A stretch of DNA of 64,000 bases, from NCBI RefSeq assembly GCF_000002425.4, contig NC_037276.1, positions 1,184,538 to 1,248,537 on the forward strand, written 5' to 3'. A model generated the notes under the pieces. That model was not told the DNA's origin. It saw nothing but the letters and a program-made list of their open reading frames with translations, and did not search any database. The stretch is from Physcomitrium patens (lineage: Eukaryota; Streptophyta; Bryopsida; Funariales; Funariaceae). The position numbers and the translations under genes are program-made. This document shows, in pieces, positions 1 through 64,000 of this stretch (positions within the stretch are counted from its first letter, which is position 1; each line of letters begins with the position of its first letter).

Positions 1-1010
1 CATTCAAAATCTCTTGCAGGAGCTCCTATCTTATTTGTGAAGAAAAAGATGGATCATTGCAAATGTGTGTAGATTATCGAGGACTCAACAAGATTACCAT
101 CAAGAATAGATATCCTTTATCTTTGATATCTGGACTTCTTGATCAATTAAATCAAGCTAAGATTTATACAAAAATAGATCTATGAGGAGCATATAATTTG
201 GTTTCCATTAAAGAAGGAGATGAATCAAAGATTGCATTATGAATAAGGTATGGATACTTTGAATATAATGTCATGCCTTTTGGACTCATGAATGTACCAC
301 TTGCTTTTCAATATCTTATGAATGATATTTTTTTTGAGTTTTTAGATGATTTTTTTGTCTGTTACTTAAATAACATTTTAATCTACTCTAAGAATGTAAA
401 AGAACATAAAGTTCATATTCAACATATATTACAAAAATGTAGAGATGTGAGATTATATGCTAAGATAGAAAAGTGTATATTCTACACTACTCAAGTTGAC
501 TTTTTAAGATATATCATTTCAAACAATGGTCTAATGATGGATCCTAAAAAAATTCAGACAATTATAGATTGAAAGATTCAAAAAACAGTAAGAGATGTAT
601 AATACTTTTTGAGATTTGTCAATTACTATCGGATCTTTATCAAGAATTTTTTCAAGTTATAGCATCTTTTATATACTTAATTTGTAAAGACAAGCTCAAG
701 TGGAATAAAAAAAGAGAAGCATCATTTGAAGCTTTGAAGAAAGTCTTTACTTCTGCACCAATCTTGTATCACAGCGACTTTTTCAAAGCATTTTTTATAG
801 AGACAGATGCATCTGACTTTGCCTTGGTTGTAGTCTTGTCACAAATAGGAGCAGATAACAAACTTTATCGAGTAGCTTTTTATTCAAGAAATTTTTTAGC
901 AATCGAGATTAATTATGAGATCCATGACAAGGAACTTCTTGCAATGATCTTTCTTTTCAAGAATAATGTCATTATTTAAAAAGTACTTCAAGTCTAGTCA
1001 TTATGTATTT
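1..1010 (+). pseudogene. pol: Decayed reverse transcriptase and RNase H of G1
   Basis: The first bases encode the SPAGAP-like entry to the palm domain. Open stretches at 273-572 and 569-979 carry the VMPFGL-type motif, the active site and the RNase H start (ETDASD, then YEIHDKELLA). The catalytic YLDD box reads YLNN near 362-373, so the polymerase metal-binding aspartates are lost. In-frame stops (for example at 181-183 and 241-243) and a frame change near 570 confirm it is dead. Order and motifs match residues 265-580 of the intact pol at 50334-53822. Confidence 0.88.
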
Positions 1011-2447
1011 GAATCACTTGAATCTTGAGTATTTCATGTTAGTATATGTTTTGAATCATTGCCAAGCTCATTGGAGTATGTTTTTATCAAGATTCGAGTT
1101 CAATATCACTTATTAGCCAAAAAAACAACAATGTTTATTTGATGTCTTTTCTAAAAATTCTTATTTTATACAAAAAGAAGAAGTAATATTTGACTAACAA
1201 AAGATTATTTTATTGAAGCCAAAAGAATTTCATCTGCAAGCAATGAAATCAACATTGACTATTGATTTGACTTTTTTCAAGTAGATCCAAGCAAATATAT
1301 CCTCAAACCTTCTTATTCATGATATTAAAAATAATTCCTCTAAGTCTCAAGATACTTCCAAGTTTTACTTTACGAAGAACCTATTCTATTTTGAAAGATG
1401 TTTATATGTTCTAGAAGGAGAAGCATGATTATGTACTTTTAAAGCTTGTCAAAATTTCCTTGCAGAAGGATATTTTGGATATAATAAGACTTTGGAGCTT
1501 ATCTATCACAGGTGAAGAAATAACTAAGCTCTTTCTTGACAATATCTATCACTATCAAGGATTACCCAAGGATATTATATTAGATAGAAGAACTCAATTT
1601 ATATCAAGATTTTGGTAAACTCTTTTTAAGATTCTAAAAATAGATATAAAACTATCTTCGATATTCCATTCTCAAACTGATGGACAAACAGAGCATGTTA
1701 ATCAAGTTTTGGAGCAATATTTTAGATGTACCATTAACTACCAACAAGATGATTGGACAACTCTTTTGCCATTGGCAGAGTTTCCTTACAATAACATGAT
1801 ACATTCTTCTACAAAACAAACACCTTTTTTTACTAATTATGGTTATCATCTACAACTTGATACTTTTGACTTTTCAAAAGTTGATAATCTTGCTACAAAA
1901 GATTTGGCAATTTGTTTATCAAAGCTACATGCAACGTTGAAGGCGTAGTTAAAAGAAGCTCAAGAACAACAAAAGATCAATGCAGATGTCTATCGAAAGG
2001 AACACCCATCATTCCACTTGGGTGATAAGATATGGCTACTTCGTCGCAATATCAAGACCACTCGTTTTTGTGACAAATTGGACTATGAAAGGCTTGCATT
2101 TTTTTTTTATTTCTACACAAATCAATCCAATTGCATATCATTTATATCTACTGGAATCAATGAAAATCCATCTAATATTCCACATGTCTCTTTTTGAACC
2201 ATACAAGACACTGGACATACCAAAAAGACGACAAGCTCCACCTCCTCTTATAGAAGTCGACAATAATGAAGAGTTTGAAGTAGAAGAAGTCTTAGATTCA
2301 AGGCGGTGCTAAAATAAATTAGAATATCTTGTCCATTGGCATGGATATGATATTAGTGAATGCACATGGGAGCCAGTAAAGAATCTTGCAAATACAGCAA
2401 AGGCGATGGAGGCTTTTCATCGACAACATCCATCAAAATCAAGATAA
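1011..2447 (+). pseudogene. pol: Decayed integrase and chromodomain of G1, internal deletion
   Basis: Continues pol through the RNase H tail, the integrase zinc region (GYNKTLEL near 1475-1500) and the integrase core and C-terminus (TINYQQDDWT near 1730, VHSS/IHSS-type region near 1800). It ends with a chromodomain of EFEVEEVLDSR type from about 2270 to the stop at 2447. About 90 codons are missing near 1505: the text jumps from the zinc domain directly to the TGEEITKLF segment, removing the first catalytic aspartate. Numerous stops and frameshifts are present. Confidence 0.85.
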
Positions 2448-2541
2448 AAACCTTCTTTATTAAACAAACAACATCTAGGCAAGATAACATTCTATTTTCA
2501 ATCCTTGTTTATAGCTTCTTTGTAGTTGTAACACTCAAGAG

Positions 2542-2964
2542 ATGGAGAACTAACAACCAGCAGATTTGACTCAAGAGCCTTCATTTCCTGACCTGCAGAA
2601 CGAGATATTACGATTATTACAACCTTCATGATGACGCAATTGAGATGAAGATCTTCAAGAATGACATGTTCTTCCTCGAATAGATGGCGAGATAAAAAGT
2701 GCTTGATATCACGACTTGGGAAGGGACTCTCGATGTTTGGTGATTTTACTAGAGGTAGGAACAACTCCTGATAGTGTTTCAAATGTTCTATTCGAAGGAA
2801 GTTTTGAAAGCCTAAAAAATGATCAAATAACTGGGTGGTCTTTTCGCCTTGATATGGAACACTACCAATGGTTGAGAGGCCCTATCAATCATCTTCGAAG
2901 AGAACAAAGATCAGAGTATGTCACGAATATAATTTGTCGCATCATAGATTTCCTTAACATATGA
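2542..2964 (+). pseudogene. Conserved post-pol open frame of G1 (unknown function)
   Basis: Between the pol stop and the 3' LTR there is a frame of about 140 codons beginning ATG-GAG-AAC and ending in ...DFLNI plus a stop. It is interrupted by TAA/TGA codons at sites where CAA or CGA would restore it. Its last 80 codons are open and include WSFRLDMEHYQWLRGP and RREQRSEYV. The same frame recurs at 22157-22578, 14478-14909 and, N-terminally deleted, at 50136-50308; a related start is at 40426. No domain is recognised, and I see no signal peptide or membrane segment. Confidence 0.6.
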
Positions 2965-3007
2965 TCACCACTCCTCATGGAATTCGTCCCTAGAAGGAGG
3001 GGGATAA

Positions 3008-3569
3008 TGTCATGGACATACTCATGTAAGCTAGTAATTACTTATATAAATAGGTAGAAGTAAGTAAAAATAAATAAAAGTAAGTTAATTCTATAATATC
3101 TTCTATGGTAGGTTTTTAGAAGCTTTATAGACGTTGCTTTGACTTTATAGGTATCTTTAATTGACTTTTTGGATTAGAAACGTAGTCAACAAGTTGGCCA
3201 TGTGCCACACATGTTGTTAGCTTGAAGACCAAGTTAACAATGTGGCCTACATGTAAAAAAAACTTGCCTTGTAAGTCAAGGCATGTGTCCTTCAAAGTCA
3301 ACACTTATTGGAGGTCCTATAGAACGTCACCACATAGCCCTTAGTTAGATAGTATATATAGAGATAAGAGTGAAGCCTTCTTCACTTTTGTCAACTCTTT
3401 TTTTACTTCTAGTCTAGTTTCAAGGGTCTCTAGTTTTCTTGTCTTTTGGCAATAGCCATTCTAGTTTCTCTTTCAATATACATAATTATTTATTTATATT
3501 TTGTTACCTTTCTTTGAATGAAGGCTCACTTATCTGGATTACTTTTTCATCGAGTTCTTGTCCTTGATA
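3008..3569 (+). repeat. 3' LTR of G1
   Basis: Begins TGTCATGGACATA directly after the purine-rich tract AGAAGGAGGGGGATAA and ends CTTGTCCTTGATA. These correspond to the TGTCACGGACATA and CTTGTCCTTGACA termini of the younger copies. It holds the TATATATA box and, about 30 bases on, CACTTTTGTCAA, the predicted mRNA start. About 562 bp, close to the 530-558 bp of related LTRs. Confidence 0.88.
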
Positions 3570-3746
3570 ATGCCTTGACTTAAAAGACAAGTTTTTCTAC
3601 GTGTGGGCCACATAGTTAGCTTGGTCTTCAAGCTAACAACATATGTGGCACATAGCCAAATTGTTGATCACGAATTTTAATCCAAAAAACAATTAAAGAC
3701 ACCTATGAAGTCAAAGTAATGTCTATGAAGCTACTTCTACTTTTTA

Positions 3747-3850
3747 TCACTAATTATAAACAACTCTTAATTGAAGTCATCTTGTAATTTGGCTTGAAGG
3801 GTGAAATTTGCCTTCACATTTGCTTATTAGTTTGAAAATAAGAAGCTAAA
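3747..3850 (+). repeat. Fragment resembling the element M LTR
   Basis: About 100 bp that matches, in reverse complement, the stretch near 46220-46320 inside the presumed LTR of element M. The shared core includes TCTTAATTGA followed by CATCTT and GAAGGGTGAA. It sits where the LTR fragment of G2 jumps to integrase, so it may mark an old insertion or rearrangement joint. Confidence 0.45.
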
Positions 3851-4177
3851 GAAATATTTATATCAGCCTTTAAAATCTTAAAAAGTATTATCTAAAATCT
3901 TAATACAAATTGAATCTCCCTATTTAATATAATATCTTTGAAAAATCTATGAAAACCATAAATATTTTTAAGAAAAAACTTAATTATTTCTTTACTTATA
4001 ATTTATTTTATATATGGTACAAAATATGCTATCTTGGTAAAATAATCTACTATCACAAATATAGAATCATACGAACCTAAGATTAGAAGATTTGTGATAT
4101 AATCCACAAAAAAAAAAAAAAAATCATTGTTGTTTCAAAATAGGTAATATCTAAATAGTCTATAAAATTGATGACAA
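3851..4177 (-). pseudogene. pol: Integrase-core fragment of G2
   Basis: Reads on the minus strand as a diverged copy of bases 51121-51420 of the intact element. It covers the integrase core from the first catalytic aspartate region to past the second. No continuous frame survives; a poly-A run at about 4107-4124 is part of the damage. It is broken at 4178 by the solo LTR. Confidence 0.7.
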
Positions 4178-5415
4178 TATTGAGATAGTGAGAATTTATC
4201 TTAAAAGAGTGTTAGGCTTGTGACTATCATTAATTCCTTAATTAAGTCTCAAGATAAAAGAACACCAAGTTTGTATACAAAAATTATCCATGTAGCGGCA
4301 ATTACATCAGTACATAAGTCCTAAGTACCAAAGATCACCATAAATATGATAAAAATATTATAAAACCTTATATATCCTTAAGATGAATTTTTTTCAAACT
4401 TCAATAGCTCATATTTCATAGTCGAACCATCCAAACAAATTAAAATTTTACATAAAGTACTAATGTACTTTAAATAACTACTACAACAAATATCAATTGC
4501 AAATTTGTTATGAATCTTGAGATATTGCCAAAATCCTAATAATAGCTTTAAATCCTTGCTTATATATACTTGTGTATAATTTTCTTTATATCTCACAAAC
4601 TAAGTACTCAAATATCTTAAAATTTTGATATGTAGCTTTTTAACTTAATAGCACATATTTTTTAAAAATTTGAATCAAAAATTTATCTAAAAATACAAGA
4701 TATGGCTCCAATCATTACTATCAACTAAACGACTCACTTACTACCTTTGAATTTTCAACACTCTATAACTCCTTCATATAAATTCCAAAAGCAAAAATTC
4801 TTTCACAAAAGATGTTGATTTCAAAATCACCCTTGTGGTCACATCTTCTGATTTCCGAAATTTGTCATAAAATTCCTTATATTCTCAAAAGAGCAATAGT
4901 ATATCTTTAAAAGACATCTTAATTTCTAACGGCTATAACTTCATCATTGTAACTCCAAATCCTCTAAAATTTGTATACAAATTGTAGATAAAATCCTATA
5001 TCTTACAACCTTTATTTTTAATTCTCAAATATTCCTTCTAAAGTTGCTGAAATCCTTATTATGCTTGAAGACAGCCTACTAAATGCCTATTGGACATGGC
5101 CTTTGACCAGTAGAAATGAAGAACGTTATCATTTTCTTTCATCCATCCATACCTTATTTTCATCCCTCAAAATAAATTTTTAAGAGGTTTGGATCTTCAT
5201 CTTTGAGCTCTAATATTTTTTCTAAATTTGATACTAAATATCTAAATCCTATATAATTTAAATATTATAATCAACATAGGTAAAGCTAAAAATAAATTTT
5301 CTTATATCAACTCTCTTTAAATTAACCTATTAACCACTCTAATATACATCAACACTTATAAATGTATTATATGTTTTAGTTAATTTTTACATACCATAAG
5401 CAATTACAACATGAA
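4178..5415 (-). mobile_element. Old solo LTR, family E copy 2
   Basis: About 1.24 kb separating two adjoining pieces of G2 pol. Its sequence runs antiparallel to 38693-39963. Matches include the two ends, the TTGAGATATTGCCAAAA tract near 4520 and the TAGTTAATTTTTACATA tract near 5380-5395. No internal retroelement sequence lies within it, so it is a solo LTR of a long-LTR family. Boundaries are blurred by a few bases and target duplications are too decayed to call. Confidence 0.72.
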
Positions 5416-5935
5416 CTTGAGGAGTTTTTGATCTTGAATAAATATCACATCACTGCACAAAGTCTTTCACAAATTATTCCATTTATGGCCACCATAAATC
5501 TTTTGATATTAGCTTCAAAGTCTTATTGTATCCAAAATATTCTACCACTATAAAGACGTGACGTACTTAAAATATACATAAATATGCATTACTTTTTGAA
5601 ACATATAGGTAACTTTTAAAATAGAACAGATTATTTTTGAATTCAAATGTAGAATTATATTATGAAACTTAAAAGAAATATTCTTGAAATCATTAAAAAA
5701 AAAGATTAGAGGACATATTTGATTAGATTTATTTGACAAGGATAAAATTAACAATCAATATTGATTTAGTGCTTGAAGGTGAAAATGTTGTGGTTTTAAA
5801 GAAATTCTTCTTTATTAAATAAAAGATGCATCTCTTTTTTTTAATTCCAGATAAAAACATCTGACAAATCTTATTATTCTCTAGATCGGTAAGTGTTTTT
5901 GAAATCAAATTTTGATAAAGACGTATTCTAACTAT
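5416..5935 (-). pseudogene. pol: Integrase zinc-domain and RNase H tail fragment of G2
   Basis: The minus strand parallels 51440-51965 of the intact copy: the HHCC zinc region (cysteine pair near 5440-5460), the spacer with KFEFKN-like text, and the end of RNase H. Several frame breaks; the longest open stretches are only 68-87 codons. The copia element at 5936 truncates it. Confidence 0.75.
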
Positions 5936-6266
5936 TGAAAAAATACAATAAGTAAGATACAAGTAAGTAGAAATCAGCAAGGTTAGACACAAGAGAAGTG
6001 TGGAATGAGATACCTCTCACTTCCAATACCCTTTATTTATAGGTAGAGGTTACATCCATTTTGGCTAGTATTCAATTTACTTTCATCCAACTAAATCCTA
6101 ACCGCCACTTTAAACCCTAGCCACCACCTATAACCCTAGCTGCCACTTAAAATCCTAGATGCTACCTTGAAAACTTTCCTTCATCCTTTTGCTATCCTTT
6201 GACCATTAGCAACTTATCTAAGATAATATCTTTTACCTTCTAACTTGTCCTCCATTTACTTTAACA
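5936..6266 (-). repeat. 3' LTR of copia element
   Basis: Plus-strand limits TGAAAAAATACA to CTTTAACA; on the element strand it begins TGTTAAAG and ends TTCA. A purine-rich tract (complement of CTCCCACTTT, 6267-6276) precedes it on the element strand, as expected at a 3' LTR. Aligns over its whole length with 10891-11221. Confidence 0.9.
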
Positions 6267-6277
6267 CTCCCACTTTG

Positions 6278-7336
6278 CTATTGATCAAAGGCTAATAAAT
6301 CTAATCCCTTTATCAATTTATAATGTCTATCTTTTACCAATACTTTTGAGAGTAAATCAGCAAGCATGTCTTTTGTTGCACAATATTTCATGTCAATTAT
6401 TCCCATCTCAATCTTCTCCTGTATGAAGTGATGTTGAATGTCAATGTGATTTATCGTTGAATGATGCTTTGGATTCTTGCCAAAAGCAAGGCATCCTTCA
6501 TTGTCACATTTCATTGAAGTTGCTTCCAATTGCACAAGTCCAATGTCTTCTAAAACTTGTCTTAGCCATATTGCCTCCATTGCACCATGACTTGCTGCCA
6601 TGTATTCCGCCTCCATTGTAGACCTTGTAATTATTGATTGTTTCTTACAATTCCATGAAATTGCTCCTACTCCAACAAAGAATACATATCCCATTGTTGA
6701 TCTTCTATCATTTGCATCTCCAGTCCAATCTGCATCATAATATCCATGCAATATAATACTATCACCTCTAAGACACAATTTGAAGTTCAAAGTGCCTTTT
6801 AAGTACCTCAAGATCCTCTTAATGGTTGCCCAATGAATTGGTCCAATCTTTGACATGTATTGACTCATAACACTCACCGCATATGCAAAATCCACCCTTG
6901 TACCAACCATTGCATACATAAGTGAGCCTATTGCTGCTTTGTATGGAATATCTTTTATTTCTTTTTCAACTTCAACAAATTCCTCATCTGTGAGCTTCAT
7001 CAACTTCAAATTTACCTCCAATGGTGTTCCAATGGACTTGTATTCTTCCATGTTGAACCGTTTCAACACTTCTTCAATGTACTTCTTTTGGCTCAATGTA
7101 ATGATCTTCTTAGCTTGATCTCTCATAAATTCCACTCTTAAGCAATAGTGGAGCTCTCCCAAATCACTCATTTCAAATTCTTTTGCTAATTTTGCCTTCA
7201 ACCAATCCATCTTTTTTAAAATATTGGTTAAAATAATCAAATCATCAACATAAAGAATAACAATCAGCAAGAAGGCTTTTGATTGCATCATATACATGGA
7301 ATGATCAGCTTCACTCCTCACAAATCCTTCATTCAC
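6278..7336 (-). pseudogene. pol: Copia reverse transcriptase C-half and RNase H
   Basis: An open frame of 352 codons running to the native stop beside the polypurine tract. Near its start it has the reverse transcriptase active site in LYVDDLIILTN. RNase H follows, with GYYDADWTGD, STMEAEYMA and the terminal IQHHFIQEKIEMG and TKDMLADLLSK segments typical of plant copia elements. This half is intact, but it is cut off from the upstream half by stops between 7337 and 7401 (Q and W codons of the LYGLKQ...W region read as TAA) and by the 32-bp duplication. Confidence 0.92.
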
Positions 7337-7965
7337 AAAGAAGATGTCGATACGTTGGTATTATGCCCTTGATGATTACTTAAGCCCATACAAGGATTTC
7401 TTCAACTTATACACAAGGTGTTGTTTTCCTTCTTCAACTTATACACAAGGTGTTGTTTTCCTTCTTCAACAAATCCTTGAGATTGATCCATGTAGATGTC
7501 TTCTTCCAATTCTCCATTCAAGAAAGCCGTCTTTACATCCATTTGGTGCATTTTCAAGTTCATTGCTGCCCCAATTGCCACAATGGTTCTAATGGTGGTG
7601 AATTTGGCCACGGGAGCAAATGTCTCATTGAAATCAACACCAACAACTTGTGAGTAGCCTTTGACAACCAATCTTGCGATATATCTCACAATATTGTCCA
7701 TTGCATCCCTTTTGATTCTAAACAACTACTTACAACCAATTGAAGCTTGATTTAGTAGAAGTTGAGTCAATTTCCATGTTTCATTATCCATGAGTGATTT
7801 GTATTCTTCTTCCATAGCATTCTTCCACTTCATAGCATCCGTGGACTTCATTGCATCACATAAAGTCAACAGATCAACAAGAAGTACAACATTGGTATGT
7901 TCTTTACTTACTTGAGGGAAAATATGGTCCTTCCACCATTCACCACGTTGTTTTCTATCTCTCAA
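7337..7965 (-). pseudogene. pol: Copia reverse transcriptase N-half, broken
   Basis: Minus-strand open stretches 7726-7965 and 7402-7725 lie in one frame, separated by a TAG where a TGG tryptophan is expected (GCK-stop-LFRIKRD). They cover the MEEEYKSLMDNETW start of the copia polymerase domain, then LVVKGYSQ, the FAPVAK motif and KTAFLNGELEEDIYM. The frame is lost in the duplicated KLKK region at 7398-7461. Confidence 0.88.
7398..7461. repeat. 32-bp tandem duplication inside copia reverse transcriptase
   Basis: A 32-base unit starting TTCTTCAACTTATACAC occurs at 7398-7429 and again at 7430-7461 with no visible difference, followed by a partial third start at 7462. It is not a multiple of three, so it shifts the reading frame within the KLKKSLYGLK region. 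The identity of the copies suggests the event is much younger than the element. Confidence 0.9.
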
Positions 7966-9428
7966 AGGATATCTCCTTTCATTTGAAGAAGACTCAACTT
8001 GTTGTACTCCATGGTCACCTCCAACCTTTTTTCTTTTTTTGAAGATAGCCTTTTCTCACTCAAAGGTTTGTAATCCTTATCACCATCATCATCAACATCT
8101 TCATGCTCTTCATTGCTGATCTTAGCAATTGTAGAGGCCTTCTTGTCCACCTTCTTTGCCTCTTCATCTTCATTTCCACCTTTACAACCATCATTATCTT
8201 TGTCTTCTTCTTTCTTTGCTAAATTTGAAGATGTGTCCACAAACACACCATTAATCCCACTTGGACACATCTCCAAGTGCTCAAAAGCACTCTTGTGCTC
8301 CAAAAACTCAATATCACAACTTTTGATGATCTTTTTAGTCTCCAAACACATGAGCCTATAAGCCTTTGTACCTTCACAATATCCAACAAACACACATTTT
8401 GTACCTTTCGCATCAAATTTTGATCTCATATAATTTGGTATTTTTGCATATGTTATGCATCTAAAGGTCCTTATGTGAGAAATACAAGGTTTTTTCCCAC
8501 TCCAAGCTTCTTCCAGTGTCATTGATGTAAGTGTACTTGTGGGACACCTATTTCTCGTGTATACTGCGTTCACTACTGCTTCCGCCCAAAAGTCATATCC
8601 AAGGTGTTGTGTATGAAGCATACTCCTTACCATCTCCACAATAGTCCGATTTGCTCTTTCAGCAACTTTATTTTGTTGTGGAATGTAAAGAGTAGAGGTT
8701 TGTCTTGCAATACCATACAACTTTAAGAAATCATTGAATTGCTTTGACATATACTCACCTCCATTGTTTGTATGCAATACCTTGATTTTGCATTCAAATT
8801 ACTTCTCTACAAGTGCCTTAAACTCCTTAAACCTTGTGAAACACTCACTCTTTACTTTGAGGATGAAAATCCATACTTTTCTTGAAAAGTCATCAATGAA
8901 TGTGACAAAATACCTTGCACCTCCTATTGATGGCATCCTCATAGGTCTACAAACATTAGAATGGACAATCTCCAATAACTTGGTTGCATGTGTTGCAACT
9001 CCACTTGGAAATGAGGCCCTTTGTTGTTTGCCTTGAATACAACCTTCACAAGTAAGTGTCATAGCATTGTGGCTTACATAACCAAGATCTAAGCTACTTA
9101 CCATGGATTGGAGCTCCTTCATGCTCTTGGCATTCAAATGACCAAAGCATTGATGCCAAATGCCAAACTTGTCTTGATCTTGAAGAAATTCAATAAATAT
9201 TGCCATTTCAACTCTATTCACCTTTTTACACTTGATGAAGTAGAGGTTGGCATCTCTAAAGCCCTTTGCAATATGATCTCTTTTCAATGTCTTTACAAAA
9301 CATCCATTCTTATCAAATTGTACTTTACAACCATGTGAAACAAGTTTACTCACTGAGAGGAGGTTTTTCTTCATCTTTGGTATATGTAAGACGTCCTTCA
9401 ATCTGATCTTCTTGGTTTGGCCTTTCAT
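7962..9428 (-). pseudogene. pol: Copia integrase, broken
   Basis: Covers the protease tail (VLHIPKMKKNLLSVSKL), the HHCC zinc domain (HQCFGHLN...CEGCIQGK) and the catalytic core. The first catalytic aspartate region reads HSNVC and the second reads TNNGGEY, where the family has aspartate in both; the glutamate region AERANRTIVE is kept. A TAA at 8799-8801 interrupts the core, and a frame change maps to the A-rich run complementary to 8028-8042 in the linker. The acidic linker (8050-8250) is normal for plant copia elements. Confidence 0.88.
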
Positions 9429-10405
9429 AACAATCTCTAAAATAATGCAGCCATTCCAATAGCTTGTACTATGTCATTGTCTCCCATAACGATATTTGTT
9501 ATTGGAATCTCTTCATAAGTGTCAAATGAATACTTGTATAGAATCATGTACTTGGTGGCACCAAAATCAATGATCCACTTGGACATGGCAGCCATGGAAG
9601 TACCTTCACTTGCCATAAATGCATAATCATCACCTCCATGTTCATCATGAGCATTGTTTGCATTTTTTCTATCTCCTTTCTTAGCCTTGTAGCAATTTCG
9701 AGCAAAGTGACTTGATTTTCCAAAAATGAAGCAAGTTCTCACATTGCCATATTGGTTAGGATGACTTTCCTTGCCTTGCCTTGAAAAGAGAGCCGAATCT
9801 TCACTTTGGGGCTCTTTTTCTTTCTTCTTGGTCACTTCATGGGCAAGTCTTGTCGTCACATAATCCATTGTGAGTTCTTTTATTTTGATGGATTCCAATG
9901 CCACAATGAGGTAGTTGTAGGACTTGGGAAGGCTCATAAGCAAGGTCATGATAATATTACTCTCTTCTAAAGGCTTGTGAATAATTGTAAGTTGATTAGC
10001 AAGGGCCTTTATCTTGTTGACATGAGCCATGAGGTCTTCACCTTCTTCCATCTTGCAAGTGAAGAATTTCTTCCTTGTGAAGATGATATTGGATAAGTTC
10101 TTGCTCTCATATATGTTGCAAAGGGTCTTCCATGCTTCTGCTGGTCCTTTGCAAGAGATGATGTGAGATAAGTTGGCTTCATCCAAATGAGTAGCAATCA
10201 TACCAAAAGCCTTTTTTTCATGTCTTGTGAAGTCCTTCTTCTCTTTAGCATCAGCATGTATGCTTGGAGGCTCTTCACTTTCATCTATAATGTCCCAAAG
10301 GTCCAAAGACACCAACAAAAGCTCCATTTTGACCTTCCAATGGTAGAAATTATCATCTCTAAAATTTTCAATCACTTTCAAACCTTCACCCTCACTTGAA
10401 GCCAT
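9429..10405 (-). pseudogene. gag: Copia gag and start of protease
   Basis: 322 codons from an ATG at 10405. The N-terminus (MASSEGEGLK, FYHWKVKMELLL, GPAEAWKTL, then the LMSLPKSY region) is typical of plant copia gag. The nucleocapsid knuckle reads CFIFGKSSHFARNC, with the second cysteine changed to phenylalanine. The protease start WIIDFGATKYM has DFG where the family has DSG. The frame ends at 9437 because of what looks like a single missing G near 9449; the next frame resumes at once as GCIILEIVMKG. Confidence 0.9.
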
Positions 10406-10874
10406 GTCTTAGAAGAGATCTATCAAAAAATATCAAGAAAAAGAGTCTCTATGTGCTTAAAATCACTAAAACAATTTTGTACTAGTAAAATCTCAAAATA
10501 CCCTCTTGTGAATAAATGAATGTTTCTTCACTCCAAACACTCTCAAATCAACTTTTGAAGCTTCTTACAAGTATGTGAACTCCAATCAACCTCACCATCA
10601 AGTACTTCTACTCATAAAACTCACTTTTTCACCACAAAATCAAAAACACTATCAAGGTCTTTGTATAAGGTCTTAATCACTCAATCCTAGGAGTTAAGAA
10701 CCTTCAAACTAATGTAAGAGATCTATAAGGCCCAAATCAAAACCTCCACAATTCAAAACACAAGATTAGATCATACAATCTCTAACATCAGCAAACACCA
10801 TAAGATCTATTCCACATAAGAGCAAAAACCAGTAAATGAGATCAACTTATTTGAATAGTTAAACAAAGTGTGCA

Positions 10875-10887
10875 TGGGCACATAACC
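10875..10887 (-). promoter_or_regulatory. Copia primer-binding site matching the anticodon arm of initiator tRNA-Met
   Basis: Three bases inside the 5' LTR the element strand reads GGTTATGTGCCCA. From memory of plant and animal initiator tRNA-Met, the complement of its anticodon arm is GGTTATGGGCCCA, one mismatch in 13. The usual plant copia site, TGGTATCAGAGC (tRNA 3' end), is absent. This resembles Drosophila copia, which primes with an internal half-tRNA fragment. Confidence 0.7.
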
Positions 10888-10890
10888 TAT

Positions 10891-11221
10891 TGAAGAAACA
10901 TAATAAGCAAGACACAAGTAAGTAGAAATCAGCAAGGTTAGACATAAGAGAAGTGTGGAATGAGATACCTCTGACTTCCAACATCCTTTACTTATAGGTA
11001 GAGGTTACATCTATTTTGGCTAGTATTCAATTTACTTTCATGCAACTAAATCCTAGCCGCCACTTGAAACCCTAGTCGCCACCTATAACCGTAGCCACCA
11101 CTTAAAACCCTTCTCACCACGTTGAAAACTTTCCTTCATCCTTTTGCTGTCCTTTGACCATTAGCAACTTATCTAAGATAATATCTTTTATCTTCTAACT
11201 TATCTGTCATTTACTTGAATA
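10891..11221 (-). repeat. 5' LTR of copia element
   Basis: Pairs with 5936-6266. Its outer end has decayed from TTTAACA to TTGAATA, so the terminal CA is lost. Most of the roughly 35 differences from its partner are transitions. Confidence 0.88.
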
Positions 11222-12620
11222 TTATCATGGCTAAAAAGATTTAATTCAAAAATAGATTGGATTTCTTATGGTCTTATTTTTTTTTAAAGTCTAACTAAGA
11301 ATATAATTGATCAAATAAAAAGTCAAAAGTCTAATATAATTAAATCTATAGTTGTAGATATAAGAGCTTTCTTACATGCTGCAAAAAAAAAGGTTATCTT
11401 GTGTTATTTATATTACACTTATTTCTAATGATAAAAAGACGTCAAGTAGTATTTTAAGCCAATATTAAGAGTTTTAAGATGTATTTGAGAAGAAAAGTAT
11501 AGATATTCTACCAAAATATTGTTCTTGTGACTATTCAATTGACTTTCAAGAAAGAATTCAACTATTGTTTGGACCAATTTACAGTTTATTACAAAATGAA
11601 TTGATTGAATTCAAGGAGTATATTGAAGGAAAAATAGCAAAGAATTTCATAAGCTATTCCAAATCTCCAAGAAGAGTTCTAATTTTATTTGTAAAGAAAA
11701 AAAGATAGATCATTGCAATTGTATATTGATTATCAAGGATTCAATAAAATTACCATAAAGAATAGCCTTCTACTTTTTTTATCTAGACTTTTGGACCAAT
11801 TGAATCAAAATTAGATCTATATAAAAATAGATCTATGAAGAGCATATAATTTGGTATGTATAAAAAAAAAGATAAATAAAAGATTATATTTTGAACAAGA
11901 TGTAGAAGTTTTGAATACAACATCACGCCTTTTAGATTTACAAATCTGTTAGCAACTTTCTAACATATAATGAATGATGCTTTTCAAGAATTTTTTGATG
12001 ACTTTGTTCTCTATTATCTAGATAACATCTTAATTTATTCTAAGAATATAGAAAAATATAAATTTTATGTTTGTCATGTCTTACAAAAACTAAAAAATGT
12101 GGAACTCTATATTAAAATAGAAAAGTATATCTTTTATACTACTCACATTGAATTCTTAGGATACATCATTTCAAATGATGGACTTATGATAGATCCTAAA
12201 AAAGTTCAAACTATTATGAATTAGAATATCTCAAAAATAATAAGAGATATCTAATGTTTTTTGAGATTTGTCAACTACTATATGATCTTCATTAAGAAAT
12301 TCTTTTAGGTTAAAATTCTACTTACACATTTGATTTGTAAAGACAAACTTCAATAGAATCAAGAAGTAGAAGCAGTATTTGAAGCTTTGAAGATAGTCTT
12401 TATTTCTACACTAATCTTGTATTGTGTCAATGTTTTTAAGCTATTTTTTATAGAAATAGATGCATTGGACTTTGCTTTGAATTCTATATTATTATAAATA
12501 GAAAAAATAATAAACTTCACTCAATAGCTTTTCATTCAAGAAAATTTTTAGTAGGTGAAATCAACTACAAGTTTCATAATAAAGAACTTTTTACAATTAT
12601 AGATTCATTTTAAGAATGGT
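11222..12620 (+). pseudogene. pol: Protease tail, reverse transcriptase and RNase H of G3
   Basis: Recognisable pieces include the IDWIS end of protease, the DVFEKKSIDILP spacer, the FGPIY and IEFKEYIE region and the palm. The active site reads YLDN in LYYLDNILIYSK (about 12014), with the second aspartate lost. The [14 protein letters not shown] connection and the EIDALDF start of RNase H follow. Many stops. Confidence 0.8.
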
Positions 12621-13724
12621 ACCATTATCTAAAAGATACTTTTATTATATTCATTATTTATATTGACCTCAAAAATCTTAAATACTTTATATCAATATGT
12701 ATTTTGAATTGTTGTTAAGCTCATTGGAGCATATCTTTGTCAAAATTTGATTTTAAGATCACTTATTGATCCATAAAATAATAAGATTTGTAAAATATCC
12801 TTTGTAGATATTTTTATCTTGCATCAAAAGAAAGAAATGCATCTTTTTAATTAACAAAGAATTATTCTTTTGAAGCTAAAGCATTTTCATCTTCGAGTAA
12901 TAAAATCAACATTGACCATTGATTCAACCCTTCTTGGATAAATTCAATGAAATAAGTCCTTTATTTTTTTAATTCATGATATCAAGAATTCTTCTTTTAA
13001 GTCTTATGATGCTTCCAAATTTGAGTTCAAAAACAACCTAATCTATTTTAAAAGATGTCTATACATTCCAAAAGAAAAAACATATTTATATGTCCTTGAA
13101 GCTCGTCATGACTTTCCAGCGATCAGATATTTTAGATACAATAAGACTTTAGAACTTATATCCAAAGAATTTCAGTGGCCACAAATGTGGAAGGTAATAA
13201 AAGACTTTGTAAAGTCATATGACATTTGTTTAAGGTTAAAATTTTTTTGTCATCAATCCTATGGACTTTTTTAACCATTATTAATTCCAAAACAACTATG
13301 GTCTTTTGTTTCCATAGATTTTATCATCGATCTTCTAGTCTCATGTTCTTATGACTCTTTATTCATGTTAGTAGATCATTTTGCCAAGATAATATATTTT
13401 ATACCATATACAAAAGCTATTATAGGTGAAGAAATAGCCAAGCTTTTCTTTCACAATATCTATCACTATTATGGATTACCTAAGAATCTTATATTGAATT
13501 GGAAAACTCAATTTGTATCAAGATTTTGAAGAATACTTTTTAAGATTCTAAAAGTTATTAAATTATTTTCAACTTTTTATCTTCAAAGTGATAGACAAAT
13601 AGAGGATGTAAATAAAATTTTAGAGCAATATTTGAGGTGTACCATCAACTATCAAGAAGTTGATTAGACAACTCTTTTGCCATTGGTATAATTTGCCTAC
13701 AATAATACAATACATTCTTCTACA

Positions 13725-13762
<38 letters not shown>

Positions 13763-14350
13763 CATCATTATCATCTATGACTTGATGCTTTTGACTTTTC
13801 AAAAGTCCATAATCTTATAGAAAAAGATATGACAAATTACTTATTTGAGCTATATACAATAATAAAGGTGTAACTAAAAGAATCTCAAGAACAATACAAG
13901 AAAAATGTTGATGTTTATCGCAAGAAACAACGCTATTTTTACATTGGTGATAAGATATGGTTATTTCATCATAATATTAAAACTATTTGTTCTTGTCACA
14001 AATTGGATTATCATAGACTTAAACCATTTTTTATTTGTGAACAATACAATCCAATTGCTTATCAATTACATCTATTAGAGTCTATGAAAATCCATCTTGT
14101 ATTTCACGTATTTCTTTTAGAGCCATATAAGATAGTGAATATCTTGAGAAGAAGACAAATACTATTTTTTCCTATAAAAATAAATAATAATTAAGAATTC
14201 AAGCTAAAAAAAGTCTTAGATGCAAGGTGGTGCTGACATAAATTAAAATATCTTGTTCATTGGCATAGATATAATATTAGCAAATGTATATAGAAGCAAT
14301 AAAAAATCTTATAAATGTAGTAAAGAAGGTCAAAGCTTTTCATTAATAAC
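12621..14350 (+). pseudogene. pol: RNase H tail, integrase and chromodomain of G3
   Basis: Continues collinearly with the intact pol: zinc region near 13100-13230 (the second cysteine pair partly kept), catalytic core 13300-13620, C-terminal region with the YNPIAYQLHLLESMKIH block (open 14003-14194), and a decayed chromodomain to about 14350. Confidence 0.8.
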
Positions 14351-14477
14351 ATCCATTAAAATTGAGAGGAAGGATAATAAACCTTTGCTATAAAAGAAAA
14401 ACATTTTAGAAAAGATTGAATTCTACTTTCTATATTTATTTTTAGTTTTTTTTTTTTATAATTGTGGTATTAAGGAG

Positions 14478-14909
14478 ATAGAGAACTAACAACCAATAGA
14501 TTCAACTCAAGAGTTATTATTTGCTAACTTATTAGATGAGACATTGTGATTATCACAACCTTCAAGATAACTTAATAGAGATGAAAACCTTCAAAAATGA
14601 CATGTGATTCCTTGAATAGATGGTAAGATACAACGTATTTGGTATCACAACCTAAGAAAAGACTCTTAACTTTTGGTGATTTTATTGGAGGTAGGAATGA
14701 TTCTAACACCATTAAATAATGTTATAAATATTTTATTTAAAGAAAGTTATGAAGGTTTTAATAATGATCAAATAATAAGGTGGTCTTTCCATCCTAAAAT
14801 AGAACATTATTGATGGCTGAGAGGACCTAACAACTACTTTCAAAAGAAAAAAAGACCAATGTATGTGGCAAATATAATTTACTACATCTTAGACTTTTTC
14901 AATATGTGA
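14478..14909 (+). pseudogene. Post-pol open frame of G3
   Basis: Aligns over its full length with the post-pol frame at 2542-2964. The start codon has become ATA. The C-terminal part still reads MYVANIIYYILDFFNM before a TGA. Preserved length (about 430 bp) and position relative to chromodomain and LTR support one shared ancestral open frame. Confidence 0.55.
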
Positions 14910-14950
14910 TCACCATTCCTCATGGAATTCATCCTTAGAAGGGGAGATAA

Positions 14951-15489
14951 TATCATGGATATATATCTACTATGATTATTATCTAGGTAATGTGAATAGA
15001 TAGAAATAAATAAAAATAGATTAATTTCATAATACCTTCTAAAAAAAAGCTTTTTAGAAGTAGTTTAGATACTATTTTGACTTTACATGTGTTTGTAGAT
15101 TAGAAACTTGTTCAAGAAGCTAACTACATACTACATATATTGATAGCTTAGAGAGCAAATTAATTATATAGTGCCCATATAGAAACTTGCTTTGCAAATT
15201 AAGATATGTGTCATACAAAGTCAACACGTTTTTGGAGTTCCTATAGAACGTTGTCACATAGATCTTAGGTAGATAGTATATATAAAAGCAAAAATGAAGC
15301 CTTCTTCACTCTTATCAATTCTTTTCTTACTTTTAATCTAGTTTCAAGAGTCTATATTTTTCTTATCTTTTGGCAATAGCCATTTCAATTTTATTTTTAA
15401 TATATATATTTTTTTATTTTAATTTTATCATATTTTTTTGAGAGAGTTTCACTTATTTATTTATTTTTATCAAGTTTTTATCCTTGACA
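14951..15489 (+). repeat. 3' LTR of G3
   Basis: Follows the purine-rich tract AGAAGGGGAGATAA. Starts TATCATGGATATA (TG decayed to TA) and ends TTATCCTTGACA. Contains the TATATA box and the CTTCACTCTTATCAA stretch homologous to the predicted mRNA start. Confidence 0.85.
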
Positions 15490-16460
15490 ATAAGATGTAA
15501 TCTTCATTAAGTATCTTTTATTATATAACAAGGAATTACTTAACTCTTTATCTTGATTTTAATGGATGTCATTGGTTAAAAGTTTTAATCCTCTCTATTG
15601 AATTTATAAGATTCTTTATTGATTTTTGTATCTTTGATTAATTCTTCTAGTATTTTATCATGAATAACCTTGCTCATCTTTTGAATTAATGAAGAAGTTT
15701 AGGTAGTAGGCACTAGATCTAATTGTGTGAGATAACTCTAAGTCTTGAATTTTTTATGCTTAACTAAATGTCCAACTACTTCTTTTATCTTTTTTCAATT
15801 TTTAATAAAGCCATTTTCAAATACTCTATCTATTAAATAAAAGAATATTTTTTTTCTTAAATTGTCATTTATTGCTTGCAAAAATAACTCAATTTTTCTT
15901 ACATCAAGTAATTACCTTTCATATCTTGGTAATTGATCAAACTTCTTTTCAAAATTCTTAATTAATTTGTTTGGATCTATTTGAAATCCAAGCCTTTATT
16001 CAATCTATTCTAAAAATAAACTTTTAGTTATTCTTTATGAATTATCTTCAAAAAATTCATCTTTGAAATATTCGACAAATTTTCTCCAAGAAATAGAACT
16101 TTTATGTAATTCTTTCACTTTCTTTCTACTTTTGAAAATAATAGCAAAATTAAAAGTAGAGATCACCTTTACTTCTAGAATTTAATCTACTTCTGTCTTG
16201 CATACATAGATCCTAAGGAATTTGGTGATGTTTCTTCTTTCAAATCTTCTAAACTTGTCAATAACAACTTATAAGACTTTTGTGGTACCCTTGCTATACT
16301 CTTGAACTTATTATTGTTGCTCCATAAATTATGCAAATGCTCAAAACAAGTCATTTGAAGCAACTCTTTGTAGCATTTCAAAACCTAAATCAACATCATC
16401 TATTATTCATAGTAGAAAAATAAATGCTTCAAGGCTCTTTCAGTAAAATCAGCAATATAT
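15490..16460 (-). pseudogene. Gag-like relic of an unidentified family (O)
   Basis: Minus-strand translation around 15780-16000 gives LGFQIDPNKLIKNFEKKFD, then QLPRYER and VRKIELFLQAINDNLRKKI, interrupted by two stops. This has the look of a plant retroelement gag core, but I cannot place the family. Further upstream on that strand 16187-16381 is open for 64 codons (MTCFEHLHNLWSNN). No LTR is visible. It is bounded on the left by G3's LTR end. Confidence 0.4.
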
Positions 16461-17727
16461 TGTGAAGAAAGAGTTTGTCTTGATAAAATACAAGGCTTTT
16501 AACTACTACTAATTTCTTTATTATCTTGTTATCTTTTGAATATATATAATATTTCATGAATAAGAATCCTTTATAAATTCACTTCTCTCTCATATCAACA
16601 AATCTTCTTCCTTAAAAATTTGCAAAATAAAAATATAAATGAACAAAAACCTCCTTAGAAAGTCTTTAGATCTCTCTTTCAAGAGGGTTGTTATTCTTTC
16701 AAAATCCTAAATCCTAAATCCTAAATTCTACTTCCAAATCCTAAATCATTAATCTTAACTCTACTTTCAAATCTGGAATCTTAAATTTTAATTTTTTTAT
16801 TTAAATTTTAATTTTTTTTGTTAAACAAAAAAAAAAAAAAAAAATGAATTGAAGATTCTATAGAATTGATGCCATTTTATTTTAAACCACCACCAACTTG
16901 AGGTTACTTCATTTTTAGGAGAAGCTATATGCCAATCTATCAAGAAGATAAATATATAAAAGGCATAGACATCATACATGATACTAGTATTAAAGAAGAT
17001 TCCTCAGTCCTACTCATAACCAACAAGTGCCTTTGTCATTTAACATAACTCCTTAATACAAATATTACAAGGCCAACCCTCTAGATATCTTCAATAAATT
17101 AATTAAGGATTTTAAAAAAATATTTTTTTATCCTCTCTGCCATGTATCAACATGGAATTTTGAATTTAGAATCTCTTAGATGCCATCTAAATATTTTATT
17201 ATCCATCTACCTCCATAAGCCTCAAGCTGCCACTTAATGTTCAAAGCCTCAATTCTTCTTCCTATAAGTTTGTTATCCAATCTCTTCTCCTTCTTTAAAT
17301 CTCTATTTTTCAAAAATTATAGTTTTTTTTAATAAAAATTTATACATCTATTTATATATCTACTAAAAATATATCTTCTAAATTTTATATTAAATAGATA
17401 TTTTATTAATTAATCATCCTATATCCTATTTTTTCTTTATACAAACTTATTTTTTTATCTCTAACAATTATAACACTTTTTACTAATAGAAATTATTTAT
17501 TTACATAAATATATATATATATATATAATATTTTTAATATATTTTTATTAATATTTAATATAATCTAATATTTAATTAATTAATTAACTTTAATTTCAAA
17601 TAATTTTTTTAATATTTTATTTAATAAAAAAATAAAAAATAAAAAATGCTATATTTTATATTTTTATTTAATTTTTATATATTGTGTACAAATGTGACAC
17701 AATACTAGTAGGTATAATTAACAAGTA
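16461..17727. other. Unassigned AT-rich stretch
   Basis: No open frame worth calling. Holds short CCTAAAT repeats near 16705-16725 and an A-run of about 17 bases near 16830. The block at 17290-17690 is extremely AT-rich with a short TA microsatellite at about 17509-17527. It could contain the decayed 3' LTR of element M, but I cannot show that. Confidence 0.5.
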
Positions 17728-20040
17728 GTTGAATTGATTTATTTAAAAATAGGATAAGGTCTAAATCTACAATGATTCAACTTATTACAAGGTTAAATAT
17801 TCTTAATATTGTGACAAAATAACCATACCTTGTCACCTCCATCAAATCATGGTTATTCCTTGCAATAGACATCCATATTGATCTTTTATCATTCTTAAGC
17901 TTTCTTTAACTATACCTTCATTATTGCATATAGCTTTGACAAAATGATTTATTAAATCTTTTGCTAAAAGATTATCAACTTTTGAAAAGTCAAAGATATT
18001 TAGTTGTAGATGGTAACCATAATTGACAAAAAAAAAGTGTTTGTTGTTAGAAGAATATATCAAATTATTATATACAAACTTTGCCAATGGCAAAAGAATT
18101 GTCCAACCATCTTAATGATAGTTGATGGTATACCTCAAATACTACTTTAAAACTTTATTCACCTATTTCTTTTGTCCATCAATTTAAAAATGAAAGGCTG
18201 AAGATAATTTTATATCCACCTTCAATATCTTTAAAAATATTTTAAAAAATCTTAACATAAATTGTGTCCATCTATTTTATATAATATCTTTTAACAATCT
18301 ATGATAGCAATAGTTATTTTTAAAAAAAAAACTTATTTATTTTTTTATCTGAAATAGCTTTTATATATTATAATTTTTTTTGTTATTTTAGTAAAATAAT
18401 CTATAATCAGAAATATAGAATCATAGAAACTTAAATTTAAAAGACGATAATAAAATCCATGGAAATAAAAGACTATAGTTGTTTTGATATAGGAAGTAAT
18501 TGGAGAAGTCCATAAAATCAATAACAAGGAATTTTTGATCTTAAACAACTGTTATATGACTTTATAAAGTCTTTAAAAATCTTTTTTTTTCATTTTCAAC
18601 TACTAAAAATCTCAAAATATAAGATCTTAAGTTGTATTGTATCCAAAATGTCCTACCACTAAAAAATCATGATGAGCTTAAAAAACACACAAATATGTTA
18701 TTTTTTTTAGAATATATAGGTGACCTTTAAAATAGAGTAGGTTATTTAAAAATTCGTCCTTGGAAGTATTATGAATTTTAGAAGAAGTATTCTTAATATT
18801 AAGAAAAAGAAAAACAAAGAATATATTCGATTTTATTTTTTTTAAACATGTTGAATTAACAATCAATGTTGATTTTATTGCTTAAAGATAAAATTGCTTA
18901 TGCTTCAAGATAATTATTCTTTATTGATCAAAGCTATATTTATTTCTTTTGATATAAAATAAGAATATTTAAAAAATAAATTTGATAAACCTTATTATTT
19001 TTTAAGTTGATATGTGAACTTGAAATCAAATCTTAATATCAGCATGCTCCAACAAGTTTGGCAATGATTCAATATGCATGCTAATATGAAGTATCTAAGG
19101 TTCTTACGATTAATATCCATAGGGTTTAGGTTGAAAGTACCTTCTAAATAGTAATACCATTCCTAAAAAGGATCCATAATTATAAGAAGTTTTTTATTAT
19201 AGATTTTATAATTGATCTAAACTTTTGAATATTTTTTGAAATAAAAAACTATTGAGTGGATTTTTTCATCTACTTCTATTTATAATAATATCACATTTAA
19301 GGCAAAAATTGATGTGTTTGTTTCTATGAAAAAATTCTTAAAGAAGTTGATGCAATACAAGATTGATGCAAATTTTTTTTTCAAACCATCAATCGATGCT
19401 TTGACTTCATTATTCCATTTAAGTTTGTTTTTACAAGTCAAACATATAAGTCAAGCTACAACTTGAAGTTTTTTTTTTGATAAAGTTTCAATAATAATTG
19501 ACAAAGCCAAAAAAGTCATATATATGTCTTATTTTTTAAAAAATCTTTTAATCTATAATAGTCTTAATCTTCTTAGAATCCATCATAAGACCTTTTTTGG
19601 AAAAAATATACCTTAAGAAGTCAATTTGAATAGTATAAAATATTCACTTTTCTATCTTGGCATATAATCCTGCATTTCTAATTTTTTGTAATACATAACA
19701 AACATAAAATTCATATTCTTCTATGTTCTCAGAATAGATTAGAATGTTAATTAAATAGCATATGACAAAATCATCAAAAAATTCATAAAAAATATCATTC
19801 ATAAAATATTTAAAAGCAATTGGTACATTTGAAAGTCCAAAAAATATGACATTATATTCAAAATATCTATACTTAATTAAAAAAATAGTCTTTCATTCAT
19901 CTTCTTCTTTAATGGAGATAAGATCATATATTTTTTATAGATCTATTTTTATATAGATCTTTACTTGATTGAATTAATTAAAAAATCTAAAATTAGAAAT
20001 AAAAGATATCTATTTTTTTAAAGATTAAAATTTTTCCAAT
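17728..20040 (-). mobile_element. Minus-strand chromovirus relic N (integrase to reverse transcriptase)
   Basis: Collinear with 50660-52920 of the intact element. It starts in the integrase C-terminus and runs through the core (17842-18093, LPLAKFVYNN-type block), the zinc region near 18600, RNase H (19000-19450) and reverse transcriptase to about 20040. Chromodomain, 3' LTR, gag and 5' LTR are missing, so both ends are truncated. No frame exceeds about 83 codons. Confidence 0.75.
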
Positions 20041-21557
20041 CTATTATCAATGTCTAAAAATGAGGCTTTAAACCAAATAAATCAAATATGAATGTCTTCT
20101 TCCTTGAAAGGATTTTCTTTTAACCATTTGGAAAAATCATCCTCATCTTTATGTTTGTATAATCTACAGTCAATATATTTTATTGGTCTAATAGTTGAAT
20201 TTAAATTTGATTAGATAAAATTAATTTGATTGGCTTCTATAGTTGTTAGTATTTTCTCTACTAGGACCAAGACTTAGAATCTAAAATGATTAGATATATT
20301 AATCATTGTACAATTATTAAAGGGTCCAAAAATAAAGTAAAGCTCAAAAGACCCTCAATTTATTACTCCTTTAGATTGTCTCAATCATCCCCTTTCTAAT
20401 AAAAGATGATAGTTATCTATTTATTAATAAAAACAAAGTACATAGAATGATATTATATAATCTATATTTCTTGCTTGTATGCAAAGATTACAAATATGAC
20501 TTAAAAATTGAAAATGTCTTTGATAATCTAATCTAATCTTCATAACTGCCTTGTGAGTGATTTTTAATCCCAATTTATTCATAGTAGATTCAAATATAAT
20601 ATTGATGCTACTTCCATCATCTACTATGATCTTAGTAATTATTTTATTTATAATTTTTACATCTATCTTAATAGATTCATATTCTCTATTATCATTTTTT
20701 TCATCCAAGGTGATATTTTTTTCTATATCATCAACTTGAACTTGAGCCATTCTTTCTATGTTCTTGATTTTCTTTATAATATTATTCCTTATTTGAGGTC
20801 TTTTTTAATACTTGATGATCTTTGAATCAATTGTACAAAAGAAATATTGGCTCTAGCTCTACAAAAATCTTGCCATAAATCATAAGATTTATAAGACTGA
20901 AGGTTTTATTAGCTTTTGGTTGTTTTAAAAAGATATTAGAATTCTAAGGTCATTTATTATCTATAAATTGGTATTCTTCTTCATTAGCTTCAACTACAAA
21001 AGAAAGTTATTTGTCTTCTAATTTTTTAGCCATTTTTTGAGTAGTTTTTGACAATTCTACAAATTTAGTTGACTTCTAAAATATCCATGGATACTTCATC
21101 TTTTTGTAATTGTGTTGAATCTATTGGTTTTTTGACATTTATATTTCTAATTATAACTAAAAAAATTAAATATATACTATTCAAGAAGATTTTTTTGTTA
21201 TTTAATTGAACCAAGTTGGATTGAAGAGATGATAAATTTGATATAGAAGATATATCAATTTGAACCACTATATGTCTAACATCTTAAGAAGTTTGTGGTT
21301 GTTGATTTTGGTTTTGATTTTAAATATACATTATAAATTTTTACAATGTTATGTAATTGATTTGAACTATTATTAAAATATGAAGATTTTGACCATTGCT
21401 TAAAGGATCATAATATATGTTTGATAGGTCTTTTGTAACAATAAGATCCTCAAATCTAACTCCTTGTATATTTTTTTTGGCTTGATTATTATAGTTTATT
21501 GAAGAAGAGACTGAAGAAACAACTTAATTGAATATTTTATAATCATCCCTAGGATAC
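20041..21557 (-). pseudogene. Element M: gag C-terminus and retropepsin
   Basis: The open piece 20424-20750 carries the aspartic-protease motif in KIIVDDGSSINIIF followed by NKLGL. This belongs to the non-chromovirus Ty3 lineages (Athila/Tat side), where VDDGSS is usual. Downstream text resembles YHLLLERGWLRQSK. Toward 21557 lies the end of gag: its zinc knuckle is split by element L, and the frame joins exactly to 42713 when L and one GATAC are removed. The rest of pol is absent, replaced by relic N at about 20040. Confidence 0.7.
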
Positions 21558-22115
21558 TATCAAGGACAAGAACTTGATAAAAATAAATAAATAAGTGAGA
21601 CTTTTCTCAAAAAAAGATGACAAAATAGAAATAACTAAATATGTATATTAAGAAAGAAATTGGAATGGCTATTGCCAAAAGACAAGAAAACTAAAGACCC
21701 TTGAAATTAGACTAGAGGCAAGAAAGGAGTTGACAAGAGTGAAGAAGGCTTCACTCTTATCTCTATATATACTATTTAACTAGGGACTACATAGCAATGT
21801 TCTATAGGACCTCCAATATGTATTGATTTTATAAGATACATGCCTTAACTTATAAGACAAGTTTTTTTACGTGTGGGTAACATAATTAGCTTAGTCTTCA
21901 AGCTAACAACATATGTGGCACATGGCCAATTTTTTGATCATATTTTTAATCCAAAAAGTCAATTAAAGATACTTATAAAGTCAAAGCAGTGTCTATGGAG
22001 CTTCTAAGAAGCTTTCATAGAAGATATTATAGAATTAATTTACTTTTACCTACTTTTACTAACTTCTATATATTTATATATGTAATTATTGGCTTTCATG
22101 TGTATGTCCGTGATA
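21558..22115 (-). repeat. 3' LTR of L
   Basis: Plus-strand limits TATCAAGGACAAG (TG decayed to TA) to GTCCGTGATA, followed on the right by the purine-tract complement ATTATCCCCCTTTCTAGGG. Contains the TATATATA box and a decayed copy of the predicted mRNA start. Confidence 0.9.
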
Positions 22116-22156
22116 TTATCCCCCTTTCTAGGGATGAGTTCCACAAGGAGCGGTCA

Positions 22157-22578
22157 TCATATGTTAAGAAAATCTATGATGCAACAAATTATATTTGCCA
22201 CATACTCTGATCTTTGTTTTCTTCGAAGATGATTGATAAGGCCTTTCAACCATCGATAGTGTCCCATACCAAGGCAAGAAGACTACCCGGTTATCTAATC
22301 GTTGTTGAGGCCTTCAAAACTTCCTTCAAATAAAATAATTAGAACACCATCAGGAGTTTTTCATATTTCTAGTAAAATCACCAAACATTGGGAGTCCCTT
22401 CCAAGGTCATAATATCAAATGCATTGCAACTTTCTATCTATTCGAGGAAGAATATGTCATTCTTGAAGATCTTCATCTCGATTGTGTCAACTTGAAGGTT
22501 GTCACAATTATAATGTCTTGTCTGGCAAGTCAAAAATGAAGGCTCTTGAGTCGAATCTATTGGTTGTTGGTTCTCCAT
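22157..22578 (-). pseudogene. Post-pol open frame of L
   Basis: Starts ATG-GAG-AAC-CAA-CAA at 22578, reads open for 47 codons (including STQEPSF and IEMKIFKNDIFF), then changes frame and continues as homologue of the G1 post-pol frame to a DFLNI-type end and TGA at 22157. It shows that the start and the first half were open in an ancestor, since G1's stops here are CAA or CGA. Confidence 0.6.
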
Positions 22579-22672
22579 CTCATTAGCATCATAACTACAA
22601 AGAAGCTACAAACAAGGATTGAAAGTAAAATGTTATCTTACCTAGATCTTGTTTCTTTTATAAGGAAGATTT

Positions 22673-25643
22673 TCATCTTGATTTTGATGGATGTTGTCGA
22701 TGAAAAGCCTCTACCAGCTTTGTGGTATTTATAAGATTTTTTATTGGCTCCCAAGTACGTTTATTAATATCATGTCTATGCCAATAGATAAGATGTTTCA
22801 ATTTATTTTGGTGCAGCCTTGAATCTAAGAATTCTCCTACATCGAACTCTTTATTATTGTCCACTTTTATAGAAGGAGAGGGAGCTTGTTTTCTTCTTGA
22901 TATGTCTATTATCCTGTATGGTTTAAGAAGAGACATATGAAATATTGAATGGATTTTTATTGACTCCGGTAGATATAAATAATATGAAACTAGATTGATT
23001 TGTACAAAAATAAAAAAAATTACCAAAGCCTTTGATAGTCCAACTTGTCAAAAGGACAAGTGGTCTTGATATTGCACTGAGGTAACCATATCTTGTCATC
23101 CATGTAGAATGGTGGATGTTCCTTTTGATAGACATCCGCATTGATCTTTTATTATTCTTGAGCTTCTTTTAATTACGCCTTCATTATTGCATGTAGCTCT
23201 GATAAATGAATTACTAAATCTTTCACAGTAGGATTATCAACTTTTAAAAAATCAAAAGTATCAAATTATAGATGATAACCATAATTGGCAAAGAAAGGTG
23301 TTTTTTTTAAAGAAGAATGTATCATGTTATTGTAAACAAACTCTGCCAATGGCAAAAGAGTTGTCCAATCATCTTATTGATAGTTGATGGTACATCTTAA
23401 ATACTGCTCCAAAACTTAATTAACACTCTCCGTTTGTCCATCAATTTGAGGATGGAATATCAAAGATAGTTTTATATTCACTTTTAAAATCTTAAAAAAG
23501 AATCTTCCAAAATCTTGATACAAACTGAGTTCCCCTATCTGATATAATATCTTTGGATAATCCATGATAGTAATAGATATTATCAAGAAAGAACTTAGTT
23601 GTTTCTTCACTTGTGATAGATTTTGTACATGGTAAAAAATGTGCCATCTTGATAAAATAATCTACTATCATGAATATAGAATCATAAGAACCTGAGATTA
23701 GAAGATCCGTAATGAAATCTATAGAAATAGAAGACCATGGTTGTTTTGGAATGAATAATGGCTGAAGAAGTCCGTAAGATCAATGACAAGGAGTTTTTAA
23801 TCTTAAGCAAACATTACAAGATTGTACAAAATCTTTGACTGCTTTCCATATTTGTGGCCACCAAAAGTCCCTAGATATTAATTCCAAAGTTTTACTATAT
23901 CCAAAATGTCTTACTACTAGAAAGTCATGACAAGCTTGAAGAAGACGTAATCGAGCTTCACCTTTTGGAATATATAGCCATCCCTCGAAATATAGGAAAT
24001 TGTTCTTGAATTCAAACTTGAAAGTATCATGAGACTTTGAAGGATTTTCTTTAATATCACGAATAAGAGGATCAGAAGACATACTTGATTGAACTTGCTT
24101 AATGAAAGTTGAATCAACTTATAGTATTGATTTCATTGCTCAAAGATGAAGATGCTTTGGCTTCAAAAGAATTATCTGTTATTGATCAAAATGAGCATTT
24201 CTTTCCTTTGATGCAAGGTAAGTTCTTCTAAAGAGTGCATTTGACAAACCTTGTTGTTTTTTTGGTCGATAAGTGATCTTAAATTCGAATCTTGACAAAG
24301 ACATATTTGAAGGGACTTGTTGATAATTCAAAACAAGTGTTGATATAAAATATTGAAGATTCTTGTGATCCGTATACACAATGATTAGGCTAAAAGTACC
24401 TTCTAGGTAATGGCACTATTTTTGAAATAAATCCATGATTGCAAGAAGTTCTTTGTTATGGATCTCGTAGTTGATCTCGGCTGCTGAAAATTTTCTAGAA
24501 TGAAAAGCTATTAGATGAAATTTATCATCTATTTCCATTTGTGACAATACGGCATCTAAAGCAAAGTCTGATGCATCTATTTCCATAAAAAATGGCTTAG
24601 AAAAATTGATGCAATACAAGATTGGTGTAGAAATAAAAGCTATCTTCAAAGCTTCAAATGCTACTTCCTCTTCTTAATTCCATTGAAGTTTGTCTTTACA
24701 AGTCAAACGTGTAAGTGGAGCTGCAACTTGAAAGAAGTCTTTGATGAAGATTCGATAGAAGTTGACAAATCTCAAAAAACATTGGATATCTCTTATCATT
24801 TTTGACATCTTCCAATCCATAATAGTTTGAATTTTCTTAGGATCCATCATAAGTCCATCATTTGAAATGATATATCCTAAGAATTCGACTTGAGTAGTGT
24901 AAAATACACTTTTCTATCTTGGCATAGAGTCCTGCATCTCGTAGTTTTTGTAATACATGACAAACATAAAGTTTATATTCTTCTAAGTTCTTAGAATAGA
25001 TTAAATTGTCGTCTAGGTAACAGACAACAAAATCATCTAAAAACTCCAAAAAACATCATTCATTAGATGTTGGAATGTTGCTGGTACATTTGTAAGTCCA
25101 AAAGTCATGACATTGTATTTGAAATGTCCATAACTTGTTCGAAAGGTAGTCTTCCATTCATCTTCTTCTTTGATGCGTACTAGATTGTATGCTCCTTGTA
25201 GATCTATTTTTGTATAGATCTTAGCTTGATTCAATTGATCAAGAAGTCCAGATATCAAAGGTAGCAAGTACCTATTCTTGATGGTGATTTTTATTGAGTC
25301 CTCGATAATTGACACACATCTACAATGATCGATCTTTTTTCTTCACAAATAAAATTGGAGGTCTTGTTGGAGATTTGGAATGGCAAGTGAAATTCTTGGC
25401 AAGATTTTCTTCAATATACTCTTTGAATTCAGCCAACTCATTTTGTGATAAATTGTAGATTGATTCAAATGGCGATTGTGCTTTTTTTTGAAGGTTAATT
25501 GAACAGTCATAGGAACGATGCTCCGGAAGAGTATTTGCATTATTTTTTCAAATACATCTTGAAAATCTTGATATTGGCTTGAAATGCCACTTGAAGTCTT
25601 TCTACCAGTAGAAACAAGTACAACACGAATGACACAAGGTGTG
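22673..25643 (-). pseudogene. pol: pol of L: chromodomain to protease tail
   Basis: On the minus strand: protease tail and spacer (25343-25643), reverse transcriptase (24858-25330, active site YLDDNLIYS with the YLDD box kept), RNase H (24180-24660, MEIDASDF and YEIHNKELLA), integrase zinc region (23780-24082, HDFLVVRHFGY and CNVC), core (23400-23780) and C-terminus/chromodomain (22673-23026, KEFDVGEFLDSR). Frames break about every 200-400 bp. Ends at the insertion point of element B. Confidence 0.88.
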
Positions 25644-25679
25644 TCAAGGACATATTCTATGAAATTGTAGAAGATGCTA

Positions 25680-25799
25680 GAAGGTTTTAGAGAAGCTTTG
25701 TAGTTTATAGAAGCTACTTGAGAAGTTTTCAAGCTCGTAAAAGCTGCTTGAGAAGCTTCCTAATTTGTAGAAGCTACTTGAGAAGCTTCGTAGCTTGTA
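25680..25799 (+). repeat. Four 30-bp tandem repeats upstream of the B promoter
   Basis: Units at 25680, 25710, 25740 and 25770, each about 30 bases, with consensus around TAGAAGCTACTTGAGAAGCTTC. They end just before the TATA box. Each holds one or two GAAGCTTC-type inverted half-sites, which resemble paired heat-shock-element modules (GAAnnTTC). Upstream position and repetition suggest an enhancer array; stress control is only a hypothesis. Confidence 0.8.
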
Positions 25800-25802
25800 G
25801 TA

Positions 25803-25846
25803 TATATAGGAGCTGAGACTGAGGAGATTTTTAGTCTTCACAATAC
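25803..25846 (+). promoter_or_regulatory. B promoter: TATA box and predicted mRNA start
   Basis: TATATATA at 25803-25810, and 32 bases from its first T the sequence AGTCTTCACAAT (25835-25846). This stretch is nearly complementary to the sequence two bases inside the LTR, as in family A, so I take it as the beginning of R and of the transcript. Confidence 0.6.
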
Positions 25847-25966
25847 ATCTCTTGGAGCTCTAGCTCACCTCTCTAGTATTATTTTTATATTCATCTCATT
25901 AATCTTATCGATTCTTCTTGAGCTTCTTGTTTAGATTTCCAGTTAGTATTCTAAATTTGTGATAGT

Positions 25967-25977
25967 TTGTCGAGACT
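25967..25977 (+). promoter_or_regulatory. B self-primer binding site (predicted)
   Basis: TTGTCGAGACT, separated from the LTR end by two bases. Its complement AGTCTCGACAA matches the predicted transcript start AGTCTTCACAA at 9 of 11 positions; decay explains the two mismatches. Family A and L have 11-12 perfect matches at the same place. Confidence 0.55.
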
Positions 25978-26019
25978 GCACTCATCTTTCATATCAGAGC
26001 TAATTTGTTCTTCTTAGAG

Positions 26020-26192
26020 TGTGAATTACCCCTCTGCTTGAAGGTGTTGGCATTATAGAGGTTGCGGATTACCCTCCTCTAAACTGATATTTCTTCTATT
26101 ATAATATTGGAGTCTTATCTTTCTTGGAGAGAGTAGATTACTCCTCTTCTTAAAGGTTTTAAGGCATTTTAAAGGTTGCGGAGTACCCTCCT
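26020..26192 (+). repeat. Repeated GGATTACCC-type motifs in the B leader
   Basis: Four spaced copies of a motif around GATTACCCTCCTC: 26020-26038 (GTGAATTACCCCTC), 26061-26079 (GTTGCGGATTACCCTCC), 26127-26147 (GTAGATTACTCCTC) and 26175-26192 (GTTGCGGAGTACCCTC). The leader of element A has two copies (54936-54950 and 54983-54994, minus strand). Conserved across two families with otherwise different leaders; a packaging or dimerisation signal is possible but unproven. Confidence 0.65.
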
Positions 26193-26241
26193 CTAAACCA
26201 ATACTACTTTCTTGTAGAGTCATTTCTTTCCTTCTCTTAGA

Positions 26242-26756
26242 ATGGCCGGAGGTCAAGTTATTAGTATGATTGAAAGTTTGGAATCCAAGTTGGACGCCAT
26301 TATGAATGCTCTTGCTATGTTATCACAGAGAATTGTAGAGATTGAAGGGATCATTGCAAGACTTCATAATGATAAAGAATCTGGGATGGCACAATCAAGG
26401 ATTCATCAACCTCAAGCTTCAGTACTAAGAGAAGCAACTTTGCTTCTAGTTCAACAAGGACTGTTGGTTTTACAACAAAAAGAGTCCCAAATTAGCCTTT
26501 CTTACAAGTTCAATGGTATGTATTCCAAGTTTTAAGGTTTTGTCAATCAAATTAGATTGATAATAACTTTATAGCCCGAATGCTATCTAATGGAGGAGTC
26601 ACGTGTTGGACTGGTTGGAACTTTGCTCATGGGGCAAGCTCTATCATGGTTACCTCCTTAGTTTGAGAAAGGATTGTCAATTTTAAACAACTTCAAAACT
26701 TTTTTGGAAGCATTTGCGGAAGCATTTGGCAAACATGACAAGGCGCAATGGGCTAC
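26242..26756 (+). pseudogene. gag: gag of B, first part
   Basis: From ATG at 26242 (MAGGQVISMIESLESKLD) open for 97 codons, including a heptad-like N-terminal helix (ESLESKLDAIMNALAMLSQ), to a TAA in the KFNGMYSKF-stop-GFVNQIRL region. The frame then continues to ALSWLPP and the AFGKHDKAQWA segment. The matching region of family A gag is KFDGTRSKFRGFINQVQL. Element C interrupts it at codon GCT-AC; removing C restores the frame into 33172. Confidence 0.85.
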
Positions 26757-27527
26757 TGTGATTGCTTATTTTACTTATTCTGGAAGAAACCTCCCAGCAT
26801 AAACCCATATAGGGGGATTTGAACATGGAGAATGACCATGTATATGAGCTCTAATTGTTAGGGTCATGTAATTAACCGCTACTGCTAAATGCTTATCATA
26901 CTAAAGAACACTTAACTTTTCTTCCTATTGTCCACTCTCTCGTATCAATATAATAACATCCACAACAACGATTTCAGTACCCTGTGTAATTCACAAACAC
27001 ACAAGTATATCCCAAACCTTAGAATGAACAACTTCCAATCCACAGAATCTAATCAAGACAATTCTTTCGATTACAATTCCTCTCCACTAAACTTACAACC
27101 TTGCGATAAACAATGACTGGAAACTTCCATATGTCTTCAATCTTTCACAACAATTGTTAAACAGTGATCCATAAATAACTTCATAAATCAAACATTAATT
27201 CATTAAATTGATTCTCTTTACTAGAATCAATACTTATACAAAAAAAAATAAGAAAATTAAGAAGAAGAGATAGCACCAAGCTTATCCCCAGCTCAATACT
27301 ATCGCAGTCTGGCCCTCGGCTTATGACTCTCACAGTCTGGCATTTTCTTCCCCTCTCCCATCTTCCTTATACTACCCCGAGATACCAATTCCTATACTAT
27401 AGATAATAACTACTTTTCTTGACTATTCATCCATTCTACCTGCTGAACCACCTTTTCAGCAGTTATCTATCTCTGTTTACACTATACACTAGGTATCTAC
27501 ATTCTGAAAATAACTACTTATTCTACA
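26757..27527 (-). repeat. 3' LTR of C
   Basis: Plus-strand limits TGTGATTGCTTATTTTAC to TTATTCTACA. On the element strand it begins TGTAGAATAAG after the purine-rich GGAGTGGAACTA (complement of 27528 onward). Full-length match to 32402-33171. Confidence 0.9.
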
Positions 27528-27686
27528 TAGTTCCACTCCTAACTGTGCAGCATCCTCGCAAACACTCAATTGATACCTATCTAAAAATTATCTAACAAAA
27601 CTCTACAAAAATTGCGATCCCTCTGGCCTATCTAATTAATGAATTGCCGCAGTATCTGTTATTGGTTCCACCGATTCCGGTTCCAA

Positions 27687-28145
27687 CTACAAATCTTCCT
27701 CCTCCTCCAATCCTTCTATAGGCTCTTTCCTCAACTGAGTTGAAAGGTCTTCATTGTACTCGTCCAGTTCATGGACTTGAGCTTCTAATTTCAGGATCTA
27801 GGCATCTCTCAATTCCAACTGGTGCTGAAAGTGACTCCTCTCTTCTGAAACTTCGGGAACTGGCAACGTCGATACTTGTACTTGACTAATATTGATTAAA
27901 TCCTCTGCCAATCTTGTTACCTCCATGTTCAAGGCTTCAATTTCAGCCCTTAACCACTCCATTTCACATCTGTATTGATCACTCAATACCAGTTTCTCTT
28001 GTGCCAATAACTCGGTCTTTTCTCGTTCCATTACCAATTGACTCTTCGCTTTTTCTAGTTCCAAAATTGAATTACTACGAGCCCGAAATAGTTCTTGTTT
28101 GTGGATCTCTACCATGCGTTCTCTTTCTTGTAATTGGCTCCTCAC
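27687..28145 (-). pseudogene. Coiled-coil open frame before the 3' LTR of C
   Basis: Open from about 28145 to 27798 (115 codons), then, past one TAG, in the same frame to 27687 (LEAQVHELDEYNEDLSTQL...EGLEEEED). Strongly heptad-like and rich in E, K, Q, R and L (ERERMVEIHKQELF, EKAKSQLVMEREKTELLAQ). No known retroelement enzyme. It follows a reverse transcriptase stub, so it is either an additional ORF of this family or captured sequence at the deletion joint. 27528-27686 holds only the purine tract and non-coding sequence. Confidence 0.6.
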
Positions 28146-28520
28146 TGTTAACTCTTAACTCAAACTACTACTCTCGAAAATACAAGAAATACAAGAAAAT
28201 GGCACTCCAACCAACCCAAAACAACACCATAGAATGACTTTAACTGGTGCCCCACTCCTATTCTTTTATTACCTAGTGATAATACCAATATGTTATCCAT
28301 ACTGTTCGTGAAAGGTAATGAGAAGTAATCTTTCTTAGTGGCCACATTAAGTTTCCAAAAATCGTGACAATTTCCATTCTTTTTTGGTACCATCACGATT
28401 GGTGAAACCCATGCACTATGCGGAATAGGATAAATAAAACCCACGTCGAGAAGTTTATCCAATTCCTCTTTCACTAAAAGGAAATATTTTGGATTAAGCC
28501 GATGTTGCCTCTACCATACC
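28146..28520 (-). pseudogene. pol: Reverse transcriptase N-terminal stub of C
   Basis: The open piece 28160-28474 reads VGFIYPIPHSAWVSPIVMVPKKNG, then DFWKLNVATKKDYFSLPFT, the fingers of a Ty3 reverse transcriptase. The sequence then leaves the family before the palm; no YxDD box follows. RNase H and integrase are also absent, so several kilobases are deleted here. Confidence 0.85.
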
Positions 28521-29254
28521 GGTTTAGCATTCTCCTCTAAAATGATACGATGCTCATAGACTTCAGTGGAAATACCTTTTAAATCATCATAAGTACAAGC
28601 AAAAGTGGATTTATGATGCAAGAAAAATTCGCTCCAGCAGGTCAATTCTTAATCCTTAATACCTTCATAGACCTTAATTGTTCGAGGTTCTGTTGTCGTC
28701 GCTAAGTTGATAGTTTGACATAAAGGTGCAACAGCGATGTTCTGTTTCAACCCCCGCACTAGTTTAAAGTTAGTCGGTAAGTTCGACATGTATGAAGTAC
28801 TGAATCCTATATCCAGGGCACTAACATGGTGCACATCATACTTGGTCATCTAATCAGTACTAACATAATCTGAGTTTTCCGAGTCCGTCGGATATATCAA
28901 GTACTCCCTCGGACTTCCACATTGGTACACCACTCCAGGGTATAGTACTGCCTCCACGGGTGCCTCCGTAATTGGTGCTATTGCATCTTCATCGGAGCTA
29001 AGCTGATCGTCCAATGTTAATTCAGATGCTGGCAATTGAGACTCCCCATGATAGTGTACTAGGTACATTTGTAACACCATTTTGTCTCTGTCCTTGCCAA
29101 TTGTCAAAGTACCCTGACTCCAATCGTTCTTAGCTTTGGCTTGATAAAGCCAAAGTCATCCCAATAAAATTAGATATGATAAAGTAGAACTCTGTAATCG
29201 GAATAAAATATAGTCGATTTTATATGCAATACCGGCAATCATAGTTTGAACACT
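28521..29254 (-). pseudogene. pol: Protease to reverse transcriptase spacer of C
   Basis: Open pieces 28850-29107 and 28649-28849 are in one frame separated by a single stop codon (VSTD-stop-MTKYDVHHVSALD). The first is acidic (DDQLSSDEDAIAP). Long variable spacers between protease and reverse transcriptase are normal on the Athila/Tat side of Ty3. No further domain is recognised. Confidence 0.65.
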
Positions 29255-29929
29255 CTATAAGATACCCATTGGCTTTACCCGACTATGATCTGTCATCCGT
29301 AATACCAATGTCGTAGGTACTAAGTGCTCCAAATCTAAAACATCCATTGTATCAGTGTTCATTAAATTAACATTGGAACCACCATCTACCTGAACACCCA
29401 AGATCATAATACCATCAATCGAAACATCGATGGTTGATGCACCTGGGTCAAGGTTCAAACTAACTTCACAAACTTCTTTATTACGGTGCATATGCCATAT
29501 TAACGATGAATTCAATGTAGAACGGCACTCTGGTACGACCGCTAGAAGTTGCTTCATAGAAATAGAAGGCCGAATAGCATCCAGATCCTTCAAAATATCA
29601 TAGGATTCCATATTTAAGATAATTCCCAATGCCTTCTTTCTTTTCATTGGTTTGAATTTAACTCAATGAGGTAAGATATTCTTTTGCCTTGGACTCGGAA
29701 TTAGAACAAAAAATGGGGCTTCCTTGGAATTCCCGCCCCCGAGAGGATCTTTCAATGGATAGGACGTTTCTCGAAACTGCATAGAGATCAGAACTGCTTG
29801 GAACGGAACTGAAGCCTCCGTAATTGGGACCTCATTGGGTTGTGCCACTGATTTAGGTCTCATACTGGGTACAGAGCCCATAACAAGACCTGGATTAGAT
29901 GGTCCCAGCCAATTGGCACGTGGAACCAA
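29255..29929 (-). pseudogene. Retropepsin of C and upstream spacer
   Basis: 29255-29647 is open and contains ILGVQVDGGSNVNLMNTDTM, the flap-side active-site motif in its DGGS form. Upstream, 29663-29929 is open (SVPSMRPKSVAQPNEVP). A homologue of this upstream spacer occurs in plus orientation at 49290-49520, showing the same family in remnant D'. Confidence 0.8.
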
Positions 29930-30207
29930 ATTAGGTTCCTCAGTTTATTGAGATCTCAATATTGGCATACGTCCCAATACTGATATTGGTTCGTTTAGCC
30001 CCATCGATGGCGCTACTTGCTCTCCTGTAATTGGTTCATCTATGTCTTGAATTGGATTCTTGTCTTTTTGTTGGCCTCTGGTAAGCACTGCGTTCACCAC
30101 CTCAACACGATGTACTAGTGAGTCTCATTGAACAGGGCCTTTGTCCTCCGTCGGTTGGCTTGTTTGCATTTGTAAGTCCCAGTTATTATAATTAAGGGCG
30201 CATTGCA

Positions 30208-30879
30208 CTACTGATAAGTGTGACCAGACTGCTTATAATTTCCACATATAGGAGCATAGTCATCACTGGCCCTTGGATTAGGACATTCACTTGCATAATG
30301 TTTGATTTCTCTATAATGATAGCAACGAAGTGGTCTCCTGCCAACTCCTTCAGGGATAATGGGTTTCTCTACTGGTATATAACGGCTACGTCTGTTCCAT
30401 GTTGGATGAGTAAAAGATCTTGGTTGATCCATTGTTATTGTAGAGTCTGGTATTGGCTTCGTCATGGGTGGATATTGATGGTATCCTAGTTGATTCATCG
30501 CCAATTTGTGAGTATTGGATACACCTTCTTGATGAAATTCAGAGTTGAAGAAATTAGAATAATTCCTGTTTTGTTTATTTGCTCGATTTTCATTCCAGCC
30601 AAACCTATTATTCGTCTGTATTTGATTGACATCCCACAAAGTTGGTTGAGTCATTATCTGGTTACTGAGTTGTTGTTGCTTCCGTAAATTCCAACAGTTG
30701 GTGGTAATATGCTTGCCCCCATAAAAGGTACATTGTATAGTCATTTGGGGTGGTGAACGACATTCTGTTATTAAATGACCTTGTTCCTTACAATTGCTGC
30801 ACCAGATATTGGGACGCATATTCATTGGTATATGCCTTTTTTCTTTATCCTTGGCCAAATCCACAGCCAATTCATCCAT
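30208..30879 (-). pseudogene. gag: gag of C, zinc-knuckle region
   Basis: 223 codons with four knuckle-like blocks: CSNCKEQGHLITEC, CTFYGGKHITTNC, CYHYREIKHYASEC and CGNYKQSGHTYQ followed by stop-C. The first is canonical CCHC; the second and third have the middle cysteine as tyrosine; the fourth is cut by TAG just before its last cysteine. In the related D' copy that codon is CAA or CAG, so a C-to-T change made the stop. The stretch 29930-30207 is the frame beyond it and adds nothing clear. Confidence 0.8.
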
Positions 30880-32123
30880 TTTTTTGTCAATGTTAACAGC
30901 AATGACTCATTGGGATCCCTTGATTCCAATACATTTGGCAATTCCTTTGTAGGTATTGGTTTCTGATATGCGGAATAAGGCCCATACCGGTGTGATGATG
31001 ATGGTGGTACAGCTTGCAATGGAACGGCATCCACTATTCCCTGTAGAATTGTACTATAATCAATCCTTCTCAGATAACTTCCCGGTGCGTCATTCCAATT
31101 TGTCATTCGATAGCCTCTTTGAGATGGAATCATCGTGGCTCCAACTGTTAAGTTCTGCTCATAGTGACATTCCTCCCATACTTTTGCTCGCTCAAGAGAT
31201 GATGTAATGGTGGCTGATTGGGCCTCATTTACAAACATTTTCAATTCTGGTGGATGTAGTCCATTAACCAATATGGACAACACAAATGATTTCGGCATTT
31301 GATTATTTGGCCATTTTTGAAGTATATCTGCTACACAACCATAATATGACTGTACCGCTTCCTTTGGTACCATTCTGCTGTTCATTAATTTTTTTCTAAG
31401 ATGTTCTTTAAAACCAATTGGTCAAACATGGACTAAAAATGCATTTTTCAATGCCTTCCAATTGATAAATTGTCCCAGAGGTTGGCGGTTATACCACTCA
31501 AAAGCTATATCTTTCAATGTTGCTGGCAGCCATCTCAGCCAAATGTCTTCTGTTCTTCTATTATTGGCTATACATGTCGTCAAGAATTGAGACAAATATC
31601 GATATGGATCCGCACATGGCAAACTCCAAAAAGTAGGTAATGGCACGACGCTAGTCGTTCGATTGTCCACTGCATCCATTTGAACTGCAATCGAAATTGT
31701 TGGTCCTCCAGACGTCATTAAAGATGCCAGTGTTCCACTCAATTTCTTACTAAAATAAAAACTGTCTCCCGCAAAAGTCTTTTTCAGACTTCCAAGCCTT
31801 CTCGATTGACTATTATTATCTCCAAATAATTTTATTGGTTGAATATGAGGTGAAAACGACAAGTTTTGGTATACTCTAAATTGGTCTTTATTGACAAGTG
31901 ATTTATGCCAATCTTCAGAACTAGTCTTATTAGGATCGGATGTATTTTCAATTGAGAAGATATCCAGAGGGGTACCTAATTCCTCTGTGCCTTCCTCGTT
32001 TTCCATTAACGCCTTCAAGAGGTTTGCTGGACTATTAGCAGTGCTCCTAGTGAGTGCTCTTGGCAATTTCTTTAACGATATGTACTTTTGAAATATTAGA
32101 GGTCGATCGTCTTCTGGGTACAA
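30822..32123 (-). pseudogene. gag: gag of C, capsid region
   Basis: Two in-frame pieces, 31422-32123 and 30822-31385, separated by a TGA where CGA is likely (FLVHV-stop-PIGFKEHL). The capsid-type core shows FWSLPCADPYRYLSQFL, IWLRWLPATLKDIAFEWYN and LRKKLMNSRMVPKEAVQSYY, resembling plant Ty3 gag proteins of the Athila/Tat side. A frameshift near 30870 separates it from the knuckle region. The leader 32124-32380 carries no gene. Confidence 0.75.
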
Positions 32124-32380
32124 TCAAATATGTCGAGAGGCAAGCAACCACAACTTAATCCAACTTTGTTGATGCTTCTTTTTTAATATACGATCTCGCT
32201 CATTATGCAACAAATTTCTTGCTTGTGATCGCTATGTTCTTTCCTTTGATTGCTTTATTCTCTTTGCTGTTAAATTTTTATTCTTAATAACCATATTCTT
32301 TCATTATTTCTACTGAGTTTGCTTCCTAATCTCCTTTACTGCTTCGACAGTTAATTCCTAACACTCAATAATGTTGTCAA

Positions 32381-32397
32381 TCCCCGGTAGCGGCGCT
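32381..32397 (-). promoter_or_regulatory. Primer-binding site of C, tRNA-Asp type
   Basis: On the element strand, four to five bases from the LTR end, AGCGCCGCTACCGGGGA. Athila/Tat elements characteristically use GGCGCCGTTGCCGGGGA, complementary to the 3' end of tRNA-Asp. The differences are few and compatible with decay. Confidence 0.75.
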
Positions 32398-32401
32398 AAT
32401 A

Positions 32402-33171
32402 TGTTATTGCTCGTTTTACTTATTCCGAAAGAAACCTCCCAGCATAAACTCATATAGGGAGATTCGAACACGGGGAATGACCATGTATATGAGCTCCAAT
32501 TGTTAGGGTCATGCAATTAACCGCTACTGCTGAATACTTACCGTACCGAAGAACACTTAATTTTTCTTCCTACTGTCCACTCTCTTATATCAATACAATA
32601 ATATCTACGACAACAATTTCATTACCCTGTGTAATTCACGAACACACAAGCATATCCCAAACCTTGGAACGAACAACTTCCAATCCACAAAATCTAATCA
32701 AGACAATTCTTTCGATTACAATTCCTCTCCTCTAAACTTACAACCTTGCGATAAACAGTGATTGGAAACTTCCATACGTCTTCAATCTTTCACAACAATT
32801 ACTAAAGAGTGATCCATAGATAACTTCATAAATCAAACATTAATTCATTAAATCGATTCTCTTCACTGAAATCAACACTAACACAAAAGAAACAAGAAAA
32901 TTAAGAAGAAGAGATAGCACCAAGCTTATCCCCGGCTCAATACTATCGCAATTTGGCCCTCGGCTTACGACTCTCATCGTCTGGTATTTTCTTCTCTTCT
33001 CCCATCTTCCTTATACTTCTCCGAGATACCAACTCCTATATTATAGATGATAACTACTTTTCCTGACTATTCATCCATTCTACCTGATGAACCATCTTTT
33101 CAGCAGTTATCTATCCCTATTTATACTATACACTAGGTATCTACATTCTGAAAATAACTACTTATTCTACA
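32402..33171 (-). repeat. 5' LTR of C
   Basis: Plus-strand limits TGTTATTGCTCGTTTTAC to TTATTCTACA, then GCTAC. Pairs with 26757-27527. I count on the order of 60 differences, mostly transitions, so insertion is older than element A. Confidence 0.9.
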
Positions 33172-33685
33172 GCTACAATAAAGATCTGGTTGTTATGATA
33201 AGGAGCACGCTCCATAACAATCTACACATCAAATTTCAGACAGTTAGCATGCAACATCAACTAGGACGAGGAAGCATTGATAAATCAAATTTATTAGGGC
33301 TTGAGGGATGATGTGAAGGATTTGTTATTATCTCTTCTTAATCTGTGAATGCTCATCAAAGCCATTAGCCAAGCTGTAAAGTGTGATAATCACCTGTTCC
33401 AACGTTACTAAGACCAATGCTCAAGACAACATACAGCTCACCACGCTCCAACTATGTCAACAAGCAGTCTGAATTCACATTCAGAGGTGGAAGACATGCA
33501 AATTGACATGGTACATTTTAAATCTCTAACTCTAGAAGAAAAAAAATAAGATAGGAAAGAAGGACTATGCTTGTCTTGCGGTGAAGAAGGCCATAGAGTT
33601 AGAAACTACCATAAGAAGCAAAATTGACGCATTATCAGGACCAGAGGTGCATTTGTTCAAGAAAACGAAGATGCCCAGCCACAAT
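33172..33685 (+). pseudogene. gag: gag of B, second part
   Basis: Resumes in the frame left at 26756: RQLACNINWDEEAL parallels RQLATDIKWDDAAL of element A. Near 33565 there is a zinc knuckle CLSCGEEGHRVRNY with the last cysteine lost. It ends at a TAG in the CAGCCACAATAGGG context, the same gag stop context as family A; in the -1 frame the peptide PATIGIVQL begins pol. Confidence 0.8.
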
Positions 33686-34354
33686 AGGGATCGTGCAACT
33701 AGATGATTCAATACTACAATAACAATCAGATTCCTCTCTTTCCACTCAGTCTGTCCATTGTTTTATCATTCTTCTATCTTTTGGCCCTCAGAAACTACAA
33801 ACCTTAGCATTATTAGATTTAAGAGTGTCTACTTACTTTTTAGATGAAGAATTCACTAAATATCACGAGATTCCTCTAGTACAAAAAATTAAATCCATTC
33901 ACGTAGAAGTAATAGATGGATGACCTTTATTATTTGGTAGTGTAACCCATGAATCAGCACCTATAGAGGTGACGTTTAAAGACCATAGTAGTTATATTAT
34001 TTTCAATATTATCAAAATCCCATCAAACCTTGTTATTCTTGGTCTTTCTTGGTTAGAAATGTATAACCCATTTATATATTGGAAGTTATAAAGGATGATA
34101 TTTCCTATAGAATATTTTGAGAGTAAGCTTATTAAAAGATCTCAAATCAAAAAACCTCATTTATTGGAGCAAGAGTGTTTGTAACATTGTCCAAGGAAAG
34201 CACATCGTTTGTCATTTATGCGACTCCATTTAGTGGAGAGAAGATTTTTACAGCAAACATACCAAAGCAATGTAAGGATTTTGAAGACGTGTTTCAAAAG
34301 AAGAATGTCAACACACTACCAGAGCATCGACCATATGATTGTGCCATAGACTTG
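33686..34354 (+). pseudogene. pol: Protease of B
   Basis: Homologous to residues 1-220 of the intact pol. The active site that is DSGAS in A reads DLRVS here, so the catalytic aspartate remains but the turn is lost. Downstream, YLEVIDG-type and VILGLSWLEMYNP blocks are recognisable, then LPEHRPYDCAIDL (to 34354), where a TAG interrupts. Confidence 0.82.
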
Positions 34355-35479
34355 TAGGAAGGAGCACAACCACCTTTTGGTCCAATCTATAATTTCTCGC
34401 AGATGAAGTTAGTGGAGTTACGGAAGTACATTGACGAGAATTTAGCCAAGAACTTCATTTGTCATTTGAAGTTGTTAGTTGAGGCATCAATCTTATTTGT
34501 GAAGAAGAAAGATGGCTTGCTGCAGATATGCAAGGATTATTGAGGTCTCAATAAGGTGACAAAGAAGAATTGTTATTCATTACCCTTGATATCAGGTCTT
34601 CTAGAGCAACTTAGGTATGGAAGGATCTTTACAAAGATTGATCTAAAGGGAACTTACAACCTCGTGCGAATTAAGGAAGGAAACGAATGGAAGACAACTT
34701 TTCGTAGAAGATATGGCCATTTTGAATATAATGTCATGCCTTTTGGTCTTACCAATGCTCTTGCCGTCTTTCAACACATGATAAATGACATCTTTTGGGA
34801 GCACTTTGATGATTTTGTTGTTATCTATCTAGATGATATTTTGATATTTTCCAAGAATGTAGAAGAGCATAAAAAATGTATTTATCTGGTCCTTAAAACA
34901 TTCTACAAGCGAAGACTTTACGTCAAGTTGGAGAAGTGCTTATTTAACCAAACTGAGATGAAATTTTTGAGATTCATTACAACTATGGAAGGCTTGAAGT
35001 TAAACCCTAAGAATGTGGAAGTAATTGTATCATGGGAAGTTCCAAAGATGATTAGAGATGTATAGTGCTTTCTTGGCTTTGCTAACTTCTATCAGATCTT
35101 CATCAAGAATTATTCTCAAGTTGTTGCTCTGCTCACTTGGTTGACATATAAAGACAAGCTCGAATGGAGACCTCTAGTGAAAAAAAAACATCCTAAGATC
35201 TTAAGATGGTATTTGCTATGGCTCCAATCTTGGTACATCCAGACTTTGCAAAGGCCTTCTATTTGGAGACCGATGCTTCAAATTTTGCTATTGGAGTTGT
35301 ACTTTCACAGATAGGTGCATACAAAAAGCTTCATCCAATTGCATTCTACTCTCAAAAGTTTTTTGTTGCCGAGATCAACTATGAGATCCATGATAAAGAA
35401 CTTCTTGCCATAGTGGATTCTTTCTAAGAATGGCATCACTTTCTCGAAGGAGTTGTGCATCCAGTGACCGTATACATGG
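34355..35479 (+). pseudogene. pol: Reverse transcriptase and RNase H of B
   Basis: 169 open codons (34556-35065) hold the palm with [13 protein letters not shown] and the complete active site [18 protein letters not shown]. RNase H (35206-35427) shows LETDASNFAIGVVLSQ and INYEIHDKELLAIVDSF. Stops at 34541 and 35063 and a shift near 35170 break it. The D insertion at 35480 falls between VTVY and the DHKNLEYF motif. Confidence 0.88.
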
Positions 35480-37308
35480 TGTCTTGACGTAATATGACTA
35501 GTAGGTGAAAGTGTGAAGAAATATATCATGTTTTGAGGATCTCACTTCAAAAATATTGTAGCAAATTATCTTGGAAAAATAGATATTAGTAAAAAGGTAG
35601 AAAAATTAAAGGTGCTAATGCTGCCTTTTTACAAATTATGCTTCTATTTACTTTATAAGGCCATAAATAAGGCAAAACAAGGTAGATTTTAAAAATAAAG
35701 GATATAGACATATGTAGGAAGGAGTTAGGAATGCAAATTAGTAAAAATTACCTCAAGAACACGAAAGTTGATATCCGGAGAGGGCCGGTTATGAACCAGG
35801 GTCGAAATCAGACCCTGAGGGACAAAACCGAGTCTCGACGACAACTCCGGAACTCTTTGGTAAATCGAAGAGTGGAGTTTAATAGAAGCTTGAATAAGGT
35901 TTCTATGGGCATTGATTTTGGGTGATTTGGAGTTGATATGACTTTGTAAGAGCTTTGCAAAGTAGAGGTTTGTTTCGGATGACTTGGATTTTATGAAATA
36001 AAATAGGGTTTATGTTTTGAGTGATTTCGAGAGTTTTGTTGTAGATCTATAGGTGAAATTTTCTTAGTTCATGATTATAGTTGTATTAAATATATGTTGT
36101 GAATTTGAGCTCGATTTAAAGGTTGAAGTGAGAGATATTGAGGTTTAAGCGGGTCAAGGTCTCAATAAGTAGAATTTTAGGTCTAGTGAGGGTTTTTAAG
36201 ATTTCATGCAATCTACTAGTTGGATTGGAATAAAACTTATGTAAAAGGGTATAAGACTTGTTTTTCTATGTCCATGAGAAATTTAAAACCAATCGAACGG
36301 CGCAAAGAAGAGAAATTGGCTCTGGAAGGTTGGCATCAAGATTGGAGAAGGAGGCCGGCTAACACCCAAATACATTTTTGAGGATAACGTCAATTTGGTA
36401 ACTCCGATCCATTTCAAATTTTTTTGTACTTGTTTTAAACTTGATTTTTAAAAATTATGCAAATTTTGAATTGAGATCAATAGTACTTCATTAGATATTG
36501 AGGTTTAAATCTGTCATAGGAATTACTAGGATTTGGATTAGGGTTTGGCTAGGGTTCGATTTAGGGTTTGATTTAGAGTTTAGGATTTGGATTAGGATTT
36601 GGTTAGGGTTTGATTAAGGATTTGGATTAGGGTTTGGATTAGGGTTTAGATTTTGATTAAGGTTTGATTTAGGATTTGGATTAGGATTTAGTTAGGATTT
36701 GATTTAGGGTTTGGATTAGAGTTTGGATTAGGATTTAGGATTTGATTAGGATTTAGGGTTGGATTAGGATTTGGATTAGGATTAAGGGTTTGGTTAGGGT
36801 TTGATTTAGGATTTGGATTAGGATTTGGTTAGAGTTTGATCTAAGGTTAAGTTTAGGGTTTAGGATTTGGATTATGGTTTAGGATTGATTTAGGATTTGG
36901 TTTAGGATTTAGGGTTTGAAATAGGGTTTGATTTAGGGTTTAATTTAAGGTTTGTTTAGGATTTGACTTAGGATTTAGGATTTATTAGGGTTTAAGATTT
37001 AATTAGATTTGGTCTAAAGTTTGAGTGAAATTCAATAGGGTTTTAACTAGAATTAAATTAAGGTTGAATTGACATATATTTGAGTAATATTTGTGATCAT
37101 TCTAATATTTTTTTAAGAATTTTATTATTTGTTTGAAATTTCTTTGAGTTGTTTTGAATTTGATTATGTTTGTTTATCATTATTATAGTCTAATTAGAAC
37201 ATTATTAGTATTCTATTAGAATTAGGATTTTGTTATCGCAATTTCTATTCTTCCTTCTACACCCATTTGCTCGGAGCATTCTCAAGTAAGACTTCACACA
37301 TTACGACA
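35480..37308 (+). mobile_element. Solo LTR D (long-LTR family P)
   Basis: About 1.83 kb, TGTCTTGACGTAATATGACTAG to CATTACGACA, with no retroelement coding motifs. It separates CATGG on the left from AACGG/ACGGA on the right; the uninterrupted site would be about CACGG, consistent with a 5-bp duplication decayed by one base each side. The same two ends occur at 48655 and 56538. Its middle carries a long telomere-like repeat tract. Confidence 0.75.
36525..37015 (+). repeat. Telomere-like degenerate repeat tract in D
   Basis: About 490 bp of head-to-tail variants of GATTAGGGTTTGGATTAGG and TTTAGGGTTT, i.e. 6-7 and 12-13 base units related to the plant telomere repeat TTTAGGG. Copies are irregular with many A-for-G changes. 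It lies inside a solo LTR, so it is an internal LTR minisatellite rather than a chromosome end. Confidence 0.85.
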
Positions 37309-38692
37309 ACGGATCATAAGAATTTGGAGTACTTCACATCGGCTCGAGTTTTGAATCGTCGTTAAGCTCGATGGAACATGTTGCTATTCAAGTTTGATTT
37401 TGTTATTACTTATTGGTCTGAGAAGCAATAAGGACTATCTGATACATTATCAAGGAGATCATATCTAGCGCCAAAGACTAAAGAAGCAGCGTTTGATCAT
37501 TAGTGTCTGACATTGTTGTAGTCAGAACAATTTAGGCTTTGCTCTGCTATAGTCCCAATTGAAACTAACTTCCTCAACCAGGTACGTATTATGACTATTC
37601 AAGATTCTGTAGCCCTCGATATCACACAACGTGTCAATAATGACAAATTCAAGGTGAAAGGAGATCTTTTATACTTTGAAGAGCGGTTGTATATTCCAAA
37701 GGGACCAGCACAACTCTGAGTTTTCTAATCTCAACACAACTTTCCAACTGCGGGACATTTTGGATTCAATAAGACCTTGGAACTTATTTCTCGAGATTTT
37801 TGGTGGCCGTAAATGTGGAAGGATTTCAAGGATTTTGTCCTCTCTTATGACATTTGTTCAAGAACCAAGAACCTTCGACATTGTCCTTATGGTCTTCTTC
37901 AGCCATTGAATATTCCACGTCGACCATGATCTTCAGTTTTCATGGACTTCATTATAGACTTGTCACCATCGAACTCATTTAATAATATCTTTATTGCGGT
38001 AGATCAACTTACAAAGATGGCACACTTTATCCCTTGCAAGAAAATATTCTCAAGCAAAGACACAACAAGGCTCTCCCTTGACAGTGTGTATCGATATTAT
38101 GGTTTACAAGATGATATTATATTAAATCGAGGAACCCAATTTGTATCAAAGTTATAGAGATCTCTCTTTGAAATATTAAAGGTGGATATCAAGATTTTTT
38201 TGGCTTATTCTCAAACTGACGGCCAAACGGAACGGGTGAATCAAATTTTGTAGCCGTATTTAAGATGCAGCATCAACTATTAGTAAGATGATTGAACTGC
38301 ATATCTATCCTTAGTTGAGTTTGCATATAACAACATCCTTCATGCATCAATTCAACAAACACCATTCTTTTCCAACTATGGGTATCGTCCAAAGCTTGAT
38401 TTGTTGAGTCCGTTAACCAATAACAACGCAGCAACTGAAATATTTGTGAAACAACTATCAGAGCTTCAAACCATATTGAAGCTTCAATTGCAAACCACCC
38501 AAAAAGCTTACAAGACATCCGTAGACAAATTTCAAAATCAGATACCTACTTTCAAAATTGGAGATAAAATATGGCTGCTTCAATGGAATATCAAAACCAA
38601 GGGGCCATGTGATAAGTTGGATTACTGAAGATTGGAACCATTTGTCATCTAGAAGTAAATCAATCCAATGGCATATCATTTGGGATTACCGG
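37309..38692 (+). pseudogene. pol: RNase H tail and integrase of B
   Basis: Resumes at DHKNLEYFTSARVLNRR. The zinc domain near 37740-37860 keeps H (GHFGFNKTLELI) and one cysteine pair partly (YDIC). The core (37942-38157) starts MDFIIDLSP with the first aspartate, but the second aspartate motif reads LNRGTQF, so D has become N. The C-terminal region (38401-38628) has IGDKIWLLQWNIKT. Interrupted at 38693 inside LGLPVS by the E1 solo LTR. Confidence 0.85.
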
Positions 38693-38849
38693 TGTCATAC
38701 TTTAAAAATTTACAATATGTAAAAATTAGTTAGAACATATAATATGTTCATAAGACTTGATGTATGCTAGAATGGTTAAATAGATTAATTTAAAAAGAGT
38801 GGATTTAAGAAACTTTATTTTGAGTTTATCTTTTTATTTATAGCATTTT

Positions 38850-38888
<39 letters not shown>

Positions 38889-39963
38889 CCTAAATATTTA
38901 GTATGGAGCCTTGAGAGGAGATTAGAGCCTAAAGAAGAAATTCTTAACTAATAGGAGGCTTAATAGGAGGGATGAAAGCCAAGGCATAGTTGGATGAAGG
39001 CAAGGAATGGAAAACATTCCTATTGGTCAAAGGCCATGCTCAATAGCCTTCAAGGAGGCTGCTCGAGGCCTTATTAGGAATTAGGATTTTTCTTTCGAAT
39101 TCATTCGAGCTTTGGAGGCTAGGATCAATAAGTTTAGGATTTTGGGTATAATTTGGGTGAAGAGTTTGTGTGATTTCAAGTTTTTTTGAAGGAGATATAG
39201 GTATTCAAAGTTAAGGTATCAAATTTGTACCTACTGTCACTCTTTGAAGCATAACATATGCGTACATAGAGAATGAAAGATCAGTGATTGGATTTGGAGA
39301 AAGTACTTTCTTAGCTACACTTTACATATACTATTTGACAAATTCCAAGTTTAGATGAAGGAATTATAGGGCATTAAAGATAGCACATGTAATTCAAAGG
39401 CAGTAAGTGAGTCATTTTATTGATAGTAATGGTTGGAGCCATATCTTGAGTTTTTGGACGAATTTTTGGCTCAAAATTTTGATAAGTGTGTATTATTAAG
39501 TTAAGAAGCTATAGATCAAAGTTTCATGGTATTTAAGTACTTATTTTGTGAGATATGAAGAAATTATCACACAAGTATATGTAAGCTAGGTTTTAAAGGT
39601 ATTGTTAGGGTTTTGGCAATATCTCAAGATCCGTAACAAATTTGTAGTTTAATTTTTTTTGTAGTAGTTTTTGAAAGTATATCAATACTTCATGTAAACT
39701 TTAGGATTATTTTGATGGTCCGATTGTAAGATATGAACTGTTGAAGTTTGAAAAACATCTCTCATAAAGATATATAAGATTTTTAAGATATTTATAATAC
39801 ATTTGGGTGTTTTCTTGGTACTTGGGCTTGTGTTTTGATGTAATTTCCCAAAAAAAAAAAGTTATATGTATAAACTTGGTTTTTTATATCTTAGACTTGA
39901 TTGAGTATTTAGTGGCAGCTAGAAGCTCAGCCCTTTCTTGAGGCAAATTCTCTCTACCCTGAC
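38693..39963 (+). mobile_element. Solo LTR, family E copy 1
   Basis: About 1.27 kb beginning TGTCATACTTTAAAAATTTAC and ending CTACCCTGAC(A). Flanked by ACCGG on both sides (38688-38692; 39964-39968 if the terminal A is counted in the duplication). Its removal rejoins the B integrase tail at VS/MKLHIVFH. A diverged antiparallel copy is at 4178-5415. No coding motifs. Confidence 0.8.
38853..38887. repeat. TA microsatellite
   Basis: About 17 uninterrupted AT dinucleotides within solo LTR E1, a likely slippage site. Confidence 0.9.
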
Positions 39964-40270
39964 ACCGGGTGCTATGAAGCTACACATAGTCTTTCATGTT
40001 TCTTTGTTGGAACCTTATCAAGAGTTGTCTTTTCATGGAAGAATGCAATGTCTGCCACTTACTATCAAAATTGAGAACCACAAGGAATACGAGGTAGAAA
40101 AGGTACTAGATTTGTAGTATAAGAGGAAAAAATTGAAGTACCTAGTGCGTTGGAGCAGCTATGATATCAATGAGCACACATGGAAACCAGTGGAAAATCT
40201 TATCAATGTATCATAAAAGATATAGGAGTTTCATCGATACTATCCTCAAAAATCTAAGCCTTTTCGATGA
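39964..40270 (+). pseudogene. pol: Chromodomain end of B pol
   Basis: MKLHIVFHVSLLEPYQE followed by HKEYEVEKVLDL-stop-YKRKKLKYLVRW, then YDINEHTWKPVENL. The chromodomain aromatic residues (Y of EYEVE, W of VRW, W of TWKP) are kept. Chromodomains steer chromovirus integrase to methylated heterochromatin, which fits the surroundings. Confidence 0.85.
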
Positions 40271-40425
40271 AAGTTTTTCATTGAAGTTCTTTCTCCTTGA
40301 AGCCTCTTAATCCTCGGCCTTATATAGAAGAGAGAGAAGGAACCTCTAAAAGACATAATTAGAGACTATAAATCTGTAACATGTGCCCATTCTCCCATGT
40401 TTAGTTCTTATTTTTTCGATCTGAT

Positions 40426-40596
40426 ATGGATAGCCAAAAGATAGGTACCATACCAGTCATGTCCTCTCAACCAAGTATCTCACGAAGACCACCCCGAGAT
40501 GAAGAACCACATGTACCACAAAGACGACGGAGGATACCTAGTAACAGATCGCTAGTGATTGTGTTTGAGGTAGAACCTACCTATGGTGATCTTCTC
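40426..40596 (+). pseudogene. Post-pol open frame of B, truncated
   Basis: ATG at 40426 opens MDSQKIGTIPVMSSQPS, followed by an arginine-rich PQRRRRIP block and SNRSLVIVFEVEPTYGDLLEG. The C-terminal half aligns with SRCLVILLEVGTTPDS...LFEG in the post-pol frame of G1, showing that both families carry the same extra frame. It is cut at about 40596 where L's protease begins on the other strand. Confidence 0.55.
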
Positions 40597-40924
40597 GAAG
40601 GAGATCTAATCATATTAAATATTACAAAGCTCTTATGACCATTAGTTGCTACTTCTATATGAAGGGTTTCATGAATAACATCTCCTGAAGACAACGGACA
40701 ACCATCTATGACCTCTACATGAATAAGTTTAGTTTTCTTCATTAAAAGTATGCTATATCTTTTAGCAAATTCTTCATCTAAAAACATGCTGAGGCTATTG
40801 AATCTAATAAGGCAGAGGCTTTGTGATGTTTAGGTTCTAAAATAATATATATTGTAAAACAAAGAGACAATTTTGAGGAGAGAATAAGACCTTTACTAGG
40901 TGTTGTACAAGGTTTTAGCCGCAT
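40597..40924 (-). pseudogene. pol: Start of pol and protease of L
   Basis: Begins with ATG at 40924 (MRL), five bases after the gag TAG and in the -1 frame. Continues to the LDEEFAKRYSILLMKK and IHVEVIDGCPLSSGDV blocks of protease, ending at the junction with B. The DSGAS box region is frameshifted. About 200 bp of protease between here and 25643 is missing. Confidence 0.82.
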
Positions 40925-40929
40925 GGTTC

Positions 40930-41938
40930 CTATTGTAGCTGGATAAACTTGTTTTTTGACATATTATCTTCTTTGATAGCCATACTCTTCATTTTACAAT
41001 TATGTTGCTTCTTTGAAAAATATTGAGCAGTATGCTTAGGTTCTCTACAATATAAGCACAATCCTTCCTAACGACAACGAGTCTTTTCTTGCTTAGAAAG
41101 AGGTTTGAAACGTACTACATCAATTTGTATATCTTCTACTTATGAATATATGTGTTAAAGAGATGTTGGTGTTGCCATTAAATTATAGTAACGTTGAGGT
41201 CGACTTGTACAGTTCTCAGATTAAAATTAAAAAAGACGATTGTTGCACTTCACAGCAAAGTCAATTGCTTGACTCAATGTTTGAGGATCAGATAAGTTGA
41301 GCATTAATCTTTTTACCACATATTGTAATCTATAGAAAAATTAGCTAAAAAAGTGCAGCATCATTCCACTTAATATCAATTGTAAGTTGTCAAAATTGTG
41401 AAGCATAGAAAGTTACTGATCGATAGTCTTGTCACAAAATATGGATCTTGTTGGTTGCAATACGAATTGCATCATGTTCTCTATACATGGATCAAAACTC
41501 TGCCAAAAAAGCCTTTAGATTATCCAATATTAGATCTCGTCATTCAAGAAAAGATGAAAGCCATGATAATGCTGAACCTGAAAGAAGCATACCAATGAAT
41601 ATAACTTGTAATCCTGAAGTTGGATAGCTTTGGGATTGAAGTTCAATCTCAAGTTGTACTTGATTGATAAAACCTCTAAACTTTGATCTGGTGCCATCAA
41701 ACTTCTCGGGTAGGATAATTCTAGGTTCTCTAATATTAGAAGGATATCTCACTATAGGAGAAGGGATTAGATTTGGTGTACATATTGAAGCAGCTTCAAT
41801 CATTTTTATATCTTCACTTCCTGCCAATCTTGTTGCTCTTTATGGTGATAAATTGAGTTGATGCATCGCAAGCATTAACTCCCTCAATTGCTCTTACATT
41901 TGTGCCATTATACTCTTCATTTCAGTAAGTTCTGCCAT
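40930..41938 (-). pseudogene. gag: gag of L
   Basis: Collinear with gag of element A: start ATG at 41938, capsid core open at 41540-41827 (LPEKFDGTRSKFRGFINQVQ), zinc-knuckle region near 41040-41070, and the stop TAG at 40930-40932 in the context CTACAATAGG. Several internal stops. Confidence 0.85.
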
Positions 41939-42149
41939 AATAACACTTAGAAAAAAAAGATGTCTAATATCGCTCAAGAAAAATAGAAGAGAGGACTTGA
42001 GAAAAAAGAAAATATTAAGGACAATATTAATTTAGAAGAAAGTAATCTTCAACTTCTAATACGCTTATGTCTTATTAAGAGAAAGAGGTAATCTACTCTT
42101 AATCAAGATTAGACAAAGCTTTGATATTATAAGCGCACTCTTGTCAATC
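41939..42149 (-). promoter_or_regulatory. L leader with self-primer binding site
   Basis: A 211-base leader. Two bases from the LTR the element strand reads TTGACAAGAGTG (complement of 42136-42147). This is perfectly complementary over 12 bases to CACTCTTGTCAA in the LTR (42322-42333 on the plus strand as TTGACAAGAGTG), about 30 bases downstream of the TATATATA box. Confidence 0.75.
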
Positions 42150-42707
42150 TGTCAAGGACAAGAACTTGATAAAAATAAATAAACAAGTGAAACTTTTGTC
42201 AAATAAAGATGACAAAATAGAAATAATTCAATATTTATATTAAGAAAGAAACTAGAATGGCTATTACTAAAAGACAAGAAAATTAGAGACCCTTGAAACT
42301 AGACTAGAAGCAAGAAAGGAGTTGACAAGAGTGAAGAGGGCTTCATTTTTGTTTCTATATATACTATCTAATTAGGAGCTATGTGGTGATGTTCTATAGG
42401 ACCTTCAATATGTGTTGACTTTGTAGGACACATGCCTTGACTTACAAGGCAAATTTTTCTATGTGTGGGCCACATAGTTAGCTTGGTCTTCAAGCCAACA
42501 ATATATGTGGCACATGGCCAACTTATTGATCACATTTCTAATCCAAAAAGTCAATTAAAGACACCTATGAAGTCAAAGCAATGTCTATGAAGCTTCTAAG
42601 AAGCTACCATAGAAGATATTATAGAATTAACTTATTTTTATTTACTTTTATTTACTTCCATCTATTTATATATGTAATTACTGACTTACATGCATATGTC
42701 CGTGACA
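42150..42707 (-). repeat. 5' LTR of L
   Basis: Plus-strand limits TGTCAAGGACAAG to GTCCGTGACA, both termini intact, followed by GATAC. Same length as its partner at 21558-22115. Confidence 0.92.
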
Positions 42708-42712
42708 GATAC

Positions 42713-44020
42713 AAACCTCCACAATTAGAATATGGAATTCTATTTTCAATCCAAAATTAACCTACTTGATGTGACTTTCTATAAGTAGGATAAGATGTCA
42801 TGTTATTCCTTTGATTTGAAGGAAAATTGGGACCTACTTATCTCAATTGATAAAAAAGATTATACAATTGGAATTAATTTTTTTCCATAAGTTTTTGTCA
42901 TAGAAATTGTAGAAAAAATTGTGCTTTGTGATTCATTTCTTTATAATTTATACATCACAATCCAAAGAAATAAATTTCTAATTTGTGATATCTAGACTCT
43001 ATAATTGGAGTTTGATTTTTGAGAAGGCAAGACATTTATTCACTAATAGTCTTCATAGTATTTATCATCTCATTTTTAAATACTTCATTAGCTTATTTTA
43101 CTTTATTTTTAAATTTTTCTAATTTAATATTATTAAATACCCTCATTTGAACTTCAACATATAGAGTTTGTATAGTTAAAGATGTTGAATTATTAATTAA
43201 CAAAGAAGAGATAGAAAGTTATTAGTAGCTTAAAGCTAGAAGGTGATAGAATTTTATAGGTCAATATTACAAAGATATAAAGGTGGAAATTGGTTCTTTT
43301 ATCTTTCTAAGCTTATGATCATTTTTCTTATCAATAACCTCTACTTCTAAAGCAACTTGAATGATTTCTTGTAAATCTTTAGATTTCTTGTTTAAAATAT
43401 CTTAAATTATAGAAGGTATGGCAAAAATTTGGATAAAGTAATGCCTTATGTTATCTTCATTTAAAAGATTACCAATATATTGAATTCATACTACACAAAA
43501 TTCCTTCATATAAAAAGTGACATCTTTTGAAGGATCTTATCTAATATTTATTTAAACAAAAAAGACTAATTATTGGCTAATTATAAATCTATATTGGTAA
43601 CAAAATGCTATTAGAAGTTGTTTCTATTCAGTAAATATTCTTTCTATATGGAATCTATATCAAGCATATATAAAATCCGTCAAGGTTGTTAAAAACTATA
43701 TTAAATAGTAACTATGATTGATTACTAAAATAGTGATAAACTCCTCTACAAATCTTTTTACATAGACTATTGAGTCTTCATTGACACATCTACTAAATAT
43801 TAGAAAGTTAAATAAAATTAATACTTTTTGTAATTTTAAACATATTATAATTGATAATCTCCTAAACAACATCATCGAGTCAATTTGGATATTGATTTGG
43901 AAGTTGTGGTTATCTCCATTAGTCAAATTAGTCTTTAGATTTGAAAATGGTAAAGACTCTACTTGAGACTCTAAAATGTACATTATACTATGCTCCATGC
44001 TAATAGAAACTTTTGACATA
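42713..44020 (-). pseudogene. gag: Element M gag
   Basis: Minus-strand gag-like frame: 43696-44019 open (MSKVSISMEHSIMYILES, VESLPFSNLK), then decayed text such as SKDVTFYMKEF and SKDLQEIIQVALEVEVIDKK, ending in the first half of a zinc knuckle (YSNCGGLY) at 42713. The second half (PRDDY) is at 21552 and below, across element L. The protease of the same element is at 20424-20750. The family is on the non-chromovirus side of Ty3. Confidence 0.65.
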
Positions 44021-44889
44021 TTGTCACAAAATTCTTCTAATATATGGATTTTTTAAATTATAGATTCAATATATAATCCGGATTGTAAAATACATTCAAA
44101 TTACAAATTAAAGCCAATAGGAGGATAAACTACCTTTGACTTTATTCTAGATGGTATACAACTAAATATATGATTTTTAAATAACTCCTTTAAGATAAAA
44201 GACCTAAAAGGTGGTTTAAAATAAAATAAATAAATTTTTAAATTATTTTTATTTTTATTTTTATAAAATAAACTAAAAAAAAAAATCCTTTCTCTTCTTA
44301 TCTATTTATAAGGCATTTGATTTAAATATATACTAAGATGAGATCTCATGCCGATTTTAAATTAGTGGTCTCACCTAATAATTATATATTTTTTATAAGT
44401 AATGCATAAGGTCCAACTAAATATCAAGTTTAGATCTAATATTAATTTTACTATAGTAGAGTTACCTATTAATTAGACTTAATTCATAATTTAGATATTA
44501 AAAAATAATACCAAGAATAATAAAAGTAGTTTAAAATTTTAATGTATAGATACCACAAAAATTAGATGGATTAAATAAAAAGAAACATGTAGGATAATAT
44601 GCAACAATCGACTTTCTTCATAGAGATCATCACTTTCCACAAGTAAATATTCAATGCCAAAAGGAAGTCATGTTGGCCATCAACCCAACTTTACTTCCTA
44701 TAAAATGTCTAAAAATTTAAAGTGCTTATTACAAACACAATTATGGTTTTTCAACAAAAGAGATAGATTAGAGAAAATTTTGGTGGATTTAATTGAATAT
44801 TTTAGTATTCAATTACTCTACAAGATGATAGAATAGTTAAAATATTATCTTTAAGATAGTAAGTCCTACCATGCTCTTTCCTAACTATA

Positions 44890-45112
44890 CTTAAAATTTG
44901 AAATAAAAATGAAGAATTAAGGTTTGGAATCCACCAAATTTTGCCAAATCGTGCTCCTTCTTTGCATGTTTAAAATTTCAATTAAAATTGAGGAGTTCAA
45001 GTTTGGAATCCACTTAATTTTGTCAAGCCATTTTTTTTCTTTGTTTTGTCAAAAATTTCAAATAATTTAAAGAGCTAAAGTTTGGAACTTACCAAGATTA
45101 TTCTTTATGTTT
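44890..45112. repeat. Three degenerate ~78-bp tandem repeats
   Basis: Units starting near 44890, 44970 and 45048 share AAAATTT...AAATGA/GAG followed by AAGTTTGGAATCCACC and AATTTTG. They lie within the presumed M LTR. Confidence 0.6.
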
Positions 45113-45179
45113 GAAGTTGTATTTCAATTCCACTCTTTATCCTTTGGAAGTAATAATCAACTTAAAGAAGACCTCGAAA

Positions 45180-45600
45180 TAATACTAATGTTAATACTAA
45201 ATTAATCATATATTATATAAGATTAGAAGGAACAACATTATATAAAAATAAATTAATAAAGAAATAAAAATATATTAAAATTATTTCATATATATTATTT
45301 ATTATACATATAAAAATAAAATTAGTATTAGTAAATAAAATTAATAATAAAAATTATATAAGAAAATAAAATAGAAAAATAGAAAAATAGAAAATATAAT
45401 ATAAATATAAATATAAAAAGTAAAAATAAAATTTAAAATAAAATTATAATATTAATAAAGATTAGTTTTTATTAATGAAATAAATAATTATTTAATTTAA
45501 TAATATTATTTTGGTTTTAATTAATTTTTATTTATTTATTATAATTTAATATAGTTAAGATTAAATTTAAAATAAAAAATTTAAAAATATAATATAAAAT
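45180..45600. repeat. Low-complexity A/T-only block
   Basis: About 420 bp made almost only of A and T with short TAAAATA and AATATAAAT runs. No gene or ordered repeat visible. Confidence 0.8.
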
Positions 45601-46613
45601 CTACCATATAAATGATTGAAGAGATAGAAATCACTAACCTCAATTATATTCCGCTCAAGGCAGCAACCTCCCTCCACTCTAAAAATTGCTACAAATTCAA
45701 TTCTAGTTCAAATGCTTCAAATTTTACACCACTAAAAGCCTAACTTTCAGATGCTTTTATTCAAAAATTCCCACATTTAAACAATCACCAAGAACTAAGT
45801 TATTCCTTTCCAAACATGGAGTATATGAAACTCCCAAGGCAATAAACCCCTTTCTAAACTAAAACTCACTAAAAATTCCAATTAAGTCCATTTTGAATGT
45901 ATAATAGCTTTTTGAAAAGCTAACATTTAAATAAACATCTTTAAAAAGTTTTAAATTAAAATATGCTATGCATAAAAATAGATTGATGAAAATCCAAGAG
46001 CAAATCAACATTCAACTCAACAATGAAAATTTTGACTATCTTATAAATTAAAAAATTAAAATCCATTTTTTTATTTCAATAAAGAAGCGATGTATAATAA
46101 TTAATAATAATAAAGACCTATTTGAATTTTTCACTTAACAAATCAAAGTAAGATCATTCACAACAAAGAAACTTAATATTCACATACACTATTAGAAGCA
46201 CCATCTCTTGGTAAACGTACTATTTATGTAATGATAAAATTCACCCTTCAATTCAAATTATAAGATGGCATCAATTAAGAATTACTTGTAATTGGTGATA
46301 TAAAGTAAAACAATCAATTAATAAGAACAAAAGAAGAAAAAACACAAAAAAATAAAAAAAATGTATTCAAGCAAATATACATTCTAAAATTTAGTTACCT
46401 TTGAGATAAAATATTTTTATTTATTTTTTAAAATTATTTTCTCGATATCTTTAAATCTTTATAATTTATTCATAATAAATTGAATCTATACATTTTTTAT
46501 GTCATTAAAAAGATAATAAAAGTAAATATCTAAAAATATAAATTTTTCTTTTTAATTTTATTTTTTATTAGATAAAAACTTAATAAATAGACTATGACAT
46601 TCAAGGTGCTACA

Positions 46614-47751
46614 ATCCATACTAAACTTGTGCACCTTCCTTCTTACAATGGCTAGATTGGCTGTTGATCCTACTATTTGATCCTCCTATTTTCTACTAAT
46701 AGAACTCATATTTTTATATTTTGAACTTCACCATGGTATTTAAAATTATCATAGTAGCCTAAGAACCTTTTATCGCCTTCTAATCTTGCTCTATTTCTTC
46801 ATAATGATTCTCAATGTGGTAAAACTAAATTTTACCAAAGTCTTGAAAATTTTCTTGAAAATTTCTAAATAATTCTAATTAAAATTTAAATAAATTCTAA
46901 ATGTATGTTATAATTTATAGGTTTTAGATTTAGGAGCTACTAAATTTGCATAAAATTTGGTCTTGACAAATAAGCTTTTGTGAATCTAGAGGCAATTTCC
47001 ATCGCTTAATTTTTATCTCTTTAATCAAATCTTTATTCTTAGTATTGTTAAAAATAAGTCTTTGATGTTATCTTTTAATCCATATCAAAATTGATTGATA
47101 AATATTTTATTATTCCAATCTATATCACAAGAGAGATTTTAGAATTCTATAGCATATATAGTAGCTAAATATGAACCTTGTTGTAAAAATATGAGTTTAG
47201 TCTTTGCTATCCTTTCTCAATCACTTTTTTTAAAAGTGATTGTAAATACTTTTAAAAATAAATTGAGATCATAAAAAAGACGTAAATATTTTTCTATCAA
47301 AGGTATAAATTAAGAAAGATCATTTCTAAGATGCAACCTTAAATAGAGATTTACTTATTATAAAAATATTTAAAATTAAGCATACTTATTCTTATCTCTT
47401 TCATATTAAGAGTGGCAAGATTTCTTAAATTTAGTTGTAAGCTTGATTTACTTACTTCTCTCAATTGCACAACTTCTTGGCATAGGCTTTGAACTTCGTT
47501 ATTGACCTCTTCTACTGATGTTGTAATAATACTTCTATGATTTATGTTAGAGATACGTGAGATTTCTACTCTCAAAGTGTTAACAAGTTTATGGAAATCT
47601 ACAATAGTTACAAATCTATCCTTACTTTTTTCAAGAGTAGTATCCATTATTTTATCTTCCATAAACAACTCAAATAAATCTAAAGTCAAAATTAGACTAA
47701 AGTAATTCATAACCTCTAATATCAAATAAAAGTTTCTACAAAGAAAGCTAG
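46614..47751 (-). pseudogene. gag: gag of element K, with unassigned left end
   Basis: 47351-47725 is open on the minus strand and homologous to 60443-60781 of G4 (DRFVTIVDFHKLVNTLR versus NRFITIVDLHELVDTLR; QSLCQEVVQLREVS versus QSLHQEVKQLREIS). Further text to about 46990 continues gag. 46614-46890 is not assignable. The leader breaks off at 47751 and resumes at 61551, across element G4. Confidence 0.68.
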
Positions 47752-48289
47752 TGTTAAGGACATGAATCTTGAAGAAAGAAAATCCTCAATACATTCTTGT
47801 GTCACTAAAGAGAATTAAAAAGGTTCTCAAAAAGTGATGTAATATTAAACTAGAATGGCTATTGTAAAAAATAAAAAGATTAAAAATTCTTGAAACAAAA
47901 CTAAGGATTAAAAAAGCATTCGCAAGAGTGAAGAAGGCTTCACTCTTGCCTCCATATATACTCTTAACTAGGAGCTACCTGGCAATGTCCTATAGGACCT
48001 CCAAAACATGTTGACTTTGCTGACCACATGTCTTAATTTGTAAGACAAGTTATCTATATATGCACTACATAGTTAGCTTGTTCCATAAGCTACTACATGG
48101 AGTTAACTTTTCTTACAAGCTATCAATATGTGGTTAATTTGTTGGCCAATTTTTTATTTTATAATACATCTAAAGTCAAAACCACATCTGTGAAGCTTCT
48201 CTAGGAGACTTTATGAAATTAATTTATATTTACTTACTTCTATCTAATCATATAAGTAACTATTGAGATAAATGTATATGTCCATGACA
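47752..48289 (-). repeat. 3' LTR of G4
   Basis: Plus-strand limits TGTTAAGGACATG to GTCCATGACA, followed by the decayed purine-tract complement TTATCTTCGCTTCTAGGG. Contains a perfect 11-bp palindrome arm pair (CAAGAGTGAAG, AAGG, CTTCACTCTTG) next to the TATATAT box. Confidence 0.88.
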
Positions 48290-48654
48290 TTATCTTCGCT
48301 TCTAGGGACGAGTTCCATGAGAAGCGATCATCATCTTTCAAGGATCTTTGTAATTCTTCATCTTGGTTTTGATGGATCTCATCAATGAAAAACCTCAACC
48401 TTCTTTGTTGCATTTGTAAGATTTTTTGTTGGCTCCCATGTGCATTTGCTAATATCATATCTACACCAATGAACAACATATTCATTCCTATTTTAGTGGC
48501 GCCTTGAATCTAAGACTTCTTCTATCTTGAACTCTTGATTATTATCCACTTCTATAGGAAGAGGTGGCATTTGTCTTCTTCTCAAGATATTTACTATCTT
48601 ATATGATTCAAGAAGGGATACGTGAAATACAAGGTAGATCTTCATAGACATTGG
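48290..48654 (-). pseudogene. pol: Chromodomain and integrase tail of G4
   Basis: Minus-strand homologue of 50334-50640: chromodomain with decayed EVLDSR- and TWEP-like blocks, then KTVDI/IVNIL-type spacer to the integrase end. The post-pol frame is missing here: only about 35 bases separate the purine tract from the end of pol. Interrupted at 48655 by D'. Confidence 0.75.
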
Positions 48655-48779
48655 TGTCATGTTGTAACACGACTATATAGTGAAAATATAAATGAAAAAG
48701 ATATTATTAATATTTAGTCATCTTAGATGTTAGAAATAGTGGCCAATTCTAGTGTCAATATTCAGGGTCAGTCAATATC

Positions 48780-49520
48780 ACCCCACCGGCATCATCAAAT
48801 CAAGTACCCTCCATACCAACGGGACAACCAGGATCATTTTCCAACCCTATATGGAACAAGCCTAGTAGGTATATACCAGTGGAGAGACCCAATATGCATG
48901 ATGGGGGTGCAAGAAGACCACTTCGTCATTTTTGTTGCAAACAAGTTGGTCATTATGCTAGTAAATATTCCAATCCCAAAGCCAGTGGTGATTACGTGCT
49001 AGTATGAAGGAATTGCAAGCAATTGAAGCATACTTATCAGCAATGTAATGCTCTGTCCAATTTCAATAAATGGGATCAACAAATCCAAAGCCAAGGAAAA
49101 ATTGAGGAGATAAATCAAGATCCTCAAGATTCTTCGATAAATCGGATGGATTGAGTCTGAGCCATTCTTACCAAGAGTTGGCAAAAGGAGAAAGGACCAA
49201 TTCAATATTCGCATGAGTTTGATGTGAAGGGCTAATTTTACCCAATTACGAGGACATCCAATCTAGGTCCTAGTATAGACTTCTTACCCAGTATGAGACT
49301 TGATTTGGTTGGGCAACCCAATGAGGTCTCGAATATGGAGGCTTCAATTTCATTTCAAGTTGTTTCGTTCTCTATGCCATTTTGGAAGAAAAGTCCTTTC
49401 CGTAGGAAGATCCTCTTAGAGACAAGAATTCCGAGGAAGCACCATCGGCTGTTCCAATTCGGAGTCCAAGGCGGGAAAAAAAGGGACCACACGGAGTTAA
49501 AAGAGAGAAAAAGATAAAGA
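48780..49520 (+). pseudogene. gag: C-like gag knuckles and spacer in D'
   Basis: In one plus frame: IWNKPSRYIPVERPNMH, RRPLRHFCCKQVGHYAS, then RNCKQLKHTYQQC after a TGA. These align with knuckles three and four of element C. Further on, PSMRLDLVGQPNEVSNMEAS (49280-49350) aligns with the C spacer upstream of retropepsin. The sequence is only moderately decayed. Ends at element A. Confidence 0.75.
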
Positions 49521-49564
49521 AAGGAGCATTCGGAGATCAGGATTTTGGGGGTCAAAGAGCTAGC

Positions 49565-50094
49565 TGTCAAGGATAAGAACTCGATGAAAGCTAAAGAGTA
49601 AGTGAGACTTTTCTCAAAAAGAAATAGGACAAAATAGAAATATGTATATTAAGAAAGAAACTGGAATGGCTATTGCCAAAATACAAGAAAACTAGAGACC
49701 CTTGAAACTAGACTAGAAGCAAGAAAGGAGTTGACAAGAGTGAAGAGGGCTTCACTCTTGCCTCTATATATACTATCTAACTAGAAGCCACGTGGCGATG
49801 TTCTATAAGACCTCCAATATATGTTGACTTTCTAGGCCACATGCCTTTGCTTGCAAGGCAAGTTTTCTATGGATGGACCACGTAGTTAGCTTGTTCTTTA
49901 AGCTTTCAACATGCGTGGCACATGGCTAACTTGTTGACCAAGTTTCTAACCTAAAAGTCAACTATAGACTCCTATAAAGTCAAAGCAGCGTCTATGAAGC
50001 TTCTAAGAAGCTTCTCTAGAAGATATTACACAATTAACCTACTTTTACATACTTTTATCTATTCATATAGGTAATTATATGTATGTCCGTGACA
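49565..50094 (-). repeat. 3' LTR of A
   Basis: TGTCAAGGATAAG to GTCCGTGACA on the plus strand. The purine tract lies at 50095-50112 (complement CCCTAGAAGGGCGGGTAA). At 49996-50022 a run of alternating GAA and TTC modules (GAAGCTTCTAAGAAGCTTC, then TCTAGAAG) resembles a loose heat-shock element. Confidence 0.95.
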
Positions 50095-50135
50095 TTACCC
50101 GCCCTTCTAGGGACGAGTTCCACAAGGAGCGGTGA

Positions 50136-50308
50136 TTATATATTGAGAAAATCTAATATGCGGCGAATTGTATTTGCTACATACTCTGATCTTTGTTCTC
50201 TTCGAAGATAGTTGATGGGTCCTCTTAGCCATCGATAGTGTCCCATTCCAGGGTGAGAAGACCACCCTGTTATTTGATCACTGTTGAGGCCTTCATAACT
50301 TCCTCAAT
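50136..50308 (-). pseudogene. C-terminal remnant of the post-pol frame in A
   Basis: About 57 codons (GLNSDQITGWSSHPGMGHYR, WLRGPINYLRREQRSEYV, DFLNI, TAA) homologous to the last 60 codons of the frame at 2542-2964. Compared with G1 and L, about 300 bp including the start codon have been deleted between ACAAGATT and GAGGAAGTT. The youngest copy has thus lost the N-terminal half, so the product is either dispensable or supplied in trans. Confidence 0.6.
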
Positions 50309-50333
50309 CTTGTTTCTTTTATAAGAGAGGTTT

Positions 50334-53300
50334 TCATCTTGGTTTTGATGGATGTCGTTGATGAAAAACTTTGACTTTAGCTGATGCATTTGCTAGATTC
50401 CTGGATGGCTCCCATGTGCGCTCACTAATATCATATCCGCACCAATGAACAAGATATTCCAGCTTATTTCGGCGCCGCCTTGAGTCTAATATCTCTTCCA
50501 CCTCAAATTCTTCATTATTATCTACTTCTATAGGAGGCGGTGGCATTTGTCTTCTTCCTTGTATATCCACTGTCTTATATGGTTCAAGAAGAGACATGTG
50601 GAATACAGGATGGATCTTCATTGACTCCGGTAGATGTAACCGATATGCAACTGGGTTGATCTGTTCAGAAACAGAAAAGAGGCCAAGCCTACGATAGTCC
50701 AATTTGTCACAAGGTCGAGTGGTCTTGATATTGCGACGAAGTAGCCATACCTTATCACCCACATTGAGTTGTGGTTGCTCTTTACGATATACATCTGCAT
50801 TTATCTTTTGTCGTTCTTGAGCTTTCTTCAACTGCGCCTTCATTATTGCATGTAACTCTGACAACCGATTTGCCATATCTTCTGCTGCAAGATTATCAAC
50901 TTTTGAAAAATCAAAAGTATCAAGTCGTGGATGATAGCCATAATTGGCAAAGAAAGGTGTTTGTTGCGTGGAGGAATGTACCGTATTATTATAAGCAAAC
51001 TCTGCCAATGGCAGAAGGTTTGTCCAATCATCTTGTTGGTAGTTGATGGTACACCTTAAATACTGTTCCAAGACTTGGTTTACGCGCTCTGTTTGTCCAT
51101 CAGTTTGAGGATGGAAAGCTAAAGATAGCTTTATGTCCACTTTTAAAATCTTGAAAAGAGTCCTCCAAAATCTCGACACAAATTGAGTTCCCCTATCCGA
51201 TATGATATCTTTAGGCAATCCATGATAGCGATAGATATTATCAATGAAAAGCTTAGCTGTTTCTTCACCTGTGATAGATTTTGTACATGGCATAAAATGT
51301 GCCATCTTGGTGAAACGATCTACTATCACAAATATAGAATCATAAGATCTTGAGTTTGGAAGATCTGTGATGAAATCCATAGAAACAGAAGACCATGATT
51401 GTTCTGGTATAGGTAATGGCTGAAGAAGTCCGTAAGGTCGATGTCGAGGAATTTTTGATCTTGAACAAATATCACATGATTGTACAAAGTCTTTGACTGA
51501 CTTCCACATTTGTGGCCACCAAAAATCTCTTGATATGAGTTCCAAAGTCTTATTATATCCAAAGTGCCCTGCTGCTGGAAAGTCATGACGTGCTTGAAGA
51601 ACACGCAAACGTGCTTTTCCTTCTGGAACATATAGGCATCCTTCAAAATATAATAGATTATTCTTGAACTCGAACTTAGAAGAATCATGAGACTTGGAAG
51701 AATTATTCTCGATATCATGAACAAGAGGGTCTGAGGACATACTGGACTGGATTTGCTTGAGAAAAGTTGAATCAACAGTCAATGTTGATTTCACTGCTCG
51801 GAGATGAAATTGCTCCGGTTTCAAGAGGACCGTTCTTTGTTGCTCAAAAGCTGCATCTCCTTCTTTTGGTGCAAAATAAGAACGTCTAGACAGGGCATCG
51901 GACAAACCTTGTTGTTTTCCTGGCCGATAAGTGATAATGAAGTCGAATCTTGACAAAGACATACTCCAACGAGCTTGACGACGATTCAACACGCGTGCTG
52001 ACATGAAATACTCGAGGTTCTTGTGATCTGTATACACAATGACTGGACTAGAAGCACCTTCTAGATAATGACGCCATTCTTGAAAAGAATCCACGATTGC
52101 AAGAAGTTCTTTATCGTGGATCTCATAATTGATCTCGGCTGCTGAGAATTTTCTTGAATGAAAAGCTATCAGATGAAGTTTGTCATCTGTTCCCATTTGT
52201 GATAAAACTGCACCCAAGGCAAAATCCGATGCGTCTGTTTCCATAAAAAATGCCTTGGAAAAGTCAACACGATATAAGACTGGTGCAGAGACAAACGATG
52301 TCTTCAAGGCTTCAAATGCTGCTTCCGCTTCTTGATTCCATTGGAATTTATCTTTACTAGTCAAGCGTGTAAGTGGAGCTGCAACTCGTGAGAAGTCTTT
52401 GATGAAGATCCGATAGTAATTGGCAAATCCCAAGAAACATTGGACATCTCTTACAGTCTTTGGAATCTTCCAATCCATGATTGTTTGGACTTTCTTAGAA
52501 TCCATCATAAGACCATCATTTGAAATGATGTATCCTAAAAAGTCAACTTGAGTAGTATGAAATACACACTTTTCCATCTTGGCGTACAATCCTGCATCTC
52601 TGAGTTTTTGTAATACTTGACGAACATGTATTTCATGTTCTTCAACATTCTTAGAATAAATCAGGATATCGTCTAGGTAGCAGACGACAAAATTGTCTAA
52701 GAATTCACGAAATACATCATTCATGAGATGTTGAAAAGCAGCTGGTGCATTCGTGAATCCAAAAGGCATGACATTATATTCAAAATGCCCGTACCTGGTT
52801 CGAAACGCAGTCTTCCATTCATCTCCTTCTTTGATCCGTACTAGATTATATGCTCCTCTTAGATCTATTTTTGTATAGATCTTAGCTTGATTTAACTGGT
52901 CAAGGAGTCCTGATATCAAAGGTAATGGATACCTGTTCTTGATTGTGATCTTGTTGAGTCCTCGATAGTCAACACACATTCGTAAAGATCCATCTTTTTT
53001 CTTTACGAATAGAATTGGAGCTCCTGCTGGAGATTTTGAATGGCGTATGAAATTCTTCGCTAAATTCTCGTCAATATATGTCTTGAGTTCAGCCAACTCA
53101 TCTTGCGATAAACTGTAAATTGGTCCAAATGGTGGCTGAGTTCCTTCCTTGAGATCGATTGAACAATCGTATGGGCGATGCTCAGGAAGAATATCTGCAT
53201 TCTTTTTCTCAAAAACGTCTTGATAATCCTGATATTGACTTGGAATGCCACTTGAAGTCTTTACGCTTTCAGAAATAGGTGCAGCATAAATAGCAAAAGT

Positions 53301-53822
53301 TGATCCTTCTTTTGCTGCGTGTATAAATGCTTTTGCACCTATAGGTGCGAGTTTTACTATACTAGACTCATGGTTTTTTACTTGGTTAATAGAACTGTTA
53401 CTAATGCTCTGAGGAAAATCAAGTTTACGAGAAATCCAATCTATTCGAGGATTATACTTTTCTAACCATGATAAGCCTAAAATTACTGGATTAGAGGGAG
53501 ATCTAATTATATTAAAAATTACGCAACTACTATGACCATTTATTACTACATCTACAGGAAGTGTTTCGTGAGTTACATCTCCAGAAGACAACGGACGACC
53601 ATCTATGACTTCTACGTGTACAGGTTTAGTTTTTTGTATTAATGATATTCTATGACATCTAGCAAATTCTTCATCTAAAAAACAAGATGAGGCTCCTGAA
53701 TCTACCAAGGCAGAGGCTTTGTAATTATTAGGTCCTAAACGCACATCTATTATAAAACAAGGAGATGGTTCTGAGGAGAGGATAGGACCTTTATTAGAAG
53801 TTGTACAAAATTCCAGCCGCAC
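50334..53822 (-). CDS. pol: Chromovirus Pol polyprotein, intact frame
   Basis: 1162 codons without a stop. Retropepsin DSGAS at residues 41-45. Reverse transcriptase about 213-460, with LPEHRPYDC at 212, VMPFG at 351 and YLDD at 382-385. RNase H about 510-640, with the TDASD aspartate at 530, the YEIHDKE region at 566-572 and the TDH aspartate at 599. Integrase HHCC with H746, H753, C783 and C786; core D816, D876 and E912 (D,D-35-E). The C-terminal module has GLF where GPF/Y is usual (1047). Chromodomain about 1105-1158 with W1127 and W1137. The frame starts at GTG (53822), five bases after the gag stop; L and G4 have ATG here. All catalytic residues are present, so it may encode active enzymes. 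Confidence 0.95.
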   Translation of the reverse strand: MRLEFCTTSNKGPILSSEPSPCFIIDVRLGPNNYKASALVDSGASSCFLDEEFARCHRISLIQKTKPVHVEVIDGRPLSSGDVTHETLPVDVVINGHSSCVIFNIIRSPSNPVILGLSWLEKYNPRIDWISRKLDFPQSISNSSINQVKNHESSIVKLAPIGAKAFIHAAKEGSTFAIYAAPISESVKTSSGIPSQYQDYQDVFEKKNADILPEHRPYDCSIDLKEGTQPPFGPIYSLSQDELAELKTYIDENLAKNFIRHSKSPAGAPILFVKKKDGSLRMCVDYRGLNKITIKNRYPLPLISGLLDQLNQAKIYTKIDLRGAYNLVRIKEGDEWKTAFRTRYGHFEYNVMPFGFTNAPAAFQHLMNDVFREFLDNFVVCYLDDILIYSKNVEEHEIHVRQVLQKLRDAGLYAKMEKCVFHTTQVDFLGYIISNDGLMMDSKKVQTIMDWKIPKTVRDVQCFLGFANYYRIFIKDFSRVAAPLTRLTSKDKFQWNQEAEAAFEALKTSFVSAPVLYRVDFSKAFFMETDASDFALGAVLSQMGTDDKLHLIAFHSRKFSAAEINYEIHDKELLAIVDSFQEWRHYLEGASSPVIVYTDHKNLEYFMSARVLNRRQARWSMSLSRFDFIITYRPGKQQGLSDALSRRSYFAPKEGDAAFEQQRTVLLKPEQFHLRAVKSTLTVDSTFLKQIQSSMSSDPLVHDIENNSSKSHDSSKFEFKNNLLYFEGCLYVPEGKARLRVLQARHDFPAAGHFGYNKTLELISRDFWWPQMWKSVKDFVQSCDICSRSKIPRHRPYGLLQPLPIPEQSWSSVSMDFITDLPNSRSYDSIFVIVDRFTKMAHFMPCTKSITGEETAKLFIDNIYRYHGLPKDIISDRGTQFVSRFWRTLFKILKVDIKLSLAFHPQTDGQTERVNQVLEQYLRCTINYQQDDWTNLLPLAEFAYNNTVHSSTQQTPFFANYGYHPRLDTFDFSKVDNLAAEDMANRLSELHAIMKAQLKKAQERQKINADVYRKEQPQLNVGDKVWLLRRNIKTTRPCDKLDYRRLGLFSVSEQINPVAYRLHLPESMKIHPVFHMSLLEPYKTVDIQGRRQMPPPPIEVDNNEEFEVEEILDSRRRRNKLEYLVHWCGYDISERTWEPSRNLANASAKVKVFHQRHPSKPR

Positions 53823-53827
53823 GGTCC

Positions 53828-54835
53828 CTATTGTAGCTGGACGTACTCGTTTTCCGACATACTGTCTTCTTTGACAGCCGTACTCCTCATTTTGTAGTTA
53901 CGTCGCTTTTTTGGACAATGTTGAGCAGTGTGCTTAGGTTCTCCACAATATAAGCACAATCCTTCTTGTCGACGACGAGACTTTTCTTGCTCAGTAAGAG
54001 GTTTGAAACGTACCGCATCAATTTGCATATCCTCTACTTCTGAAGGTATGTGTTGAGGAGACGTCGGTGTTGCCATTGAATTGTAGTAACGTTGAGGCCC
54101 ACTTGTGCGACTCTCGGATCGAAATTCAAAAAGTCGATTGTCGCACTTCACAGCAAAGTCAATTGCTTGACTCAATGTTTGAGGATCAGGTAAATTAAGC
54201 ATCAATTTCTTTACCTCATATTGTAATCCGTAGAGAAATTGACTCACAAGTGCGGCATCATCCCACTTGATATCAGTTGCAAGTTGTCGAAATTGCGAAG
54301 CATATAATGTTACTGATCGATTGTCTTGTCACAAAATACGGATCTTGTTGGTTGCAACACGAATTGCATCATGTTCTCCAAACATGGATCGAAACTCCGC
54401 CAAAAAAGCCTCCAGATTATCCAATATTGGATCTCGTCGTTCAAGAAAAGATGAAAACCATAACAATGCTGAACCTGAAAGAAGTGTACCAATGAATCTA
54501 ACTTGTGACCCTGGAGTTGGATAGCTCTGGGGTTGAAGTTCAATCACTAGTTGGACCTGATTGATGAATCCTCGAAACTTGGATCTGGTACCATCAAACT
54601 TCTCGGGCAAGGCAACTCTCGGTTCTCTAACACTCGAAGGGTGTTCCATTCTGGGAAAAGGGACATGGTTTGGTGCAGATGTTGAAGCAGCCCCAATCAT
54701 CTCTATATCTTCACTTCCTACCATTCTTGTTGCTCCTTGTGGTGGTAAATTGAGTTGATGCATCGCAAGCATTAACTCCCTCAATTGTTCTTGCATCTGT
54801 GCCATTGCACTCTTCATTTCAACAAGCTCTGCCAT
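53828..54835 (-). pseudogene. gag: gag of A, one premature stop
   Basis: Starts ATG at 54835 (MAELVEMKSAMAQMQEQL, probably a coiled coil). The capsid core includes LPEKFDGTRSKFRGFINQVQ and GTLLSGSALLWFSSFLE. A single TGA at 54326-54328 (RIL-stop-QDNRSV) splits an otherwise continuous frame of about 335 codons; CGA in an ancestor is likely. The second half (53828-54247) has the CCHC knuckle CLYCGEPKHTAQHC. Gag ends at TAG (53828-53830); pol overlaps in the -1 frame. Confidence 0.9.
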
Positions 54836-55047
54836 AGTAGCACTTAGAAAAGAGAAGATGTCTAATAACGCTCAAAACAAATAGAAGAGAGGAATTGATA
54901 ACAAAGAAAATACTAAGAACAATATCAGTTTAAAAGAGGGTAATCCGCAACTTCTAATGCGCTTATGTCTTATCAAGAAAAAGGGGTAATCCACTCTTAA
55001 TCAAGAAAAGACAAAGCTCTGATATTGTAAGTGTACTCTTGTCAATC
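54836..55047 (-). promoter_or_regulatory. Leader of A with self-primer binding site and repeated motifs
   Basis: 212 bases. The primer site is the complement of ACTCTTGTCAA (55035-55045), two bases from the LTR; it is perfectly complementary over 11 bases to the predicted transcript start (complement of 55214-55225). Two copies of the GGATTACCC motif lie at 54983-54994 and 54936-54950. Confidence 0.75.
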
Positions 55048-55577
55048 TGTCAAGGACAAGAACTCGATGAAAGCTAAAGAGTAAGTGAGACTTTTCTCAA
55101 AAAGAAATAGGACAAAATAGAAATATGTATATTAAGAAAGAAACTGGAATGGCTATTGCCAAAATACAAGAAAACTAGAGACCCTTGAAACTAGACTAGA
55201 AGCAAGAAAGGAGTTGACAAGAGTGAAGAGGGCTTCACTCTTGCCTCTATATATACTATCTAACTAGAAGCCACGTGGCGATGTTCTATAAGACCTCCAA
55301 TATATGTTGACTTTCTAGGCCACATGCCTTTGCTTGCAAGGCAAGTTTTCTATGGATGGACCACGTAGTTAACTTGTTCTTTAAGCTTCCAACATGCGTG
55401 GCACATAGCTAACTTGTTGACCAAGTTTCTAACCTAAAAGTCAACTATAGACTCCTATAAAGTCAAAGCAGCGTCTATGAAGCTTCTAAGAAGCTTCTCT
55501 AGAAGATATTACACAATTAACCTACTTTTACATACTTTTATCTATTCATATAGGTAATTATATGTATGTCCGTGACA
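55048..55577 (-). repeat. 5' LTR of A
   Basis: TGTCAAGGACAAG to GTCCGTGACA, then CTAGC. TATATATA at 55248-55255; predicted start of R at 55225, 30 bases on. A perfect palindrome spans them (arms 55218-55228 and 55233-55243, 11 bp, loop of 4). Confidence 0.95.
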
Positions 55578-55610
55578 CTAGCTTCAAGCTCCTCCGAAAG
55601 GTGTAGAATT

Positions 55611-55812
55611 GGATTTTCATAGGATTTGAGAGGACTTTTGCAATCGTTTTTGAAAATCAGTGTTTGTATTGGTGAATTGGGTTCATAAGGTTTGGAAGGA
55701 CTTCTGCAATCATTGCTAAAAGTCAGTGTTTGTATTGGTGAATTGGATTCATAGGGTTTGGGAAGACTTTTGCAATTGTTGCTAAAAGTCAGTGTTTGTA
55801 TTGGTGAATTGG
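55611..55812 (+). repeat. Three 66-70 bp tandem repeats in D'
   Basis: Units at 55611-55680, 55681-55746 and 55747-55812, each ending AGTGTTTGTATTGGTGAATTGG (first unit AATCAGTGTTTGT). Units two and three are very similar. They lie in the right part of remnant D'; no coding potential. Confidence 0.85.
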
Positions 55813-56538
55813 GTTTTTTTTTGCAATATAATAATGGCTGGTACTCTTCATTGTTTTGTAAAATTGGAAAAACTTCTATGGTTGAAATTTAGAGGTGTCT
55901 AGAGGATTGAGTATGCCGAGTGCATGCAAAAGTTTATATTAATCTAACGGAACAGATAGAGGATATTTGACTATTAGTGTAAAGAGGTATTAAAAGTTAG
56001 CAGATTGAGGTTGTTTAGGGTTTTTTTAATATCTAGAGATCTACTGGTTGGAATAAGGTGACTTTTGGCGTAGTAAGTCGAGGACTTCTAGGCGGCAATC
56101 AAGATACATCTATATGGATTAACAGCATTTTTTTGCAACCTATAAGTTAGATTGGATTGAAACTTCTTGAGCATTTAGAAGGCTTGTAAAAACACTAATA
56201 ATAGAAATTTACAACAATCGGATGGTCAGATTGAAAATTACAACTTGTTGAAGCTTGCTGTCTAGAGTTAGGGTTAAAAATAAAATAAAATAAAATAAAA
56301 TAAATAAAATAAAAACTAAAAAATAACAAAAGACTTTGTGCTTTAATATCTTGAAGTCATTAAAAATAGTGTTTCTAAGCACTTTGTATTGAGATTAAGC
56401 TTTTACATTAAATCCAAAATAGTTTGTATTCAGATGATTGAAACCAACTAGCCTACCTAGATACCTGCAAAACATTGTTTTATCTTCTACAACCTCATGT
56501 CCGGTGCATTCTCAAGCAAGATAGCATATAATACGTCA
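55813..56538 (+). repeat. Right LTR portion of D'
   Basis: Non-coding, related to the second half of solo LTR D (shared blocks such as CTACTGGTTGGAATAA/CTACTAGTTGGATTGG and the last 55 bases). Holds an AAAAT/AAATA microsatellite at about 56278-56325. Confidence 0.6.
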
Positions 56539-57660
56539 CTAATAGATGTAATCAATAAGCAACATGATTGATTTGTTCACAAATAAGAAAGGATTCCAGC
56601 CTACGATAGTCCAACTTATCACAAAGATGAGTAGTCTTGATATTGCAATGAAGTAATCATACCTTGTTACTTACTTTGAATTGCAGTTGCTCCTTGCGAT
56701 AAGCATCCACATTAGTCTTTTATCGTTCTTGAGCTTCTTTTAATTATATCTTCATTATTACATATAGCTTTGACAAATGGTTTGCTAAATCTATCGCCAC
56801 AAGATTATCAACTTTTACAAAATAAAAAGTAACAAGTCATAGATAATAACCATAATTGGCAAAGAAAGGTGTTTGTTGAATAGAAGAATATACCAAATTA
56901 TTACATGCAAACTTTAGCAATAGAAAAAGAGTTGTTTAATCATCTTGATGATAATTGATGGTATACCTCAAATATTGCTTGAAAACTTGATTCATCCATT
57001 CCGTTTGCCCATCAGTTTGAAGATGAAAAACCAAAGAGAATTTTAAATCCACCTTTAGAATCTTGATACAAATTGAGTCTCCCTATCCAATTAAATATCT
57101 TTTGATAATCCATGATAGCAATAGATATTATCAATGAAAAGCTTAGTTATTTCTTCATCTAAAATAGATTTTATACATGGTACAAAATATGTCATTTTGG
57201 TGAAGTATTCTATAATTATAAATATAAAGTTATATGAACTTGAACTTGAAAGATCTATAATAAAATCCATAGAAATAGAAAACCATAGTTGTTCAGATAT
57301 AGACAATAGTTAGAGAAGTCCATAGGGTCGATGATGAAGAGTTTTTGATCTCGAACAAATGTCACATGATTGGACAAAGACTTTTACTACCTTCTACATT
57401 TGTAGCTATTAAAAATCTCTAGATATAAGCTCTAAAGTTTTATTATATCCAAAATGTCTTTCTATTGGAAAATCATGACATGCTTGAAGAACACATAAAC
57501 AAACTTCTCCTTGTGAAACATATAGGCGTCCCTCAAAATACATTAGGTTGTTCTTGAACTCAAACTTTGAAACATCATAAGACTTAAAAGAAAGATTCTT
57601 GATATCATGAAAAATAAGATTAGAAGACATACTTGATTGGATTTATTTGACAAAGGTCAA
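56539..57660 (-). pseudogene. pol: Integrase of G4
   Basis: Minus-strand integrase C-terminus (56560-56960), core (57091-57306 open: SISMDFIIDLSSSSSYNFIF, with first aspartate) and zinc domain (57409-57630 open: ACHDFPIERHFGYNKTLELI). The core between the two catalytic aspartates survives, but frames change at least three times. Confidence 0.82.
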
Positions 57661-59104
57661 ATCAATAGTCAATGTTAATTTCATTGCTCAAAGATAAAAA
57701 TTCTCTTACTTCAAGTGGATTATTTTTTGTAAATCAAAAGATATATTTTCTTCTTTTGATGTCAGATAAGAGCGTTTAGAAAGAACATTTGATAAATCTT
57801 ATTATTTTTTAGGTTGATATGTGATCTTGAAATCAAATCTTGATAATTACATGTTACAATGAACTTTGCGACAATTCAAAACACATGCTAACATGAAATA
57901 CTCGAGATTCTTATGACTTGTATATACTATGATTGGATTTCAAGCGCCTTCTAGATAATGATGTTATTCTTAAAATGAATTCACTATTGTATGAAGTTCT
58001 TTGTCGTGGATCTCATAATTATTCTTAGCTACTGAAAATTTCTTGGAATAAAAAGCTACTAGATGGAGTTTGTCATTTATTTCTATTTGTGATAATATTG
58101 CATCCAAGATAAAGTCTGATGCATTTTTTTCCATAAAGAATGCCTTAGAAAAGTTGATGCAATACAAAGTTAGTATAGAAGTAAATTCCTTCTATAAAGC
58201 CACAAACAATGCTTTGGCTTCTTTATTCCACTCAAGTTTGTCTTTACAAGTCAAACGTGTAAGTGGAGTTGCAACTCGAAAAAAGTTCTTGATAAAAATT
58301 CATTAGTAATTAATAAAGCCCAAAAAGCATTACACATCTTTTACTATTTTTAGAATCTTCTAATCTATGATAGTTTGGACCTTCTTGAGATCCATCACAA
58401 GGCCTTTGATGGAAATGATATATCCTAAAAAGTCAACTTGAGTAAGGTAGAATATACACTCTTTCAACTTGGCATATAATTTTGTATCTCTAAGTTTCTG
58501 TAATACATGACAAACATGAAGATCATATTTTTTTGTGTTCTTAGAGTAGATTAGAATGTCATCTAAATAACAAATAATAAAATCATCTAAAAACTTACAA
58601 AAAATATCATTCATAAGATGTTGAAAAGCGGCTTGTGCATTGGTGACTTCAAAAGGCATGACATTATATTCAAAATATCTATACCTAGTTTAAAAAGTAG
58701 TCTTCTATTTATCTCTTTCTTTGATATGAATTAATTTTTATGCTCCTCATAGATCTATTTTGGCATAGATCTTTGCTTGAATTAGTCAAGAAGTCCTAAA
58801 ATCAAAGATAAAGGATATCTATTTTAAATAGTGATCTTATTGAGTCCTCAATAATCTACAAATATTCGTAGAGATCCGTTTTTCTCCTTTACAAATAAGA
58901 TAGGAGCATCGGTTGGAGATTTAAAATAGCTTGTGAAGTTCTTTGCCAAATTCTTATCAATATATTCTTTTAATGCAGCCAACTCATTCTGCAATAAGCT
59001 ATAGATTCGTCTGAATAGTAGTTGAGCTCTTTCTTGCAGATCAATTGAACAATCATAAGGTCGATGCTTTGGAAGAATATCTATATTTTTCTTTTCAAAA
59101 ATGT
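57661..59104 (-). pseudogene. pol: RNase H and reverse transcriptase of G4
   Basis: RNase H piece 57970-58167 (MEKNASDF, with the catalytic D of ETDASD changed to N). Reverse transcriptase piece 58360-58659 keeps FIICYLDDILIYSK with an intact YLDD box. Upstream fingers to about 59100 are frameshifted. Confidence 0.85.
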
Positions 59105-59707
59105 CTAAAAATTCTTGATATTAGCTAGAAATACTACTTGGCATTTTTTCACCATTAGAAATAGGTGTAGCATATATATTAAAGATGATTCTTCTTTTCC
59201 AACATGCATGAAAATTTTTGCACGTATTAGTAAAGGTTTGGATGTATTAGACTTATGTATTTCTACTTCACTAATGCAATCTTGGATTATACTACTAAAA
59301 AAATTAAGATTATGAAAAATCCAATCTATTTGAAGATTATATTTTTCTAGCCACAATAATCCTAAAATAATTATATTAGAGGGAGATCTTATTGCATTAA
59401 ATACTACTATGTTGTTATGATCTTTAATTGCTACATCGAAAAAAATGGTCTCATAGATAATAATTCTAAAAGACAATGAATGACCATCTATGACTTCTAT
59501 ATGTATAGGTTTAGTTTTCTTGACTAAAGATATTTTTTTATTTTTGACAAAATCTTCATCTATAAAAAAGGTTGAGGCTCTTGAATCTAAAAAGACAAAG
59601 ACTTTGTACTTTTTAGGTCCTAAACATACATCTATTGTATAACAAGGTGAATGAACTAAGAAGAGAATATGACCTTTACTAGGTGTTACACATGATTCCA
59701 ACCGCAT
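59105..59707 (-). pseudogene. pol: Protease of G4, long open piece
   Basis: 200 codons from ATG at 59707 (MRLESCVTPSKG), the same start position as L's pol. The active site reads LDSRAST where A has VDSGASS, so the glycine is lost. VILGLLWLEKYNLQIDWIF is well kept. Supports ATG rather than GTG as the ancestral pol start. Confidence 0.88.
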
Positions 59708-60781
59708 AGTTCTTATTATAATTGAAAAAACTTGTTTTTCAATACATTAATTTCTTTGGCAATTGTGCTCGTCATTGTATAATTATGCTACTTCTTTGAA
59801 CAATGTTGAGCAGTGTGCTTAGCTTCTCTATAATATAAATATGAACATCTTGGCGATATTGAATCTTTTTTTGCTCTATAAGATGTTCAAAATATATTGT
59901 ATCAATTTGCATTGATTCTAGCCTTGATGAATACGTTTCAAGAAATTTTAGAGCTGTCGCCATTACTTGACTTATTCTTCCAAACATGTCTTTATTGTTG
60001 ACTCCTTTTAAATAATCAATTGTGATATGAAATGGCTTGAGTAATAAATTATTCCAAAGGTTCTATTTTTAGTATTTTTAATAAAAAAATCTTTGATGTT
60101 ATCCTTCAACCCATATCAAAATTAATTGATAAGTGCTTTGTCATTTCAGTCCATATTGCAAGCAAGGTTTTAGAATTCAGCAGCATATGTGGTGGCTAAT
60201 CACAATCCTTCTCATAAAGATAAGAGTTTGGTCTTTGCTACACATTCTCAATCACTTTCTCCAAATGTGGCCCTAAATACTTTTAAGAATGAATTTAAAT
60301 CATAAAGAAGTATTGAATCTTTTTCCATCAAAGGTGCAAATTAAGAAAGAATACTTTCAGATAGAAGTGTGCTTATGAAGCTAACTTGAATAAATCCATT
60401 TGCATATTAGAAAGGGCGTAACCTTAAGTAGAGCTTAACTTGTTATAAAAACCCTAAAAATTTTGATCTTCTTCTATCAAATTTTTTGATCATACTAATT
60501 CTTGCCTCTCTTGAGCTTGTAGAAGCAAGACCCCTTAAATTTGGTTGTAAGGCTAATTGACTTATTTCCCTCAACTGCTTAACTTCTTGATGTAGACTCT
60601 GAACTTCTTCTATAGGTATAGAAGTAGTGCTCCCATGGTTGATATTAGTGATGTGTGAAATTTTTCCCCTAAGAGTATCGACAAGCTCATGAAGATCCAC
60701 AATAGTTATAAATCTATTCTTACTTCCATTAGGAGTAGCATCTATAATCTTTTCTTCTATAGACAATTCAAAAATATCCAA
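59708..60781 (-). pseudogene. gag: gag of G4
   Basis: 60443-60781 is open (MDIFELSIEEKIIDATPNGS, to KFDRRRSKFLGFL), and 59772-59987 covers the C-terminal part where the zinc knuckle has lost its cysteines. The N-terminal region differs from A but matches K. The gag stop context here is TTATAATAA. Confidence 0.8.
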
Positions 60782-61000
60782 AAAATTAAATTAGAAGAAA
60801 GTAATTCACAACTTCTAATAAAAATTTCCACAAGGAGGAATAATCCATATTTTTTTAAGAAAAATATTAGTATTAGAAATTAAGATTTTTTTTATTTGAA
60901 AGTAGATAGTCTGCAACCTTCAAAATACAACAATAGAAGTCGGATAATCCACTCATTTCTAAAACAAGACAAAAACGGTATGCTAGCACTCTTCTTAAGC
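60782..61000 (-). promoter_or_regulatory. Leader of G4
   Basis: Contains decayed GGATAATCC-type motifs (near 60838 and 60943 on the plus strand). The sequence two bases from the LTR (TTAAGAAGAGTG on the element strand) still resembles the TTGACAAGAGTG self-primer of A and L, at 10 of 12 positions. Confidence 0.5.
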
Positions 61001-61550
61001 TATCAAGGACATAAATCTCAAAGAAAGAAAATCCTCAATACATTCTTTTGTCACTAAAGAGAACTAGAAAGTGATTGAAAAGGTGATGTAATATTAAACT
61101 AGAATGGCTATTAGCAAAAAAAAGAAGATTAAAAAGTCTTGAAATCAGACTAAGGACTAGAAAGGCATTGACAAGAGGAAAGAAGGTTTCATTCTTGCCT
61201 CCATATATACTCTTAACTAGGAGCTACGTGGTGATGTCCTGTAAGACCTCCAAAATGTGTTGACTTTACTAACCACATGTCTTAATTTGCAAGGCAAGTT
61301 ATCTGTATATGCGCCACATAGTTAGCTTGTTCCACAAGCTATTACACAAAGTTAACTTATTCCACAAGCTACCAATAAGTGGTTAATTTGTTGGCCAAGT
61401 TTCTATCCTATAAATACATGTAAAGTCAAAACCGTGTCTATAGAGCTTTTAGAAAGCTTCTCTAGAAGACTTAATGAAATTAATCTATATTTATCTACTT
61501 CTACCTAATCATATAAATAACTATTGAAATAAATATATATGTCTATCACA
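61001..61550 (-). repeat. 5' LTR of G4
   Basis: Plus-strand limits TATCAAGGACATAAATC to GTCTATCACA. Pairs with 47752-48289. Both have CCTCCATATATACTCTTAACTAGGAG-like promoter regions, distinct from A and L. Confidence 0.85.
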
Positions 61551-61710
61551 TGTAGTATACTCTCTTTAAAGAAAACAATCAATATTAGAAAATTAAAAAT
61601 GAGTTTTAAAAGTGAGTAGTCTGTAACACTCAAAACACAACAATAGATGTAGGATAGTCTATTCACTTCTAACAAAAAATATAGACAACAAGTTAGCACT
61701 CTTGTCAAAC
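61551..61710 (-). promoter_or_regulatory. Leader of K with self-primer binding site
   Basis: Matches the G4 leader and continues from the K leader that breaks at 47751. TTGACAAGAGTG (complement of 61697-61708) lies two bases from the LTR. It pairs over 11 bases with ACTCTTGTCAA at the predicted transcript start in the adjoining LTR (complement of 61876-61886). Confidence 0.7.
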
Positions 61711-62204
61711 TATCAAGGACATGAATCTTAGATAACTAAAAAATCAATATACTCTTTTGTTACTCAAAAAGATTGAAAAATCACTCAAAGATGATTTAAT
61801 ATTAAACTATAATGGCTATTGCCAAAAAGAAGAAGACTAAAAAGTCTTGAGACTAGACTAAAGACTAAAAAGACATTGACAAGAGTAAAGAAGACTTCAC
61901 TCTTGACTTTATATATACTATCTAACTAAGAGCTACGTAACGACATTCTATAGAACCTACAACATGTGTCCAATTTGTAAGACACTTATCTTAACTTGCA
62001 AGACAAGTTTCTTATATGTGCGCCACATTATTAGCTTCTATCATAAGCTATACACATATAGGATACATGGCTAATTATGTAAAAAATCAAATATGCGTCT
62101 ATGAAGCTTCTAAAAAGCTTTGTCATAAGATAATATCAAATCTACTTATATTTTTACCTTCTACCTAGTACTTCTTATCTGGATAAATATACATGTCTAT
62201 GATG
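61711..62204 (-). repeat. 5' LTR of K
   Basis: Plus-strand TATCAAGGACATGAATC to GTCTATGATG, both termini decayed. Contains TTTATATATAC and the R-region stretch. The oldest-looking LTR of this group in the window. Confidence 0.8.
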
Positions 62205-62570
62205 ATTAATAATATTTAATTTTTTTATATAAGAATAATTTAAATAAGTATTATCATTTGACTTTTTAAAAATATATAAATTTTTTAAGCTATTTATTTT
62301 TGTAAATTTTGTTCTATTGTAAGTATAATTGTTTGATCATAGATTAAAATTAGAATAATAAATAAATATCTTATAATTTATTATTAAGTCAAGAAATATA
62401 TTTTTTGATTTCTATTTTTTATTTTTAATCTTAAATATATATATGTTATAGATTTAAAAAATTAATGAGTTTATTTAAAATTAAAAATATATAAAATTCA
62501 CAAAATTCTAACTTTAAAAAAAATATAATTTTGAGCATTAAAAAAGTCATGTATCTTTTTTTACATTTAA

Positions 62571-62603
<33 letters not shown>

Positions 62604-63489
62604 GATTGATTTATAGTCTTAAAAAACCCTATATTAGATTGATTATTTAAAATAAAAAATTACTATGTTTCTAAAGATGACTCTTTATTTATATTTAAAG
62701 ATATAAATACATATTAAAGATAATGTTGGTTTCCAAATCTAAATATAATTTATTATTATATTTAAATCCTAATATAATAGTATTTAATTTTTTTATAAAT
62801 TCAAAATATTATAAAATAAACATCAAATTATTAAATAAGTTTTACAACTATCATCTTATGATTTTATAAAACTTGACAATAAATATAATATAATGCCAAA
62901 AAGATTAAACAAATCATTCTTAAATCATTTATGCATTTCTAAGATCTTTTTATAATCTTAGATTAGTCTATAATATTTATATGATTTTTAAAGAAAAATA
63001 TTAAATAGATCTAGATTTTTATTGAATTGACCTATCTATGATGACAAATATGGTAATAATGATGAATGTGATTAGATTTCATTGGTTTTGGATCTACTAG
63101 TGGAAAAGGGAATCTTAAGGTAATTTTTTTTTTCATGATGATTAGGATAGTTTGTTCAATTTAGGAAAAGCTTGAGACTATTTAATATTCTCTTTCTTAA
63201 ATTAAAAACATATTGTTTTATAAAAATAATGCATGAATTTCTTCCAAAGAATTTTAGTTTCCAGTCACTTACAATTCAGAATACAATAAAGATATCAATA
63301 CAAAAAATAACGACAATATACTAGAGTCAAAACAATAGTTAGTTATTTTGGTAATATCACCTCATGGCACCCAAGTCCACCCATATCACCACATACAAAA
63401 TTACTTAAACAAATACCTCATGGAATATATAAATGTACAATATCCATGAGAGCTTTACGACTATTTGCATAAAATATACAAGTATGGAC
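62205..63489. other. Unassigned AT-rich DNA
   Basis: No open frame of interest and no recognised retroelement motif. A TA microsatellite lies at about 62567-62602. Composition gradually becomes less AT-rich after about 63300. Confidence 0.5.
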
Positions 63490-64000
63490 CCAAACCTCAG
63501 ATCAAGATTGGCATAAGTTGCGGAGGGGACTTAATTAAGCACTTGTCATGGCTTTGGAAGCGTGCATGTGCCGGGGCCTGAAGTTGACAGTTCGATTGGT
63601 TTGGGTTCCGAATTGAGCATGGGGGTGGTAGTGCGATGCCGATCCGACGAGGAGGTGGTTGTGATGGAGACCGGCAGGGCGTGTGTGATGTGCGACTCCG
63701 AACCAGGGTTGGATGCGGCGTTCGCGGCGGTTGTGGGCAAGGGTGGCCAGTGAGAAGGCGATTTTCACATACGCGACGGACGTAGGCAAGAGGTGGAGAA
63801 AATGCATGTGTTATTTCCGCTGGTGAGATGCGAGCGAAGGGTTTACAGTAGAAGCATTGGTTTCGAGGCGGGAGTTGCTGTGGCGGTGGAGTAGTTTTAC
63901 AGAGAAACTGTAGATCGGTTAACCTTGAATTTCCAACACTTCTGGTCCAGGCGACAGGGCCTGAACGGAGGCCGACGTTTACTTGGTGGGTGTATTCCAA
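63490..64000. other. GC-rich, CpG-rich tract at the window edge
   Basis: Base composition changes abruptly to roughly half G+C with many CpG, unlike the CpG-poor elements to the left. Both strands have open frames; the longest is on the minus strand, 167 codons running off the edge (PPPQQLPP, PAHARFQSHDK), proline- and arginine-rich and not matching anything I know. GC-rich DNA gives such frames by chance. It may be the start of a host gene, its untranslated region or an unmethylated island. Confidence 0.4.

Follow-up and report, generated by a model that had tools for sequence, protein, structure and literature searches.

The window, the whole stretch of 64,000 nucleotides analysed here, consists of nested retrotransposons within a 470-Mb genome. 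One of them, element A, lies on the minus strand and has an LTR pair that is 99.06% identical. The ends of its LTRs were read by eye from the sequence, and the 5-bp duplication GCTAG (element sense) is found at both ends of the element, which fixes the 5' LTR at positions 55048-55577. Between this LTR and gag lie a 2-nt gap, an 11-nt segment referred to here as the slot, and a structured leader module (Table 1). The slot is complementary to a segment of the same length located within the 5' LTR, shortly past the TATA box.

Table 1. Features of element A and of copies L, K, and B, in window coordinates
Feature	Positions	Strand	Basis
5' LTR of A (TGTCACGG...CCTTGACA, element sense)	55048..55577	-	ends from TG..CA and the GCTAG target-site duplication
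TATA box of the A 5' LTR (TATATATA)	55248..55255	-	sequence; 31 nt from first T to primer segment
Presumed start of the A RNA, with the self-primer (ACTCTTGTCAA)	55214..55224	-	11/11 complementary to slot; start presumed from TATA spacing
2-nt gap (GA) from LTR end to slot of A	55046..55047	-	sequence
Putative primer-binding slot of A (TTGACAAGAGT)	55035..55045	-	adjoins gap; 11/11 in 27/30 A-type copies
Leader module (CAATATCAG ... two GGATTACC hairpins ... CTGATATTG)	54911..55029	-	minimum-energy fold; hairpins also in consensus fold
gag ORF part of A	54329..54835	-	DUF4939; sub-threshold match to Ty3 capsid
pol of A: protease, RT, RNase H, integrase, SH3_Tf2-1, chromodomain	50334..53822	-	Pfam matches
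3' LTR of A	49565..50094	-	LTR pair comparison, target-site duplication
Slot of copy L	42137..42147	-	sequence
Putative self-primer segment of copy L	42322..42332	-	sequence
Slot of copy K	61698..61708	-	sequence
Putative self-primer segment of copy K	61876..61886	-	sequence
Putative self-primer segment of the decayed family B copy (AGTCTTCACAA)	25833..25843	+	sequence
Slot of the family B copy (TTGTCGAGACT), separated by the gap GT from the LTR end at 25964	25967..25977	+	sequence
RT fragment taken as part of the same B element	34544..35062	+	LTR pair, collinearity, RT search

In the pol region of A, the integrase is followed by a chromodomain (Pfam Chromo) that aligns with those of HP1 and CDYL, and that holds F, W, and Y at the positions which we take to be those of the aromatic cage. 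A search of the genome with A pol yielded at least 40 places at 98-100% identity, these being the best 40 of 66,572 first-look candidates. The named relatives of this protein among the 120 matches listed were fungal, algal, and fish sequences, and no relatives of it were found in IMG/VR with patterns derived from the single A pol protein.

Several other elements share the window. A gypsy-type LTR element (26757-33171, minus strand) is apparently nested in B, so that the 5' part of the B copy and the RT fragment listed in Table 1 would belong to one element, split by this insertion. Such an arrangement would fit the report that, among nested element pairs in P. patens, Phygy in Tcn1 is the commonest (PMC6911290). 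A decayed copia element occupies positions 5932-11219 (minus strand). Around 500 bases of degenerate telomere-like repeats (variants of TTTAGGG/TTAGGATTTGG) are present at 36527-37065, far from the contig end, and text similar to these repeats also appears in the locus L043.

The genome holds eight LEAFY-domain matches above the cut-off, two of them strong. The LEAFY protein obtained by joining three exon pieces has its best match at 95% and its nearest named relatives in Ceratodon purpureus (93%) and Sphagnum (81%), and this proximity to named moss sequences indicates that the host is a moss, very probably Physcomitrium patens. The LEAFY genes and these moss matches also dispel the doubt about a plant host that had been raised by the fungal, algal, and fish sequences among the relatives of A pol. 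Element A is probably RLG1, a chromodomain Ty3/gypsy element of the Tcn1 lineage. Its probable identity with RLG1 is suggested by the published description of that element, and its membership of Tcn1 follows from the host and from the features of A. RLG1 has been described as a chromodomain gypsy element and as the most abundant transposable element of P. patens, with 5,092 complete copies; it is expressed in protonema, polymorphic among accessions, and recently mobile (PMC7466625). Element A resembles it in its chromodomain, its gypsy affiliation, and its great abundance, and the 99% identity of the A LTR pair can be set beside the recent mobility of RLG1. Approximately half of the P. patens genome has been reported to consist of LTR elements, Tcn1 included (PMC3729371).

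The slot of A (TTGACAAGAGT) and its presumed primer (ACTCTTGTCAA) are complementary at 11 of 11 positions. The same score is obtained for copies L and K, and the window copy of family B retains 9/11 plus one G-U pair. Counted from the first T of TATATA, the match begins after 31 nt in A, L, and K, and after 32 nt in B. The original prediction had announced this pairing over 11 bases in A and K and 12 in L, some 30 bases past the TATA box, as well as the same geometry with other letters and 9 of 11 matches in B. All of this is borne out by the sequences except for the twelfth base quoted for L, which precedes the presumed start. It had also located the slot two bases inside the 5' LTR; the site is right and the wording is not, because the slot lies two bases downstream of the LTR end, outside the LTR and internal to the element. 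The idea that the pairing stretch lies inside the LTR, and would hence be unable to prime, was rejected, since the GCTAG duplications fix the LTR end.

When the letters of the slot were shuffled, 0 of 1501 shuffles for each of A, L, and K matched any part of the LTR as well as the real slot does, or better. For the B copy, this occurred in 38 of 1000 shuffles in a full scan (38 of 1501 with a script that skips candidates mismatched at both ends), so that the window B copy carries little weight when taken by itself. The 5' LTR of K2 (61096-61551), the fifth compared, reaches only 8/11, and two other LTR elements of the window, whose LTR ends were placed by eye, do not exceed 8/11 against their own LTRs at gaps of 0-5. 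Both A and a B-type copy found elsewhere in the genome (L075) give 11/11 exactly at a gap of two.

Scoring of further copies has confirmed that the pairing is real and genome-wide. Among the A-type copies, for which 30 loci were returned out of 40 places listed, 27 show 11/11 and three show 10/11, and the gap GA is kept in all 30. The A-type 10-mer pair at the A spacing occurs at 3,644 places in the genome, and a backward control pattern at none. With K as the query, 150 places were listed: K, and 149 more at identities of 58-72%. Forty of these 149 were retrieved, made up of the 20 that follow K in the list and another 20 scattered over lower ranks; 17 were unscorable, and scoring was based on anchors that exclude both 11-mers. 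At least 9/11 is found in 19 of the 23 scorable K-type copies and 11/11 in five; L055 and L064, whose low scores look like one-base register shifts, were kept as low. The scored K-type copies are old copies. Their sequence from primer to LTR end averages 67% identity to A (one A copy against 23 K copies), and despite this divergence A and K share identical 11-mers.

A and B share 61% identity in RT, and a search with the B RT listed B itself and 149 others at 76-80%; judged by these comparisons, B is a distinct and abundant family. Of these 149, forty were retrieved, namely the top 20 and a further 20 selected by hand, many of them for long open frames; 37 of the forty were scored, L077, L080, and L092 being left unscored. 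The B-type primer AGTCTCGACAA and slot TTGTCGAGACT pair at 11/11 in 27 of these 37 copies, at 10/11 in eight, and at 9/11 in two. Two B copies carry 5-bp duplications (ATCTC and ATGCC) that fix the LTR end and leave a two-base gap, as in A. Better-preserved members of the family pair perfectly, and the window B copy is thus one of its decayed members. The pairing first read in the window is therefore kept by most of the further copies scored, at 11/11 in A and B, and at 9/11 or better in K.

The two families differ in three of the 11 pairs, and each of these differences involves both sides of the helix: pair 2 changes from C-G in A to G-C in B, pair 6 from T-A to C-G, and pair 8 from T-A to A-T. 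As a consequence, the primer of A against the slot of B, or that of B against the slot of A, matches at 8/11. In register, Watson-Crick cells amount to 99.1% in A (30 copies), 82.6% in K (23), and 97.1% in B (31), and they drop to 10-36% when the helix is slid by 1-3 bases; for B, this slide test and the counts of flanking bases cover 31 of the 37 scored copies. The base after the 11 is paired in none of the 84 copies (0/30 A, 0/23 K, 0/31 B). The base before the 11 is paired in 2/30 A and 2/31 B copies, and in 15/23 of the K type; since these K-type copies, and also L, pair one base further upstream, the statement that the helix has exactly 11 pairs is limited to A and B. These data show that complementarity is maintained between primer and slot. 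The claim that covariation between A and B argues against chance is thus supported, with 3/11 pairs changed on both sides and full pairing kept in most of the scored copies; the three-pair difference may represent few evolutionary events.

The combination of an A primer with a B slot at the A spacing was encountered at four places (C8:15995955, C9:4698300, C14:11911530, and C20:1248433), where the matched text is in every case a reversed B LTR end. These mixed places are B LTR insertions, in which a reversed B-type LTR sits inside an A- or K-type LTR, shortly past the primer segment. Since the search pattern itself demanded that distance, they provide no evidence of an insertion preference.

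We propose, with a probability of roughly 0.88, that A and B are moss chromodomain Ty3/gypsy retrotransposons whose reverse transcription is begun by self-priming of the Tf1 type. This mode of priming, the one originally proposed, is supported by the observed position of the slot, the 11-nt length, the spacing from the TATA box, the conservation among copies, and the compensatory change between A and B; the start site, the cut, and the priming itself are inferred. According to this model, transcription would begin around 31 nt past the first T of the TATA box, and the RNA would start with the 11-nt primer. Its 5' end would then fold over and pair with the slot that lies two bases past the LTR end, and this complementarity is shown by sequence, conservation, and covariation. 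By analogy with Tf1, the RNase H of the element would cut after base 11 and free the primer, which would be extended into U5, copying the 2-nt gap and thereby setting the LTR end, and the extra two bases would presumably be removed by the integrase. Because 5-bp duplications mark the LTR ends of A and of two B copies, the slot is known to sit where a primer has to be.

Self-priming has been worked out in fission yeast, where RNase H separates base 11 of the Tf1 RNA from base 12 and the first 11 bases serve as the primer (PMC7175516). Tf1 of Schizosaccharomyces pombe resembles A and B in that these first 11 bases are complementary to a site just past the 5' LTR. It also resembles A in having a chromodomain integrase, and A matches the Pfam family SH3_Tf2-1. 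Besides the central duplex, Tf1 needs two flanking duplexes (PMC10085805), and the three duplexes form a structure known as the "pretzel". In contrast, only the central duplex is supported in A and B, whose host is a moss and whose RNA start and cut are predicted by the model.

With RNAfold, the RNA 5' end of A, L, and K pairs with the slot at a per-base probability of 0.62-1.0. The decayed B copy gives 0.55-0.64 save for one unpaired base, and its best fold is without the helix. Consensus folds contain the complete primer:slot helix in A and 8/11 of its pairs in register in B, and do not choose it in K. Flanking duplexes were sought in six tests on single copies. Upstream of the slot, the longest match measures 6 bp in A (175/1000 shuffles being as long), 9 bp in a K copy (6/1000), and 5 bp in B (316/1000); downstream, the corresponding values for A, K, and B are 5 bp (910/1000), 6 bp (402/1000), and 7 bp (71/1000). 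No consistent counterpart of the flanking duplexes of Tf1 was thus found in A, K, and B. The A leader folds with an unremarkable energy (z -0.68), which 45 of 200 shuffles equal or better. Of the Tf1-like leader fold that had been anticipated, the central duplex is well supported, while the flanking duplexes lack consistent support across families, and the full Tf1 architecture is not well supported.

The slot is followed directly by the leader module, which in the predicted fold of A consists of a closing stem, AATATCAG/CTGATATT, around two hairpins, each with GGATTACC. There is one module in the leader of A and three in tandem in the B-type copy L075, and modules are also present in the leaders of L076, L087, and others. 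A search for this module retrieved 97 instances, 62 of them distinct. A consensus fold of 12 of the 62 distinct sequences, chosen by hand to span types, comprises 28 predicted pairs, 10 of which show changes on both sides. This fold keeps both hairpins and not the closing stem, which appears in the single-sequence fold. The folding z-score of the A module is -2.11, and Rfam, at the thresholds used, returned nothing for the window and for L076, and so no match to the leader module. Another small predicted hairpin, GGCAATAGCC, is located in the R-U5 part of A (55151-55160, minus strand); this sequence is found exactly in 30/30 A-type, 11/23 K-type, and 0/31 B-type leaders.

Other explanations for the complementarity have to be weighed against self-priming. 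The A and B elements might be primed by a tRNA, in which case the iMet-like sequence TATCAGAGC of the leader, which we take to equal part of the plant iMet primer site, would be a true or relic primer site. This sequence is indeed present in 30/30 A leaders and in most of the B leaders printed. However, it starts around 23-26 nt past the LTR end in A and B, which is too far in to define that end, and it is not accompanied by the TGG that pairs with the CCA of the tRNA. Moreover, it occurs twice in the B leader of L075, plus once as TTTCAGAGC, it serves as the 5' arm of the predicted closing stem of the leader module, where it pairs with CTGATA, and it is found in 0/40 fetched K loci. On account of its distance, the missing TGG, its recurrence, its role in the closing stem, and its absence from the K loci, TATCAGAGC was rejected as a primer site, and tRNA priming of A and B is considered very unlikely. 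Nor does a tRNA 3'-end match lie beside the LTR, in agreement with the original prediction: a TGG within the first 15 nt is absent from 30/30 A and 31/31 B copies, and present in 1/23 K copies. A tRNA-Met site next to the LTR, as in Tekay, Reina, CRM, and Galadriel, is not found in A and B. Two other elements of the window do look tRNA-primed, as the copia element has a primer site that we take to resemble half of the iMet tRNA, and the gypsy-type element presumably has a degenerate Asp-tRNA-like site. The half-iMet primer type has been reported for the Bryco lineage (PMC6317226).

The duplex between the RNA 5' end and the slot could also act in packaging, dimerisation, or as a translation switch, with priming entrusted to another molecule such as a tRNA fragment. 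Leaders of retroelements often carry long-range helices, and the covarying structured module directly downstream of the slot could be seen in the same light. Nevertheless, the duplex takes up precisely the site by which the LTR end is set, stops at the first base of the slot, and tracks the distance from the start site. In addition, a tRNA fragment would need to have changed in step with the 5' end of the element in A as well as in B, and such a role is regarded as very unlikely. As for chance, or a functionless inverted repeat passed down by descent, it could account for the window B copy on its own, which 38 of 1000 shuffles equal or surpass. It is scarcely credible for the whole, since no shuffle did so for A, L, and K, since A and B differ on both sides of the helix and most scored copies of either family still pair fully, and since the pairing is conserved in K.

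Self-priming, the reading preferred here, may have a further dimension. Given that A and B match each other's partner at only 8/11, primer and slot might evolve as a family-specific lock and key, each family priming only from its own RNA, and the adjoining array of structured modules might mark the RNA for the same cycle. This extension is tentative, and we consider it doubtful.

Self-priming as such is no novelty in this moss lineage. Neumann and colleagues have already predicted it in print for 12% of plant LTR elements, for the majority of Tcn1 elements in mosses and club mosses, and also for the copia TAR lineage (PMC6317226). The Tcn1 lineage (Neumann 2019) resembles A in its moss host, its chromodomain close to the classical ones, its lack of a tRNA primer site, and its predicted self-priming, and an aromatic cage has been reported in the chromodomain of 95% of its members (PMC6317226). 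The TAR lineage (Houba, Osr-1) is comparable to A and B in that self-priming has been proposed for it in plants (PMC6317226), but it belongs to the Ty1/copia superfamily and is an unrelated element. No primer site was seen by Novikova and colleagues in a Tcn1 element of Selaginella (PMC2864245). PpatensLTR2 of P. patens is among the elements analysed in a study in which the Tf1/sushi group is treated as present in non-seed plants (PMC10085805).

In the accessible text of PMC6317226 on Tcn1, neither primer sequences nor covariation were found. Within the open-access literature, as far as its texts were accessible, plant self-priming appears in the form of predictions only; no primer sequences were found for moss elements, and no paper on retrotransposon self-priming in Physcomitrium. 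What is added here is the compensatory covariation between A and B together with the structured leader module. Two abundant families of one moss, probably a genetically tractable one, thus provide compensatory evidence for self-priming, along with a prediction that is precise to 11 nt. Should A be RLG1, this prediction could be tested on an element that is expressed and has recently been mobile.
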